Shown: positions 1-64,000 of the stretch, in pieces | Position numbering within the stretch: position 1 is the stretch's first letter | Layout: each line of letters begins with the position of its first letter | Source of the DNA: Bremerella volcania | Lineage (GTDB): Bacteria > Planctomycetota > Planctomycetia > Pirellulales > Pirellulaceae | DNA length: 64,000 nucleotides | Assembly: GCF_007748115.1 (NCBI RefSeq) | Contig: NZ_CP036289.1 | Location: 2,356,001 to 2,420,000, forward strand | Direction of reading: 5' to 3' | Made by a program: the position numbers and the translations under genes | The notes under the pieces: model-generated | Told to the model about the DNA's origin: nothing | Seen by the model: only the letters and a program-made list of their open reading frames with translations | Database searches by the model: none

Positions 1-1263
1 ATCGTATAGGGCCCACTCGGGCCGGTGATGAAGGCGGTGGACGAGTTGGTCGTCCTTTTCGGTCTTAGTTCGCTTTGCCTTGCGAACCCAGGTGGCGGCG
101 GGGCTGGCCTTGCCATCCTGGGGTTCCGACTCGAGCCAGGCCAAGGCCTCGGTCAGCGTGGTGTTCGAGGTGATCTCTTCGTCGTGCTGAGGGGACCAGA
201 TCAGCGTGAAGCGGTCGTCACGGATCGAGCGGATCGGGTAGACCCGCTCGCGGTTGTCGATGATGTTGCAGTTGGTGAACGCACCATAGGCGTACTTGTG
301 GACTTGCTCGTTGCCGCCGGTCCAGTTCCGCCATTGGCTTTTGCCGTCGAAGTCATCGGCGGTGCCCTTGCCGCCGACTGCTTCCAGAAGCGTCGGAGTG
401 ACGTCGGCGATCCAGGTAAGTTGAGCATTGCTTTTGCCGGCGGGAATTTTGCCAGGCAGCGCGACCACCATGCCGCTGGCCAGCCCGTCGTTGAAGCAGG
501 TCCACTTGGCAAACGGGAACGCGTTGCCTTGTTCCGAGCAGAACAGGACGAGCGTCTTGTCGGCCAGCTTTTCGTCGGCCAGTACGCCGCGAAGTTCGCC
601 GAGCAGCTTATCGAGGTTGGTCACTTCAGCCAGATGCAATTGAAGTTCGCTGCGATAGGCAGGCGTGTCGATCTTGTCGGCTTCCAACTCGAAGGTCTCT
701 TGGTCGTACTTTGAAGGATCGCCGGTGGTGTATGGGCCGTGACCATCGTGCGAGGCGACCACCAGACAGAACGGTTCGCCTGCGGCCTTGGCCTCTTGGA
801 TGTAGGCCGTCGCACGGCGGACAAGTTCCGGGTTGCCATCTTTCTGCTTGCTGACGTCGCCGAGATAATCGAACGGGTAAGCATCCCTTGGACCGATATG
901 CGTTTTGCCCAAGAGGCCCACGCGATAGCCCAGCGGCTGCAGGTAATGGGGCAGGCTCTTGGTCCCCTCGACCGACTTGCTGTGATTGGGCATGGCCCGC
1001 GTCCGCCAGGCCGTGCGCCCGCTGTAAAGCTCTTGCCGAAACGGAGCACACATGGCGACGTTCGCATAAACGCCATCGAGCCGCATGCCATCCTTGGCCA
1101 ACTGATCGAGATTGGGCGTGTGAGCCTGACCACCCCACGGGCCGAGCGAGTCGCGGTCGATGTCATCGCCGATCAAGATCAGGATGTTGGGACGAGTCGT
1201 TTCCGCAGCCAGCCAGGAAGAGGCCAGCAGAACAAGCACGCAGCTCAGAAGAAGCGTTCGCAT
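1..1263 (-). CDS. Sulfatase, exported (C-terminus beyond window)
   Basis: The reading frame is open from an ATG at 1263 to the left edge, giving 421 residues with the C-terminus missing. Residues 1-20 form a hydrophobic signal peptide. An alkaline-phosphatase-fold start follows (RPNILILIGDD, metal-binding Asp33/Asp34). The sulfatase signature CAPFRQELYSG has Cys72 as the residue expected to be converted to formylglycine, so it is a Cys-type sulfatase needing a maturation enzyme. The last visible residues (PEWALYD) match the C-terminal region of this family, so only a short tail is probably missing. Members hydrolyse sulfate esters of polysaccharides in the periplasm or outside the cell, and planctomycetes carry many. 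The exact substrate cannot be read from the sequence. No clear Shine-Dalgarno site precedes the start. Confidence 0.93.
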   Translation of the reverse strand, partial: MRTLLLSCVLVLLASSWLAAETTRPNILILIGDDIDRDSLGPWGGQAHTPNLDQLAKDGMRLDGVYANVAMCAPFRQELYSGRTAWRTRAMPNHSKSVEGTKSLPHYLQPLGYRVGLLGKTHIGPRDAYPFDYLGDVSKQKDGNPELVRRATAYIQEAKAAGEPFCLVVASHDGHGPYTTGDPSKYDQETFELEADKIDTPAYRSELQLHLAEVTNLDKLLGELRGVLADEKLADKTLVLFCSEQGNAFPFAKWTCFNDGLASGMVVALPGKIPAGKSNAQLTWIADVTPTLLEAVGGKGTADDFDGKSQWRNWTGGNEQVHKYAYGAFTNCNIIDNRERVYPIRSIRDDRFTLIWSPQHDEEITSNTTLTEALAWLESEPQDGKASPAATWVRKAKRTKTEKDDQLVHRLHHRPEWALYD

Positions 1264-1375
1264 GGTGTTTTTCGGTTTGAAAAGAAGAACAGAGCGAGGG
1301 TGGGTTGGTGGCTTTTAGTATAGAAGGGGCGGTGGCGAGTTCCAAGTTTTGGTTTGCCGATGCAGACAGATGCCG

Positions 1376-1795
1376 TTAGATCGCAAACAGCCCAAAGGCC
1401 TCGTCGACGGCTTCACGGCCAGAGTCGATCTTGGCGATGCACGCGTGGCAATAGACCATGTCTGGATAGTCTTTGAGATTCTCAATCGGGCGGCTGCAAA
1501 CGGTGCAGTTCTTGCCTTGCCGATAGGGATAGAAATCGTTCTCCGAAGGGATCTCGGCGAGATGGGTGAGTTGCTGCTTAAGCAGAACGATCGCTGCGGT
1601 CTGTTCGGTTGACTCGCCCCATCCTTCGCGTTGCAGCTCGCGCATGCGCGTGAAGTGAGGATTGGCAGATTCAAGTAATTCGCGTTTCGCTTCCGTCGAG
1701 ACGAGTGTCATCCGCCTGGCGATCGAAAGGATGGCGTCGTCTTCACGTGCGACGGCAACGATGAACCGGGACATCGGGTGGTCGAGGTCAAGCAT
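1376..1795 (-). CDS. Small putative zinc-ribbon protein, unknown function
   Basis: This encodes 139 residues with no signal peptide or membrane segment, so it is probably cytoplasmic. The C-terminal third has two CxxC pairs (CTVCSRP and YCHACI) about 20 residues apart, an arrangement typical of a zinc ribbon. The N-terminal part is charged and probably helical. It ends 112 bases upstream of the sulfatase start on the same strand. I do not recognise the family. A reduced or metal-free cysteine cluster is an alternative to zinc binding. The ATG at 1795 is taken; a second in-frame Met at residue 8 is possible. Confidence 0.7.
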   Translation of the reverse strand: MLDLDHPMSRFIVAVAREDDAILSIARRMTLVSTEAKRELLESANPHFTRMRELQREGWGESTEQTAAIVLLKQQLTHLAEIPSENDFYPYRQGKNCTVCSRPIENLKDYPDMVYCHACIAKIDSGREAVDEAFGLFAI

Positions 1796-1902
1796 GGAAC
1801 CGACTCAGTTGTCGAGATGAGCTTGGGTACGAAAAGCAGTGCTTTGGGGAACTACTCGTATCGTACGTTACCAGAGAGAGTCGTGCCAACTTGCGTTTGA
1901 AC

Positions 1903-2856
1903 TTAAAATCTCGTCGGACCAGCATTCGGAATGGAGCCAGCTACCGGTGTTGGATCGCTGGGCGCAATCTCTTCCAGGCGGAGTTCCAGCCACGAGGTGG
2001 GGGAGACTTCAATTTTCTTTTTCTCGCCACTTTTCAAGATGGTGCGCAGTTTGGTGGTGTCGTTGTGAAGGACTTCCGTGTTGGGGACCGAGGACTGTAT
2101 GCGGAGGTTGCCTTGGGTTAGTTCGAGGCTTAGGAGATACGTTTCGTCGTCGGTCTTCTTGGCGATGGCACTCATGCGTATGCCGATCTCGTGGAACGTC
2201 TCGTCGAACTGCGACTTCATCTTCCCTCCGGAAACGAACTGACCGTATTTGCCAGCGACCAGGTGCATTGAGGGAGAGTTCTTCCACGCAGGTTTGTCTT
2301 GGCCAGGGGACTGGTGGTAGATATGCGTGGTGAGTAGCAAGTGCTGCTTGGCCGGTTGAGGTTGCGGATTACCAGCGGGCAGGCTGAGGGTCACTTCGTA
2401 CCAGCGATTGGATGAGAGGGTGATTTTTTGCGGAACGTTCGGCTGCAAGACTGTGCGGGCATGAAGTTTCTCTTCGCGGAAGTACTCACTCTCGGGCTGA
2501 TCCTTCGGCTGCATGGGCTGTCCCCGGAACCACTCGAGCTTGAGTTCGTATCGTTGATCTCCCAGTTTGTTGACCTTGGCGACGAGCTTTAGCCCAACCT
2601 CGTGCTCTGACTGATCCAACCTCGACTGCTTGCTAGGAGTCACTTTGATAGAAAACGGACGATCGATGACCGACATGATCCGCGGTTGTGCCAAGACCAG
2701 CGGTTCGTCTTGCCCTGCGACTTTTTCCAACAGGCGGATCTTCAGTTCGACCATTTCTTCGCTCGCAGCGAGCGAAGAAATATGGAAGACCGATGCAAAC
2801 AGAGCCAACACACTAACGAGTAGCCAGGAGAATCTCACGATCGAAACCTTATCCAT
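1903..2856 (-). CDS. Exported protein of unknown function, secretin-like N-terminal segment
   Basis: The ATG at 2856 is chosen over one 19 codons upstream because it puts a signal peptide right at the N-terminus (a short charged start, then about 25 hydrophobic residues). The product is 317 residues. Residues about 33-60 read like the segment seen in planctomycete secretin-related proteins (MVELKIRLLEKV then VLAQPRIM). A similar pattern recurs later (FHEIGIRMSAIAKK), suggesting two related beta-rich halves. It lacks the long C-terminal barrel of a true secretin. It is probably periplasmic or envelope-located; the role is unknown. It is divergent from guaB across about 200 bases. Confidence 0.75.
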   Translation of the reverse strand: MDKVSIVRFSWLLVSVLALFASVFHISSLAASEEMVELKIRLLEKVAGQDEPLVLAQPRIMSVIDRPFSIKVTPSKQSRLDQSEHEVGLKLVAKVNKLGDQRYELKLEWFRGQPMQPKDQPESEYFREEKLHARTVLQPNVPQKITLSSNRWYEVTLSLPAGNPQPQPAKQHLLLTTHIYHQSPGQDKPAWKNSPSMHLVAGKYGQFVSGGKMKSQFDETFHEIGIRMSAIAKKTDDETYLLSLELTQGNLRIQSSVPNTEVLHNDTTKLRTILKSGEKKKIEVSPTSWLELRLEEIAPSDPTPVAGSIPNAGPTRF

Positions 2857-2970
2857 GTGATCTGGGGTGCCAATTTGCCCCAGTACCGTACCCATAAGGA
2901 GGGATCGCTGCAATGTCGATTTTTGGGAGCGATTTACCTGGATTGCGAATTCCCCCTAAAGTTCCACGCG

Positions 2971-3000
2971 TTGCCTAACGTGCATGCTTTGGTGCATAAT
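2971..3000 (+). promoter_or_regulatory. Candidate sigma70-type promoter for guaB
   Basis: TTGCCT (2971-2976) and CATAAT (2995-3000) are separated by 18 bases and lie about 55 bases before the guaB ATG. This fits a housekeeping promoter with a short leader. It is a sequence match only; planctomycete promoter consensus is poorly defined. Confidence 0.45.
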
Positions 3001-3053
3001 GCAGGGTTTCTCTACCCTGACTTGCTCGTATCCATAAGCCGACAGGAGTTTGA

Positions 3054-5880
<2,827 letters not shown>

Positions 5881-5915
5881 AGACCGCTACCTTCCCTACT
5901 GGGAGCGATTGGACC

Positions 5916-5956
5916 GGAAGGGCAGCCTGCATGCCAGGCTTGCCCTTCCATTGTTT
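5916..5956. terminator. Bidirectional hairpin terminator between convergent genes
   Basis: Arms GGAAGGGCA-GCCTG and CAGGCTTGCCCTTCC pair with a single bulged base around a short loop, followed by a T-rich run. It lies between the stop codons of the exported protein (plus) and the lipoprotein (minus). Confidence 0.7.
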
Positions 5957-5966
5957 CTTGAGGGTA

Positions 5967-6365
5967 CTATTCGGACTTCAAGTCGAAGTCGAATTGGTTC
6001 GCAGCCCCTTCTTTCACCTCAACTACCAGTTCGCTTTGCTGGTTGTATTTGGCGGGGACTAATTCAGGGCTTTGGATGTCGCGACCGTCTTCGCCGGTGG
6101 TTGTGGTCGCCGTGCGGATCCTTACGACGTACTCACCAGCCGGAGCCCCTTTCTGGTTGATGGTGTACAGCAAGTCGTACTTGCCAGAGGCATCGGTTGT
6201 GGCGGTTGCCGGTCGGCCTCCTTCGGTTGGAGTGAAAACCACTTCGGCTTTCGGAAGGGGCTTTCCGTCCAGGGAAACCGTTCCCGTAACCCCTTCGTTT
6301 CCCCCCTGGCATCCCACGAGAGACATCAAGCAGAACAGAATGGCGCAGTTAAGAGTTCGTGTCAT
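5967..6365 (-). CDS. Small lipoprotein with carboxypeptidase-regulatory-like domain
   Basis: The product is 132 residues from the ATG at 6365; an upstream in-frame ATG would only add a non-signal leader. A signal peptide ends in a lipobox (LMSLVGC), predicting lipidation and envelope anchoring. The rest is a single beta-sandwich of the carboxypeptidase regulatory-like type: VTGTVSLDGKPLPKAEVVF, then DASGKYDL and AGEYVVRI. Such proteins often sit beside DUF1559 genes in planctomycetes, as here, and are thought to be structural or ligand-binding. The exact role is unknown. Confidence 0.88.
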   Translation of the reverse strand: MTRTLNCAILFCLMSLVGCQGGNEGVTGTVSLDGKPLPKAEVVFTPTEGGRPATATTDASGKYDLLYTINQKGAPAGEYVVRIRTATTTTGEDGRDIQSPELVPAKYNQQSELVVEVKEGAANQFDFDLKSE

Positions 6366-6429
6366 GTGTGTGCCAATAAATCGAGTGTCCACGGGCTTAT
6401 CAGATGGCCAGTCATGGCCCGCCGTTGGC

Positions 6430-6468
6430 AAAAAAACGTGAAGGCCGACCGGTAGGCTTCGGTCGGCC
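6430..6468 (-). terminator. Rho-independent terminator after the DUF1559 gene
   Basis: A perfect 9-base inverted repeat (GGCCGACCG / CGGTCGGCC) with an 8-base loop is followed, reading on the minus strand, by a run of seven T after six bases. It falls between the DUF1559 gene and the lipoprotein gene, so the latter is either expressed by read-through or has its own promoter. Confidence 0.72.
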
Positions 6469-6489
6469 GCCACGCAAAGAGGTTTGGGA

Positions 6490-7461
6490 CTAATTGCCGT
6501 CGATCGGAGCCCCGTCATCTCGTGCACCTAGACGTTGATAGGTGCCCAGATTGTTCGAGTTGAACGTCGGAGGAGCATCGTTGTTGCTCTGGTTGTTTCC
6601 GTTGACGCCGGCGTTGTTGTAGTCGATCGTATCGGAAATGAAGTGAACCGAACCATCGGCGTACGCAAACAGTGAGCCGCCGGGATGCTCGCTAGCGAAC
6701 GCTTCGACGCATTGGTGCGAGGCGTTACTGGTGTGATTTACCGGAATGGTCACGCGGCCCATGGTATAGTCAGCGCCTTGAGGGCCGCCTCCGGTCACAT
6801 TGCGATTACCCACCCAGGCACCCTGGGCACAACGCCGGTTGCGTTCACCAAGCAGGAACGTATTGGACGTACCGTCGGTGATATCCGCGAAACGGATTTC
6901 GCTACCACGAAATAGCACCCCGTTGTTTCGGCGGTGATCAACGTCAAACATGCCGCAAACACCGATGTAATTCGACTTAGCAACTCGGAAGCTGTTATTC
7001 ACGCTCGACAGTCCATTGAAGTGCCGACCGGTGCCACTGTTCATTTGACCGCCATCCATCAGATGTCCGCCTGGATCGGAAGGGCAAATGAAGATTTCCA
7101 GCTTGGTTTGGGTGAGTGGACGAAGCGTCGTATCGTCCAACGTATCTTTCAGGAATTGGTCTGTCACTTTGAGCCGATCATAGAGACTGTTTTGCTCGAT
7201 GAACGGCAGGATATGTGCTCCCCAGCCCCACATTTCACGGTCGCCTGTCCCGGTGTGTTCTCCACCAGCTGGGAATTGGCCGAAGACGTCATGATGATTG
7301 TGAAAACCGAGTGCCAGGTTCTTCAGATTGTTGTTACAGCTCATTCGCCGAGCGGCTTCACGTGCTTGTTGAACGGCCGGCAGAAGCAAGGCGATTAGCA
7401 CACCAATGATTGCGATGACAACTAGTAGCTCGACAAGCGTGAATCCGTTTTTCCCGCGCAT
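6490..7461 (-). CDS. DUF1559 domain protein with type IV prepilin-like N-terminus
   Basis: The ATG at 7461 gives MRGKNG followed by FTLVELLVVIAIIGVLIALLLP, a textbook prepilin cleavage site (G/F) with Glu5 of the mature protein and a hydrophobic helix. The remaining 300 residues match the DUF1559 (SBP_bac_10-like) family that is hugely expanded in planctomycetes. Its typical elements are CNNNLKNLALGFHNHHDVFGQFP, DGTSNTFLLGE and FAYADGSVHFISDTI. The 323-residue length is normal. It should be a pseudopilin-like envelope protein; the helix may act as a membrane anchor after processing. The function of the family is not established. Confidence 0.96.
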   Translation of the reverse strand: MRGKNGFTLVELLVVIAIIGVLIALLLPAVQQAREAARRMSCNNNLKNLALGFHNHHDVFGQFPAGGEHTGTGDREMWGWGAHILPFIEQNSLYDRLKVTDQFLKDTLDDTTLRPLTQTKLEIFICPSDPGGHLMDGGQMNSGTGRHFNGLSSVNNSFRVAKSNYIGVCGMFDVDHRRNNGVLFRGSEIRFADITDGTSNTFLLGERNRRCAQGAWVGNRNVTGGGPQGADYTMGRVTIPVNHTSNASHQCVEAFASEHPGGSLFAYADGSVHFISDTIDYNNAGVNGNNQSNNDAPPTFNSNNLGTYQRLGARDDGAPIDGN

Positions 7462-7880
7462 ATGCGTGCTCCACAAATAGAAAGAAAAGAATAAGAAGAG
7501 GCCAGAGTTATAGCATAAATTTACATCTAGTACAAATAAATTACATTTCTTCGGATCGTGTAGTGAGCCTTAAGTGCTTACTTGATGGTTGTTAGTGGTG
7601 CTTATTGTGTTGTTGTGGGAATGGGGACCCTGCCGTACGTGGTATAAATGAGTTCATTGAATCCCCCTATTATGATGGTTTTTGTGGTTTCCCGCACCAA
7701 GAGTGTCAAGTGAAAAAATGGGGCAAGGGGGTGGCTTAGAGGGGCTTGAGATGGGGACTTCCCTATCGATCCGTTGCAATATCCAGGCGGCTTGCCAAAT
7801 CGATTGGTGGGCCTGAGTCGTCTTACCGGTGAGTGAGCAAAGAATCGCTTCAACTTGGTTACGCCTCAAGGAAATGCCGC
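7462..7880. other. Intergenic region between divergent genes
   Basis: This stretch is relatively AT-rich next to the DUF1559 start and must hold the promoters for both divergent genes. I see no convincing -35/-10 pair, RNA gene or conserved small ORF. A minus-strand frame at 7602-7853 has no protein-like features. Confidence 0.4.
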
Positions 7881-8276
7881 GTGCTCATCTTCCTGGATTA
7901 TTTCCTGCTGATCTTTCATCTCGCCCTGACGGCGTTTAACGCGCTGGGCTGGGCATTTGAGAGAACGCGGAAGGCACATCTGATTCTGATCTTATTGACC
8001 CTGGCATCGTGGACGGTGCTCAGTCCGTTTTATGGGTGGGGCTACTGCCCGTTTACCGATTGGCACTGGCAGGTGAAACGAGCCCTGGGTGAAGGCCCCC
8101 TGCCCGGCTCGTTCATAAAATACTGCCTGGACGGCTGCACCGGCTGGGACTCGGACCCCGTTCTGGTGACTTATGCGACGGCGGTTGTGGGGGTGACGGC
8201 CATGCTGATGTCGATCACTCTGAACATTCTTGCCTGGCATTACCGCTTGAAAGTTCAGCGAGCTGATACGGCGTGA
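7881..8276 (+). CDS. DUF2784-like small membrane protein
   Basis: This encodes about 131 residues with three or four hydrophobic helices. Residues around FYGWGYCPFTDWHWQVK and the cysteine/charge pattern after it resemble the DUF2784 family of small integral membrane proteins of unknown function. I take the GTG at 7881 because an AAGGA motif lies about 8 bases upstream and the protein then begins right at the first helix (LIFLDYFLLIFH), as family members do. A GTG at 7833 in the same frame would add 16 residues. It is a cytoplasmic-membrane protein with no clear functional link to its neighbours. Confidence 0.78.
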   Translation: MLIFLDYFLLIFHLALTAFNALGWAFERTRKAHLILILLTLASWTVLSPFYGWGYCPFTDWHWQVKRALGEGPLPGSFIKYCLDGCTGWDSDPVLVTYATAVVGVTAMLMSITLNILAWHYRLKVQRADTA

Positions 8277-8541
8277 TTTCCGGCCGTTGTTCTCTTCGCA
8301 AGCCGTAATTGGCACGCTAGCGACGTCTGCAGCGTGTTAATTTGCAAAATATCTGCGGCTCGTACTGAAAGTGTTGGTTCTTCCTGCGTTTCCGTGCCGA
8401 TTGGTTGTGTTGAAGGTATCGAAGATTCAACCTGAGATGCACTCGAGGTCTGCCCTGGGGCTGGCCAATTGATTGCCAATTCACCAACCGTTGTCGACCA
8501 CTGGGCCATCCAGTTGCCTTTCGATTGCGAAAGAGGAACCC

Positions 8542-10080
8542 ATGAGAGCCACTACTTTGTGGACCGCCTTAACGTTGTCCACAGTGCTATTCGCCGCACA
8601 GGCGAACGCTGAAAAGACAACCTATGCCAACCAAACCGGTCAGAAGACGATCGAGCAAGAATCATCCGCTGTTGCGAGTCTCGCCGGCGGCGATTGGCGC
8701 GTCGAACGCCATCCGGAAGGACAGCCAGGGCCGCAGATGATGCCGCCTGGGATGAATCCTTATGTTGCCATGGATCCCTATGGCCAGATGATGATGCCCG
8801 GCATGGCAGGTGGCTACGCTCCGGGGCCTGTGATGCAAGCCGCCTACGGCATGCCCATGGGACAAGACTATGGCATGGCTGCACCGGGCGGCCCGATGAT
8901 GGATCCGAATGTGATGCCAGCGAGCCACTGGGGTGGTTACGGCTGTCAGGCCTGCGGCGGTGCTGGTTGCCAGCATTGCATGGGTGGCGGTCATGGTGGT
9001 CACCTGGGCAAGCCATTTGCTGAAGGAACCTGCCAAGGTTGCGGCGGTGCTGGTTGCGGCGGCTGCTGCGGCTTGACCGGCGGTCACGTCTACTGCGGCT
9101 TCAGCCGCGGGATTGGCAATGCCTGGGACATGACTCCTTACGGCGGTCCCTGTGCTCCGCGTTGGGCCGACGTGGTGGTCGATGCGACCTTCTTCATGTA
9201 CGAGCCAGGTAACAGCTCGACCGTCTTGGCTTCGCAAGGTGGTGCCAACAATCCTGTGTTCAATACCGACAACTACGACTTCACCAACCAAGGTGGCGTA
9301 CGGATGTCGCTCAATCGCACGTTCATGCCAGGCAGCTACCTCGAATTCAGCTACCTGGGGATGGGGAACTGGGCTTCGACGCAAACCGTTCAAGGGGTGG
9401 GTGACTTGTTCTCGCCATTCTCCGGATTCGGTGTCGATCCGGCGGGTGGTTATGCGGAAACCGATCAAGGTAGCCTGCAGATCTTCTCGACCTCGAATCG
9501 CTTCGATTCGTTCGAGTTGAACATGCGACGCTTCTTCACCTCGGCGAACTGCTGGTGGCAAAGCTCGTGGTGGGTTGGTCTGCGATACGTCCGCGTGGAT
9601 GACGATGCCGTCTACAACACGATGGGTGCCTCGGGCGACCTGGCTTACACCATCGACGCCGACAACGACCTGTTCGGTGCCCAGTTCGGTTTGGATTCGG
9701 CCCTGCGGCTGACCACTCGCTGGACCCTGTCGGCCTTCGGTGAAATTGGTGTGTACGGCAACCGTGCCACCCAGGACTCGACGATCGCCCTGAACAATGC
9801 TACGACTGTGATCAGCGAAACGGCAGCCTCGCGACGAGCCTCGATGGTTCTCGAAGCGGGCTTCCTGAGTACCTTCAAGATTGTTCCACGAGGTACCTTG
9901 CGAGCGGGTTACCAGATTGTCTACATCGACGGCATCGCCTTGGGTAGCGACTCGTTTAACTTCCAAACGGGGGGTGCTACTCCTCTGGGAACCGCATTGG
10001 CCAGCCGCCAGGCGTTCATCAACGACAACGGGAACGCTCTTTATCACGGTCCTACGGTCGGTTTCGAGTACACCTGGTAA
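8542..10080 (+). CDS. BBP7-family outer-membrane beta-barrel protein
   Basis: The ATG at 8542 has a GAGG site and gives a clean signal peptide (cleavage after AAQANA). The product is 512 residues. A Gly/Met/Pro-rich region (about 55-130) is followed by a Cys-rich segment (about 133-178) with two copies of CxxCGGAGCxxC, reminiscent of a DnaJ-type zinc finger. From about residue 210 to the end are alternating amphipathic strands (WWVGLRYVRVDDD, WTLSAFGEIGVYGN, LRAGYQIVYIDG). The protein ends in an aromatic residue (GFEYTW), as expected of an outer-membrane barrel. It matches the planctomycete BBP7 family, whose function is unknown. A strong terminator follows. Confidence 0.9.
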   Translation: MRATTLWTALTLSTVLFAAQANAEKTTYANQTGQKTIEQESSAVASLAGGDWRVERHPEGQPGPQMMPPGMNPYVAMDPYGQMMMPGMAGGYAPGPVMQAAYGMPMGQDYGMAAPGGPMMDPNVMPASHWGGYGCQACGGAGCQHCMGGGHGGHLGKPFAEGTCQGCGGAGCGGCCGLTGGHVYCGFSRGIGNAWDMTPYGGPCAPRWADVVVDATFFMYEPGNSSTVLASQGGANNPVFNTDNYDFTNQGGVRMSLNRTFMPGSYLEFSYLGMGNWASTQTVQGVGDLFSPFSGFGVDPAGGYAETDQGSLQIFSTSNRFDSFELNMRRFFTSANCWWQSSWWVGLRYVRVDDDAVYNTMGASGDLAYTIDADNDLFGAQFGLDSALRLTTRWTLSAFGEIGVYGNRATQDSTIALNNATTVISETAASRRASMVLEAGFLSTFKIVPRGTLRAGYQIVYIDGIALGSDSFNFQTGGATPLGTALASRQAFINDNGNALYHGPTVGFEYTW

Positions 10081-10113
10081 GACGACCTGACTCAGGTCCT
10101 TAAAGAAACGCTC

Positions 10114-10146
10114 ATAGGGTCGACGATAAGTCGACCCTATTTTTTT
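10114..10146 (+). terminator. Rho-independent terminator
   Basis: A perfect 11-base inverted repeat (ATAGGGTCGAC / GTCGACCCTAT) with a 5-base loop runs directly into seven T. It lies 33 bases after the BBP7 stop codon. Confidence 0.92.
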
Positions 10147-10479
10147 GCGCGGAACGGACACTTATGACGAATTCTCAGGCAGGCACCGTCCTGTCGGGGG
10201 GATTCGTTTTTGTCTATTTCTGGGAAATGGGTAGAAAATCGGAACAATCGTAACTATCGTCAGTCTAAGTATATTCCGTCAAACTACCTATCATGGCGGG
10301 GCAAGGCCAAGTTACGGAGTTTCCGCAGGGCTCGAAGAACGAGTCAAATGGCGAGATCTCTCCGCGATGATTCAGTTTTCGTGCTTATCAATGACATTCG
10401 CTCGATCTGATCTCTAACGCCTGTTCTGTCTAATTTACCGAAATACCACTGAGACTCATCCAAGGTCAGGAGAGATCCC
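10147..10479 (+). other. Leader/promoter region of the S8 protease gene
   Basis: This is 333 bases of non-coding sequence between a terminator and the next gene. The only clear element is an AGGAGAG Shine-Dalgarno site (10468-10473) before the ATG at 10480. No convincing promoter boxes or structured RNA were recognised. Confidence 0.45.
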
Positions 10480-13400
10480 ATGAAGCGCCGCGGCAACCCT
10501 AAACTCTCAAAGCGACGTAACAATGGCTTGCACAGTTGCCGTGCAGAACAACTTGAAGACCGTCGTCTGCTGACAGGCACCCCAAACTATCCCATTGATG
10601 AATTCATCACATTTGCGGACGGAGTGCTCAGCGAAAACAATGGCGAGTATGCGAAGTTTGGGACGTCCTTGGCGATGATCGCCATGCAGTACGATGCCCA
10701 AATGGACGCAGGTACGCCCAGTGGCGATTTACACTTCTCCAACGAAGGTTTCGTTCAAGTACAGAACGGGTGGGTCGCAATTGAATCGATCGTAGCCGAA
10801 GGTGTTTCGACCGATTCTTATGTCAATAGCTTGACATCATTAGGATCCGAAGGGATTTCCTCCTTTGGCCGCGCGGTCTCCGCCCGGGTTCCGCTCAGCG
10901 CACTGAAAGACCTGGCACAATTGTCGTCGGCCAGTTTCTCGAATGCTGTGCTCAAACCAGTCTCAGACGTGGGACTGGTGACAAGCCAAGCCGTCCAGGG
11001 GCTGAATGTGGACGATGCGTTTCAGGCCTATGGGGTCGATGGTACTGGAATCACCGTTGGCATTCTTTCCGATAGTTTCGATGCCTTGGGGGGATATGCA
11101 ACGGATGTCGCGGCAGGTGATCTTCCAGCCGGCGTCAATGTCTTGTCCGATTACGCTTTCGGCTCGGACGAAGGTCGTGGTATGGCACAACTCATCTACG
11201 ACATTGCACCAAACTCGAATCTTATGTTCTACACGGCGTTCAATAGTGCAGCTGACTTTGCCAATGGCATTCTCGCACTCGCCAATGCCGGGGCCGACGT
11301 CATCGTCGATGACGTTCGATACGGCAATGAGCCGATGTTCCAGGATGGTATTATCGCCCAGGCAGTCGATACCGTTGTTGCGTCAGGGGTTTCCTACTTC
11401 GCTTCGCAGGGGAACTACGCCGACAATAGTTATGAGTCGGCCTTCACGGATAGTGGGCAGACTTTTGGTAACACCACCGAAGTGATGCACGACTTCGATC
11501 CTGGAACGGGCGTTGACACGATGCAGAGCATCTCGATTCCAATTAATGGCAGTCTTCGGACTGCTTTTCAGTGGGATGAAGCCTTCGCGTCCGCTGGCGG
11601 AACGGGGTCCACCAGTGATTACAACATTTACTTGTTGGATGCCAATGGAACGGTGGTTGCAAGTAGTATCGATAGCAATGTCGGCAACGATGCCAGCGAA
11701 TTCCTGGGCTACGTCAATACAACGAACTCAACCGATTTTCAGATCGTGATTACCCGATTAGCTGGAGCGGATGCAGGCTTGATGAAGTATGTCATTCTGT
11801 CCACTCAGCCCACGATCAATGAGTATGCCACGAATAGTGCGACGAGCTTCGGCCACTCGAATTCGGCTGGTGCGGCAGCTGTGGGTGCTTCTTACTATGT
11901 CGACACTCCTGAGTTCGGACAAGATCCACCTTTGCGGGAATCCTTTACTTCCTTGGGCGGCGTGCCGATTCTGTTTGATCTCAGCGGGAACCGTTTGGGG
12001 ACTGCCGAGAATCGCCAAGCACCTAACTTCAGCGCAATTGACGGGGTAAACACGACCTTCTTCGGTCAAGACTCGGATGGCGATGGATTCCCGAACTTCT
12101 TCGGAACCTCCGCGGCTGCACCAAATGCCGCTGCCGTGGCCGCACTCATGTTGCAAAGAAACCCTGATTTGACGCCGACTGAGGTCTACACGATTCTTCA
12201 GGACACGGCGATCGACATGGAAACACCCGGCGCCGATCTACTCACCGGTTACGGTTTGATCGATGCGTTCGAGGCAGTTGGTGCTACGCCACTGCCGAGC
12301 AATCCGACTGGACCCGGTGGCGGTGGTTCGGGCAGCATCGACGTTTGCGGCGTTGCCCTGCCTAGCGGAACCACTTCCGTCGCCGGTGCGATTGGCGGTA
12401 ACTTCTTCGCCTCGAATCATGCGATCCTCGATGGCACAAGCCCTGGGCAACTGGGCTACGATGAAGTCATCCTCGACTTCCTGCGTGGCAACGGAACATC
12501 GACTGAGATTCCTAAGTCGGAGTACTCCATCGCGGTCGTCGGAAACGGGAATGTTACCTGGTCGTTCAGCAACGGTACGCAACAAGCGACCGGATACGAA
12601 CGCACCGACTTCTACAACATCAATTACATCGATCCGTCTATTTTCAATGAACTGATCTCGCACGATCTGATCATTGTTCTTTCCGGCGAAGATGCCATTA
12701 CCGATGGTCTCTCGGCCAGCGAAATGGCCTTGTGGGCGACGGTGGAGGATAACATCGCGGACGCCGTGAATTATCGCGGACTGGATATTTGGGTTGGTGC
12801 TTCGGGCGGTGATGCCGCTTACCACGACTTCCTGCCGACTGGCATTCTGCCGACGACGGCGGAGGCTGGCATCGATCCGCTAGACGGTTTTGAGGTCACG
12901 GCTGAAGGCCAACTGCTAGGTATCACCGACACAATGGTCGATGCCGCGGATGCGACATTCTATTTCAACAGTGGACTTGATGGCGATCTGTCGACGTTGG
13001 AAATCCGCAACTTTGACGAATCGATTTCTGTCGCGGCGGCAGGTATTGCCTTTTACAACGATGAGCTGATTCCAGCTGCCGACGTGCCTGGCGGAACTAC
13101 GCAGGGCATGGTGGGTTTGGCCTTCCAAGACTTGAACATGGATGGCTTCAAAGATGCGACTGAAATGGGAATTGCTGGCGCGAAGTACTTCATCGACTAT
13201 AACGGCGACGGCTTGATTGGGCTTTGCGAACCAACTGCGACGTCAAACGCCGCCGGAGAATTCATTCTTCACGCGGCATATTCGGGTATGTTCCAGATCT
13301 TGCCGGTTCCTAGTCCAGGGGCCGTCACCACGACGACTACTCCTATCTATGTCACCATTGCCGATGACGGTTCGGCTTCGCTGAGTGCCCCGCTTGAGTT

Positions 13401-14805
13401 TGGCGTGATCGCGGGTTCCGACAGCGGAAATGGTGGGCTCGGTGGAAGCACGCCGGTTGCCCAAGGGGCTTACCTGGGTGCCAGCCCGATTGCCGATGAT
13501 GGCGTCTTCTTCGGCAACGGCATTAAGAAGGGTACCAATACGGTCACCATCACTTCTAACGTCGTTCACAGCAACGTCGTATTGAACGCCTGGATCGACC
13601 TGAACAAGGACGGTGACTTCAACGATGCCAACGAACGCATCTTCACCAACGTCAAACTGACTCCGGGTCAAGCCAACTACACGTTCACTATTCCGACGAG
13701 CGTCTTTGATGACTCGGTTCTGCCGGACGCCGCTCGCCTGGCCGCCAACATGCGGTTCCGCGTCGGTCCGACCTTGAACGTTGGTCCGACGGCCGACGAT
13801 GCGTTCGGTGAAATTGAAGACTACAAGGTCTTCATCACCCAGCCTGCCGATACCGGTCTGATTGCCGTGGACGACGTCTTCACATATGAGGAAGACACCG
13901 ACGGACAGGTTTTCAACGTCTTGGCTAACGACAAGAGTTTCTTCAATCGCTCGCTGACCATCGTTCCAGGCAGCGTGACCAACATCAGCCCGGTCGAAAC
14001 GCCTCCGCTGGACATCTATGTCTCGCCGGATGGAACGCGAATCATCTTTGACGCTGCCGGCGTGATGGACCTGACCGAAGACATCACGTTCGAGTACACC
14101 GTTCAAGATTCCGCTGGGGTCATGGAAACGGCGACGGTTACCTTAGTCGCTCCGATTGATCCCATGGCACTGACGGTCACCACCAACCAGTTGGCCTTCA
14201 ACAACAAGACCCAGGCAGCCGACGTTAACAACGATGGCAGCCTGACCAACATCGACTACGTCATGATTCTGAACGAATTGCGAGGCACTGGTTCGCGTGC
14301 TCTGCCAAACTTTGGTAGCGGCTCGACGAACTTCAACAAGTTCATCGATGTGAACGCCGACGGTCGATTCTCAGCACTCGACTTGTTGCGTTTGATGGAC
14401 ATCATGGCGGACAAAAGCCCGCAAGGCGAATCCCTGGAGCAAGAACCCGTAGCTACCGAATCGGTAGAAACCCAGTTGGCCATGCCTGTGGTCGAGGTCG
14501 CGGCTCTGATCTCGAAGGCGGAAGTAACTAGCCCAGCGGCACCCGTTTCGCAGACGTACAGCAAATTCCAGGTGATCGCTTCCGATTGGGCGATTGCTTC
14601 GGAGACCGGCGACGTGGAAACGGTCGAAACGGAGGTGATTCTCGACGAAACCACGACCGAACTGGCATTCAGCTCGCTGGGAAGCGATCAGAGCGATCTG
14701 CTCTGGAGCGACAGTGATGAGCTCGAATTTGCATCCACCGATGGGGAGGCAGAAGACGACGTCTTTGCCGATCCGGAATGGGATAGCGAGCTGCTTAGCT
14801 ATTAA
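10480..14805 (+). CDS. LEPR-XLL surface protein with S8-like (Asp-Glu-Ser) protease, GEVED and dockerin domains
   Basis: The product is 1441 residues. A basic N-terminus leads to the LEPR-XLL motif (AEQLEDRRLLTG, 22-33), with no classical signal peptide. A subtilase-like fold follows, with Asp198 in GILSDSFD and the catalytic Ser544 in GTSAAAP. Where subtilases have the catalytic His, this protein has Glu231 (DEGRGMAQLIYDIAP). Residues about 615-870 form an unrecognised alpha/beta module. An SdrD-like B segment (880-930), a GEVED domain (about 1030-1118), a cadherin-like domain (1120-1225) and a type I dockerin-like EF-hand pair (about 1237-1308) come next. The tail is acidic (EDDVFADPEWDSELLSY). 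It is probably secreted and surface-attached; the protease activity is inferred. Confidence 0.92.
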   Translation: MKRRGNPKLSKRRNNGLHSCRAEQLEDRRLLTGTPNYPIDEFITFADGVLSENNGEYAKFGTSLAMIAMQYDAQMDAGTPSGDLHFSNEGFVQVQNGWVAIESIVAEGVSTDSYVNSLTSLGSEGISSFGRAVSARVPLSALKDLAQLSSASFSNAVLKPVSDVGLVTSQAVQGLNVDDAFQAYGVDGTGITVGILSDSFDALGGYATDVAAGDLPAGVNVLSDYAFGSDEGRGMAQLIYDIAPNSNLMFYTAFNSAADFANGILALANAGADVIVDDVRYGNEPMFQDGIIAQAVDTVVASGVSYFASQGNYADNSYESAFTDSGQTFGNTTEVMHDFDPGTGVDTMQSISIPINGSLRTAFQWDEAFASAGGTGSTSDYNIYLLDANGTVVASSIDSNVGNDASEFLGYVNTTNSTDFQIVITRLAGADAGLMKYVILSTQPTINEYATNSATSFGHSNSAGAAAVGASYYVDTPEFGQDPPLRESFTSLGGVPILFDLSGNRLGTAENRQAPNFSAIDGVNTTFFGQDSDGDGFPNFFGTSAAAPNAAAVAALMLQRNPDLTPTEVYTILQDTAIDMETPGADLLTGYGLIDAFEAVGATPLPSNPTGPGGGGSGSIDVCGVALPSGTTSVAGAIGGNFFASNHAILDGTSPGQLGYDEVILDFLRGNGTSTEIPKSEYSIAVVGNGNVTWSFSNGTQQATGYERTDFYNINYIDPSIFNELISHDLIIVLSGEDAITDGLSASEMALWATVEDNIADAVNYRGLDIWVGASGGDAAYHDFLPTGILPTTAEAGIDPLDGFEVTAEGQLLGITDTMVDAADATFYFNSGLDGDLSTLEIRNFDESISVAAAGIAFYNDELIPAADVPGGTTQGMVGLAFQDLNMDGFKDATEMGIAGAKYFIDYNGDGLIGLCEPTATSNAAGEFILHAAYSGMFQILPVPSPGAVTTTTTPIYVTIADDGSASLSAPLEFGVIAGSDSGNGGLGGSTPVAQGAYLGASPIADDGVFFGNGIKKGTNTVTITSNVVHSNVVLNAWIDLNKDGDFNDANERIFTNVKLTPGQANYTFTIPTSVFDDSVLPDAARLAANMRFRVGPTLNVGPTADDAFGEIEDYKVFITQPADTGLIAVDDVFTYEEDTDGQVFNVLANDKSFFNRSLTIVPGSVTNISPVETPPLDIYVSPDGTRIIFDAAGVMDLTEDITFEYTVQDSAGVMETATVTLVAPIDPMALTVTTNQLAFNNKTQAADVNNDGSLTNIDYVMILNELRGTGSRALPNFGSGSTNFNKFIDVNADGRFSALDLLRLMDIMADKSPQGESLEQEPVATESVETQLAMPVVEVAALISKAEVTSPAAPVSQTYSKFQVIASDWAIASETGDVETVETEVILDETTTELAFSSLGSDQSDLLWSDSDELEFASTDGEAEDDVFADPEWDSELLSY

Positions 14806-14831
14806 TTCGTGGCCCAATATTCAACATGAGA

Positions 14832-14860
14832 AAGCCTCCCTTACATGGGGGGCTTTTTTT
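14832..14860 (+). terminator. Rho-independent terminator
   Basis: Arms AAGCCTCCC and GGGGGGCTT (one G-T wobble), a 6-base loop and a seven-T run, starting 27 bases after the stop of the S8-like gene. Confidence 0.85.
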
Positions 14861-15381
14861 ATGGGTTTGCGCAAAAGTACGATCATCAGATGGACTTATC
14901 GGCCCGATCGCCCTGTCGGCAAATTCCCCCAATAAGATTTAGTTCGATTGGCAAGATTCTAGGGGAAATGCGGGAACTAGCACGCAGGTCAAGGCGTCAA
15001 AACGTCGACAAGCCCTGTTTTCTCGTCATTACGACGGCGAAAATCGCGGTGGATGATGGTTCCTAAGTGTAACAACAGCAATGATTTATTGGGATTTTCT
15101 GGTCGTTTGGGGCTGCAACTCAAGAGCCAGAGCAGGTTGAATAAGTAGTTTGAGTTAAATGGGTGAAATGGACTGCCGCCCCCCGTTAGAATTTGCTGTG
15201 TTAATTTGGGTAATTATAATCCGACTTGGGTTTACCAAATGTCTCCCTTTTTTACGTGTTGGCATTTGCCTTCCCTGAAATTGTGAGCCTGCGGACTTGT
15301 CTCCCGATTCGCGACAGGATGTTGCTGTCCAACCTTAACTACTCGAGCCTCCAGCTTTAACGAAGATAAAAGGTTTGCCAA
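14861..15381 (+). other. Long leader region of the 4740-residue giant gene
   Basis: This is 521 bases without a credible gene. It contains a candidate promoter (15193-15220) and an AAAGG site about 9 bases before the ATG at 15382. If that promoter is used, the 5' leader is about 155 bases. No known riboswitch was recognised. Confidence 0.45.
15193..15220 (+). promoter_or_regulatory. Candidate promoter with perfect TATAAT
   Basis: TATAAT at 15215-15220 with a weak TTGCTG 16 bases upstream, in an AT-rich patch unlike its surroundings. It would drive the giant gene at 15382. Confidence 0.4.
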
Positions 15382-18300
15382 ATGACCATTCGTCATGCGA
15401 GTAAGCTTACCCGAGCCCAACGTCGTGATCTCAACAAGAAGAACCGTCTTCTTCGTCAGACCAAGCAGCGCTCCATGAAGCACGAGCCGCTGGAAAAACG
15501 CGAGTTGCTAGATGCCAACGTGGTTCCGCAGCTTGTAGGGATCCAGCCCAACAGTGGTGAACTGCTGCAAGAGAACGACGTACGTGGCATCTCGCCGCGT
15601 TCGCTCACGTTCAACTTCGCTGAAGTCACCGACGTGATGGACGAGCTCAAAGCATCCACGCTGGCCGACGGGATCGTGATCACGCGAGCTGGTCTGGACG
15701 GTGTGCTTGGTAACGCGGACGACGTGAAGATCACTGGTCCAGGCTCGAACTTCGAGGGTTTCATCGGTATCGGTGACCAGCCGAACCAGGTGGTTGTCCG
15801 TTTTGGCGAGGCTCTGCCGGACGACCTCTACCGCATCGAGATCACCAGCGCGCTGCAAGACATGGAAGGTCAGTCCGCGCAGTCTTTCGTTCGTAACTTC
15901 GAGTTGAACCTGGCTCCTCAGGTAATGTCGGTCGTGCCGCAGCCCGTCACGCGAAACCAAACGACCGGCGCGCTCGAAATCGCAAGCAATCAAATTCACG
16001 TCTACTTCAACGACGACGATCTCGATCCAACCCTGGCAAACAATCCTGACTACTACCAACTGACCTTCCTGAACGGACTGGGGCTGGAAGCGAACTCGCA
16101 GGCCTTCTATCCGCAGACGGTGGAATACTCCGCCGCCGACGACATGGCGATTCTGACGTTTGCAGACGACCTGGAAAATCTGATCACGGATTCCAGCGAG
16201 GCAACCGTCTTCCGCCTGCAGATTGGCGTGCGCGGCATCGCCAGCAAGTCGTCGCAGATCCTCGACATGGTGGCTCAAGACCTGGACGCCGGGTCGAGCT
16301 TCACGGGTGCGTTCAATCTCTCGGACTACACCGGTAATTTGCAAGACGCTGGTGGGTTTGATGGATATACCAACGCGAATCTGTTTGCCGGAAACAACGA
16401 GTTCCGCGTGACTCGAGGTGACATCGCTTCGGTGAACCACACATCGTTCACCATCGACGATGGCCTCGGCAATCTTACGACCTTCGAGTTGACCACCAAT
16501 GACACGACCGATCCAGTTGCTTCCGGAAACATCGCGATTGTCATCGGCACGGTCGATCTGACTTCGATTCAATTGGCCGCAGCAATTCGCTCACAAGTCA
16601 ATATCTATTACGGTGCAAATCCCGGTGAGGTCGAGCTTCAATTCGATCCAAGCCTGGGTAACGATCGCCTCCAACTTCGCGGAACCGCTGGGAACCGCGT
16701 TAGCATGGTCCTTGGTGCCCAGTCGACTGGCCTGATTGTTGATCGCACCCAGGCGCTGGTCATCCGCGGCGAAATTCGCAATGTTACCGAGTACGACATC
16801 AACCTGCCGGGTGGCAATGACGAACCAGGCCACCGCGACGTCGAGCTTGACGGAGAGGTCCATATCAACGACGGGGATGGCGATGGCCGGCCCGATAGCG
16901 ACTCTAATGGATTGGGCGTCACCGTTCTGACCTATAACTTCCCCGATGAATACGGCATCGATCCCGCCAGCCAGACTGGCGAACCGTTCCAGAACCAGAT
17001 CACCGAGGAACAAAAGAAGCGTGCCCGTGAGGTTTTTGAGATCTATGGCTTCTACGCTGGTATCGAGTTTATTGAAGTTCCCAGCAACGTAGGCGCCAGC
17101 ATCGGTGTCGTCACCGGTGACTTGCGTGGGCTTAGCGCCACAATCGCAACAGGTCCAGGCGGCCCAATTGGTCTGGCAGGTAGTGGCCTCGCCATCATGG
17201 AAGCCGTCGACCACGATCAACCAGGCGACGACGAGGTAGGGGCCATTTGGCAGACCACCGCTTTCCACGAAATTGGTCACTTGCTGGGCTTGGGGCACAC
17301 CTACGATCTGCCGCCGGGTACGATCATGGGGCAAGACGACAATCTGATTTTCGGCATGAATCCGGAATCGCTGTTGCCTGGTGACTTTGACATCACCCAC
17401 TTGCAGCATCTCTATCGTCCGGACGTGATCGATATCGACATGTACCGGTTCGACTTGACCGAAACGGGCAAGCTGTCGGCCGAGATCATTGCCGAACGTC
17501 TGACCGATTCGAGTCGTCTCGATGCGGCGTTGACGCTTTATCGGCTCAATGGTGACGGGTCGTATACAGCAATCGCACGCAACAACGACTATTACAGCGA
17601 AGACTCGTTCCTGGAAATCACGCTGGAACCAGGCACCTACTTCATTGGCGTCTCGGCCAGCGGTAACAATGTTTACGATCCAAACATCGAAGATTCCGGG
17701 TTTGGCGGTACTTCGCAGGGCGAATATGAACTGCAGCTGCGATTCACCCCGACCTTGAATGATTCGATTCGCGATACCGGGGCATCCGTTTCGCAGTTGA
17801 ACACGATGGTTGTTCGCACCGGTGGAGCGGGCTTCAGCGATGGTCAGACGATCATCCTGCGTGATGGCCAAATGACCCGTACTTTTGAAATCGATTTCAA
17901 CAGCACGCTTAACAATACCAACAACGAACGCGTTGCGCTGACGACTTTAATGTCGCAAAGCGAAGTGGTTGCCGCGCTAGTAGCCGCCATCAACAACGCG
18001 AGCTTCAATGTGGTTGCTTCGTCGACTGGTAATCGCATCGAACTGCGAAACCTGGCGACCAATAACCCGATTACCTTGGATCCAGGCATCATTCAGGCTC
18101 AGTCGATCGTCATCACCAGTGGTGCCGCAGCCGGCGCCTCGATCGACGGCGATCTCGACGGAACCGCGGGAGGCGCGTTCAACTTCTGGTTCCGAGCCGA
18201 GCCTTCGACCTATACGGGCCTGACACCCACCGCTCCGCGCACCTTGTTTGTGGACGGGACTTACACGGGAACGACTCAAACCGGTTCGATCGACCAGCCG

Positions 18301-21300
18301 TTCTCCACCATTGGTGCCGCGATTACGGCTGCTGAAACTGCCGGCCGTGGCGACGTCATTCGCGTGATCGGCATCGGTGCCGTCGGCGATGACCAGACGA
18401 CGCTGGAAGACAACATCGCGTACCTGATCGGTCGTAATCCGCTGAACAATGCTCCGCTGAAAGATGGCGTCGACATCGTGTTGCCCCAAGGGGTAACCAT
18501 GATGATCGACGAAGGAGCGATCCTGAAGTTTGCCAACTCAAGCATTCAGGTCGGCAGTACCTCGGTCGTCGACGATCGCAGCTTTGCCGCACTGCAAATC
18601 TTGGGCATTCCAGAGCGCTATCAGCCTAATACCCAGACCAACGGTACCGTAACTCTGGACGAAGCCCGTCAGAATCGCCGCGTCACGTTGACTTCGTACC
18701 GCGAAACGACGCTGCTCAACGACCCTGACGCCGAGATGGTCGGCCATGCCAGCTTCACGCAAGACGTTGCCGGACCAGGCGACTGGGGCGGAATCCTCTT
18801 CAATCAGGAAGTCGATCGCGAACAATTGCGGGGTACTTACGAAGACGCCGGGATCTTCATGAACTCGGTGATCGGTGCGGAATTCCGCTACGCCGGTGGT
18901 ATCACCGAAGTCGATGGCGCGGACATTTCGTTGGCACCGATCTACATGGAAGAATCCCGTCCTACGATCAACTACAACATCATTCGTTTAAGCTCGGGGG
19001 CTGCATTGTCGGCCGACCCGAACAGCTTTGAGGAATCGAACTACACGGTCTTCAACGGCGCAGCGGCTGCGTTTACTCCGGACGTGATGCGCGTTGGTCC
19101 CGATATCTTCGGCAACCGTATCGTTCAGAACTCGACCAACGGCATGCTGGTGCGGATCCTCTCGTCACCGGGGGCACCGCTGGAAGAGTTGACCGTCGCG
19201 GCTCGTTTCGACGATACCGACATCGTCTATGTGATCCAGGAATCGCTACACATCAATTCGACGCCAGGCGGACCAACGTCCACCAATGAGGTCGAAATCA
19301 AGGTTCCGCACCTCGCTGGCGTTACTCCCGGAACAGTGCTGACGATCTTCGCCGTCTCAGATGAGGGAGTAACTCGAAGCTTGGCGATCGAGTTCGTTAA
19401 TGGGGCGACTCCTTCGACAGCAGTTGGCGATTCAGTGTATACGATCAACCTCGACGACATGACTCTGTTCGACGAGACTCTCGGAGTGGGGATCAATCCT
19501 CCCAACGGAGTTCCGATCGGCGTCTTTACGGAAGCTGCGTTGGCTGAGCAGATCGCCTTCTTGATCGAACGCTTCCGCAACGCCCAGGCATTCGTGAGCC
19601 CGGCCAACGGCGGTCCTTTCTTCCTGGACATCGATCCGGTTGCGACCAACGGCATCGTCCGTGTTACTGGTCAGTACGCTGCATTTTATAACGGTGCGGC
19701 CCGCGGAATCGTCATCGATCGCGTGTATGACGCTCGCTTCGATTCGAGCCTCGTCGTCGATCCGAACGTCGTGGTCAAGTTCAACGCCGGTCGTATCGAA
19801 GTGGAGATGGGTGCAAGCTTCATCGCCGAAGGTGCGCCGGGTCGACCGGTCGTCTTCACGTCGCTGCGTGACGATCGTTATGGCTTCGGTGGTACCTTCG
19901 ACACTAACAACGATGGTGCCGCTTCCGTCGCGGCCGAGGGGGATTGGAGTGGTATCTACTTCGCCCATGCTTCCAGCGGTAGTATCGACAACGCCTTGCT
20001 GGCCTTTGGTGGCGGCGAATCGAATATCGATGGCGGCCAGGCCCACTTTAACGTGATTGAAATTCACCAGGCCAAGGTTCGTATCACGAACTCGACCTTC
20101 GAATACAATGACGATGGCCAAGGGACTGGGGTTGGTGGAGCAACCCGCAACGGCCACATGAGCAACGCCAACGCGGTCATCTTCGTCCGCGATTCGCAGC
20201 CGATCATCGTTGCCAATAACTTCCGCTTCAACGAAGCCAACGTCCTGAACGTTGATACCAGCTCGCTCAGCTATGATCTGATCGTCGACTGGGGCCGTTC
20301 GACCGGCAACCTTGATCGACAAAGCGGCCTGGGGGACAATCAAGGGGCGCTCATTCGCCGCAACCTGCTCACCGACAACCAACTCAACGCGATGGTCGTT
20401 CGAGGCGGCGTATTAACCACCCAAAGCGTTTGGGACGATACCGATATCGTGCACGCCTTGTTCAGCACGATATACTCGACCGATTTCCATACTTACGGCG
20501 GTATCCGCCTGGAAAGCTCGGCAACGGAAAGCCTGGTTGTGAAGTTGCTGGGTGCCAATGCTGGATTCGTAGCCACCGGCCGTCAGCTGGACATCGATGA
20601 TCGTATCGGTGGCATGCTGCACGTTGTTGGCCAGGCCGGCTTCCCGGTGGTCTTCACCGATCTGCGTGACGACTCAGTGGGTGCTGGTTTCACCCAGTAC
20701 GGTACACCTCAGACCGATACCAATAACGACGGTATCGCCGGAGTCGATCCGGGAGCTGCGATTCCGCTTCCTGGTTCGTGGGAAGGCTTGACGATCGATC
20801 AGTTCGCCAACGATCGAAACGTTCAGGTGATCGTCGAGGCCGAAGCCAACAACCTGACCGGCCAGGGCGTCAATGGCATTCCGCAGACCGCGCAGTCGCT
20901 GGGCCGCTTGGCTCCCGACGAGTACGGCGGCGACGACACCCGTCGCCTGGGCTTCGAGGTCAACGGCTACTTGAGCAATAAGTCGGACGTCGACGTTTAC
21001 AGCTTCGTTGCCGATCCAGGGACCGAAGTCTGGTTCGACCTGGACAAGACAAGCTACTACCTGGATGCGGTCGTTGAACTGGTCGATGGTAACGGCAACG
21101 TGTTGGCAGCCTCGACCAATTCCTTCGATCAATCCGGCAATAGCTTCTACGGTCAGAACTCGCTGCTGAAGGTGACCAACCCGCTGCAGAAGTCTGGCTT
21201 CTATGAAGAAGACTTCTGGTCGATCAATCCACGTGATGCCGGTATGCGAGTGGTGCTGCCAGGACAGCCTGGCACGGCTCGTACCTATCACATTCGCGTC

Positions 21301-24300
21301 CGCGCCAACACGAACGATCTGACTTCGGTCAACGGCAACGTCCAGGCCGGTAACACCAACGGCGTCTACCAGCTCAACATCCGTCTGCGTGAAGTCGACG
21401 AACTTGCTGGCTCGTCGATTCAGTTTGCCGACATCCGTTATGCCCAGAATGGTATCTCGATTTACGGTCAGCCAGGTCATTCGCCGGTGCTAGGTGAGTC
21501 GGCCGAAACCACGGGCAATAATAATTCGCTCGGTAACGCCCAGAATTTGGGGAACGTGCTTAACTCGGACCGTGCAGCGATCAGTGTGGCCGGGAATATC
21601 GACGCGACCGGATCGGACGTCGACTGGTACCAAGTCCAGTTCAACTTCGACAGCGTTCAATCCATTCCTGGTACCAGTGCTCCTGGTGAATGGGGATCGC
21701 TGATTATCGATCTCGATTACGCCGCTGGTCTCAACAGTGCGAATACCATCGTCTCGGTCTACAGTTCAACCGGTGAATTGATCTTCATCAGTGATCGTGG
21801 CGCGATCAACGACGACCTGATGCATCCACAGACCCCAGGCAATGCCGGCCTGACCGACCTCGAACGAGGTTCGAGCAACAACGGCGATCCATACCTCGGT
21901 ACGATCATGCTGCCAGCAGGCACGCCTGAGAACCCTGTAACGTACTACGTCGCGGTCAGCTCGCAGGAACGATCTCCGATTCAAATGAATCAGTTCTTCC
22001 AGTCCAACGCGACCAATTCGCTGGTTCGCCTCGAGCCGATCAACTCGGTCCACCGAATCGTGGAAGACCACATCGGCAGTGGTATCTATACCTCGGCCGC
22101 TCCACCGACTTCGACGAGCATCGTTGATAACACCAACGTCAATCCGTATGTCCTGGGCGACTTCGTGCTCTTCCTCAGCCAGGGACAAGGATCAAGTACC
22201 GATCTTTACGCCATCGATCCATTCACTGGGGCGGTCGAAGCACGCGTTGGACGTGCGGGCGATGCCTACCGTGACTTGGCAATGGCTCCTGATGGAACGC
22301 TCTATGCTTACAACGTGGACGTAGTCGGTCGCCTGGAAGATGCAAACTCCGGTAACTTCCTGGAGATCGATACCGGTGATGGTATGTCCACGTTCATCCG
22401 AGATGACGGTATCGTTACTTACGAAATTAACAACGCCAAGGACAACGTCCGCGTCGGTAACCTGGCCAATGCCAATGAAGGTAGTGGTACGGGTTGGGGT
22501 TATCAATTTGAAGCGACGACCTTCCACAACAATTATGGTGCCAGTGGCTTGCGGCTTTATGCCGTGGGTAGTCGTGGTGACGTTACTTCCTACGCGGATG
22601 AGTTTGCGAATATTCTCTTCCGCATGGACGCCAGCGATACCGATGGTGACGGTAATCCGATCGGTGCTCCCGATAGCACTCGCGCGATCAACCTGGGCGT
22701 GCTCGGGGACATCGCCGATACGAACATCAACGGTAACTTGACCTTCCGTATCAATACGGAGGTCGACTTCGGAATCAATGCAGCCGCCAACGCGTTGGTC
22801 ACCACGGCAGCGACCGGTGCGGGCACGACTGCCGTGCTACGGGACGGCATGACCTTCCTCGTTGATCCCGATGGCTTTGGCGTTGGGGTCGCTGCGTCCA
22901 CTTTTGAATTGGATCTGGGGAGCGATTTCAACCTGGGGTTGAATCCCGGCGGCGGTAAGTTCATCCAAGACGGAATGACTTTCCAAGTCGTCAACGATGC
23001 CCTTATCCCGGTAACGACCGATATCACCTTCCAGACTGGGCGGGTCATTGACGTCTCGAATTTCAATCCCGCATTCGTTGCCAATACTGGGGCAGATAAC
23101 ACGCAGCGTAGTTCGATCACGATCGAAGTCGGTGCCCAGTCGCGAACCTTCGTCTTCGATAACACCGACAATGGCCAGGTTTCGATCACTGGAAATCAGG
23201 TCCGAATCAGCTACAACGACTCGACGACCCCGGCCCAGATACAATCCAGCCTGGTGTCTGCCATCAATCTTGCCTTCACGGGGTTAGGCGTCACGGCGGA
23301 TGGGACCATTCCAGGCCGAATCACGCTGGTTGGGGACACGAATTGCTTCAGCACGGGAGCGATTGGCGACATTGATCTCCAGGGGAACTACGGCCAGACT
23401 TCCAGTGCGAACAACATCATCGTCAACGTTGAAGAAACGATGACCGGTGCTCAGGTCGCCGACGCGATTGACGTCGCGTTCGCGAATGCGTTCGGTACTT
23501 TCACCAATCTGGACGTTAGTGTTTCCGGCTCGCGATTCAACTTCCTTGAAGCAGGTCAGTCGGTCGGCTACAACCAGATGGCGAATGCCTTCGATGGGTT
23601 GCTCAGTCCGCTTGCACCCGCCAGCATTGGCGTGACCCCAGGGAATAACTTAGTCCAAATTGGGGTTGGCTTCAGCCAGACTGAGGTGGCGGACGCTATT
23701 GTTGCGGCAGCCAACGCCACGCTTGCGAACACCGTGCCTCCGACAAACTTCATTGCGGACAACACCGGAAGTGGTACCAGCAGCAACGTCGTCATCTTCG
23801 ACATCATGGACCCTGCGTTCACGAACCTGGAAATCGACATTGATACGACCCCATTCAACGTGGGTGGTGAGGCCACTGGCGGTTTCGTCACGGGTATGGC
23901 ATGGATCGGAAACAAGGTGTTCGCCGTTACCGATGAGGGCGGGTTGTTCCTGTTAACGTCGACTGGTGGCTTCACCATCGATACCAATGAAGACGTCCAA
24001 GCCGACTTCATTACCGAACTGACAGACGTAAACGGCAACCCACTCGAATTTGCCAGCTTGTCGGCTGGGCCAAGTCGAGCTGGCGGCGAAACCGGCTACT
24101 CGGACGTCTTGTTCGGCGTGACCACCAGTGGCGATATCTACGCTTTCGATGAAAACGGCGCCGCCCAGTTCGTCTTCCATGGCAACAAGTCGAACATCTC
24201 GACGGGCCTGGGGAACATCAACGGTTTACAGTTCGGCACGTTGAATGAAAACCTGTGGAACATCAACGGCATTGGAGGAAACGAAGCCGGCCACGGGATC

Positions 24301-27300
24301 AACGTTCCGATCGACGTCTCGCGGCCAGGTTCCAACGGTGGTTCCAGCCTTTACTTCGGTAATACGGAAGACACGTTCGCCGCCAACAATGCGACTGGTA
24401 ACAAGACAAACAACAACTACGACTTCCCTGGCGATGCCCACGGTACGGTCATTTCCGATACGTTCAGTCTGTATGGCTACAACGCCGGTGACGTTCCGAC
24501 GCTGTACTTCAATTACGATCTTCAAACGGATGGCGTGGAAGGTGGCGATCCGCGAGATGCTCTGCGTGTATTCATTGCCGGTGACGATGGTGATTGGCAA
24601 TTGTTGGCGACCAACAATACGCTTCGCCAGAGCGATACTGGGGCCAACCCGGATGATGAATTCGATACCATCGGTGCCTGGGCGAGCGCCGCCGCCGTCG
24701 ACGAAGCCCTGAGGGCCGATCGGCAGGCAGGTACCGAGGGGGTTCAGCCGCTGTTCGACAACGCTGGCTGGCGACAAGCCCGCGTCGACCTGTCGGCCTT
24801 CGCGGGACAAGAAAACCTGCGTCTGCGGTTTGACTTCTCGACCGGTGGCTCGATTAACCTGGGGGGGCGACACCTTACGACGGGAACCGATCTGAACACC
24901 CAGGAACTTCGCGTTCTGCGTGGTGCCCAGATTCCTGACGGCGGGACGTTCCTGGTCACCGATGCGATCAATGGCGGTGCCCCGGTTGTGTTTGAGTACA
25001 ACAAGGGTCAATCGTTCAAGTTCGATAGTGGTGCCCGCATCGCCGACTCGTTCAATCCGCTGGTAACTCCCGGGACCTTTAATGTTTTCACGCTGCAGGC
25101 AACTGCTGGTGGAGCCCCGGTGACATTTGAATACGTTCGGGAAGGCGATAGCGTGACGACGGTCGGTAACATTCCGATTCTCTTCTCGATCACCGATTCG
25201 CCGAGCGAAATCGCTCAGTTGACACGCGCTGCGATCTTGAACGAGATGGGTGGTTTGGGGGTCCAGATCTTCACCGAGTCGGACGATACCTTCAACATTC
25301 AAGGTATTGTCGATCTCCCACCAGCGAATGCCCCTTGGGGAATGACGGTCACGGGAAGTTCTGACGTCGGTGCAGGTAACATCGAGATCGCCTACAACAG
25401 CGAAACGACGGCGATCTCGCTGGCCACAACGACGCAGGACTGGATGAATAAGACGATGGCTCTGCAGTCGTACAACCAGAACTACTTCATGTTCAATCGT
25501 TTCCAGGAGTTCATCTACGGCAATGGGTATTCGTTCGATGTAAATACCAGCGGTTTGGGTTACGACGGCTCGCTACAGGGTGACGACTTTGGCTATGCTA
25601 ACGACGGCAATCCAATCGCCACCAACAGCAATGCCAACACTCGTGGCCAGAACAACGATACTCGTGGCGTGCTGATCGACGACATCATCATCGGTTTTGC
25701 CGAACGCGGCGAAATGGTGACCGGTGCCACGACCAACACCAACTTCACGCATAATCAACAGTTGCGTGAAAATGAGATCCTGACCGGGGGATATCAACTC
25801 GAGATTCGTCGCGGTACCGACTATGGTATTCCCGCGGATGGTACGCTCTCCCTGCTGCCGACATTCACCTTCGATACCAACGATCGTCTCAACGGCAGCT
25901 ACACCGTGTTGACGGCTTCGGGGGCGTTGATCGGAAACAACGACCGTATTCGAGTTGGTGACGGTACCGACTGGGTCACGTTCGAGTTCTTCGACCTGGA
26001 TTCGATCACCGAACGCCAGGCCCGTGGATCGGCAGGGACAAGCACTCGTACGAACTACGACAGCGATAACAACATTTACAGCATCGGTTTCTACAATACC
26101 GACACTGAAGCTGACATCGCGGTCAAGTTGATGAATGCCGTCAACGATCACGCAGGGCAAATAGCCCGGTCGTTGATCAGCACCACCAGCGGCGGCTTGG
26201 GCGTCTACGCTCAGGTGAATGCCCGCAGCGGTGTCACCACGAGCAACCGCGTCGATCTCTCGCCGAAGACCACTTCGGACGAAGTCCGCCTGGAATATGA
26301 CATCCAGTCGAACGACGCGTTCCGTGAAGCCACGGACATCGGACTTGACGGTAGCCTGCTTGGGGCAACCGACATGGTAACCGCCGAAATCAACGGGGCG
26401 ATTGGTGACAACGATCCTGTCGAAAAGCTGGATGGATTTGCCGACGTCGACATCTTCGAGATCACGCTGGATGCCGGCCAGGACCTGCAATTGGAATTGC
26501 AGACCGATTTCGCCGATATGTTCGGCTTGAACGCCGTCTTACGACTGTTCGACGAAACGTTCACCGAAGTGCTGCTGAGCGTCGTCAACGGTGTGGGTAT
26601 CGATACCTACACCCTGGCCAACCCAGCGATCGGAGGTACCTACTTCGTCGCGATCGCCGCCAACACGATCCCACTGCCTTCCAACGGAAACCAGGCTTCC
26701 GCGCCGCTGACTTACGACCCATCCAAGGTCGCCAAGAATGACGCGGCTCGCCAGGCAAGGACGTACGAAGGTGGCTATGACCTGGCTATCTCGGTTGCCG
26801 ACGACTTTGGCAACGTGACGAATTCTTCCACCTACTTCGTGAACAACGAAGCCGGGCAACTCGGCGAGGCGACGACCCGAGCGACCAACATCGGAATTCA
26901 GCGTCACGACGAGTTAAGTTGGACGTTCTTCGGACAGACGTTCGTCTTCGACCTGGTTGGGGACTCGAATCGTCACCGAGATCAGGGACAGATCATCATC
27001 AACTCGAATATGATCTCGAACTCGGCGAACTACGGCGTGCTGATTGACGCCGGAAGCCGAAACACGGTGACCGATGCCGATGCCGGCAACAACCGTCCGC
27101 ACCAGGGTGCTCCGATCAGCGTTCCGTCGGCTGCTAACACGCAGCGACTGGCCACCGGCGTCACCGTCAAGAACAACGTGATCTTCGACAGTGATCAGGG
27201 CGCCATCCTGTACAGCGGCGATCCGCTCGGCACCATAACCGGTAGCGACCCAGCTGGTGCCGTTCCATTTGGACGCATCATCAACAACACGCTGTATGGA

Positions 27301-29604
27301 ATCAATGACGGTGACACCGGCGTGACGATTGAAGAGTCGGCTGGTCCCACGCTGATGAACAACATCGTCGCGAACTTCTCGACGGGTATCTCGGTCGATA
27401 CAAGTTCCAAGGCCACCACGGTCATTTCGCGAACGTTGTTCCAAGACAACGGAACGCCTGTAACTGGTTTCGGTGGTAACGGTAACCTGGCCATTTTGCT
27501 CGCATCTGGGGACCCATTGTTCGTCGACGCGGACGACAAGAACTTCTACCTCGACGAAGGAAGCCAGGCGATCGACGCCGCCGTGGATGCCATTCAGGAA
27601 CGTGCCGCAGTCAGCCAGGTGGTCAATCCGCTGGGTATCGACAGCACTCCGCTGTTGGCACCGGAACGGGACATCACAGGCCAGCTTCGTGTTGACGACC
27701 CAAGCGTCGTTTCCAGCGGTGGCGTTGGCGGCGTGACCTTCCGCGACATCGGTGCCTACGATCGAGCAGACTTCACCGGTCCGACCGGTTACCTGATCGA
27801 TCCCCAAGACAACGATGCGGCCGATCGCGACCTGGACGAAACCCCGGACGTGGTCCAATGGATTGGTGGTCCGCTGACCAACATCTCGATCCAATTGCTG
27901 GATCAAGGTGACATCTCGGATCAGGTCCAAGGTACCGGTATCGACGACTCGACTGTGACGGCTGATTCGGTCAAACTTGAAATCCTGGCCGGCGACGTTC
28001 CGCGTGTCCTCGACCTGGGTGTCGATTACACCTTCGACTACGACGCGACCAACAACATCATCCGACTGGTTCCCGTCTCGGGTGTGTTCCAGGAAGGCGT
28101 CCTGTACAAGGTCACGCTGGATAGTCGACCTGATGATGACGATCTGGTTGAAAGCATTATCCGCGACATCGCCGGTAACCCGATCGAATTCAACAACCAG
28201 GTTGATGACGGCACGGGCACCTTGGTCGGTGAAACTCGCTTCCTGATCCAGGTGGGCGGTCTGGTCGACTTCGGTGACGCCCCGGATAGCTACGGCACGC
28301 TGTTGGGTTCCGATGGTGCTCGTCACAACCTGATCGAGAACTTCTATCTGGGTCAAGGTGTCGATGCCGAAATCGAAGGTCAACCAACCGCCGATGCCAG
28401 TGGTGACGGTGCGACCGACGATGGTATCTTCATCCGCACCGAAGATCCGAACAACTCGGGCAGCTTCCTGAACTGGACTCTGCGTGACGGCATCAATAAT
28501 CAGGTCTATGTCACCTCGAAGGCACCTACCGGAGCCACCTCGTTTGGCTTCCTGGATGCCTGGATCGACGCCAACCAAGACGGCGACTTCACTGATGAAG
28601 ACGAACAGATCATCGTCAGCGTGGCCTTGACGAAAGATGCGGTCGATCCACTTGGCTCGCCCGGTGGCTTGGGACAATTGATCACCGTGGGTGATCTGCC
28701 GGATGGAACGCTTCTGGGGGATACCTACATTCGCTTCCGTTTGAGCAGCACCGGTGGTCTGACGCCGACCGGACTGGCCGAGGACGGGGAAGTCGAAGAC
28801 TACCAGATCACCATTGGTGATGCCGGTGTGAACCCATGGCACAACAGCAGCAATAAAGCTGCCATCTCGATCGGCGACAATAGCATCACGAATCTCGATT
28901 ACACGTTGCTGCTGCAGGAAATCCGGAACCGTAACTACACGTACGGGACCGCGGATCCGATGAACAATATTGAGGTCGGCGACTTCAAGCCAGGGTTCGA
29001 GCCAGATGTTATTGACCCGCAGAATGTCCCTGCCAAGTTGGACGTCAACAACGACCGTCGTATCACGCTGGCTGACTTGTTGGCGTACCAAGACTACACC
29101 GCTGGTTTGTCGGCTAACCCAGAACCGATCTCGGAAGAGATTGTCTCGCAGTCGATGATCTCGGGCGAGTCGATCTCCAGCGGCGTCGAAACCCCAGTGG
29201 AAGTGAACTCGTACGAGTTCAAGACCAACGAATCGGCAACTCCGTCCGCGGCTGTGAATACGGCACCGGTAGTGAGCCAGTCGCTTGTCTCGAACACCAG
29301 CTTCGATGCCATCGCCCCGAGCTACTCTGATCTTCAGATGCGATCCGCCCTGGAGTTGATGGGCTACGCTCAGAGAGAAGAAGTCGAAACGAGCGTCATC
29401 GATGCTTCCTTCCACGATGAAGTAATCGCCCTGGAAACGGTCAGCTATGACGATCAATTCGATCAGCTGATTGGCGACATGGCTGACGACCTCAGCTACA
29501 ATTGGGACGGCAAGCAGTTCAGCGAAGACGCGGAGGATAGTGCCGAGTCGGACGAACTGGACGAGTTGCTCTCCTTGATCAGCGATCCGGGTGACAACAG
29601 TTAG
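15382..29604 (+). CDS. Giant 4740-residue LEPR-XLL surface protein with metzincin, beta-helix, PPC, GEVED and dockerin modules
   Basis: This is a single uninterrupted frame of 14.2 kb. The N-terminus is strongly basic, with LEPR-XLL at 34-46 (HEPLEKRELLDAN). A metzincin-type zinc site follows, HEIGHLLGLGH (His629, Glu630, His633, His639) with a Met-turn at Met649. Then come a pre-peptidase C-terminal (PPC) domain (about 681-791), a right-handed beta-helix segment (954-1175), and further PPC-like domains near 1847-2003, 2040-2200 and 3637-3815. A second beta-helix lies at 3853-4060, an Ig-like domain at 4167-4290, GEVED at 4293-4483 and a dockerin at 4493-4576. A roughly 100-residue repeat (DGxTF..TFEFD..AIN) recurs between the modules. 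The tail is acidic. It is probably an extracellular adhesin/protease; function is inferred. Confidence 0.93.
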   Translation: MTIRHASKLTRAQRRDLNKKNRLLRQTKQRSMKHEPLEKRELLDANVVPQLVGIQPNSGELLQENDVRGISPRSLTFNFAEVTDVMDELKASTLADGIVITRAGLDGVLGNADDVKITGPGSNFEGFIGIGDQPNQVVVRFGEALPDDLYRIEITSALQDMEGQSAQSFVRNFELNLAPQVMSVVPQPVTRNQTTGALEIASNQIHVYFNDDDLDPTLANNPDYYQLTFLNGLGLEANSQAFYPQTVEYSAADDMAILTFADDLENLITDSSEATVFRLQIGVRGIASKSSQILDMVAQDLDAGSSFTGAFNLSDYTGNLQDAGGFDGYTNANLFAGNNEFRVTRGDIASVNHTSFTIDDGLGNLTTFELTTNDTTDPVASGNIAIVIGTVDLTSIQLAAAIRSQVNIYYGANPGEVELQFDPSLGNDRLQLRGTAGNRVSMVLGAQSTGLIVDRTQALVIRGEIRNVTEYDINLPGGNDEPGHRDVELDGEVHINDGDGDGRPDSDSNGLGVTVLTYNFPDEYGIDPASQTGEPFQNQITEEQKKRAREVFEIYGFYAGIEFIEVPSNVGASIGVVTGDLRGLSATIATGPGGPIGLAGSGLAIMEAVDHDQPGDDEVGAIWQTTAFHEIGHLLGLGHTYDLPPGTIMGQDDNLIFGMNPESLLPGDFDITHLQHLYRPDVIDIDMYRFDLTETGKLSAEIIAERLTDSSRLDAALTLYRLNGDGSYTAIARNNDYYSEDSFLEITLEPGTYFIGVSASGNNVYDPNIEDSGFGGTSQGEYELQLRFTPTLNDSIRDTGASVSQLNTMVVRTGGAGFSDGQTIILRDGQMTRTFEIDFNSTLNNTNNERVALTTLMSQSEVVAALVAAINNASFNVVASSTGNRIELRNLATNNPITLDPGIIQAQSIVITSGAAAGASIDGDLDGTAGGAFNFWFRAEPSTYTGLTPTAPRTLFVDGTYTGTTQTGSIDQPFSTIGAAITAAETAGRGDVIRVIGIGAVGDDQTTLEDNIAYLIGRNPLNNAPLKDGVDIVLPQGVTMMIDEGAILKFANSSIQVGSTSVVDDRSFAALQILGIPERYQPNTQTNGTVTLDEARQNRRVTLTSYRETTLLNDPDAEMVGHASFTQDVAGPGDWGGILFNQEVDREQLRGTYEDAGIFMNSVIGAEFRYAGGITEVDGADISLAPIYMEESRPTINYNIIRLSSGAALSADPNSFEESNYTVFNGAAAAFTPDVMRVGPDIFGNRIVQNSTNGMLVRILSSPGAPLEELTVAARFDDTDIVYVIQESLHINSTPGGPTSTNEVEIKVPHLAGVTPGTVLTIFAVSDEGVTRSLAIEFVNGATPSTAVGDSVYTINLDDMTLFDETLGVGINPPNGVPIGVFTEAALAEQIAFLIERFRNAQAFVSPANGGPFFLDIDPVATNGIVRVTGQYAAFYNGAARGIVIDRVYDARFDSSLVVDPNVVVKFNAGRIEVEMGASFIAEGAPGRPVVFTSLRDDRYGFGGTFDTNNDGAASVAAEGDWSGIYFAHASSGSIDNALLAFGGGESNIDGGQAHFNVIEIHQAKVRITNSTFEYNDDGQGTGVGGATRNGHMSNANAVIFVRDSQPIIVANNFRFNEANVLNVDTSSLSYDLIVDWGRSTGNLDRQSGLGDNQGALIRRNLLTDNQLNAMVVRGGVLTTQSVWDDTDIVHALFSTIYSTDFHTYGGIRLESSATESLVVKLLGANAGFVATGRQLDIDDRIGGMLHVVGQAGFPVVFTDLRDDSVGAGFTQYGTPQTDTNNDGIAGVDPGAAIPLPGSWEGLTIDQFANDRNVQVIVEAEANNLTGQGVNGIPQTAQSLGRLAPDEYGGDDTRRLGFEVNGYLSNKSDVDVYSFVADPGTEVWFDLDKTSYYLDAVVELVDGNGNVLAASTNSFDQSGNSFYGQNSLLKVTNPLQKSGFYEEDFWSINPRDAGMRVVLPGQPGTARTYHIRVRANTNDLTSVNGNVQAGNTNGVYQLNIRLREVDELAGSSIQFADIRYAQNGISIYGQPGHSPVLGESAETTGNNNSLGNAQNLGNVLNSDRAAISVAGNIDATGSDVDWYQVQFNFDSVQSIPGTSAPGEWGSLIIDLDYAAGLNSANTIVSVYSSTGELIFISDRGAINDDLMHPQTPGNAGLTDLERGSSNNGDPYLGTIMLPAGTPENPVTYYVAVSSQERSPIQMNQFFQSNATNSLVRLEPINSVHRIVEDHIGSGIYTSAAPPTSTSIVDNTNVNPYVLGDFVLFLSQGQGSSTDLYAIDPFTGAVEARVGRAGDAYRDLAMAPDGTLYAYNVDVVGRLEDANSGNFLEIDTGDGMSTFIRDDGIVTYEINNAKDNVRVGNLANANEGSGTGWGYQFEATTFHNNYGASGLRLYAVGSRGDVTSYADEFANILFRMDASDTDGDGNPIGAPDSTRAINLGVLGDIADTNINGNLTFRINTEVDFGINAAANALVTTAATGAGTTAVLRDGMTFLVDPDGFGVGVAASTFELDLGSDFNLGLNPGGGKFIQDGMTFQVVNDALIPVTTDITFQTGRVIDVSNFNPAFVANTGADNTQRSSITIEVGAQSRTFVFDNTDNGQVSITGNQVRISYNDSTTPAQIQSSLVSAINLAFTGLGVTADGTIPGRITLVGDTNCFSTGAIGDIDLQGNYGQTSSANNIIVNVEETMTGAQVADAIDVAFANAFGTFTNLDVSVSGSRFNFLEAGQSVGYNQMANAFDGLLSPLAPASIGVTPGNNLVQIGVGFSQTEVADAIVAAANATLANTVPPTNFIADNTGSGTSSNVVIFDIMDPAFTNLEIDIDTTPFNVGGEATGGFVTGMAWIGNKVFAVTDEGGLFLLTSTGGFTIDTNEDVQADFITELTDVNGNPLEFASLSAGPSRAGGETGYSDVLFGVTTSGDIYAFDENGAAQFVFHGNKSNISTGLGNINGLQFGTLNENLWNINGIGGNEAGHGINVPIDVSRPGSNGGSSLYFGNTEDTFAANNATGNKTNNNYDFPGDAHGTVISDTFSLYGYNAGDVPTLYFNYDLQTDGVEGGDPRDALRVFIAGDDGDWQLLATNNTLRQSDTGANPDDEFDTIGAWASAAAVDEALRADRQAGTEGVQPLFDNAGWRQARVDLSAFAGQENLRLRFDFSTGGSINLGGRHLTTGTDLNTQELRVLRGAQIPDGGTFLVTDAINGGAPVVFEYNKGQSFKFDSGARIADSFNPLVTPGTFNVFTLQATAGGAPVTFEYVREGDSVTTVGNIPILFSITDSPSEIAQLTRAAILNEMGGLGVQIFTESDDTFNIQGIVDLPPANAPWGMTVTGSSDVGAGNIEIAYNSETTAISLATTTQDWMNKTMALQSYNQNYFMFNRFQEFIYGNGYSFDVNTSGLGYDGSLQGDDFGYANDGNPIATNSNANTRGQNNDTRGVLIDDIIIGFAERGEMVTGATTNTNFTHNQQLRENEILTGGYQLEIRRGTDYGIPADGTLSLLPTFTFDTNDRLNGSYTVLTASGALIGNNDRIRVGDGTDWVTFEFFDLDSITERQARGSAGTSTRTNYDSDNNIYSIGFYNTDTEADIAVKLMNAVNDHAGQIARSLISTTSGGLGVYAQVNARSGVTTSNRVDLSPKTTSDEVRLEYDIQSNDAFREATDIGLDGSLLGATDMVTAEINGAIGDNDPVEKLDGFADVDIFEITLDAGQDLQLELQTDFADMFGLNAVLRLFDETFTEVLLSVVNGVGIDTYTLANPAIGGTYFVAIAANTIPLPSNGNQASAPLTYDPSKVAKNDAARQARTYEGGYDLAISVADDFGNVTNSSTYFVNNEAGQLGEATTRATNIGIQRHDELSWTFFGQTFVFDLVGDSNRHRDQGQIIINSNMISNSANYGVLIDAGSRNTVTDADAGNNRPHQGAPISVPSAANTQRLATGVTVKNNVIFDSDQGAILYSGDPLGTITGSDPAGAVPFGRIINNTLYGINDGDTGVTIEESAGPTLMNNIVANFSTGISVDTSSKATTVISRTLFQDNGTPVTGFGGNGNLAILLASGDPLFVDADDKNFYLDEGSQAIDAAVDAIQERAAVSQVVNPLGIDSTPLLAPERDITGQLRVDDPSVVSSGGVGGVTFRDIGAYDRADFTGPTGYLIDPQDNDAADRDLDETPDVVQWIGGPLTNISIQLLDQGDISDQVQGTGIDDSTVTADSVKLEILAGDVPRVLDLGVDYTFDYDATNNIIRLVPVSGVFQEGVLYKVTLDSRPDDDDLVESIIRDIAGNPIEFNNQVDDGTGTLVGETRFLIQVGGLVDFGDAPDSYGTLLGSDGARHNLIENFYLGQGVDAEIEGQPTADASGDGATDDGIFIRTEDPNNSGSFLNWTLRDGINNQVYVTSKAPTGATSFGFLDAWIDANQDGDFTDEDEQIIVSVALTKDAVDPLGSPGGLGQLITVGDLPDGTLLGDTYIRFRLSSTGGLTPTGLAEDGEVEDYQITIGDAGVNPWHNSSNKAAISIGDNSITNLDYTLLLQEIRNRNYTYGTADPMNNIEVGDFKPGFEPDVIDPQNVPAKLDVNNDRRITLADLLAYQDYTAGLSANPEPISEEIVSQSMISGESISSGVETPVEVNSYEFKTNESATPSAAVNTAPVVSQSLVSNTSFDAIAPSYSDLQMRSALELMGYAQREEVETSVIDASFHDEVIALETVSYDDQFDQLIGDMADDLSYNWDGKQFSEDAEDSAESDELDELLSLISDPGDNS

Positions 29605-29633
29605 TTGTCGCCTAGGTTGAAACATCAACAATC

Positions 29634-29666
29634 GTCGCCCGTGGGGTAATCACCACGGGCGACTTT
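29634..29666. terminator. Strong hairpin terminator between convergent genes
   Basis: A perfect 11-base inverted repeat (GTCGCCCGTGG / CCACGGGCGAC) with an 8-base loop and a short T run, 29 bases after the giant gene. The rest of 29667-29936 shows no gene. Confidence 0.8.
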
Positions 29667-29936
29667 CTGCGCGGTTGCCAAGATGCTTCCGCTCTAGCTT
29701 GGGGGAAGCGGTTCGACATCCTCCCGGCGACAACGGATCTTGGAATGCGTCAGCGTTTAAGGAACAAGAAGCGAACCGTCTGGACCCCTGGATAGATGCA
29801 CAAGAACGCCAGGCGAGAAGTGAGCGAAAGACAAGGCTCTGTTTGACGAATCGGTTCTGATTTGGGTCGTCGAGTTCGCTGCCGCTGAACTGCGTCGATT
29901 CGATCGGCCTCGGACCGACGATCGATCAAACAAAGC

Positions 29937-32621
29937 CTAGAACAACTCGAGCGAAGCGTCTAAGTCGGCCAGAACGGCATCCACTGCTTCATCATCCAGA
30001 GGCTTAGTCGAAGCGATGCGTTCGCAGGCGTTGTCGACCGAGTCAATGACGGCCGAATCTTGCGAAGGCAAGACGACTGCCTGAAAGGATAGAACCGAGA
30101 TGGCAGCTTCTGAAGGTGCCGCCGTGCCGTTTTCTTCTTTCACGTCGCCATGGGAAAGCGTCAGCTCAAAAGCGATCGGCTCTCCTTCCAGCACGCTTGT
30201 TTGCGATGTCTCGGCCATTGGCGGCTGGATAGCGTCATCGTTGACGGTGGAGGTGTTCGGAGACGCGGTGAACGCGAACGACGAGAGGGGTTCCGGATCG
30301 ACCGACTGCTGGGATTCCGACTGAAAAGCAATCGCATCCGACAGCAGTAAGAGATCATGCTTGTTCAAGGAGCCGTCGGCGTTGACGTCAAAATAAGGGA
30401 TGCCGGGCGTATGCGTCGAATTAATCGCATAGCTTCCGGATGGCGACGAGAGCGTCGCTTGTGGATTGATCAGTTCACCGAAAGCCAGGTCGAAATCGAT
30501 TTGATCGATCTCCCCGTCATGGTTCAGGTCGGCAGGATTGAGCGGGTTATGCCAGGAGTCGTCGGCGATCGACACCGACCAGGCAACTCGGCTGGCGCCT
30601 GCCTGGGGGGTTAAGCTGACGTTGGCTTCCGTCAGCGAGCTGAAGAAGACCTCTGTTCCGTCCGGGGCCGTTACCTTCAGGCGGTAGCTCCCGTCGACGT
30701 CAAACGGAAGCGAGAACGCTCCGAATTCGTTGGTTACAACCGTATGAGGGCGCCCTACGACCAGGTTGTCAAGGCCGACATAGTGGATTGCACGGCGCGG
30801 GTCATCGGTATTGGTCAGGTGTCCGCGGGCGATTGCGTAGGCCGCTTCCGGCAAGTCCAGTTCGACGACCATGGTTTCGAACGTTCCCGCAGCCATGGGG
30901 CTGGTGGTGTATCGTCCCAGCAAGTTGTCTTGTGAGTCGTATAGTTCCAAGATGCCTACATCGCCGTCCACTTCGGCGAACGCGTCAATCGCCACTCGGC
31001 TGACTGGGTTATCGAAGGCAATTTTCAGCTGACGCTTTTCTGACCAGACATTGCTCCAGCTTCCACCAGAGTAGTTGTAGAAGCCACGACTGCCGGTGCT
31101 GGCAAGCGAACTGTTGCGAGCCGCAACGTCGGCAAAGCCTGGGGCGATCTCCGATCCTTCCGCGGTTAACGTTACGCCGCCGATCGGATCGTAGAAGATC
31201 TCGCCATGTGAATAGTCATCCGGCTCGATGATCGTTTGCGTGACTTGCGGGTTGCCAGCCAGATCGACGACTTCAACGGTCCAGCCGGCCAGGCCTTGCT
31301 CGCCGGCGTTAAAAATGCCGTCGTCGTTCTGGTCGTAGGTGATGTAGCCCGTGAAACCATGAACGTCAGTCGAGTCGATATGAGCGGTGGAAGCGAGCAG
31401 CGACTGCGAGTGAATGTGCCCTGTCTCGTCGACAATACGTACTTCGATATCGTGTGGACTTGAGTCAGGCAGTTGAATCAGGAAGTCAAAATCGGCCGTG
31501 TAGTCATCGATCGCAGGGCCTGTTAACCACTGTCCGCCATCCAGGCGAAATTCGATATGGCTCAAGCGATTGGTCGTGACCGAGTTTTGCAGACCCCAGG
31601 AATTCTGATTGGGGAGCACCCCGATCGCTGCGTTGCCGCTAATTCGCATTTGATTGGAAACGGGATCAAATTGGCTGCTGGCAGAGAATGAGATCGGCAC
31701 GTCAAAGACGTCGAAGATTCCATCTCCGTCGGAATCTTTCCAGCCGATCGACTCCAGTGACGACGTGCTGCTGGTATGGCTGGCATAAGCGGCCAGCAGC
31801 GAGGCCGATTCTCGGAGCAGACTTGTTTCGATGGTGCCAGGCGATGGGTTGCCGTCGTGGGCATTGGTGTTCTGGGTGTTGTAATAGCCGCGGGTATCTT
31901 CGTAGTCGCCGGAACCTTGGTATTCGTCCATCGCCCAGAATTGGTGGGAAACCTCGTGAGCAATCGTGCTGGCAGGCCGTTCGGATGGAACCGCGAGGAA
32001 CGAGCCACCGGCGAGCGAGAATCCACCGAGTACGCTTCCCGGAGCAAATAGGCCGTCGGAATCGTTTTCGGCATTGATCACAAAAATGGTGAATGCCCAG
32101 TTCGTATCGTTGGCCACTCGCTGGCTGTGATTGAACAGTCGAACGTCGTTGTCGATTTTGTCGGACCGCTCGGCCCCCACGTAATCGAGAAATTCGCTAA
32201 CCCAGATGTCGAGGTCGGTCGCGACGCGGGTAATCGGTTCGATGCCGATCGGAATCGGGTTATCGGCATAAGTGTAGTCGATCTCGAAATTCAACTGGTG
32301 AACGTTCGACTGAAGTGCCAAGGTATCGACCCACCACTGCAGCCCTTCTTCGATCCGCTGCTTTACCTGGTTGGTGTGCGTGGCGTTCCAGTTCTCGGTA
32401 TTGGGGTCGGTCGTACCGTCCGACTCAAAGAATACGACGGTTACCGAGACGTCTCCCAGCATGAACTCGCCGGTATCCAGCGGTTGGGCGTTCAGGGGAA
32501 TGGCGGAGAGAGCGAGCCGTGATTCGAGTTGTTCGATCCTCTGCATGCGACGCGCAGACTTACCTGCCCGCTTTTTCGCCCCGCGCTGAGCGGAGCGTCG
32601 ATGAGAGGAGGATCGAAGCAT
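29937..32621 (-). CDS. LEPR-XLL surface protein with HExxH metallopeptidase-like site and dockerin
   Basis: The product is 894 residues. After about 28 Arg/Lys-rich residues comes the LEPR-XLL motif (IEQLESRLALSA, 29-40). The N-terminal 300 residues hold the zinc motif HEVSHQFWAMDEY (His222, Glu223, His226), with the following DEY similar to M6/M64-type peptidases, where an acidic residue or His completes the site. An SdrD-like B segment (YDQNDDGIFNAGEQGLAGW) lies at about 420-450. A dockerin-like pair of calcium loops lies at about 690-765 (DLNHDGEIDQIDF and DVNADGSLNKHDL). The C-terminus is acidic and ends ADLDASLELF. It is convergent with the giant gene and tandem with the gene that starts at 34677. 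Peptidase activity is predicted only. Confidence 0.9.
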   Translation of the reverse strand: MLRSSSHRRSAQRGAKKRAGKSARRMQRIEQLESRLALSAIPLNAQPLDTGEFMLGDVSVTVVFFESDGTTDPNTENWNATHTNQVKQRIEEGLQWWVDTLALQSNVHQLNFEIDYTYADNPIPIGIEPITRVATDLDIWVSEFLDYVGAERSDKIDNDVRLFNHSQRVANDTNWAFTIFVINAENDSDGLFAPGSVLGGFSLAGGSFLAVPSERPASTIAHEVSHQFWAMDEYQGSGDYEDTRGYYNTQNTNAHDGNPSPGTIETSLLRESASLLAAYASHTSSTSSLESIGWKDSDGDGIFDVFDVPISFSASSQFDPVSNQMRISGNAAIGVLPNQNSWGLQNSVTTNRLSHIEFRLDGGQWLTGPAIDDYTADFDFLIQLPDSSPHDIEVRIVDETGHIHSQSLLASTAHIDSTDVHGFTGYITYDQNDDGIFNAGEQGLAGWTVEVVDLAGNPQVTQTIIEPDDYSHGEIFYDPIGGVTLTAEGSEIAPGFADVAARNSSLASTGSRGFYNYSGGSWSNVWSEKRQLKIAFDNPVSRVAIDAFAEVDGDVGILELYDSQDNLLGRYTTSPMAAGTFETMVVELDLPEAAYAIARGHLTNTDDPRRAIHYVGLDNLVVGRPHTVVTNEFGAFSLPFDVDGSYRLKVTAPDGTEVFFSSLTEANVSLTPQAGASRVAWSVSIADDSWHNPLNPADLNHDGEIDQIDFDLAFGELINPQATLSSPSGSYAINSTHTPGIPYFDVNADGSLNKHDLLLLSDAIAFQSESQQSVDPEPLSSFAFTASPNTSTVNDDAIQPPMAETSQTSVLEGEPIAFELTLSHGDVKEENGTAAPSEAAISVLSFQAVVLPSQDSAVIDSVDNACERIASTKPLDDEAVDAVLADLDASLELF

Positions 32622-32712
32622 GATTTAATCCAGCGGATATTCGCCAGGAAAGGGACGGAAGGTGCCTAGAGGACCGAGTTAGGGCCTGCGTTATGGGGGC
32701 TCATCGGACCGA

Positions 32713-34677
32713 TTACAGGGTGCTTTCATCCTCCCAGATCGCCAGCACTTCGTCGGCGTGTTCGGCAAACACTGCATCGTCCTCTTCCGAGGCGGACGAC
32801 GACTGGGAATCTTGGCTTGCCATGACGATCAAATCAGTTTGGTCATCAAGCGTTGAAATGACCGCGTCGGTGGTTTCCTCCACCGGCGAAACGACTTGGT
32901 TGTCCTCGCTTTCACTCTCGGACGACGACCCGGTCGGTGCCGTTTGGGTCAATGGAAGCGTTGTGCTCAAAGACTGGCCAGAGATATCGGAAGGCTTCTC
33001 TTCGGTGACGGTCGAGGGCGACGTGGTTGTGGTGGTCGTTTGCGGCGTCGAGCGGGCTGCTACCGATTCTCCTTCCAGGACGAACGAACTTCCCATCAGC
33101 GGCGCGCCACCGAGGTCGCCTGGGTAGCCGGCAGGATAGACGCGTGTGGACGCTGTCTGATCCGATTTGCCATAGTTTTGGATGAACAAACTGAAGTCAG
33201 CCAGATCGACCTTGCCGTTGTTGTTGAAGTCGTACTTGCGGAGATTGGGATTGTCATTCACAAGCTTGCCATACTGACCGATGAAGCCAGCGAAGTCGTT
33301 AATGCCGATCTTGCGGTCTTCACCGTTGGTACCGACGTCGTAGATCACCGGCCAAACTTCAAAGTTGTGGCTGGCCGTGGCGGAACCATTGATCACGGCT
33401 GCGACGCTGGTCGTCGTATTGATCACCGTGGCGTTGGTATCAACCAGAGTGATGTCGGAAGACGGGGTAAAGGTCAGTTCGCCATTGGTATAGTCCACTG
33501 GGAGTTCCATATCCGACTTCATCTGGATACGCCCTACCAGCGCATAACGATCGTCCCCCAGGTTGGTCGAGAGGGAACTGAAGCCAATGCGAATCGTTCC
33601 GTTTTGTTCATCGACATCCGAGGAGGTGATCGAGTATCGCACGTTGGTAGGATCTTCGGTTCGACCAATCGCTCGGACGAAGCTGAAGTCGTTGGTATCG
33701 TAGTTCAGCTCTACGAAGCCTGCCTGAACAGCGTTACCGGCGGGAGCCTTGGCGTAAACTTCGACGTAGAAGTGGTTCCATTCGTCAATGACGTCGACAT
33801 TCGACGGCAACGCATTCACCTCGCCGCCGGAAGTCCCGGTTTGGGTTGTGACGAATCGCAACTGATAGTCGGCATCAGGGGATGCGATCACTTCCAGGTC
33901 GACCCCTTCGAAGTAGACCTGGCCATCTGAGACTAGACTTTGCCCACCGAACTGATGTATCGAAAAGTATTCGTCAGCGCCGATGACGGCGTTGTAGAAG
34001 TCAGACCCTACTGCGGTCTCGCTCCCTGCCAGGCGTTCCAGTTGAGGTACGCCGTCGACGTAGATTGGTTGCCAGTCCTGAGGTGTCTGGTTGGGGTTCT
34101 CAAATAGGTCCACTTGATCGAAATGGAAATGCGGGATGAATGCCTCGGCCATGTCGTAGACGTTCGGCGTCTGGGCAGTCATCCGGAACGAGAGAACTTC
34201 GATTTCGCCCGTTATTGGGGTGGTAAACACGTTCTGCACGCCCAGACGTTCGATGTAGCCGTCGTACTGCACGTTGGGCGCGACAGGATCATACACAGAA
34301 ATAATCGAAGGGCCGAACATGATCCCCCCGGTACCGTAGGTCGGATCAAAGTCGAAGCCGGCAGCATCGTAGGTGACGTTGAAGTAGGCCGTGAAGAAAC
34401 CCTTGGCTTCGGCCGAGACGCTGCCGGGGACCGGGGTCACGTCGACCTCAGGCTCGTCGCGGCGGTCGTCGACGTAGGCCTTGATCAGGAACTGTTCCCC
34501 CTGTTCGATCTGCGTGATCGGATTCCCATGCAAGTCGGTGGCGGCCAGGCGCAGCGAAAGCAACTCGGTGGTCGCATTGAGCATTTCGCGACCTTCAAGC
34601 ACCTCAAGACGCGAGACGTGATTCCAGTGGCGACGAAGCGAATTCAGAGAGGCCGAACGGGAGCTTGCTTTTTTCAT
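32713..34677 (-). CDS. LEPR-XLL protein with two cohesin-like domains and a dockerin
   Basis: The product is 654 residues. LEPR-XLL is at 24-35 (LEVLEGREMLNA). Two beta-sandwich segments look cohesin-like: residues about 65-170 (FLIKAYVDD ... FNVTYDAAGFDF ... VLSFRMTA) and about 285-420 (FYVEVYAK ... VELNYDTNDFSFV ... ALVGRIQMKS). A dockerin-like EF-hand pair lies at about 444-500 (INDFAGFIGQYGK, LADFSLFIQNYGKS). A Ser/Thr/Glu-rich linker and an acidic tail (EEDDAVFAEHADEVLAIW) end the protein. No catalytic motif was seen. A scaffold or structural surface protein is the most likely role. It lies 91 bases upstream of the HExxH gene, so co-transcription is possible. Confidence 0.88.
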   Translation of the reverse strand: MKKASSRSASLNSLRRHWNHVSRLEVLEGREMLNATTELLSLRLAATDLHGNPITQIEQGEQFLIKAYVDDRRDEPEVDVTPVPGSVSAEAKGFFTAYFNVTYDAAGFDFDPTYGTGGIMFGPSIISVYDPVAPNVQYDGYIERLGVQNVFTTPITGEIEVLSFRMTAQTPNVYDMAEAFIPHFHFDQVDLFENPNQTPQDWQPIYVDGVPQLERLAGSETAVGSDFYNAVIGADEYFSIHQFGGQSLVSDGQVYFEGVDLEVIASPDADYQLRFVTTQTGTSGGEVNALPSNVDVIDEWNHFYVEVYAKAPAGNAVQAGFVELNYDTNDFSFVRAIGRTEDPTNVRYSITSSDVDEQNGTIRIGFSSLSTNLGDDRYALVGRIQMKSDMELPVDYTNGELTFTPSSDITLVDTNATVINTTTSVAAVINGSATASHNFEVWPVIYDVGTNGEDRKIGINDFAGFIGQYGKLVNDNPNLRKYDFNNNGKVDLADFSLFIQNYGKSDQTASTRVYPAGYPGDLGGAPLMGSSFVLEGESVAARSTPQTTTTTTSPSTVTEEKPSDISGQSLSTTLPLTQTAPTGSSSESESEDNQVVSPVEETTDAVISTLDDQTDLIVMASQDSQSSSASEEDDAVFAEHADEVLAIWEDESTL

Positions 34678-35192
34678 GGCGATTGCGCGATTGCTTCATG
34701 TCCCGAAAGATTCCGCGACATGATGGTGAAATAGGGTGACTTGCGACGATAAGGCGTGCCGCGAGCAAGAGTGCCTAGGTATCAGCGTAATTGCGAGTCT
34801 GGCCAACGCAATCGCGTAAACCCTTTGGTAGTTCTAACTTTAGGGATTATACCGGTTGTAACCCCAGAGATATCACGACAAGCCAAAACTTTGGACGATT
34901 TCAGGCCCCATTAGTTCCGGTAGAGAATGCAAATCCGGGAAATTTGGAATCTTTTCTTCAAGTCGCGAGGAACTTCTGCCCCGCAAGCTGCGACCAACTG
35001 GCTAGGTAACTGGAAAATTATGCGGATCGAGGGGGTTTTACTCCTATTAAGGGATCTGACGAGGGTAAGAAAAAGTTTGCAAAGGCAAAATTACCCAATT
35101 AGTCTGGATGACGCTGATCAAATCGCCCCAATTTCCCAAGTTGCTTATTTTGCTACTTGCCTAATCGAAAACATAGGTTGCCGTAGGTCGCC
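34678..35192. other. Divergent intergenic region between two LEPR-XLL genes
   Basis: These 515 bases separate the starts of the minus gene (34677) and the plus gene (35193) and must hold both promoters. The half next to 35193 is AT-rich. No clear promoter boxes, RNA gene or believable small ORF were seen. Confidence 0.4.
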
Positions 35193-37679
35193 ATGAAAAA
35201 GAACAAGAGCCGCCAGCACCAGGTCCTTTCCAAGTTGAACAAGCGAGCCAGACGGCAGCGAACCGTACGCCGCATGGAGCCGCTGGAAACTCGATCCATG
35301 CTGGCGGGGGATGTGATTGCCGCCGTCCATAACGACTACATGTCGCACGACGTGAACAACGACGGTGTCTTCGACCAGATGGACGTCGATACACTGCTGT
35401 TGAATCTCCAGTCGAAGCAAGCTCAGCAGATGGCTTCGCGTGGCCTTCTGGAAGGGGAGCAGACCCTTTACCTCGACGTCGATAACGACGGTCGATTAAC
35501 CACCCGCGACTTGCTTTCCGCGATGGATGCCTTGTCGCTGGAAGGGGAACTCGCCGACGGGACGTTCAGTGCCGACGTAAATCTTCGCCTGATCACCAGC
35601 GGCGGCAATGTCAACGAGACGCAGACCGGGATGGCCGACATCAACGAGACCTTCCAGTTGGAGGTATGGCTGGAGGATACGTCCACGAACCCATCGAGCA
35701 TTGATTCGGCCTACGTCGACATTACCTTCAATTCGGCACTTTTGACGATGGATCCTACCACGGATATCGTCTTGGGGCCTGGGTTCGTCAGCAATCTTGC
35801 TCCTGACGTTCCCAATAATGTCACTCCCTATGGTGCACTGAACAGTCAGAGTGACTTCAATAACTTTGCCCTGGCAAATACGCTGCGGTTCATCGGTGGT
35901 TCTTCCAACGGTGCGGGAACGATTGACGCGAATCTCGGTCGTTTGGTCGCGACGCTGACCTTCACCACCGTTGCGGAAGGGACTGTCGACTTTGAAGTGG
36001 TCGTCCAAGACAATCCCCAGAGCACCGATCCGGCTGACTTGGCGAGTTCGTTCAACAACACAACGCGCAGCGGTGATATGTTCAGCGATGCGAATGTGAA
36101 CGCCACCTTCTTCTCGGGTGCGGAACAAGGTGGGTTCCCCCTGGAAATCTCGCGTTGGACCGGTGGTACCGTTTCGCTCGATATCATGGCGGAACCAGTC
36201 TCCGGTGCGAACTTCGATTCTTACGAAGTCGTGGAAGACTACCAGGAGGCTCAAGCCGTTCCTGCAGGGGATAACGATCCTCCGGTCGTGACGATTAACG
36301 GCATCCAGTACTATGTTCTGGACGTGCTGGAAAACGACATGGACAACGTGCCCAGCGCTGTTTCGGCACCTCGCGATCGCTTCAATATCGACTCAGTTAC
36401 CCAGCCTGCCCAGGGCATGGTGACTCGTGAACTCGACGCTCAAAATGTGCAGGAAATCGTCGATGCGGGGATCGAATCGCACCAGGTACTGCTGTACCAG
36501 GTGCCAACGGGAGTGGGTGGCATCTCGGAATCGTTTACCTACACCATTACCGACAGCGGTTTGACCAACAACACTGGAACGACGACAGCCACCGTCTTCG
36601 TTACGATCACCGAAGTCGATCAGGCTGTGCTTCTGCTGGAAGACCCCTATCTACTTGAAGTCGTCGCAGGCATCGAGAGCGATGTGATCGACATCATGGA
36701 TAACGTCACGCCAGGCGAACCTTCTGACGTGCCGACCTTCATCGGATTCTTCGATGAAAATGGCGGTCCTCTGACCGCTGGCGATCTGCAAGGTACGTTC
36801 ACGCCGGTTCTGGATGGAATGAACAATCCTACCGGGGAGTTCACCTACGTGTCGAACATTCCTGGTCTGACTGAGATGATCACTTACCAGGTCAGCGACG
36901 GTAACAACCAGATCACCACCGGCACCATCATCTTCAAGACGCTGTTTGACAGCCTGCTTTCCGGTGTCGTTTACTTTGACGCCGACAACGATGGTGTTGT
37001 CGATGACAATGCCAATACCAATGCCAGCCCCGAAATGCGGATTGGCGGCGTGACGATCGAATTGCTGGATAACGGCGGATCGGTGGTTGCCAGTACGATC
37101 ACCGACGCTTATGGGGCATACGTCTTCGCTGGCTTCGACGAAGGAACTTATTCGGTCCGCATTACCGATCCTCGCTTTACGCGTAAGGGGATTACCTCCA
37201 GCGGTAGCTTTACGCTTAGCGGTAATACGATCAGCGGCATCCAGGTTGGCGGCGGTCAGCCGGGTATCTTCACCGGTTTGAACTTCGGGTACCGCGGCCG
37301 CGATTACCAGTACATCGGCTTGGGTGATTCGATCGCATCGAACACTGAAGACAGCATCGTGCTGGCGTTCTCGAAGCCAGGCGGTCTGGATTCGCTCGAA
37401 TGGTATGCCGTGGACCTGGGCTGGGAAAACCTGGTGAATGTCCGATCCGATCTCTCCTTCTTCGATACCGCCACCGGGGCAAGCCAAATTGCCTTTGAGG
37501 TAGCCGTCGATGGGTTGGACGATCCGGTGATCGTGGTTCAGGCCTTCTCGCCATCGACCCCTGGTTACATGGTCGTTGCCAATGGACCTGAGGGCATGAT
37601 CGTTCGCATCAATGGTGGAGCCTCGGCCGTCATGACCAATCTGGCGGCAGCCGTCGATGCGGCTTTTGCCAGCCTGTAA
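35193..37679 (+). CDS. LEPR-XLL protein with N-terminal dockerin, cohesin-like and cadherin/SdrD-like domains
   Basis: The product is 828 residues. The first 27 residues are very basic. LEPR-XLL is at 28-40 (MEPLETRSMLAGD). Unlike its neighbours, the dockerin-like EF-hand pair comes straight after it (DVNNDGVFDQMDV at 53-65, DVDNDGRLTTRDL at 95-107). A cohesin-like beta domain follows (about 127-310, with FQLEVW and VDITFNSALL). Cadherin/Big-type segments span about 365-590, and an SdrD-like B domain lies at about 590-680 (LSGVVYFDADNDGVVDD ... TITDAYGAYVFAGF). The C-terminal region contains no recognisable enzyme motif. The short C-terminus (AAFASL) lacks the acidic tail of its paralogues. 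Confidence 0.88.
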   Translation: MKKNKSRQHQVLSKLNKRARRQRTVRRMEPLETRSMLAGDVIAAVHNDYMSHDVNNDGVFDQMDVDTLLLNLQSKQAQQMASRGLLEGEQTLYLDVDNDGRLTTRDLLSAMDALSLEGELADGTFSADVNLRLITSGGNVNETQTGMADINETFQLEVWLEDTSTNPSSIDSAYVDITFNSALLTMDPTTDIVLGPGFVSNLAPDVPNNVTPYGALNSQSDFNNFALANTLRFIGGSSNGAGTIDANLGRLVATLTFTTVAEGTVDFEVVVQDNPQSTDPADLASSFNNTTRSGDMFSDANVNATFFSGAEQGGFPLEISRWTGGTVSLDIMAEPVSGANFDSYEVVEDYQEAQAVPAGDNDPPVVTINGIQYYVLDVLENDMDNVPSAVSAPRDRFNIDSVTQPAQGMVTRELDAQNVQEIVDAGIESHQVLLYQVPTGVGGISESFTYTITDSGLTNNTGTTTATVFVTITEVDQAVLLLEDPYLLEVVAGIESDVIDIMDNVTPGEPSDVPTFIGFFDENGGPLTAGDLQGTFTPVLDGMNNPTGEFTYVSNIPGLTEMITYQVSDGNNQITTGTIIFKTLFDSLLSGVVYFDADNDGVVDDNANTNASPEMRIGGVTIELLDNGGSVVASTITDAYGAYVFAGFDEGTYSVRITDPRFTRKGITSSGSFTLSGNTISGIQVGGGQPGIFTGLNFGYRGRDYQYIGLGDSIASNTEDSIVLAFSKPGGLDSLEWYAVDLGWENLVNVRSDLSFFDTATGASQIAFEVAVDGLDDPVIVVQAFSPSTPGYMVVANGPEGMIVRINGGASAVMTNLAAAVDAAFASL

Positions 37680-37699
37680 GCCTCTAGCAGGCAATTAAC

Positions 37700-37738
37700 A
37701 AAAAAAGAGCCGATCCTTCGGGACCGGCTCTTTTTATT
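37700..37738. terminator. Bidirectional rho-independent terminator with UUCG loop
   Basis: Arms GAGCCGATCC and GGACCGGCTC (one mismatch) close a TTCG loop, with an A run before and a T run after. This serves the convergent genes ending at 37679 and 37761. Confidence 0.9.
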
Positions 37739-37760
37739 TCTTGAACGACTCCGCTTCGGC

Positions 37761-39203
37761 TTAGTAGTGGTATTCCATACCGAAGGTCAGGCCGACAACC
37801 CAGAAGTCCTGTTCGATGAAGCTGAACTGAGGATCGGTTGGGTTAACGACGCTGGGGTCGATGTTCGGATTGATCAAGGTCGCTGCGGTCGATACGTCGC
37901 TGAAGTACACGAAGTTGGCCCCCAACTTGAAGTCGAGGTTGCAGTTGTAAGCGTAGATCATATCGACCGTCGCTTCAGGAATGTAAGCGAACTGATCGCG
38001 GCTAAAGCTGCCCGAGTTGGTGCTGCGAGCGTAGATCCCCTGATTGTCCGACAGGACGCCGTTGATGGTCGTCGAGCCAGAAATAGTGGCTTCCTGCTTC
38101 ATGCCACCCAGGCTGATCTTACCCATCGCACGCCAGCTGAAAGGGCCGTCCTGGAATTCGGCGATCAAACCCAACTGGCCGCCGTGGAATTCGTTGGTCG
38201 CGGCGAAGCTGTCTCGGTAGGCAACCACGTCACCGACCGAAAGCGTACTACCGGTGTCTTGGTTGGTGAACTGAGCGTTAATCGCGAAGCTGTCTTCAAA
38301 CTTGGCGTAGCTATAACCGGTGACGAAGTCCCAGCGGTTGCCGTGGTTGGTGTGAATATGCTTGGTGACGAAGACGTCGCCCATGTACAGGTTGTTTTCG
38401 TTGTTCAGGGCAATCGTCGTATTGTCCGCGGCGTTGGTACCGGTACCCGGCAAGGCCACAACCACCGAATCTTGCAAGCCGGTGTTGGTGTTAAAGAACG
38501 GGAATGCCAACGTCGTGAAGGAATTGGAACCGGTGTTGTAGTTGGCTCCATCGTCTTCCAGTGCCAGGAAACGGCCGCCGACACTCCAGTTTTGGTAATC
38601 GTCCAGCCATAGGCCAATCGTGATACGGCCACCCAGGCTGGCATCGCCCGATTCATACCCGTCGCCGAACAGAACTCGCGTGGTGGCGGCACCCAGAATG
38701 CCTTCGTCCGCCGGATCGCTGGTCGTCAGGATCGCTGGGTAATTTCCACCGTGACGCCAGACAACCAGCGTGTCGAAGCTTCCGTAAGCTCGAGGTGGAA
38801 GTGCACAACCGTCGTCGCAGGCACCGCCGGCGACGTTTTCGTATTGAACGTAATCGCCGGCAGGTTCGTACATCGAACCATCGACCGGACCACCGTATTG
38901 CATGCCGGGGTTCGTTTGACCGTTGGCATTGGCGGCAGCCATGTAAGCATAAGGATCGGGAGCGCCCATCATGGGACCAGGGCCAGCCATGGGGCCCATT
39001 GGGCCAGGAGCACCCATCATCGCTTGAGGTGCATACCCCGGTTGCATCCCAGCTGGTGGCATTCCGACGGGATTATAGGGAGCAGGAGCACCGGCGGGAT
39101 ATGGGGATCCCATCGGAGCATAACCCTCTTGGGCAAAGGATCGACCTGAGCCGAGTAGCACGGCCGCGATCGAGAAAGCTAGGGTGGAGTAGTTAAGCTT
39201 CAT
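37761..39203 (-). CDS. BBP7-family outer-membrane beta-barrel protein (second copy)
   Basis: The start at 39203 gives a signal peptide (cleavage after SFA, residue 24) and 480 residues in all. A Pro/Gly/Met-rich segment (25-110) precedes the barrel. BBP7 features include RAYGSFDTLVVWRHGGNYP, SLGGRITIGLWLDD, GNRWDFVTGYSYAKF and a C-terminal WVVGLTFGMEYHY ending in an aromatic residue. It is probably an outer-membrane protein of unknown cargo. It is related to but clearly diverged from the copy at 8542, whose N-terminal Cys-rich segment it lacks. It is divergent from the SecA-like gene. Confidence 0.9.
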   Translation of the reverse strand: MKLNYSTLAFSIAAVLLGSGRSFAQEGYAPMGSPYPAGAPAPYNPVGMPPAGMQPGYAPQAMMGAPGPMGPMAGPGPMMGAPDPYAYMAAANANGQTNPGMQYGGPVDGSMYEPAGDYVQYENVAGGACDDGCALPPRAYGSFDTLVVWRHGGNYPAILTTSDPADEGILGAATTRVLFGDGYESGDASLGGRITIGLWLDDYQNWSVGGRFLALEDDGANYNTGSNSFTTLAFPFFNTNTGLQDSVVVALPGTGTNAADNTTIALNNENNLYMGDVFVTKHIHTNHGNRWDFVTGYSYAKFEDSFAINAQFTNQDTGSTLSVGDVVAYRDSFAATNEFHGGQLGLIAEFQDGPFSWRAMGKISLGGMKQEATISGSTTINGVLSDNQGIYARSTNSGSFSRDQFAYIPEATVDMIYAYNCNLDFKLGANFVYFSDVSTAATLINPNIDPSVVNPTDPQFSFIEQDFWVVGLTFGMEYHY

Positions 39204-39741
39204 GTTGTGTGCTCGCAAACTAATGCTGTCGCTCCCAAGGCCCTGCCTCGTTCCGAAGTACGGAAGGAGTTACAAGAGCTACCGCTTGCGTCTGATGGAC
39301 ATCCAAAATCGAATAGCCAACGACTAACTTGGTTTCATAACGAGCCAAGTCGATCGGGCGGAATGGTTTCTTTTGTCAGGACGCTCGCCCTGCGCTCGAA
39401 CGGTCCGCGTACGATTATTCCGGACGTATTAGGAATGTCGGCCGTCAGGTGTGTGCCGGTTAAGCAAAAAGCAAGGTGCAACCCGTATAAACGGAATTCT
39501 CCAACCAGAACGGCGGGAAATCGTGAAAATGGGTGTTTTAGGAAGAGTTTGACGACTATGTCAGGTCGTGCAGGTCGTAGTGGACCTTGTATCGATCAAG
39601 CTTGGCAAATCTTAGGAATCCCCTTGCGGAATATTGGGAACGGAAAGACTTGTCTTTCATACTAAAATCTAATGTGGGCAACGGTTAGAATGCCCCAACC
39701 ACCTATCGTAGTGGCAGCACACCTACGGGGACCGTAATAGT
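39204..39741. other. Divergent intergenic region between BBP7 and the SecA-like gene
   Basis: This is 538 bases without a convincing gene; the plus frame at 39207-39665 has no protein-like pattern. Promoters for both flanking genes should lie here. A GTATAAAC element near 39486 is a weak -10 candidate. Confidence 0.4.
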
Positions 39742-41763
39742 TTGGATACCAATCAACAGACCTTGGAAGCACCCCAGGCGGAAGAGTCGAACAAGCCGGA
39801 AGCTCCGCAGCGGGGAGCTCCTCGCAAGTTTTCCGCCAACCCGTTGGGGGCGGCCTATTCGCAGATAACCCGATCGGGGCTCGCACGCTTCGTGGCGAAG
39901 CTACCACTGATCGATCGCTTCGAAGCAGAGCTGAAAGATCTCTCGGACCGCGACCTGCGCAAGCACAGCCTGGGCCTGCGCCATCGGGCCAAAAGTGGTG
40001 AGCCGCTATATAAGTTGCTTCCCGAAGCGTTCGCTTTGGTCCGCATTGCGGGTGCTCGCACGCTGAACATGCGCCATTACGAGGTGCAGCTGATTGGCGG
40101 GATGATCATGTTCAATGGTTCGATTGCCGAGATGGAAACGGGGGAAGGGAAAACGCTGACCGCAACCCTGCCGACCTATCTTTATGCACTGCCTGGTAAA
40201 GGAGTGCATGTGGCCACGGTGAACGACTACCTGGCCGCCCGTGACGCCGAGCTGATGATGCCCATCTATAAGATGTTGGGAATGACGGTTGGCGTGATCG
40301 AATCCCAAATGTCCTCACCAGATCGGCGAAAGGCATACGCTTGCGACATTACTTATGGGACGTCGAAAGAATTCGGTTTCGACTTCCTCCGAGACCGACT
40401 TCTCATCCGACAGACCCGCGAGCAAGGTTTGGGCGTGCTGGGGCCACTGCTAGCGGGCAAGTCGGAGAAAAGTGAAGAGCCAGTTCAGCGAGAGCATTTT
40501 TTCGCATTGGTTGACGAAGCGGACAGTGTTTTGATCGATGACGCCCGAACGCCGCTGGTGATCAGTGCGATTCCTGGCGAGGCGGAAAAGGTCGCCGTGG
40601 CTTGCCATCGCTGGGCTGCCAAAAGTGAAGAGGAATTCGAGGAAGATCACCACTACGAATACGACCACGATAAGAAGTCGGTCGAACTAACCGTTTCCGG
40701 GCGACTATTGGTCCGGCAGATCCCCAAGCCGAAACTGCTGGACACCGTAGGCCTGGTCGACCTGTACGACTACGTCGAGCGAGCCATCAAGGTCAAACGC
40801 GACTTCCATAGCGGGCAGCACTACGTGATCCGTGACGGAGAAGTTGTGATCGTCGACGAGTCGACCGGGCGTATCGCCGAAGGTCGAAAGTGGAGCTACG
40901 GCATCCACCAGGCGATCGAGGCCAAAGAAGGTGTCGAGGTGACGGTTGCCACCGGGCAAGCTGCCCGAATCACCGTTCAAGACCTCTTCTTACGCTACCG
41001 TCACTTGGGTGGGATGACCGGTACGGCATCGAGTTCCAAAGGGGAATTCAAGAAGATTTACAAGCTGAACGTGATCAAGTGTCCTACTAACCGCATCCCG
41101 CAGCGGAAACTTTGGCCAGATCGCGTGTTCGGCAACAGCGATGCCAAGTGGGCGGCGATTGTCGATGAGATTCGCGAGATCCACTCGCAAGGGCGACCTG
41201 TGCTGGTCGGTACGCGAACGATCGAAAAGAGCGAGCATCTCTCCAAGCTATTAGAAGAGGAAGGAATCGATCACGAAGTCCTCAATGCCCACCAGGTAGC
41301 GGTCGAAGCGGACATCGTTTCCCGCGCCGGGCAGCCAGGAAAAGTGACCGTCGCCACGAACATGGCTGGTCGTGGTACCGACATCAAGTTAGGTGACGGG
41401 GTCCACGCATTGGGCGGCTTGCATGTGATTTGCACGGAGCTGCACGACTCGGCTCGGATCGATCGTCAGTTAGTCGGGCGTTGTGGTCGTCAGGGAGACC
41501 CCGGCAGCACGCGGCAATTTATGGCCTTGGATGACGACTGCTTGCTGGTTGGTCTGGGGCCGAAGCGATACAAGAAGCTGGTTGCCTACGGTGAAGAGCG
41601 GCTCGGCGAGCTGCCAGGCTACTCCAAGCTGTTCCGAAAGGCGCAACGCAAGATCGAGAAGAAGCACTTCAGTGATCGCAAGGTTCTACTGTATCACGAG
41701 AAGCAGCGTAAGAAGATGCACCGCGAAATGGGACAAGATCCTTATCTGGATTCGCCAGATTAG
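39742..41763 (+). CDS. secA: Short SecA-like preprotein translocase ATPase (accessory paralogue)
   Basis: The product is 673 residues from a TTG start with a GGGGA site upstream, against 840-950 for housekeeping SecA. It has the SecA DEAD motor: Walker A METGEGKT (131-138), DEAD box at 258-261 followed by SVLIDDARTP, a preprotein-crosslinking region at about 275-400, and NBD2 with ATNMAGRGTDIKLG and QLVGRCGRQGDPGS. It stops soon after the first part of the helical scaffold (QRKIEKKHFSDRKVLL). The helical wing, the rest of the scaffold and the Cys-rich zinc tail are therefore absent. It should drive ATP-dependent protein export at SecYEG. Its place next to membrane-fusion proteins amid LEPR-XLL genes suggests a specialised role. 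Confidence 0.9.
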   Translation: MDTNQQTLEAPQAEESNKPEAPQRGAPRKFSANPLGAAYSQITRSGLARFVAKLPLIDRFEAELKDLSDRDLRKHSLGLRHRAKSGEPLYKLLPEAFALVRIAGARTLNMRHYEVQLIGGMIMFNGSIAEMETGEGKTLTATLPTYLYALPGKGVHVATVNDYLAARDAELMMPIYKMLGMTVGVIESQMSSPDRRKAYACDITYGTSKEFGFDFLRDRLLIRQTREQGLGVLGPLLAGKSEKSEEPVQREHFFALVDEADSVLIDDARTPLVISAIPGEAEKVAVACHRWAAKSEEEFEEDHHYEYDHDKKSVELTVSGRLLVRQIPKPKLLDTVGLVDLYDYVERAIKVKRDFHSGQHYVIRDGEVVIVDESTGRIAEGRKWSYGIHQAIEAKEGVEVTVATGQAARITVQDLFLRYRHLGGMTGTASSSKGEFKKIYKLNVIKCPTNRIPQRKLWPDRVFGNSDAKWAAIVDEIREIHSQGRPVLVGTRTIEKSEHLSKLLEEEGIDHEVLNAHQVAVEADIVSRAGQPGKVTVATNMAGRGTDIKLGDGVHALGGLHVICTELHDSARIDRQLVGRCGRQGDPGSTRQFMALDDDCLLVGLGPKRYKKLVAYGEERLGELPGYSKLFRKAQRKIEKKHFSDRKVLLYHEKQRKKMHREMGQDPYLDSPD

Positions 41764-42082
41764 CCAGTATGATGCGGTTTCGAGACAGATGGAACGAAGT
41801 CACCCTCTGGTCCGTCGAAACGTTGCGTTTTATTATCCAAATGGCAGCAAAGCTTGTAAGATTTCTTACCGTAACTTCTTGTCAGATAGTGAACAAACGA
41901 CTCTTGGGTCGTGTAGAGTTCTTCGGCGATACGACCCTTGTAACCCGCACAGCCTGCCGCAGAGCATCCCTCGTTGACACCTTTTCGGGTTTCAAGATTT
42001 TCGATTCTCACCTCCCTTGTTATGGTGAGACGTAGGATTTTGCGATCGCGAATCGATCGGCCTCTAACCTTAAATTCCCATT
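41764..42082 (+). other. Intergenic region with a small inverted repeat
   Basis: These 319 bases separate the SecA-like and GAF/HlyD genes. An inverted repeat TCTCACC / GGTGAGA (42006-42030, 11-base loop) lacks a T run, so it may be an operator or leader hairpin and not a terminator. No terminator follows the SecA-like stop, so read-through is possible. Confidence 0.4.
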
Positions 42083-44146
42083 ATGAATAGTCCCGGCATG
42101 TCCACAGAGCCCTCGTCCGTGAATCCCGAGACCCTCGAAAGCACTAAAAAGCAGATTCGAGGTCTGATTCAGGAGATTGCCCAGCTTTCCAAACGGGATG
42201 TACCACCAGAGGAGTACTTCAAAGAAGTCTTGCCTAAAGTGGTTTCCGCATTGGCTGCCGTGGGTGGTGCTGCCTGGATCTATGACGACCAGCGCCGGCC
42301 GCAACTGATTTACCAAATCAATCTTGCCCGCGGTCTTGTCGATCCGAAAAGTGACGAAGGCATTCGTCACCTTCGATTGATCGAATCGATGTTCAAGGGC
42401 TCCGAAGCCCAGCTCTTGCCACCGCAGTCAGGCGGGGCCGAAGAGAACTCGGCCGGCAACCCGACCAACCAACTTCTGGTGGTCGCTCCGATCCAAGTCG
42501 AAGACAAGGTCGAAGGGGTCATCGAGATCTTCCAGCGACCGAACTCGGCCCCCAACAGCCAACGCGGTTATCTCCGTTTTCTGGAGCAGATGTGTGGGCT
42601 GGCAACCGACTGGTTCAAGACTCGCAAGCTGCGTGACTTCAACGATCGGCAATCGTTGTGGTCGAAGATCGAACAGTTCAGCCGCGCCGTTCACGAGAAC
42701 CTCGACCTGCGTCAAACGGCCTACACCATCGCCAACGAAGGTCGTCGGCTGATTGGCTGCGACCGCGTGTCGGTCGTCTTGCGACGTGGCCGCTGGAAGG
42801 TGGAAGCCGTCAGCGGACAAGACGTGTTCGACTCGCGGGCGAGCCAGGTGCAGCTGCTCGGCAAGCTGGCCTCGCGCGTGATTGAAACAGGCGAACCGTT
42901 CTGGTTCAGCGGGCAGACCGAAGATCTGTCTCCGCAACTGGAAACGGCAGTCCACGACTATGTCGATGAATCGCACACCAAGACGATCGCCGTCATTCCG
43001 CTGCGTCGCCCGGAACATGCCACCGACAACATGCAGCGGGAAGAGGGGGAAGAAGAACGCCAATTCCAGGGCGAGATCCTCGGCGCGCTGGTGGTCGAGC
43101 AGATCGAAGACAGCTCGCAGCAGGAAGAGTTCTCCAAAGGGGTCGAACTGATCTCGGAGCACAGCAGCCGTGCGTTGGCCAATGCGATCGACTACAACTC
43201 GATTCCGCTGACGCCCGTTTGGCGTCTGCTTGGTAAGTCGAAGGTCTTGGTCACCGCCCGAAATCTTCCCAAGACGGTCCTGGCCGTGGTTGCCGCCGTG
43301 GCGATCATTGCCGCTCTGTTCTTGATTCCCGCTCCCTTCAAAGTCGCAGGCGCCGCAACGCTGACGCCGGTGGTGCAGCGTGAAGTGTTCGTCAATGTCG
43401 AAGGGGAAGTGATTGAAGTCCCGGTCGACCACGGCGATCACGTCGAGCAAGGGCAAATGGTTGCCCGGCTGCGGAACACCGAGCTTGAACGACAATACAA
43501 ACAGTTCACCGGCGATCGCGAAAAGACCTTGTCGACGTTGCAAGCCCTTGAGTTTCGTAAGCGTCGTCCGGAGAGCCAGCGAAATGCGGCGGAAGCAACG
43601 CAGTTGACCATCGACCTCGGCCAGGCTCGTCAGAAGTACGAACAACTGAACGAACAGGTCGCCCTGCTCGAAGAGAAGATGGCTCGTCTCGATGTCGCCA
43701 GCCCGATTGCCGGCGAGATCGTGACCTGGGACGTGCGAGACAACTTGATGCAGCGTCCCGTTCAGCCAGGCCAGGTGCTGATGACCGTCATCGATCCGAC
43801 GCAGGATTGGATTCTGGAAATTCGCATGCCGGAGAAACGAATCCAACACATTCAGTACGCCTTGGAACATCAGCAAGGTTCCGAAGCCCTGGAGGTGACC
43901 TACATCATGGCCAGCGATCCAGGTCGCCAACTCACCGGTTACGTCACCGAGATCCAGCGTCTGGCTCAGCCTGACGAGGAAGAAGGGCAGATCGTGAAGC
44001 TGAAAGTGGCGATCGACAAGCAAGACATTCAGCATCTGCGAGCAGGTGCCACGGCAACCGCCAAGGTCCACTGCGGAACGGCTTCGTTGGGCTACACCTG
44101 GTTCCACGAACTGTTCGAGTTCGTCGAATCCCGAATTTTGTTTTAA
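42083..44146 (+). CDS. GAF-domain / HlyD-type membrane-fusion protein
   Basis: The product is 687 residues. The N-terminal cytoplasmic half has two GAF-like domains (about 30-165 and 205-372; LVVAPIQVEDKVEGVIEIF, then CDRVSVVLRRGRW and LGALVVEQI). A single transmembrane helix lies at about 397-420 (AVVAAVAIIAALFLI). The periplasmic half is a HlyD/RND-type adaptor: a lipoyl-like half (VNVEGEVIEVPVDHGDHVEQGQ), a coiled-coil hairpin (about 480-545), the second lipoyl half (ASPIAGEIVTW) and a beta-barrel. This joins a ligand or signal sensor to a periplasmic adaptor across the membrane. It begins an apparent operon with the next two genes (gaps 88 and 51 bases). Confidence 0.9.
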   Translation: MNSPGMSTEPSSVNPETLESTKKQIRGLIQEIAQLSKRDVPPEEYFKEVLPKVVSALAAVGGAAWIYDDQRRPQLIYQINLARGLVDPKSDEGIRHLRLIESMFKGSEAQLLPPQSGGAEENSAGNPTNQLLVVAPIQVEDKVEGVIEIFQRPNSAPNSQRGYLRFLEQMCGLATDWFKTRKLRDFNDRQSLWSKIEQFSRAVHENLDLRQTAYTIANEGRRLIGCDRVSVVLRRGRWKVEAVSGQDVFDSRASQVQLLGKLASRVIETGEPFWFSGQTEDLSPQLETAVHDYVDESHTKTIAVIPLRRPEHATDNMQREEGEEERQFQGEILGALVVEQIEDSSQQEEFSKGVELISEHSSRALANAIDYNSIPLTPVWRLLGKSKVLVTARNLPKTVLAVVAAVAIIAALFLIPAPFKVAGAATLTPVVQREVFVNVEGEVIEVPVDHGDHVEQGQMVARLRNTELERQYKQFTGDREKTLSTLQALEFRKRRPESQRNAAEATQLTIDLGQARQKYEQLNEQVALLEEKMARLDVASPIAGEIVTWDVRDNLMQRPVQPGQVLMTVIDPTQDWILEIRMPEKRIQHIQYALEHQQGSEALEVTYIMASDPGRQLTGYVTEIQRLAQPDEEEGQIVKLKVAIDKQDIQHLRAGATATAKVHCGTASLGYTWFHELFEFVESRILF

Positions 44147-44234
44147 CCCCAGCATCGTTTCGATGCGTTCATTTCATGCTTTTTCGGCCTGCAATGAGTA
44201 TGCAGGATCGATCATCGCACGAGGTAAGAAACCC

Positions 44235-45170
44235 ATGTCCAAGTCTGTGATTCTATCGGTTGCCACTTTGCTACTGATTGCCGGACACGTTTCCGCTCAA
44301 ACGTCCGCGACGCCATCCCAGGTCGTCGTCGAACGCTGCCTGGTGTCGTTGATCGACGAAGTCAATGTGCCGGCACAAGAGACCGGCGTGCTGTTGAGCA
44401 TTCCTGTCGAACGTGGCGACTACATCACCGTGGGAACCCATATCGCACAGATCGATGATTCCCTGCCAACCAAGCAGCGTGAGATTGCCAAGCTGAAATG
44501 GGACAAGGCCACCGAACAGGCAACCAACCAGGTCGACATCAAGTACGCTGCTAAAGCGGCCGAGGTCTCGAGGGCTGAGTTTGAACAGCTCGAAGCCGCC
44601 AATAAAGGCGTCAAAGGTGCGATCGCCGAGATCACCATTCGCAAAGCCAAGCTTCAGTGGGAAAAGGCCCTGCTGCAAGCTGAACAGGCCGACATGAACT
44701 TCAAGGTCGCCGGCATGACCGCTGGCGAAGCGAAGGCCGAGATGGAAGCGGCCGACATGATCATCGACAAATGCAAGATCACCACGCCGATTGATGGCGT
44801 CGTCGTGCAGAAGTATCGCCACGAAGGGGAATGGGTTCGTCCCGGTGATCCACTGATGCGTGTCGTCGGGCTGAAACGCCTGAAGGTCGATGGCTCGTTG
44901 AATGCCGACCAGTACGTTCCCGGAATGGTGATTGGCAAGCCGGTCACGGTCCGAGCCGAAACGCCGGGCGGGCTGATCACGCTGGAAGGAACCATTACTT
45001 TTGCCAGCCCCGAAATCGATGCCACCGGCAACTTCGATTTCTCCGCGGAAGTCCAAAACCAACTCGCCAACAATTCGATGAGCCTTTACCCAGGGGACGT
45101 GGCCGATGTGACCATTCACCTGGATCGTCCTTCGACGCTCAGTGCTCATTTCGAGGGTAACCGCAAATAA
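44235..45170 (+). CDS. Exported HlyD/RND-type periplasmic adaptor
   Basis: The ATG at 44235 has a GAGG site 10 bases upstream and starts a signal peptide (cleavage near VSAQ, residue 21). Upstream in-frame ATGs overlap the previous gene and are rejected. The product is 311 residues. A lipoyl-like half (VPAQETGVLLSIPVERGDYITVGT), a helical hairpin (about 80-175), the second lipoyl half (CKITTPIDGVVVQKYRHEGEWVRPGD) and a beta-barrel are seen. It should sit in the periplasm and bridge an inner-membrane partner to an outer-membrane partner. No RND pump or ABC transporter lies next to it; the neighbours are the GAF/HlyD and M50/HlyD proteins. Confidence 0.92.
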   Translation: MSKSVILSVATLLLIAGHVSAQTSATPSQVVVERCLVSLIDEVNVPAQETGVLLSIPVERGDYITVGTHIAQIDDSLPTKQREIAKLKWDKATEQATNQVDIKYAAKAAEVSRAEFEQLEAANKGVKGAIAEITIRKAKLQWEKALLQAEQADMNFKVAGMTAGEAKAEMEAADMIIDKCKITTPIDGVVVQKYRHEGEWVRPGDPLMRVVGLKRLKVDGSLNADQYVPGMVIGKPVTVRAETPGGLITLEGTITFASPEIDATGNFDFSAEVQNQLANNSMSLYPGDVADVTIHLDRPSTLSAHFEGNRK

Positions 45171-45221
45171 GCGGTTTCGCGACAAGCTTACGACTCCCCT
45201 TCCCCGCCCCGAGAGTTAGCA

Positions 45222-47471
45222 TTGGTCAGTCTTCAAGACAGTTTGGTTGCCAGTAGCAGTCGTCCGCTGCCGCTGCGTAAGCGTCCCGACCTCTCCGCCC
45301 GGCAGCACACCTACCAGGGGCGAGGTTACTGGGTCGTGAAGGAACCGATTGGGCTGAACTACTTTCGCTTCCAGGAAGAGGAATACGCCATCCTGAACAT
45401 GCTCGATGGCAAGACTTCGCTGCAAGAGATCAAAGAGAAGTTCGAGAAAGAGTTCGCGCCGCAGAAGATCAGCTTCAATGACCTGCAGCAGTTCATCGGA
45501 ACGTTGCACCGCAGCGGTCTGGTGATCACCACGGCGATGGATCAAGGGCGGCAGCTGAAAGTTCGCCGCGACGAGCGGAAGTGGAAAGAGACCGTCCAGT
45601 TGATGTCCAACATCCTGGCCGTCCGCTTCAAAGGGTTTGATCCCGATCGTCTGCTGACGGCGCTCAATCCGTATACTCGCTGGTTCTTTACGTTCCCGGC
45701 GATGATCTTAGTGATGCTGTTATGTGCCGCGGCCCTCACGCTGGTTACGGTGCAGAACGACGTGTTCCGCAGCCGTTTGCCGTCGTTTCAAGAGTTCTTT
45801 GGTCCGTCGAACTGGTTACTGCTGGGCGCGGTATTGGGCGTGACCAAGGTGCTGCACGAATTCGGCCACGGTCTGTCCTGCAAGCGGTACGGCGGCGAAT
45901 GCCACGAAATGGGTGTCATGTTCCTGGTGATGACGCCGTGTCTGTACTGCAACGTGTCCGACTCGTGGATGCTGCCCAACAAGTGGCATCGTGCGGCGAT
46001 CGGTGCGGCGGGAATGTACGTCGAAGTCTTTCTGGCTTCGATCGCCACGTTCGTGTGGTGGTTTAGCGAGCCCGGTTTGTTGAATCACTTGGCGCTGCAG
46101 GTGATGTTCGTTAGTTCGGTGAGCACGGTGATCTTCAACGGTAACCCCCTGCTCCGCTACGACGGTTACTACATCTTGTCGGACATCATGGAAGTTCCGA
46201 ACATGCGTCAAAAGGCGAGCAGCGTGCTGCATCGCTACATGTCGAAGTATTGTCTGGGGATGGAACTTCCTGACGATCCATTTTTGCCGGAACGAAACCA
46301 ATTCTTCTTTGGTCTCTACACCGTCGCATCCAACGTTTATCGCCTTTTCGTGACCGCCTCGATCATGCTGTTTTTGAACCAGGTCTTCAAGCCATACGGC
46401 TTGCAGGTCATTGGTCAGATGATCGCGTTGGCCGGGATCTACGGATTGGTGGTGATGCCTATCTATCAATTGTGCAAGTTCCTGTATGTCCCTGGGAGAA
46501 TGTCACAGGTGAAGCGGAAAAATGTGTTGATTACCGCCTCGGTCGTGGCAGCGGTGATCGCGGGAATCGTGTGCGTTCCCGTCCCCCAATGGGTGAAGTG
46601 CCCGGTGGAAGTGCAACCGAGAAACGCTGAGAGTGTCTTCGTGGTGGTGCCAGGTCAGTTGGAAAGCATGCTGGTCGAGCCAGGCCAACAGGTCACCCGC
46701 GGCACGAAGCTGGCCCGGGTCACCAATCTCGACTTGCTGCTGGAACTCTCCGAGTTGGAAAACGAAGAGGAACGCCTGGAGCTTCTTTCCGAAGCCCTCA
46801 ACAATCAGCGTTTGCGGGCCGAGCAAGGTGGCGAGGTGGAACAGACTTACCTGGAGGTCCTTCAGCAACTCAAGTCGGTTCAACAGCAATTGGAAAAGAA
46901 GCGTCAGCAGGTCGCGTTGATCGACGTACCTGCTCCGATTGATGGAACCGTGTTCCCGGTACCTGATAAGAAGAACCGTGGTGGTGGTGATAACGGCATG
47001 TTGCCGGAATGGTCAGGTTCGATCTTCGATACGAAGAACCAGGGGGCCAACCTTTCCACGAGCGACATCGTTTGCCAGATCGGTAACGCCGACGAGATGG
47101 AAGCCGTCCTCTATATCGATCAGGACCACATCGAACTGGTCAATCCCGATCAAGAGGTTGCGATCAAGTTGGATGCCTTCCCTGGGCGTACCTTCAAGGG
47201 ACGCATCGCGGTAATGGGAAGCAAAGAAGTCGAGTTCATTCCGCCTGCCCTCAGCACACAGCAAGGGGGCGACCTGCCGGCCATTACCGATCAAGAGACA
47301 GGACGGCTACGCCCGCAGAACGCGACCTTCCCGGCTCAGGTCCCTTTGGCCGGTGTCGACGAAGAGTTGAAACTGGGAATGCGTGGCCGGGCGAAAGTCT
47401 GGGTTCAATGGGAACCGATGGGAAGCCGCCTGTGGCGATACATTTCTCGCACGTTCCATTTCTACCTGTAG
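45222..47471 (+). CDS. M50-like membrane protease fused to PqqD-like and HlyD-type domains
   Basis: The product is 749 residues from a TTG start with a GAGAG site. Residues about 35-105 resemble a PqqD-like peptide-binding winged helix (YWVVKEPIGLNYFRF, EEYAILNMLDG). Transmembrane helices flank the M50 motif HEFGHGLSCKRYGGECHEMG (His212, Glu213, His216). The second site motif is NPLLRYDGYYILSD (308-321), with Asp314 the likely third zinc ligand. A further helix (about 430-460) leads to a HlyD-type periplasmic part with coiled coil (about 466-720). Similar fusions are found with peptide or protein export systems. It could trim or release substrates during export, but the substrate is unknown. 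Confidence 0.9.
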   Translation: MVSLQDSLVASSSRPLPLRKRPDLSARQHTYQGRGYWVVKEPIGLNYFRFQEEEYAILNMLDGKTSLQEIKEKFEKEFAPQKISFNDLQQFIGTLHRSGLVITTAMDQGRQLKVRRDERKWKETVQLMSNILAVRFKGFDPDRLLTALNPYTRWFFTFPAMILVMLLCAAALTLVTVQNDVFRSRLPSFQEFFGPSNWLLLGAVLGVTKVLHEFGHGLSCKRYGGECHEMGVMFLVMTPCLYCNVSDSWMLPNKWHRAAIGAAGMYVEVFLASIATFVWWFSEPGLLNHLALQVMFVSSVSTVIFNGNPLLRYDGYYILSDIMEVPNMRQKASSVLHRYMSKYCLGMELPDDPFLPERNQFFFGLYTVASNVYRLFVTASIMLFLNQVFKPYGLQVIGQMIALAGIYGLVVMPIYQLCKFLYVPGRMSQVKRKNVLITASVVAAVIAGIVCVPVPQWVKCPVEVQPRNAESVFVVVPGQLESMLVEPGQQVTRGTKLARVTNLDLLLELSELENEEERLELLSEALNNQRLRAEQGGEVEQTYLEVLQQLKSVQQQLEKKRQQVALIDVPAPIDGTVFPVPDKKNRGGGDNGMLPEWSGSIFDTKNQGANLSTSDIVCQIGNADEMEAVLYIDQDHIELVNPDQEVAIKLDAFPGRTFKGRIAVMGSKEVEFIPPALSTQQGGDLPAITDQETGRLRPQNATFPAQVPLAGVDEELKLGMRGRAKVWVQWEPMGSRLWRYISRTFHFYL

Positions 47472-47652
47472 TCGCCAACTTACGTAAAGTCTCGGTCTTT
47501 CTTCCAGTTGTTTCGGTTTTGATGGTTAGGGTAGGTTGATACCACCTTTTGATGTGACAAACTATGCATTGGCCATCTCGAAGTAGTGACGGCCCTGACT
47601 AAACTAGCCAATACCATAGCGGTAAACATTAAATCCTTAGGAGACAATTTAC

Positions 47653-47985
47653 ATGTCGGACGCCCCTGAAAACCAAGGTCAAGCTGCCCCAAAGCAAGTC
47701 GAATTGGACGAATCCGGCGCGATTGCTTGTTACGCCAACTTCTGCCGCGTGACGGGTACGCCAGAGGAGTTGATCATTGACTTCGGTTTGAATACCCAGC
47801 CGATGGTTCAATCGCAGGAAAAGATCAAGGTCCAGCAGCGAATCATCCTCAACTACTACACCGCCAAGCGTATGCTGGGGGCTCTGCACATGGCCGTTCA
47901 GCGTCATGAAGCTGCCTTCGGTACGCTCGAAACGGACATCCAAAAGCGCGTGATTCCATCGGCACAGCGTCCGGCCAGTGAATAG
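47653..47985 (+). CDS. DUF3467 family protein
   Basis: This is a 110-residue cytoplasmic protein with a good TAGGAGA site 9-15 bases before the ATG. The core (YANFCRVTGTPEELIIDFG, then KVQQRIILNYYTAKRMLGALHMAVQRHE) matches DUF3467, a small conserved family of unknown function common in planctomycetes and cyanobacteria. It is 181 bases after the M50/HlyD gene, and a terminator follows, so it is probably its own transcription unit. No partner can be inferred. Confidence 0.93.
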   Translation: MSDAPENQGQAAPKQVELDESGAIACYANFCRVTGTPEELIIDFGLNTQPMVQSQEKIKVQQRIILNYYTAKRMLGALHMAVQRHEAAFGTLETDIQKRVIPSAQRPASE

Positions 47986-48008
47986 TCCCGATTGACAGCC
48001 TAAACCCA

Positions 48009-48042
48009 AACGCGGAGCGGCCTTGCTGTTCCGCGTTTTTTT
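48009..48042 (+). terminator. Rho-independent terminator
   Basis: Arms AACGCGGA / TCCGCGTT with a 13-base loop run into seven T, 24 bases after the DUF3467 stop. Confidence 0.8.
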
Positions 48043-48247
48043 ATGCGCGAAACTAGGAACGAAACCCCCGCTCGGAGCGTCCAAGAGGTTGAGGGAAGAT
48101 CTGCTTTAGGGGTTTATCAACGGAACTTCGTTGGAAAGTGATAGCCCCCCATGTACCATATATGTTCCGGGTGTTGCTTGCGTATATTGACCACCTTGAC
48201 TGCATTGGCACCTTCCGGACTAAGCAAACTCCCCTCTTAGTTGCCCC

Positions 48248-51200
48248 ATGCTTGACTTAGATCCCATGGCCATAGTCGATTCCACTATCTTCGTAGCGGT
48301 TGCCGTCGTGATTGGGTTGTTGCTGACCGTATCGGCGGTGACGGCGATTGCGATGCGTGCGCTGCGCCAGACGCCATGCTATGCCGACAAACGACGACGT
48401 AGCCAATGGAAAGTGCAAGGGCAGCAACTCGAATCGCGACAGCTTCTTGACGGGGCGATGGGGAACGAGGCCTTGGCGCTGGAAGGAGAGTCCATCACCG
48501 TCCATGGGGTGACCTACGACAACGTCGATTTGAAGGCCCTCGCCAAGGCGATCGCCGACAGTGGAGCGATCTTCTTTGGTGCCGATTGGTGTCCTCACTG
48601 TACCCGGCAAAAGGGAATGTTCGGCGATGGTGCCGCTGACCTGCCGTTCGTCGAAGTCACGAATCCCAATCACACCCTTAATCAAGTCGGTTCCGACAAC
48701 AACATCACCCAGTTGCCTACCTGGGTATTCGCCGATGGCACGCGTGTGACCGGCGTGCTCGAGATCGAAGAACTTCTCGACTACACCGGACTTACCATCC
48801 CGCAAGGCGAGCCGTTGTACTTCGCCGAGATCCCGGATCAAACCGGGCTGATCTCGGGGCAGTCGTACCATGTTGCATTGGATGGCTACTCCCCTTCCGG
48901 CCAACCGTTGACGTACACGGTGACCTCGTCGTCCGGCACGGTCATCGCTTCGGTGATGCAAGGGAACAAAAGTCTGCGAATCTACACGAGCCGATTCGGG
49001 ACGATGGAGTTCTACTTATTCGAGCAAGAGGCGGGACGCGCGACATCTCGAATCATCGAACTGGCCGAGAGCGGCTTTTATGACGGCCTCACGTTCCATC
49101 GCGTTTTTCAAAGCTTCGTGTTGCAAGGGGGCGATCCGAATGGCAACGGAACCGGCGGTTCGTCGCTGCCCGACTTCAAAGACCAATTCAATCCTAACCT
49201 GCGACACAACGGCACCGGTATCTTGTCGTATGCCAAGTCATTCGACGATACCAACGACTCGCAGTTCTTCATCATGGAAGGCATCGCCCCGCACTTGGAC
49301 TTCCAACATACCGTCTTTGGTTATATGACCGAAGGGGAAGTCGTCCGCGAGTCGATCAGCGGCACGCCTACCGGCAGCAACAATTTGCCGCAATGGCAGG
49401 TCGTAATGGACGAGGTGTCGACGTTCGTCGACCTGGAGAATGGCGTTCTACGGTTGAAGATCCCCGAAGGGGCATCGGGAACTGAGACAATCACCGTTAC
49501 CGTATCGGACGGGCAAGGGCACACTCTCAGCCGATCGTTTGACGTCACCTATGCCTCGAACGAAAATTACACCTCGAACCCTTACCTGGCGTTCGTCCCC
49601 GACATCGCCATGACGCCTGGAAGTAGCCACACGTTTCAGTTGACGGCTACCAATCTGGACGGGGACGAGTTGATCTTCTATGATCAGTCGGACTTTGACC
49701 CACAAAACGACTATCTGCCTGCTTATGCACCCAACGGGCTGGTCTATTCGGTCGACAGTTCCACCGGTTTGTTGCAGGTGAATGCAAGCGCCGGACTTGC
49801 GCCGGGAGTCTACAAAATCGTCGTCGCCGTATCCAATGACCTGGATGGCGAAATCATCTCCGGTTTGATTGACTACGACGTAATTCAAGTCACCGTGGCG
49901 AATCGGCCGGTATTGAATCAGGATTTCGTCAATCTCAATGAAGACGGGTCGGTCACGTTCAATCCCCTGACCAACGATACTGACTCAGCCAGCACGCTTG
50001 ATCCGGCGTCCTTTCGTTTCCTGTCGCAGCCGTCGGTGGGTGAAGTATCGTACGACCGTGAGACAGGCGAAGTCACCTATACGCCCCCAGCCGATTTCCA
50101 TGGAACCGCTTCGTTTCAATACGATGCTGCAAACGAATTTGGTATCTACGGTACGCCTGCCACGGTGACCTTGACTGTTGCTCCGATCAACGACGAACCG
50201 GAAGCACTCGACGACGTTTTCCTGGCCGATCGAGATACGGCGACGCTTTTGCCGGTGTTGAAGAACGACGACAAGGGCCCCGGTGAAGCGAACACAACCG
50301 TACTGATTACTCTGGCATCAAACGCCACCGCGGCTGGCGGAACGGTTGTGGTCGTGGGTGACAACGTCCAGTATACGCCGGCAGCGAACTTCACCGGCTC
50401 TGATACGTTCACCTATACGATCGATGACGATGGCATGGAGTCGACCGCCACGGTAACGGTCGACGTGGGTGACGTCTCCAACTTCACGATCACGGCAGTC
50501 CGCGATCTGACCGATACCGGCGGCGACAGCATCGTCGATAGTCGGCCTCAGAGCGACGAAATCATCGGCGAATGGGATGCGTTCTGGTTGGAAGTGTGGA
50601 TCACGCCGGATGGCACCGGCGGAGACACCGTGACGGCGGCCTCCTCCACGTTAAACTTCGACTCGTCCATCTATCGGGCGACCTCGATCGTCATCGATTC
50701 GACGTTTACCGCGGCATCGGGAAGCGGCGTGAACAATGGATCAGGCACCGCCACCATCAACGTGACGTCCTCCGGGGTGACTCTCGCCGCAGGCGAACGT
50801 ATTCGCATCGGACGAGTCCGCTTCGAGCCCGTCGCCAATGGGCTGGATGCTCCTGAAATTGGTGAAACGCTGGGTGTCGATTTCAACACCTTCCTGACGT
50901 CGATGACCGGTGCCTCGCTGACCGTCGACGGAGTTGGCGTGGTGAATGGCCCAACCACGGATGTCGACCTTCCCGTTCGTTTGCTGCCGATGGTTTATGA
51001 CCTGAACGACGATGGCAAGGTAGGTGTCGTCGACTTCAGCATCTACATAAATACGATCGTAAGCAGCAACTCCAGCAGCTTCGTCGATTTCGACTTGTCC
51101 GGCGACATGTATGGAAGCGGGTTCTCGTTCTTCCGCTCGGCTTTCGGCGATACGCATGACGGCGTGAACCATGCGTTCGTTTGGTCGCCTGTTCTGCTGA

Positions 51201-51724
51201 AAGCGGCGATGAGTGACATGATCCTCACTACGCACATCAATGTCGGCAGCAGTGCCCAGTCGCTCAGCACCGAAGACGTTGCCACGGTGACCACGGCCCT
51301 GCCACCGTCGGTGATTACCAGCAGCATCGAAAGTGACACGAACGTCGTCACCATTCACATCGTCGACTTGCCGGGCACTCAATTGGCATCGACGATCGGC
51401 AATTCGATTTATCTCGATGCCAACGCCGCCGGTTGGGGCTGGTTCGTCGATTCGACTCCGCTTGATTCGTCTGAGTTCAGCGCCAATAGCGAGAACGGCC
51501 GATTGCTCGCGTCGAGTGCTTCCGCGGCTTCCGGCAAGATCGACCTGCTGTCGGTGCTGATGCACGAACTAGGGCACGTTGCCGGCCTCGAGCACACGAC
51601 GGATGGCCTGATGAGTGCAACCATTTCGCCGGGCGAACGCCTGATCGACTGGGATCAGGATGCGTTTGAAGAGAGCTTCTATGTCTCTGCCGTCGATTTG
51701 CTTTTCGGCAGTGAAGAAGACTAA
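48248..51724 (+). CDS. LEPR-XLL protein fusing thioredoxin-like, cyclophilin PPIase and metzincin domains
   Basis: The product is 1158 residues. This is the only LEPR-XLL protein here with a transmembrane helix (about 8-37) before the motif (GQQLESRQLLDGA, 58-70). A thioredoxin-like domain has WCPHC (Cys115/Cys118), similar to the domain found with VKOR-type oxidoreductases. A cyclophilin-type peptidyl-prolyl isomerase spans about 240-380 and keeps key residues (FHRVFQSFVLQGGDP, NDSQFFI). Cadherin/Big-type repeats lie at about 435-745, a cohesin-like segment with WLEVW at about 778-910 and dockerin-like EF hands at about 917-974. A C-terminal metzincin site HELGHVAGLEH (His1106, His1110, His1116) has Met in GLMSA. 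It is probably an anchored extracytoplasmic folding/processing factor. Confidence 0.92.
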   Translation: MLDLDPMAIVDSTIFVAVAVVIGLLLTVSAVTAIAMRALRQTPCYADKRRRSQWKVQGQQLESRQLLDGAMGNEALALEGESITVHGVTYDNVDLKALAKAIADSGAIFFGADWCPHCTRQKGMFGDGAADLPFVEVTNPNHTLNQVGSDNNITQLPTWVFADGTRVTGVLEIEELLDYTGLTIPQGEPLYFAEIPDQTGLISGQSYHVALDGYSPSGQPLTYTVTSSSGTVIASVMQGNKSLRIYTSRFGTMEFYLFEQEAGRATSRIIELAESGFYDGLTFHRVFQSFVLQGGDPNGNGTGGSSLPDFKDQFNPNLRHNGTGILSYAKSFDDTNDSQFFIMEGIAPHLDFQHTVFGYMTEGEVVRESISGTPTGSNNLPQWQVVMDEVSTFVDLENGVLRLKIPEGASGTETITVTVSDGQGHTLSRSFDVTYASNENYTSNPYLAFVPDIAMTPGSSHTFQLTATNLDGDELIFYDQSDFDPQNDYLPAYAPNGLVYSVDSSTGLLQVNASAGLAPGVYKIVVAVSNDLDGEIISGLIDYDVIQVTVANRPVLNQDFVNLNEDGSVTFNPLTNDTDSASTLDPASFRFLSQPSVGEVSYDRETGEVTYTPPADFHGTASFQYDAANEFGIYGTPATVTLTVAPINDEPEALDDVFLADRDTATLLPVLKNDDKGPGEANTTVLITLASNATAAGGTVVVVGDNVQYTPAANFTGSDTFTYTIDDDGMESTATVTVDVGDVSNFTITAVRDLTDTGGDSIVDSRPQSDEIIGEWDAFWLEVWITPDGTGGDTVTAASSTLNFDSSIYRATSIVIDSTFTAASGSGVNNGSGTATINVTSSGVTLAAGERIRIGRVRFEPVANGLDAPEIGETLGVDFNTFLTSMTGASLTVDGVGVVNGPTTDVDLPVRLLPMVYDLNDDGKVGVVDFSIYINTIVSSNSSSFVDFDLSGDMYGSGFSFFRSAFGDTHDGVNHAFVWSPVLLKAAMSDMILTTHINVGSSAQSLSTEDVATVTTALPPSVITSSIESDTNVVTIHIVDLPGTQLASTIGNSIYLDANAAGWGWFVDSTPLDSSEFSANSENGRLLASSASAASGKIDLLSVLMHELGHVAGLEHTTDGLMSATISPGERLIDWDQDAFEESFYVSAVDLLFGSEED

Positions 51725-51738
51725 GTGCACACAATCCG

Positions 51739-51771
51739 CGTGCCGCCAGATTTCTTACGGTCGGCGGCACG
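51739..51771. terminator. Hairpin between convergent genes
   Basis: A perfect 9-base inverted repeat (CGTGCCGCC / GGCGGCACG) with a 15-base loop lies in the 57-base gap between convergent stops. There is no T run, so termination is only likely. Confidence 0.5.
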
Positions 51772-51781
51772 ATGCTACGGC

Positions 51782-53182
51782 TTAGAATATCGTGATCAGG
51801 TCGAATCCGATCGTGAACTGATTCTTGGAGGTGCCGCTGTCGTAGGCCCCGTTGATGCCTGGCGCCGACAGGTCGCTGTAATCCCAACGTGCTTCGGGTC
51901 GCAGAATGAACCACGAGTTCGGGTGATAGTTGGCACCCAGAGTGAGTTCGTAGTAATCGCCACCGCTGGCGACGTTGTCGTTCGCCAGGCCGAAGACGCG
52001 GGCGTTGTCCCGGTCGTCAAACCACTCGAAGCGAATACCCAGGTCCAGGCATGGATTCACGGTGTAGTACAAGTAGTTCGAGATACCGAACCAGGTTGCC
52101 TGTGCCAGATCGTTCGAGGTGTTCAGGCGGGCGTTTTCTTCGGCACCCAGGTTGTGTTCCAACACGTAGGTCCAGCACTGGTTGATTCGCTGTTGGAAGA
52201 CCAGGCTGTAGGTCGTGCGATTGTTTTGGCCGGTCGGATCTTCGCTGCCGGTATGCAGCGTGAAGCTCAGCTTGGTCGCTTCATGAGGGCTCACCCAGCG
52301 GAAACCACCCAGGAAGCCAACCTGGCCGTTGGGCTGTTCAAACGTGTTCCAGCCACGCGTCACGCCACCGTACCAGGTCATGCATGACGAAGTTGGGTAG
52401 CTCGCCAGAATGCCGGTGTGGGTGAACGGTTCTCCGTACTGCATCATGTAAGAGTGCGAGTAGAAGAAGTTCTCCGGAGCCATAACCGACTCGTACCCCA
52501 TGATGGTATAGAAGTGACCTGCTTTCACGTTCAGGCCATTTCCCCACGGTACGTTGGCTTCCAAATAGAACTGCGGCAGAGCGATACCATACAGGCCGGC
52601 ATTGCCAGCGTTGCGCGGACCGGTGCTGCTGTTCCACTTCTGCGAGTTGTCGTCGTATGTTTCGAGCCCGGTCGCTTGGATGAAGTAGTAGTCGGTACCA
52701 TACAGCACGTCGATGCGACCGCCGATGTCCCAAGTGCAGGGATCCTGGCAAACGTCGCGTCCGAACGACAGGTACAGCTGATTCATCATGTACTCGTTGG
52801 CCTGATCGTTGAAGATCAGTGGGCCATTAGTACCCGCGGGGCCGATCAGTCCACCGTCGGCGTTTGGGTTGCCGGTGAAACCTTGTTCCAGCCAGCTGTT
52901 GAAAAACCACTGATCGCACAGGTTCCAGCAGGGCGCCGAGCAGACGCCCGCACATTCAAGACAGCCCGAGTCGCCGCAGCATGAAGCCGCAGGCTCGACC
53001 ATCATTTCACCCGCCTCCAACGAGACCATGGATGCTGGCATCAGGGCCGAAGCTTGCTCGACCTGGCTGCCGGCGCGAGTGGCCGGCTTGTTCGTACTTG
53101 TCTGGGCGAGCACCGGGGAAGCCAGGACGGATCCAAGCAGGCAAGCACAGGCAACGATATTGGTAATTTGATTGCTTTTCAT
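51782..53182 (-). CDS. BBP2-family (OmpL-like) outer-membrane beta-barrel porin
   Basis: The product is 466 residues with a signal peptide (cleavage near VLAQ, residue 26). A Cys-rich segment (SCCGDSGCLECAGVCSAPC) follows at about 67-85. The barrel has the hallmarks of the BBP2 porin family (PF07642 type): DQWFFNSWLEQGFTGN, NQLYLSFGRDV, WDIGGRIDVLYGTDYYF, LNVKAGHFYTIMGYESV, FFYSHSY, and HTGSEDPTG. A C-terminal strand ends in Phe. It is predicted to be an outer-membrane channel. It is clearly paralogous to the next gene downstream in coordinate order, in the same orientation and 196 bases away. Confidence 0.92.
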   Translation of the reverse strand: MKSNQITNIVACACLLGSVLASPVLAQTSTNKPATRAGSQVEQASALMPASMVSLEAGEMMVEPAASCCGDSGCLECAGVCSAPCWNLCDQWFFNSWLEQGFTGNPNADGGLIGPAGTNGPLIFNDQANEYMMNQLYLSFGRDVCQDPCTWDIGGRIDVLYGTDYYFIQATGLETYDDNSQKWNSSTGPRNAGNAGLYGIALPQFYLEANVPWGNGLNVKAGHFYTIMGYESVMAPENFFYSHSYMMQYGEPFTHTGILASYPTSSCMTWYGGVTRGWNTFEQPNGQVGFLGGFRWVSPHEATKLSFTLHTGSEDPTGQNNRTTYSLVFQQRINQCWTYVLEHNLGAEENARLNTSNDLAQATWFGISNYLYYTVNPCLDLGIRFEWFDDRDNARVFGLANDNVASGGDYYELTLGANYHPNSWFILRPEARWDYSDLSAPGINGAYDSGTSKNQFTIGFDLITIF

Positions 53183-53378
53183 GGCTGCTCTTGCACGCCA
53201 GGGGGACGCGCAAACCTTTGAGGGGCGATTTTACAAATCGTATCAGTCGTATCGGTATTCCCGACCCACCCAGTTGATAGGAACTCAAACGATTTGCGCG
53301 ATTATTGTGCCAGCAGTGGCAGCGTCGCGTGGCCTGCTGGCTGCTGGTGCCTCATTCAAATAGTGCTCAGCAGCGGGT

Positions 53379-54740
53379 TTAGAAGAACAAGATGATATCG
53401 AGCGAGAAGGTGTACATGTCGTCCTTCATGAAGTCGTTGAAGACGCCGTCGGTCCCGACCGGGGTAAGATCAGACCAGTCGTATCGAGCTTCGGGACGAA
53501 TCAGGACGTGCTGGCATGGCTTCCAGTTGGCACCCAGGGTGAGGTCGTAGTAATTGCGACCGGTGAACAGCGGTGCGACCGGTACCTGCTGGATACGCCA
53601 GTTGTCTTCGTCGCAGAACCACTCGAAACGACCACCAAACGAGAGCTGATCGTTCCAGCGGTAATAGAGGTAGTTGGTGATGCTGTAGAAGAACGCGTCG
53701 GCAGGGGCAAACGACGCGTCCAGGAACGCATCGTTCTGAACGCCAAAGTCGCTCACTAATGCATAGTCCCAGTAGCAACCAAGCTTGCGGGTATAAGCCA
53801 GCGTCTGAGTGTAGCGATTCTGGCTGCCAGTCGGATCTTCGCTGCCGGTATGCATCGCATAAGACAGTCCAGAAACGCCGTTAGTCCAACTGGTGCCCAG
53901 CAGGAACCCGTACGATCCGTTGATGTTCTCGAAGTTGTCCCAGCCATTGGTCATCCCTGCCTGGATGGTGAAGCAGGTGGTCGGGCTGTACGAGGTTACA
54001 AAACCGGTGTGTGTCTTGGGGTTCCCATAGACGTAGCTATAGCTGTGCGAGTAGAAGAAGTTTTCCGGAGCCGGCACCGTTTCGTAGCCTAGCAGCGAGT
54101 AAAAGTGCCCGAACTTGGCCTTCAAGCCCGTTCCGACCGGGATGAACGTCTCGGCGTAGAACTGCGGGAGCGCCAAGCCATTGAGGGCACGGGTATCGCC
54201 GTCACGGGGGCCTTGGCCGTTCCATTTGCGGGAGCCGTCTCGTTCTCGTTCCAGGCCATTCGATTCGACCCAGAAGTAATCGGTGCCGTACAGCACGTCG
54301 ACTCGCCCGCCAAAATCCCAACTGCAGCAGTCTTCGTTAATGTGCTTTCCGAAGGTCAGATAAAGCTGGTTGAACTGATAGTCGTCCGCGCGATCGTTGA
54401 AACCCAACGGTCCATTGAAGTTACCGCCGGGGTGATCGGTGTTGGCGGTGTAGCCCTGTTCAAGCCAGCCATCGAAGAACCAGTCTCCTGAGCAGCACTT
54501 ATCCCAACAGCTTCCGCAAAAGCTCGATTGGCAGCTATCGCAGTTGGTTAGCTGCATTTCGACAGCCTGGTTGGCGGCAGCTTCATTGGCGGTCGACTCC
54601 GCATACAGAATGGGCGCAACTTCCAACTCGGCTTGCTGAAGCTCGGTTTCGAGGAAGTCCTGAGCAGGCAGCGAAGTTACGTTGAGGCCTGCAATCAGGC
54701 CGCCGATTGCCAAGGTGGCAGTCGTCAGGCGACGGAGCAT
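53379..54740 (-). CDS. BBP2-family outer-membrane beta-barrel porin (tandem paralogue)
   Basis: The start at 54740 is preferred because AAGGA lies about 9 bases before it; an ATG three codons upstream would leave no spacing. The product is 453 residues with a signal peptide. A Cys-rich patch (CDSCQSSFCGSCWDKCC) precedes a barrel with the same landmarks as its neighbour: WFFDGWLEQGYTAN, NQLYLTFGKHI, WDFGGRVDVLYGTDYFW, FYSLLGYETV and HTGSEDPTG. A C-terminal strand ends in Phe. The pair arose by tandem duplication followed by substantial divergence. It is divergent from the second giant gene. Confidence 0.91.
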   Translation of the reverse strand: MLRRLTTATLAIGGLIAGLNVTSLPAQDFLETELQQAELEVAPILYAESTANEAAANQAVEMQLTNCDSCQSSFCGSCWDKCCSGDWFFDGWLEQGYTANTDHPGGNFNGPLGFNDRADDYQFNQLYLTFGKHINEDCCSWDFGGRVDVLYGTDYFWVESNGLERERDGSRKWNGQGPRDGDTRALNGLALPQFYAETFIPVGTGLKAKFGHFYSLLGYETVPAPENFFYSHSYSYVYGNPKTHTGFVTSYSPTTCFTIQAGMTNGWDNFENINGSYGFLLGTSWTNGVSGLSYAMHTGSEDPTGSQNRYTQTLAYTRKLGCYWDYALVSDFGVQNDAFLDASFAPADAFFYSITNYLYYRWNDQLSFGGRFEWFCDEDNWRIQQVPVAPLFTGRNYYDLTLGANWKPCQHVLIRPEARYDWSDLTPVGTDGVFNDFMKDDMYTFSLDIILFF

Positions 54741-55561
54741 GTTTCCCATTCCTTGTACTCATTTCCCGGCGCAAAGCGACTTGGGAAGCGGGTGAAGTAC
54801 AACGTTTCGTGAATTCCGTTGGCAACGATCGTTCGCAATGATGGCAATATCCGTGTGGAATCGAACGGATGCGTTGTCCGTATTGGATTCGGTTTCATGA
54901 CCATCAAAAGTTTGACGGAAGTGCCGGATATCACTAGGTTTACTTCTTGATGGCTGGAAAATTCTACGCAAACTGCCTATCTTGTTGGCTCCTCTGCTGG
55001 GGGTTATCAAGCCGTTTCTGAAGGTCGGGAAAGCCGCATGATTTCAGTCGATTGGCGCGACCAGACCGATCCGCGGCCATAGCGAGCTTACGCAGAGCAT
55101 TCGTGCGCTTTTGCGCATTCGCTCACCCGTAAGATCACCATAGTCGGCAATATCGCTGTCTTTGCTATCTTGCCTAGCTGTTGGGCTTGTCGGTAGAAAC
55201 AGACGGGATATCGACGTAACACATTGAAATGTAAGGTCTTGTGGGGATAGCAGGGGTCTTGGAAGCGATTCCTAAGGGAACGACTTTGACGCTTAGCTCA
55301 GAATTGATGCGTCGTGTGGGCAAAATAAAGAGAATGGGCAATTAGATTCCTGGTAATTCATTGAAATTGATACAACCCCTGATTTTAATGGAACTACCTG
55401 ATCCGAGCATTCCTCTCTAACCCAGGTGGACTGTCTGTTCAGAAATCGGAGTCTCAAGGCTAGGCTTACCCCCTTCTTCCTAGTCTTCGTAAATCCACTC
55501 TCCACTTGAAACTGCAAACCGACCATTCCCCGGGAACTTTGATTGGCCGTTGGTGCAAAGT
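54741..55561. other. Long divergent intergenic region upstream of the second giant gene
   Basis: These roughly 820 bases lack a credible gene. A small perfect inverted repeat TGCGC-TTTT-GCGCA lies at 55104-55117. No Shine-Dalgarno site precedes the ATG at 55562. The region is long enough for promoters in both directions plus regulatory sites, but none can be named with confidence. Confidence 0.45.
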
Positions 55562-58500
55562 ATGAAAAACACTACTCTCGTTCGTAAACACTCCCTCACT
55601 TCCAACAAGCCGCGTAAAACTGTTCGCGGTACTCGCAGCATGCGGTTGGAAAGTCTTGAGATTCGCGACCTGCTCGCCGCGAATACGCTCGACTTCGTCG
55701 ACAATCTTGAAATTGGTTCGCCGGGTGAGAAGCGGGACCTTCAGTTGGAAGTTGATCCTTCGTCCGGCACCGCGATCGTTGCCCTGCGAATTCAAGGCAC
55801 CAGCGGCAACCTGGATCCTGCGATTCCGCTCGTGTTCATCCAGGACACCGACCGCAACAATCCAGCCAATCACGTGCCGCTGATGCAGGCGATGGCCAAC
55901 GCCAACGGCAGCACCGACAGCGTCGTCCTGTTCGAGGTATCCGCCGGGGCGAATTTCACGATCGAAGTTGGGGGAACTTCGGGATCGGGCGGCTTCCTGG
56001 CCGAGGTCATGCTCTTCGGTTCGACCGACGGGGACGGCACCGTTTCGGAAAACGAATACATGCGATCTGTGGCTGCCGAGTTGCAGGCACGCGGTGCTGG
56101 CAATCACAACACGGCCGCCTATTTCCAATCGGTTTACGGAATCGACTTCAACACTTCACAGTACAACGCGGCATTCGACGCCAACTTGAATGGCAAGATC
56201 GATGGCTTCGAGGTGGGCTACGTTGAGTCGAACATGGGGGGAGCGCCGGTCATCCTCGATCTGATTGGTGACAACGAAGCACCGGCTGTCGAAGCGGCGG
56301 TTGCTGTCGATACCGGTAGCTCGACGACCGACAACATCACCAGCGACACGACCGGCATCTCAGGGACGATCACCGATTTCAGCAAGATCGTCTCGGCAGA
56401 GATCTCCATTGTCGGCGGCACCGGCGGGAGCATCGACCTGGCCGACACCAATACGCCACCGAGCATTTCGGCTCTGAACCAGACCGACAACGAAATCACC
56501 TTCACCCTCAGCATCGCCGACCTCGACGCCCTGCTGGGTGCCGGCACGGTTCTCAATACCGGCAGCTACACGCTGGAAGTCACCACCGAGGATGAATTGG
56601 GCAACACCAGCATTACGCCGTTCCAATTGGTCTTCGAGTTCGACAATGCGGCACCTGCGGCACCGACGACTCCCGATCTGGATGCTGGCAGCGACTCGGG
56701 CGACAGCGACACCGACGACCTGACCAACGATACTACGCCCACGTTCACGTTTACCGCGGAAGCGAACTCGACGGTAGCGATCATTTCCGACTTGGATGGC
56801 CAACTCGGAACCGCAACCGCCGATGGCTCGGGCAACGTAACGTTTACCGCGCCAACCGGATTGTCGGAAGGTACCCATGTGATCACGGCGACGGCCACCG
56901 ATACCGCTGGCAACGTCAGCGCGGCTTCGTCGGGGTTATCGATCGTGATTGATACGGTCAGTCCGGCCGACGTCAGCGCGATCATGCAGACGAACAATCC
57001 GACCAATCCTAATCTGACCCCGGAAACCACGGCGACCTTCACCGGAACCACCGAAGCCAACGCTTCGGTGGCCATTCTCGATAGCAACTCGGCGGTCATA
57101 ACGACGACCACGGCCGACGGCTCGGGCAACTTCACCTTTACCGGCATCGCGTTAGTACTGGGCCAAAACGATTTCTCGTTCGTAGCCACCGACGCCGCTG
57201 GCAACGAATCCGACCCGGTCTCATTCACCGTATTCCGCAACACCCAGCCGACCATAGATGCAGGCATCTTCTCGATCGACGAAAACTCGAGTGTCGGAGC
57301 GGCCGTTGGTACCGTTACCGCGGACTCGCAAGATGGTCCGACTGATACCCTGACCTACTCGATCACCGGCATCGACTCAGGCTTCGAAGGAACTTTCGCG
57401 ATCAACGCGAGCACCGGGGCGATCACCGTTGCCGATACCGCGAACCTGAACTTCGAGAACAAGACCTCGTTCACCGTCGAGGTTCAGGTCATCGACAGCA
57501 AGGGGGATGGTCTTGGTGGTGCCGGTCTCGTGACGACGCAGAACATCACGATCAATGTGAACGACGTCAACGAAGCACCGGTCTTTGCCCAGGATCCTTA
57601 CACGCTGACCGTCGAAGAAAATTCCACGAATCCAACCGTGGTGAGCGGCGGTCCGATTGTCGCCACCGACGTCGATGCCGACGATCAAGGTACCAACCTG
57701 ACTTACGCGATCACCGGCGGAACCGGTGCCTCGTTGTTTGACATCGATCCCACCACCGGCGTGGTTACCGTCAAGACGGGAGCGACGCTCGATTACGAAA
57801 CCACTGATTCCTACACGCTCGACATTTCCGTCACCGATAAACTCGACGGCGATAGCAACGGAGAAGTCGGTGCGGTGAACACGGTTACCCAGACCGCCAC
57901 CGTGAACCTGATCGACGTCAACGAAGCTCCTGTCATCACCAGTGGTACCACGGCAGACATTGCCGAAAACAGTGCCAACGGAACGGTCGTTACCACGGTA
58001 ACGGCAACCGACGTCGATGAAGACGATCCTCCGTTTACGTTCGCCATCACCGGCGGTACCGGCGTTGGTGTCTTTGACATTAATACGTCAACCGGCGAGA
58101 TCACCGTCATCGACTCGGCTTCCCTGAACTTTGAAGGGGGGACCACCTCGTTCACTTTGGATATCGAAGTTACCGACAATCTCGACGGCAACGGCCTGGG
58201 TGAAGTCGGCATGGTGCTGAGCGATAACTTCCAGCTGACGATCAACGTAACCGACGTGAACGACGCTCCAGTTGCTGTGGCTGCTCCAACGCTACAGATC
58301 GATGAAAACGCCGCCGCCACGACCGCCGTTACCACCGATGGAACGATCGTTGCGGATCTGACTGACTACTTCACCGATGAAGATATGGACACGCTCACCT
58401 TCTCCATCATCGGTGGAAATAACGGGGCGTTCGCCATCGATGGAGACAACATCGTCGTCGCCGATTCAACGAAGTTGGACTTCGAAACCAGCGGACTCAA

Positions 58501-61500
58501 CAGCTACACGCTGACCATCCTGGCGACCGACGACGGCACCGGGATGTTGACCGCTCAGCAGGATATCGACATCCAGGTCATCAACCTGAACGAACTGCCG
58601 ATTATTCCAGGGGGTACGATCTCGTTCCCCAATATCTCGCTGCTGGACGTGGATGATGCGAGCGACGTCAACGACTTTAGCCTCGATATCGGCCTGACCG
58701 ATCCAGAAAACGACACCCTCACCTTCTCCGGTGACGAATTCAGCGTTGTTGCCGCTCAGGATGTCGACGGCTTCTTCCAGCTGAACACCGATGGCACGAT
58801 CGAGCTTCTCATGCCGCTGTCGCAGTTGGATCTCGACGTCAACGGCGAGCGCACGTTTACCATTACGTTCTACATGGACGACGACAACTCGACGCTGACC
58901 GATACCCCTGGTATCAATCGAGGACCGTTCACGCTGCAGTTGATGGTCACCGACAACGAGGCTCCCGTCTTCGTTCAGCCTGCCGGCATGGCTTTCACGA
59001 TCGAAGAAAACGTCGATGACAGCATCATGGACGGTGACAGCCTGACGCCTGCGGTGATTCTGGAAGCGACTGACGTAGAAAACGACGCGTTCACGTTCAC
59101 CATTGAGCCAAGTGCATCGAATTCCAGCCAGGGTCTGGTCGACCTGTTCGAGTTGGTCCTGGTCGATGACATGGGCACCGGCGACCCGAACGACGATACC
59201 TACGAACTGGTCGTTGCCGATGCCGCTGGCCTGACGTTCGACAACGTCAACTTCCTGGGGGCTACCGGCGGTGTCTTTGATATCGACCTGGTCGTGACGG
59301 ATGCCGTAGGTCGCTTCAGCACCAAGACGATCACCATCACCGTTACCGACGAAAACAACCGTCCGACCTTCGTCGATCCAGGCAACCAGAGCGTCGATGA
59401 ATTCGTCGAAACGGCGACCGGGTCGCTGGGCGCCGAATCAGGCGACGTCGTTTACAATCTCGGTGGTGCCTTCAGTGATATCGATGCCGCAGCTAACCTG
59501 AGCTACAACATTGATGCCGCCGTCTTGACCGGGACTTCAACCGATATCACCGGGGCGTTCACGATTGATGGTGATGAAATCAAAGTCGATATGGCCCAGT
59601 TGATCGACTTTGAAGGTCTCACCCCAAAGAGCATCACGCTGACGATCACCGCTGACGACGGCCAGGGTGAAGCTAATAGCACGGTCACCGGCGACATCAC
59701 TATCCTGATCAACGACCTCAACGAACTGCCAATCTACGATTCGCCGACCGATGCGTTTGAGATTCCGTTTGTCGACGTCGACGACGAGTTCCTCGGTACG
59801 CCGATCGTTCTGGGGAACATCTCCAGCGTTCTGACCGAGACCGATCCCGAAGGGGATACCATCAATTTCTCCCAGATCTCGATGGGGGGCACTGGCTTCG
59901 AGTACTTCTCGCTAGGTACCGATGGCACCATCTCGCTGATCAAGAACGTGCCCGACGAAATGTTCTCGAACCAAGAGCGTTTCTTCACGCTGACGTTTGA
60001 TTACAACGACGGCGTCGGCGGCGATAGCCTGGACTCGAATACCAATCTAGGATTCAGCCCATTCGAGCTGACGATCCGCGTCTTCCAGAATCCGCCTGCG
60101 ACGTTTGACGATCCAGGCAACTACGACTTCTCGGTCGACGAAAATACGCCGGTCAGCAGCACCATGGTGCAGACCGTCTCGGCAACTGACCCGGAAGGTG
60201 AAACGGTTACCTACAGCATCGACGATCCATCGGGCACCTTCGACATCGATGCGAATACCGGCGTCATCACCATCATCGATAACACCGCTCTCAACTTCGA
60301 GGCCAACACACAGCTCACGATCACCGTCTTCGCCATCGACGAAGCGATGAACATGACGCCGGAAACGATCACGGTCACGATCAACGACGTCAACGAAGCT
60401 CCGGTCATCGATAACAACCCAGGTCCGTTCAACATCGACGAAGACATCGCCGATTTGACGTTCGTGGGCCAGGTGATGATCACGGACGTGGACGCAGGCG
60501 ATTCGCACACGTTTGAAATCGTTGGGGGCGACCCGAACGGCGTGTTCGCTATCGATAACAGCGGTAACATCACGATCGCGGACAACGCCACCATCGACTT
60601 CGAAACCACGGACGTTTACACGCTCGAAATCAAGGTCACCGACAACGGTGGTCCTACGCCGGGCTCAAACAAACTGTTCGACTCGCAGTCGTTCACCATC
60701 AACGTGGGTGACGTCAACGAGGCTCCCGTCAAGATTGGCGCCGACTTCGCACTGCCGATCGTCGACGAGTCCGACCTGACCACGCAAGAGATTACCGATC
60801 CTCTCGCTACCGCCGGAACGAGCTTCGTTAAGCGTTTTGACATCGACGTCAGCAGCTTCTATGCCGATCCGGAAATGAGCGACGTTCTGCTGCAGGTGAA
60901 CACGGACTTCGATGGAGACACCCCAGACTTCACCGCCGGTGGCCACATCATCAGTGCCACTTTCGACAACGTCAACGATCAACTCGTGGTCGTGTTCGAG
61001 TACTACGGCGTCGATCAAGACCGGGCCCCGACCGAAATCGAATTGATTGCCGTCGAAGATACCGTTGACATGTTGCAAGCGACCTCGCCGCTCAACATTA
61101 CCGTCTCGGTCACCAACGAACAGGCCGTCGACTTCCAGTTCATCCCCGTGCTCAACCCAACGATCGACAGCACCAATGGGTTTGATGGCGTCTCCTTCGC
61201 CAATCTGCCTACGGCCACCGATCGATTCGCCGACGAGCAAACCTTCTTCGTCGAAATCTGGGGTACCACCCTGGTTGGCCAGGACGATGTTTCGGATGGC
61301 AATAACGGCGTTGATGGTCCTCAAAATGCCTGGATCGAAGGTTTCCGCCTGGTCGTTCTGGGGCTGCAATACCGTGATGATCTGGTCGACGTGATCGACA
61401 TCATTGCTCCTGCTCAGGCCCTGGGCGAAGGTGGCGACCCAATCGAATGGATGAATGGCGAGGTCAACAACTTCAATGCCTTCTTCGGTTCGACGGGTTC

Positions 61501-64000
61501 ACTCGATCTCGAACCGCCGATCCCAGGCTTCGGCTCGATCGGTGGTGACGGAAGTTACGTCCGACTTGGCTATCTGCAACTGCAAGCCAAAGTTGGGGTC
61601 GAAATCAGCAATGTCACCGACCTGGTATCGATTAACTTTGCCGATAGCGAAACGAGCATCGCCCTGAACGGTGCCGACGAAGGGGATCTGCAGCCCCCAG
61701 GTGATCCGGAAAACCCCATTCCACGAACCGCCGATATCGAAACTACGATCGACCCATCGCAGATCACGATCGTCAGCACGCCGGTTGATATCGTTGATGC
61801 CGAGAAGTTCACTATTTCCTCCACCAATAGCCAAGCGGTCATCGGTGTGCTTGGTCAAAGCACCATTGACGGCCTCGAGGTGTCCGGCCAGGGTGGAAAT
61901 GGCGTCGGCAACGTAACGAGCTTCACCGGTAACATTTTCGTTCTCTTCAGTGGCAGCGAAACCGACCCGGATTCGTTCGAGATCATCGGTTCGGAATTGA
62001 TCCTGACTGAGAATCCAAACGGGCCATTCAGCCCTGGCGAACCAACCACCCCAGGCGGAGAACCTGTCGGAGCGGCCAGCGATCCTGCGAACTTCGGCTT
62101 GGAAGCATTCGAGCCTACTCAGAATCTTCCAACGCAAGTTGCCGTTCGCGAAACGGTGCTTCGCATCGGTGGAATGCCTCAGGTAACCTTCGGTCAATCG
62201 GACGACCCGTTCAACTCGGAAGTCAGCTTCAATTCGTCCGGATTCAATTACGACATCGCTTCCGGTTTCGCTGACATCGTCAGCGAGCAGCCGTTCGGCC
62301 AAGGTTCGCTCACGTTCGCCGAACGCAACAACCTGGGTGGCATTTCGTTAAATTCCAACGGAACCGAGACGTCGTCCATCGAAGGTGATTCCAATGGCGG
62401 TTACGTCCTCACGCTGAACCTGAGCCGCTTGATTCAGGAAACTTTCAACGTTCAGCAAATCACGGCTAACGCCAACCTGGCGTTCAGCGGAACCATCGTT
62501 GCCACGACCGGTGGTGCGGTGCCGCTGCAAGGTACCGTCTTCGTTAAGGATGGGCAGCCGCTGGAAGATGGTTCCGGCATGTTCGTCACGGTCAATAAGA
62601 CCCGCACCGCAACCGACGCCAGTGGTCAGGTAGCGGAACTGCCAGACAACGTCGACTGGGCCTCGGAATGGGACTCGCTGTGGGTTGAAGTTTGGGGTAA
62701 CACGGCAGACGCAAGTGGCGTCTACGGTGGTACGCTCGACCTGGCCTACAACACCGACTTGTACACTGCCACCCAAATCGAATACGCCTCGTCGATGACC
62801 GTCGGTCGCGGTGGTTCGATCGACGACGCCAACGGCACGATCACCGGTCTGGGCAGCCAGTCGGAAGTCTACACGATGGGCAACGGCTCGTTCGTCCTGC
62901 TGGGACGCGTCAAGCTCGAATCGCTGCCGGGTGACGGCATCGACGTCTCGGTGGGTGGCGACCTGTCGGCCGAATCGCTCGGCCTGGCCGCAACCAACGC
63001 CAAAATCATGCTCAGCGGTATCGGCGCGGTCGATCCCGATGTGACCGACGTTGCCGAGGTCGATGTCTGGGCCGTCGCTTACGACGCCAACGACGACGGC
63101 AAGATCGGCATTGCCGACTTCAGCCAGTTCATCAGTGCGTACGGCAAGTCGACGCTGACGGCCAACAATGCCCTGTTGGCTGCGTTGGACTTCGATAACA
63201 GTGGGCGTGTGGGGCTGTCCGATTTCTCGGCCTTCATCCAGAACTACGGCAAGAACAAGCTGAACGCCGCCAGCATCAAGTATCCCGAAACCTTCACCCA
63301 GATGTGGGTTGGTAAGGGGGTTGAACTGAACGGTCCAGACAGCCTGCAGGATGTCTTTGACCAAGCCATCAGCGACTGGCAAGACGCACTGGGTTGGGAA
63401 GAACCAATCGATGTCAAGCTGGTCGTGAAGGACTTCGGCGATGCCCAACTGGGTGAAGCCGAGCTTCTGGGGCTCGACGAAAACGGCCTGCCGCAGTTCG
63501 GTATCTTGACCTTGGACGACGACGGTGCCGGTCTGGGTTGGAGTTCTGACCTGGAAGGCGGCCCCGCCGAAGGCCAGTACGATTTGTACACCGTGATCCT
63601 GCATGAACTGGGTCACTTGTACGGCTTCATGTCGCACTATGCCGGGTTCGCGGACAACGTGGTCACCGACCATGATGGCAACAAGATATTCATCGGTTCC
63701 GACTTTGTCGCGGTCCTGGACGACTACGCACATCACCTGGATGCCACCGAGCACATGGGCGACGTGATGAACGCTGCCCTCGACCCAGGCCAACGTAAGC
63801 TGATTTCGGCTCTGGATGTCCAGATCCTGCAAACGGCCTACGAATCGGCTACCTCCGGTCAATCGGTCGGCGGTGGTTCGGCTGCTCTGCATGCCACCGT
63901 GACGACTCAGTCGATCGTCGAAGAAACGATCGCTCCGGTTGTCACCGAAGCTCCAGTTTCCTTCGTGTTCGACAAGGTGGTCGATGTCGAAAGCGTCAGT
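55562..64000 (+). CDS. Giant LEPR-XLL protein with cadherin-like repeats, dockerin and HELGH metallopeptidase (3' end beyond window)
   Basis: The frame is open for 2813 codons to the right edge. A basic N-terminus with LEPR-XLL at 27-40 (MRLESLEIRDLLAA) is followed by an EF-hand pair (about 160-220: DGDGTVSENE, DANLNGKIDGFE). Bacterial Ig-like domains span about 235-560. About ten cadherin-like repeats, recognisable by linkers such as NDVNEAPV, span about 560-1723. Two cohesin-like segments (FFVEIW, LWVEVW) lie further on. A dockerin at about 2505-2560 (IADFSQFISAYGKS, LSDFSAFIQNYGK) precedes a metallopeptidase-like domain with HELGHLYGFMSH at His2681. The spacing to the third His is one residue longer than in metzincins. 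It is probably an adhesive surface protein. Confidence 0.92.
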   Translation, partial: MKNTTLVRKHSLTSNKPRKTVRGTRSMRLESLEIRDLLAANTLDFVDNLEIGSPGEKRDLQLEVDPSSGTAIVALRIQGTSGNLDPAIPLVFIQDTDRNNPANHVPLMQAMANANGSTDSVVLFEVSAGANFTIEVGGTSGSGGFLAEVMLFGSTDGDGTVSENEYMRSVAAELQARGAGNHNTAAYFQSVYGIDFNTSQYNAAFDANLNGKIDGFEVGYVESNMGGAPVILDLIGDNEAPAVEAAVAVDTGSSTTDNITSDTTGISGTITDFSKIVSAEISIVGGTGGSIDLADTNTPPSISALNQTDNEITFTLSIADLDALLGAGTVLNTGSYTLEVTTEDELGNTSITPFQLVFEFDNAAPAAPTTPDLDAGSDSGDSDTDDLTNDTTPTFTFTAEANSTVAIISDLDGQLGTATADGSGNVTFTAPTGLSEGTHVITATATDTAGNVSAASSGLSIVIDTVSPADVSAIMQTNNPTNPNLTPETTATFTGTTEANASVAILDSNSAVITTTTADGSGNFTFTGIALVLGQNDFSFVATDAAGNESDPVSFTVFRNTQPTIDAGIFSIDENSSVGAAVGTVTADSQDGPTDTLTYSITGIDSGFEGTFAINASTGAITVADTANLNFENKTSFTVEVQVIDSKGDGLGGAGLVTTQNITINVNDVNEAPVFAQDPYTLTVEENSTNPTVVSGGPIVATDVDADDQGTNLTYAITGGTGASLFDIDPTTGVVTVKTGATLDYETTDSYTLDISVTDKLDGDSNGEVGAVNTVTQTATVNLIDVNEAPVITSGTTADIAENSANGTVVTTVTATDVDEDDPPFTFAITGGTGVGVFDINTSTGEITVIDSASLNFEGGTTSFTLDIEVTDNLDGNGLGEVGMVLSDNFQLTINVTDVNDAPVAVAAPTLQIDENAAATTAVTTDGTIVADLTDYFTDEDMDTLTFSIIGGNNGAFAIDGDNIVVADSTKLDFETSGLNSYTLTILATDDGTGMLTAQQDIDIQVINLNELPIIPGGTISFPNISLLDVDDASDVNDFSLDIGLTDPENDTLTFSGDEFSVVAAQDVDGFFQLNTDGTIELLMPLSQLDLDVNGERTFTITFYMDDDNSTLTDTPGINRGPFTLQLMVTDNEAPVFVQPAGMAFTIEENVDDSIMDGDSLTPAVILEATDVENDAFTFTIEPSASNSSQGLVDLFELVLVDDMGTGDPNDDTYELVVADAAGLTFDNVNFLGATGGVFDIDLVVTDAVGRFSTKTITITVTDENNRPTFVDPGNQSVDEFVETATGSLGAESGDVVYNLGGAFSDIDAAANLSYNIDAAVLTGTSTDITGAFTIDGDEIKVDMAQLIDFEGLTPKSITLTITADDGQGEANSTVTGDITILINDLNELPIYDSPTDAFEIPFVDVDDEFLGTPIVLGNISSVLTETDPEGDTINFSQISMGGTGFEYFSLGTDGTISLIKNVPDEMFSNQERFFTLTFDYNDGVGGDSLDSNTNLGFSPFELTIRVFQNPPATFDDPGNYDFSVDENTPVSSTMVQTVSATDPEGETVTYSIDDPSGTFDIDANTGVITIIDNTALNFEANTQLTITVFAIDEAMNMTPETITVTINDVNEAPVIDNNPGPFNIDEDIADLTFVGQVMITDVDAGDSHTFEIVGGDPNGVFAIDNSGNITIADNATIDFETTDVYTLEIKVTDNGGPTPGSNKLFDSQSFTINVGDVNEAPVKIGADFALPIVDESDLTTQEITDPLATAGTSFVKRFDIDVSSFYADPEMSDVLLQVNTDFDGDTPDFTAGGHIISATFDNVNDQLVVVFEYYGVDQDRAPTEIELIAVEDTVDMLQATSPLNITVSVTNEQAVDFQFIPVLNPTIDSTNGFDGVSFANLPTATDRFADEQTFFVEIWGTTLVGQDDVSDGNNGVDGPQNAWIEGFRLVVLGLQYRDDLVDVIDIIAPAQALGEGGDPIEWMNGEVNNFNAFFGSTGSLDLEPPIPGFGSIGGDGSYVRLGYLQLQAKVGVEISNVTDLVSINFADSETSIALNGADEGDLQPPGDPENPIPRTADIETTIDPSQITIVSTPVDIVDAEKFTISSTNSQAVIGVLGQSTIDGLEVSGQGGNGVGNVTSFTGNIFVLFSGSETDPDSFEIIGSELILTENPNGPFSPGEPTTPGGEPVGAASDPANFGLEAFEPTQNLPTQVAVRETVLRIGGMPQVTFGQSDDPFNSEVSFNSSGFNYDIASGFADIVSEQPFGQGSLTFAERNNLGGISLNSNGTETSSIEGDSNGGYVLTLNLSRLIQETFNVQQITANANLAFSGTIVATTGGAVPLQGTVFVKDGQPLEDGSGMFVTVNKTRTATDASGQVAELPDNVDWASEWDSLWVEVWGNTADASGVYGGTLDLAYNTDLYTATQIEYASSMTVGRGGSIDDANGTITGLGSQSEVYTMGNGSFVLLGRVKLESLPGDGIDVSVGGDLSAESLGLAATNAKIMLSGIGAVDPDVTDVAEVDVWAVAYDANDDGKIGIADFSQFISAYGKSTLTANNALLAALDFDNSGRVGLSDFSAFIQNYGKNKLNAASIKYPETFTQMWVGKGVELNGPDSLQDVFDQAISDWQDALGWEEPIDVKLVVKDFGDAQLGEAELLGLDENGLPQFGILTLDDDGAGLGWSSDLEGGPAEGQYDLYTVILHELGHLYGFMSHYAGFADNVVTDHDGNKIFIGSDFVAVLDDYAHHLDATEHMGDVMNAALDPGQRKLISALDVQILQTAYESATSGQSVGGGSAALHATVTTQSIVEETIAPVVTEAPVSFVFDKVVDVESVS

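Follow-up and report, generated by a model that had tools for sequence, protein, structure and literature searches.

Does a compact cluster encoding a SecA-like ATPase, HlyD-type adaptors and a membrane metalloprotease export the LEPR-XLL proteins among which it lies? The cluster was found in a stretch of 64,000 nucleotides, called the window here. It belongs to a host genome of 6.5 Mb on a single contig, which encodes a canonical SecA outside the window. The features relevant to the question were the following.

39742..41763, + strand: short ("secondary") SecA_DEAD ATPase, 673 aa, candidate motor (Pfam and motifs)
42083..44146, + strand: GAF + HlyD/biotin-lipoyl protein, 687 aa, candidate inner-membrane adaptor with a cytoplasmic sensor half
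44235..45170, + strand: HlyD-type periplasmic adaptor, 311 aa, signal-peptide-like start
45222..47471, + strand: PqqD-like (candidate leader-recognition) + M50 site-2-protease-like membrane domain + HlyD domain, 749 aa
47653..47985, + strand: DUF3467 protein, 110 aa, candidate accessory part
10480..14805, + strand: LEPR-XLL protein, 1441 aa (LEDRRLL; subtilase, GEVED, dockerin), predicted substrate
15382..29604, + strand: LEPR-XLL protein, 4740 aa (LEKRELL), predicted substrate
29937..32621, - strand: LEPR-XLL protein, 894 aa (LESRLAL), predicted substrate
32713..34677, - strand: LEPR-XLL protein, 654 aa (LEGREML), predicted substrate
35193..37679, + strand: LEPR-XLL protein, 828 aa (LETRSML; SdrD_B), predicted substrate
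48248..51724, + strand: LEPR-XLL protein, 1158 aa (LESRQLL; cyclophilin, cadherin-like, C-terminal matrixin motif), predicted substrate
55550..64000, + strand: LEPR-XLL protein, at least 2816 aa, running off the window (LEIRDLL; cadherin, Big domains), predicted substrate
37761-39218: BBP7 barrel (Pfam)
51782-53182 and 53379-54749: BBP2 barrels (Pfam)

An earlier note on this DNA had placed the SecA-like, GAF/HlyD, HlyD and M50/PqqD-like/HlyD genes together, which the coordinates and Pfam bore out. The gaps of 88 and 51 bases among the last three were confirmed, and 319 bases separate the SecA from the GAF/HlyD gene. The DUF3467 gene, absent from that note, starts 181 bases past the M50 fusion. 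Seven LEPR-type N-termini were indeed present and flank the module on both sides. Three of the four claimed flanking barrels have Pfam support, but the fourth candidate (8473-10080) gave no Pfam match. Pfam scans of 21 window proteins showed no ABC or RND pump, as had been stated. The claim that normal signal peptides are absent held for most leaders, which showed no Sec-type hydrophobic core (judged by eye, with no predictor); the 48248 protein has a hydrophobic stretch before its motif.

Module and leader were each known before; the link between them is the new part. Kamneva, Poudel and Ward (PLoS One, 2015; PMC4452313) described a SecA_DEAD/HlyD/Peptidase_M50/GAF-HlyD locus, whose role was called "completely unknown" in the part of the paper considered here. 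According to the same passages, the module contains a truncated SecA with no ABC transporter in the loci and is sporadic in Planctomycetes, Verrucomicrobia, Proteobacteria and others; Methylobacterium extorquens AM1 (META1p2399-2402) is among the carriers. The authors proposed SecA as the ATPase and the M50 protein as the membrane part; no substrate is proposed in these passages, and the terms LEPR, giant and PF07595 are absent from the main text. The window has the same gene types, with M50/HlyD, HlyD and GAF/HlyD proteins co-encoded, and its SecA likewise has SecA_DEAD without a full SecA_SW. For the leader, the consensus RRLxxExLExRxLLA from R. baltica is cited as a suspected novel export signal in excerpts of PMC8567305. 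These excerpts also describe Tuwongella immobilis, in which the related LxLExLExRxxP occurs in 52 proteins, and the motif is borne by 8 of its 10 longest proteins; 20 of the 52 were detected, 8 of the 20 solely in the SDS-soluble fraction. The literature passages on LEPR-XLL that we covered mention no machine, and the entry listings of NF012209 and PF07595 name no export machine. We found no literature joining the leader and the module and no match for the combination of HlyD, peptidase M50 and SecA, subscription papers and preprints lying outside both searches.

Existing families proved of limited use as detectors. The N-termini of four relatives (L178, L184, L193 and L199) scored over the cut-off of the LEPR-XLL family (NCBIfam NF012209, LEPR-8K) and that of L033 below it; two window leader proteins scanned with NF012209 gave no match at E ≤ 0.01. 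The window protein at 35193-37679 matches Planc_extracel (Pfam PF07595), but below cut-off. PF07595 was rejected as a leader detector: it is too short, giving matches at E ≤ 10 to 346 of the 392 genomes and to 8 of the 14 controls. Twelve M50-negative genomes matched it at E ≤ 0.01, and a motif scan of the fetched loci found a true N-terminal leader in one of them, G186. Because PF07595 is unspecific, we built our own leader profiles, A1 with 27 rows and A3 with 37 rows, including one each from G432 and G429. No shared C-terminal motif was seen by eye on 20 closed frames, some of them from uncertain leader proteins. Both leader-protein C-terminal stretches scanned with Pfam (L159, L205) contain RTX repeats.

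The earlier note had set a genome survey as its test, asking whether the module is equally common without LEPR-XLL proteins. It is not, and the leader tracks the module in three genome draws. The M50 protein occurs in 98 of 392 Planctomycetota genomes. At E ≤ 1e-3, A1 found the leader in 42 genomes, namely 38 of the 98 M50-positive and 4 of the 294 M50-negative ones (p = 1.1e-21). When the 15 genomes giving A1 rows (14 M50-positive, 1 negative) were removed, the counts were 24/84 and 3/293 (p = 2.1e-14). The best A1 match was an N-terminal leader in all 24 M50-positive genomes that gave no profile row. For the M50-negative G033, G149 and G255, the match lay 189-338 residues from the first start of the frame and was not N-terminal. 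The true exception is G186, with an N-terminal leader on a 6 kb contig, no M50 match and canonical SecA alone. A short SecA was rejected for this genome, the sole SecA match being full-length, with wing/scaffold and C-terminal metal-binding motif. The G186 draft has a completeness of 91% and a contamination of 6%, so the module may be missing from the assembly or the contig may be a stray one, yet the genome counts against the rule. Since it is one genome of 392, it did not move our odds for the link or for an export role.

Presence was less regular in the other direction. Sixty of the 98 M50-positive Planctomycetota had no leader at E ≤ 1e-3, a count in which weaker matches were not checked singly; in the M50-positive G315, G344 and G361, not even E ≤ 0.3 gave a leader match. 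Among 75 hand-picked planctomycetes, a short SecA was present in 37 of 39 genomes with the leader (E ≤ 1e-3) compared with 19 of 36 without it (p = 2.3e-5); G030 has the leader and the M50 gene, and its short SecA is absent. Lineage is confounded with presence in Planctomycetota, and the product over mixed families was 4.5e-4, with families taken from listings and genomes in no list missing. The thresholds used throughout (leader E ≤ 1e-3, machine M50 E ≤ 1e-90, 12 kb) were set after the lists were seen.

The association extended beyond Planctomycetota. The planctomycete-trained A1 was applied to 44 hand-picked module genomes with non-planctomycete record titles (one, L150, labelled "bacterium" alone), and it gave a match in 41 of them at E ≤ 1, 28 of which still matched at E ≤ 0.01. 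Of the A1 matches fetched from other groups, 29 of 30 proved to be N-terminal leaders (type ExLEPRxLLSAD), and their frames reach 18,012 residues. Two proteobacterial families allowed a contrast among relatives, for which A3 served as the leader profile. The Burkholderiales family of G432 (Ramlibacter record) comprises 130 genomes, 20 of which have the machine M50 gene, defined here by E ≤ 1e-90. The leader (E ≤ 1e-3) occurred in 16 of these 20 versus 1 of the other 110 (p = 6.6e-16), and in G550, the sole leader-bearing genome without the machine M50 gene, a divergent M50 gene adjoins the leader frame. For the Rhodobacterales family of G429 (Jannaschia record; 124 genomes), the corresponding counts were 15/15 versus 2/109 (p = 1.7e-17). 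The frame of one exception, G618, has 36 residues, and the other, G653, has a divergent M50 gene. Counting leaders with frames of at least 1000 residues gave 15/15 versus 5/109, including G668. The leader rows were mostly at E ≤ 0.064 for Burkholderiales and at E ≤ 0.041 for Rhodobacterales, and the counts at E ≤ 0.01 are unaffected. The leader and the module are linked, and we hold this with high confidence.

The link is also one of position. A leader frame lies within 12 kb on the same contig for 40 of 51 proteobacterial machine copies (Burkholderiales 25/34, Rhodobacterales 15/17), counting leader rows up to E 0.3 and frames of at least 700 residues; the other 11 copies have none within that distance. 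The adjoining leader frame is on the same strand as the M50 gene in 39 of the 40 cases, upstream of it in 28 and downstream in 12. Twenty-nine of these frames encode 6,000-18,000 residues. Such data bear on the idea that a shared lifestyle alone, for example that of particle-attached bacteria, makes giant adhesins and the module co-occur without any interaction. It would suit the way in which presence follows lineages in Planctomycetota, and the association counts carry no control for genome size. The contrasts within two proteobacterial families and the same-strand adjacency argue against it, however, and we regard it as very improbable.

Gene order was described from the best 80 among at least 546 relatives of the module; these 80 lie nearest to the planctomycete query, and the SecA-bearing form may be over-represented in them. 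Judged by record titles, these 80 come from Planctomycetota, Verrucomicrobiota, alpha-, beta- and gammaproteobacteria, Desulfobacterota-type groups, Nitrospirota, Omnitrophota, Elusimicrobia and others, with many MAGs among them. Of the same best 80, 79 loci have an M50 frame, and 71 of these, across several phyla, place SecA immediately downstream of it; of the 73 loci with a GAF/HlyD gene, 71 place that gene immediately upstream. Of the 80 loci, 55 have an HlyD relative no more than 6 kb from the M50 gene, and 17 have a DUF3467 relative no more than 4.5 kb from it. The idea of SecA as an obligatory neighbour failed in Planctomycetota, whose genomes often encode it apart from the other module genes; the passages of PMC4452313 also state this. 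The second copy of the trio in the window genome (L033) has no adjoining SecA and is followed by a LEPR giant with a frame of 3536 residues. Both proteobacterial families contain a divergent M50 branch, which combines the M50 gene, a shorter GAF/HlyD-like gene and, at most loci, an HlyD gene. No SecA was seen in the 13 divergent loci examined (L273-L282, L286-L288), and 4 of 25 divergent copies have a leader frame within 12 kb.

HlyD-type adaptors normally partner ABC or RND pumps. Ordinary type I secretion would have the HlyD parts serve an ABC exporter encoded elsewhere, with SecA incidental, and TolC-type proteins are in fact encoded elsewhere in the host genome. This does not sit well with a SecA next to the M50 gene in 71/79 loci from several phyla that moreover tracks the leader. 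Neither the 21 scanned window proteins nor the loci of PMC4452313, as far as its passages describe them, include an ABC gene, and we consider the type I explanation very unlikely. The likeness to type I secretion lies in the HlyD-type adaptors, in the giant predicted substrates, with RTX repeats in the two scanned stretches, and perhaps in the TolC-type proteins near 20 of the 80 loci (best 80 of at least 546). The differences are a SecA-type motor in place of the ABC protein, a putative N-terminal signal and the M50 protease part.

Could the short SecA be that motor? In the window protein, Pfam found SecA_DEAD, PP_bind and P-loop domains but not SecA_SW. The Walker A motif GEGKT is at 134, DEADS at 258 and GRCGRQGD at 579, and the ATPase motifs are invariant or nearly so across 31 aligned short SecAs. 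SecA_DEAD, P-loop and preprotein-binding domains occur in 31/31 of these proteins and SecA_SW in 1/31 by Pfam, the window protein being among those without it. The short SecA is strongly similar to SecA and SecA2 in sequence, and its alignment to the solved SecA2 structure 6t4h stops at residue 619 of 781. An AlphaFold2 model (pLDDT 86.0, pTM 0.82) has a fold matching SecA. The modelled protein ends in one helix (628-662), with the wing/scaffold and the C-terminal linker absent. A short-form SecA profile ranked most, not all, short forms above canonical SecAs, and it placed the canonical SecA of G186 among the short ones.

Accessory SecA2 systems use a second SecA-type ATPase that serves a few large surface proteins. 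By analogy, the short SecA might deliver its substrates to SecYEG, with the HlyD and M50 proteins serving the outer-membrane crossing only. The strong similarity to SecA and SecA2 supports this, as do the best fold matches, which include SecA from SecA-SecY complexes. The wing/scaffold region of SecA, however, holds parts engaging SecY, and this region is missing here, given SecA_SW in 1/31 short forms and the end of the 6t4h alignment at 619 of 781. SecYEG delivery of this kind is thus possible but doubtful. The window motor resembles SecA2 in being a second SecA-type ATPase and differs from it in lacking the wing/scaffold; its partners are HlyD and M50 proteins, and its hosts are diderm.

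The M50 fusion of the window carries HEFGH at 212 and NGNPLLRYDGYY at 306. Columns of HExxH and NPLLRxDG are invariant or nearly invariant among its relatives, as in site-2 protease/M50 proteins. At E ≤ 0.05, Pfam detected M50 in 27/27, HlyD_3 in 23/27 and PqqD in 20/27 of these relatives; the PqqD match of the window protein has E = 0.0012 and lies below the Pfam cut-off. PqqD structures were matched at E = 0.0058 and 0.017. In the predicted model (pLDDT 86.4, pTM 0.72), residues 25-97 form strands and helices compatible with a winged-helix PqqD domain, long helices stand at the expected membrane part and the adaptor domain matches MacA/MexA-type structures. A fold comparison of the PqqD-like end with Foldseek gave HlyD/AcrA-type adaptors only among the 50 matches listed. 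Because all listed matches are adaptors, the PqqD-like assignment rests on sequence.

PqqD-type domains bind the leaders of modified peptides. The same layout of PqqD-like and M50 domains is found in the daptide protease NF041824 (RiPP maturation, PqqD/HExxH), which the window fusion matches at E = 8.6e-56, yet with 189.7 bits against a cut-off of 300. It differs from RiPP maturation proteases by the fused HlyD domain and by predicted substrates that are giant proteins, not small peptides. In the reading that we prefer, the PqqD-like domain probably recognises the LEPR-XLL leader, which the M50 protease would then cleave.

Leader cutting could also be the whole function. Intramembrane proteases pair with sorting tags elsewhere, rhombosortase and exosortase being examples, so the M50 and HlyD proteins might trim the leader or anchor LEPR proteins at the surface after these have crossed by another route. 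M50 members are proteases, HExxH is intact here, some module copies have no adjoining SecA, and the association of leader and module would also fit. Against this stand a SecA-type ATPase and three HlyD-type adaptors, which are transport parts; most leaders, moreover, show by eye no Sec-type hydrophobic core, and another route is not evident. We therefore rate processing or anchoring as unlikely.

At the outer membrane, the BBP2/BBP7 partner suggested in the earlier note was not sustained. With five frames checked on either side of planctomycete module loci, BBP labels appeared in five loci (L034-L037, L049), four of them from the window's own family. In a wider set of loci, 20 of 80 (best 80 of at least 546) have OEP/TolC-type proteins clustered close to the module, two of the 20 having been checked with Pfam. 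The window contains no TolC-type protein, and the host genome has 18 OEP domain matches elsewhere. A TolC-type channel is the likelier outer-membrane partner as compared with BBP2/BBP7.

The leader co-occurs with the module by genome and often adjoins it, and for this reason we favor leader-marked export. We think it somewhat probable that the four genes encode a dedicated, ABC-free export machine, with proteins that start with a LEPR-XLL leader as its predicted substrates. The dedicated LEPR-XLL route first suggested for this locus thus gains support from the co-occurrence in three genome draws, but loses its BBP2/BBP7 barrel. At about even chances, we propose an unrecognised secretion system in which the truncated SecA replaces the ABC pump, the PqqD-type domain reads the leader, and the metalloprotease is both portal and leader peptidase. 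The same evenly balanced proposal covers Planctomycetota, Verrucomicrobiota, several classes of proteobacteria and, judging from record titles, other phyla, with frames of about 18,000 residues at most.

Export would proceed as follows. The PqqD-like domain of the M50 fusion would bind the leader in the cytoplasm, much as PqqD-type domains bind those of modified peptides. The short SecA, with its ATPase motifs and preprotein-binding domain, would feed the unfolded chain to the M50 membrane domain, which, alone or with SecYEG, may form the inner-membrane portal and cut the leader. The three HlyD-type parts would bridge the periplasm to a TolC-type channel. The GAF/HlyD protein of the window has one strong hydrophobic segment (394-427), and its GAF half may, as a guess, tune activity. 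The products would be giant proteins, at the surface or secreted. We are less sure of the channel and leader-recognition parts than of the rest.

If correct, this would bring together two published elements, a module lacking a known substrate and an export-signal motif lacking a known machine. For proteins of 5,000 to 18,000 residues, export would then have a route, a signal and a one-gene test. It would also mean that a SecA-type motor can power an envelope-spanning route without an ABC pump. For annotation it gives a rule, namely that LEPR-XLL proteins be annotated as exported. The findings suggest that some of the largest bacterial proteins use the tag as their ticket and the module as the gate through which they leave the cell.

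The module is followed directly by a DUF3467 gene, and two further window proteins were inspected.

Window 47653-47985: DUF3467 gene, directly after the module
Window 48248-51724: LEPR protein whose leader comes after a hydrophobic stretch; it also has a cyclophilin domain and, at the C-terminal end, a matrixin (M10) motif
Window 8473-10080: protein of 535 residues

A DUF3467 relative was found close to the M50 gene in 17 of the 80 wider loci (the best 80 of at least 546 relatives). This protein is a candidate accessory part of the module. M10 motifs were likewise C-terminal in the giant frames of loci L159 and L205. The Pfam scan of the 535-residue protein gave no domain match; it is possibly the fourth barrel in the window.

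A SapC-family cluster was close to the module in 10 loci among the same best 80 of at least 546, comprising the two below and eight others; the Pfam check of the cluster covered two of the ten.

L176:160-990: SapC-family cluster member near the module
L205:14840-15646: SapC-family cluster member near the module

Leaders or leader-like starts were also found in other settings.

L103:10957-15432: frame adjoining an M50 gene, starting KKKLEDRIAPA
L232 (G407:C10:53909-53953): leader in a Thiomicrospira record, open frame of 18,012 residues

The L103 start resembles the LExRxxP-type variant reported for Tuwongella in a passage of PMC8567305. Leader profiles A1 and A3 cover the LEPR-XLL type, not this variant. 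The planctomycete draft genome G186 carries a true LEPR leader (L113, G186:C203:3500-6053), and neither an M50 match nor a short SecA was found in it. This may be an exception, or reflect a missing or a stray contig.

The window's own genome holds a second trio.

L033 (G000:C1:978000-997900): second GAF/HlyD-HlyD-M50 trio

SecA is absent from its neighbourhood, and a LEPR giant comes next (leader RELEPRVVLAAD). SecA is also absent from the divergent branch formed by the M50/HlyD genes of L273-L282 and L286-L288, several of which adjoin very large frames. This branch may represent a sister system.
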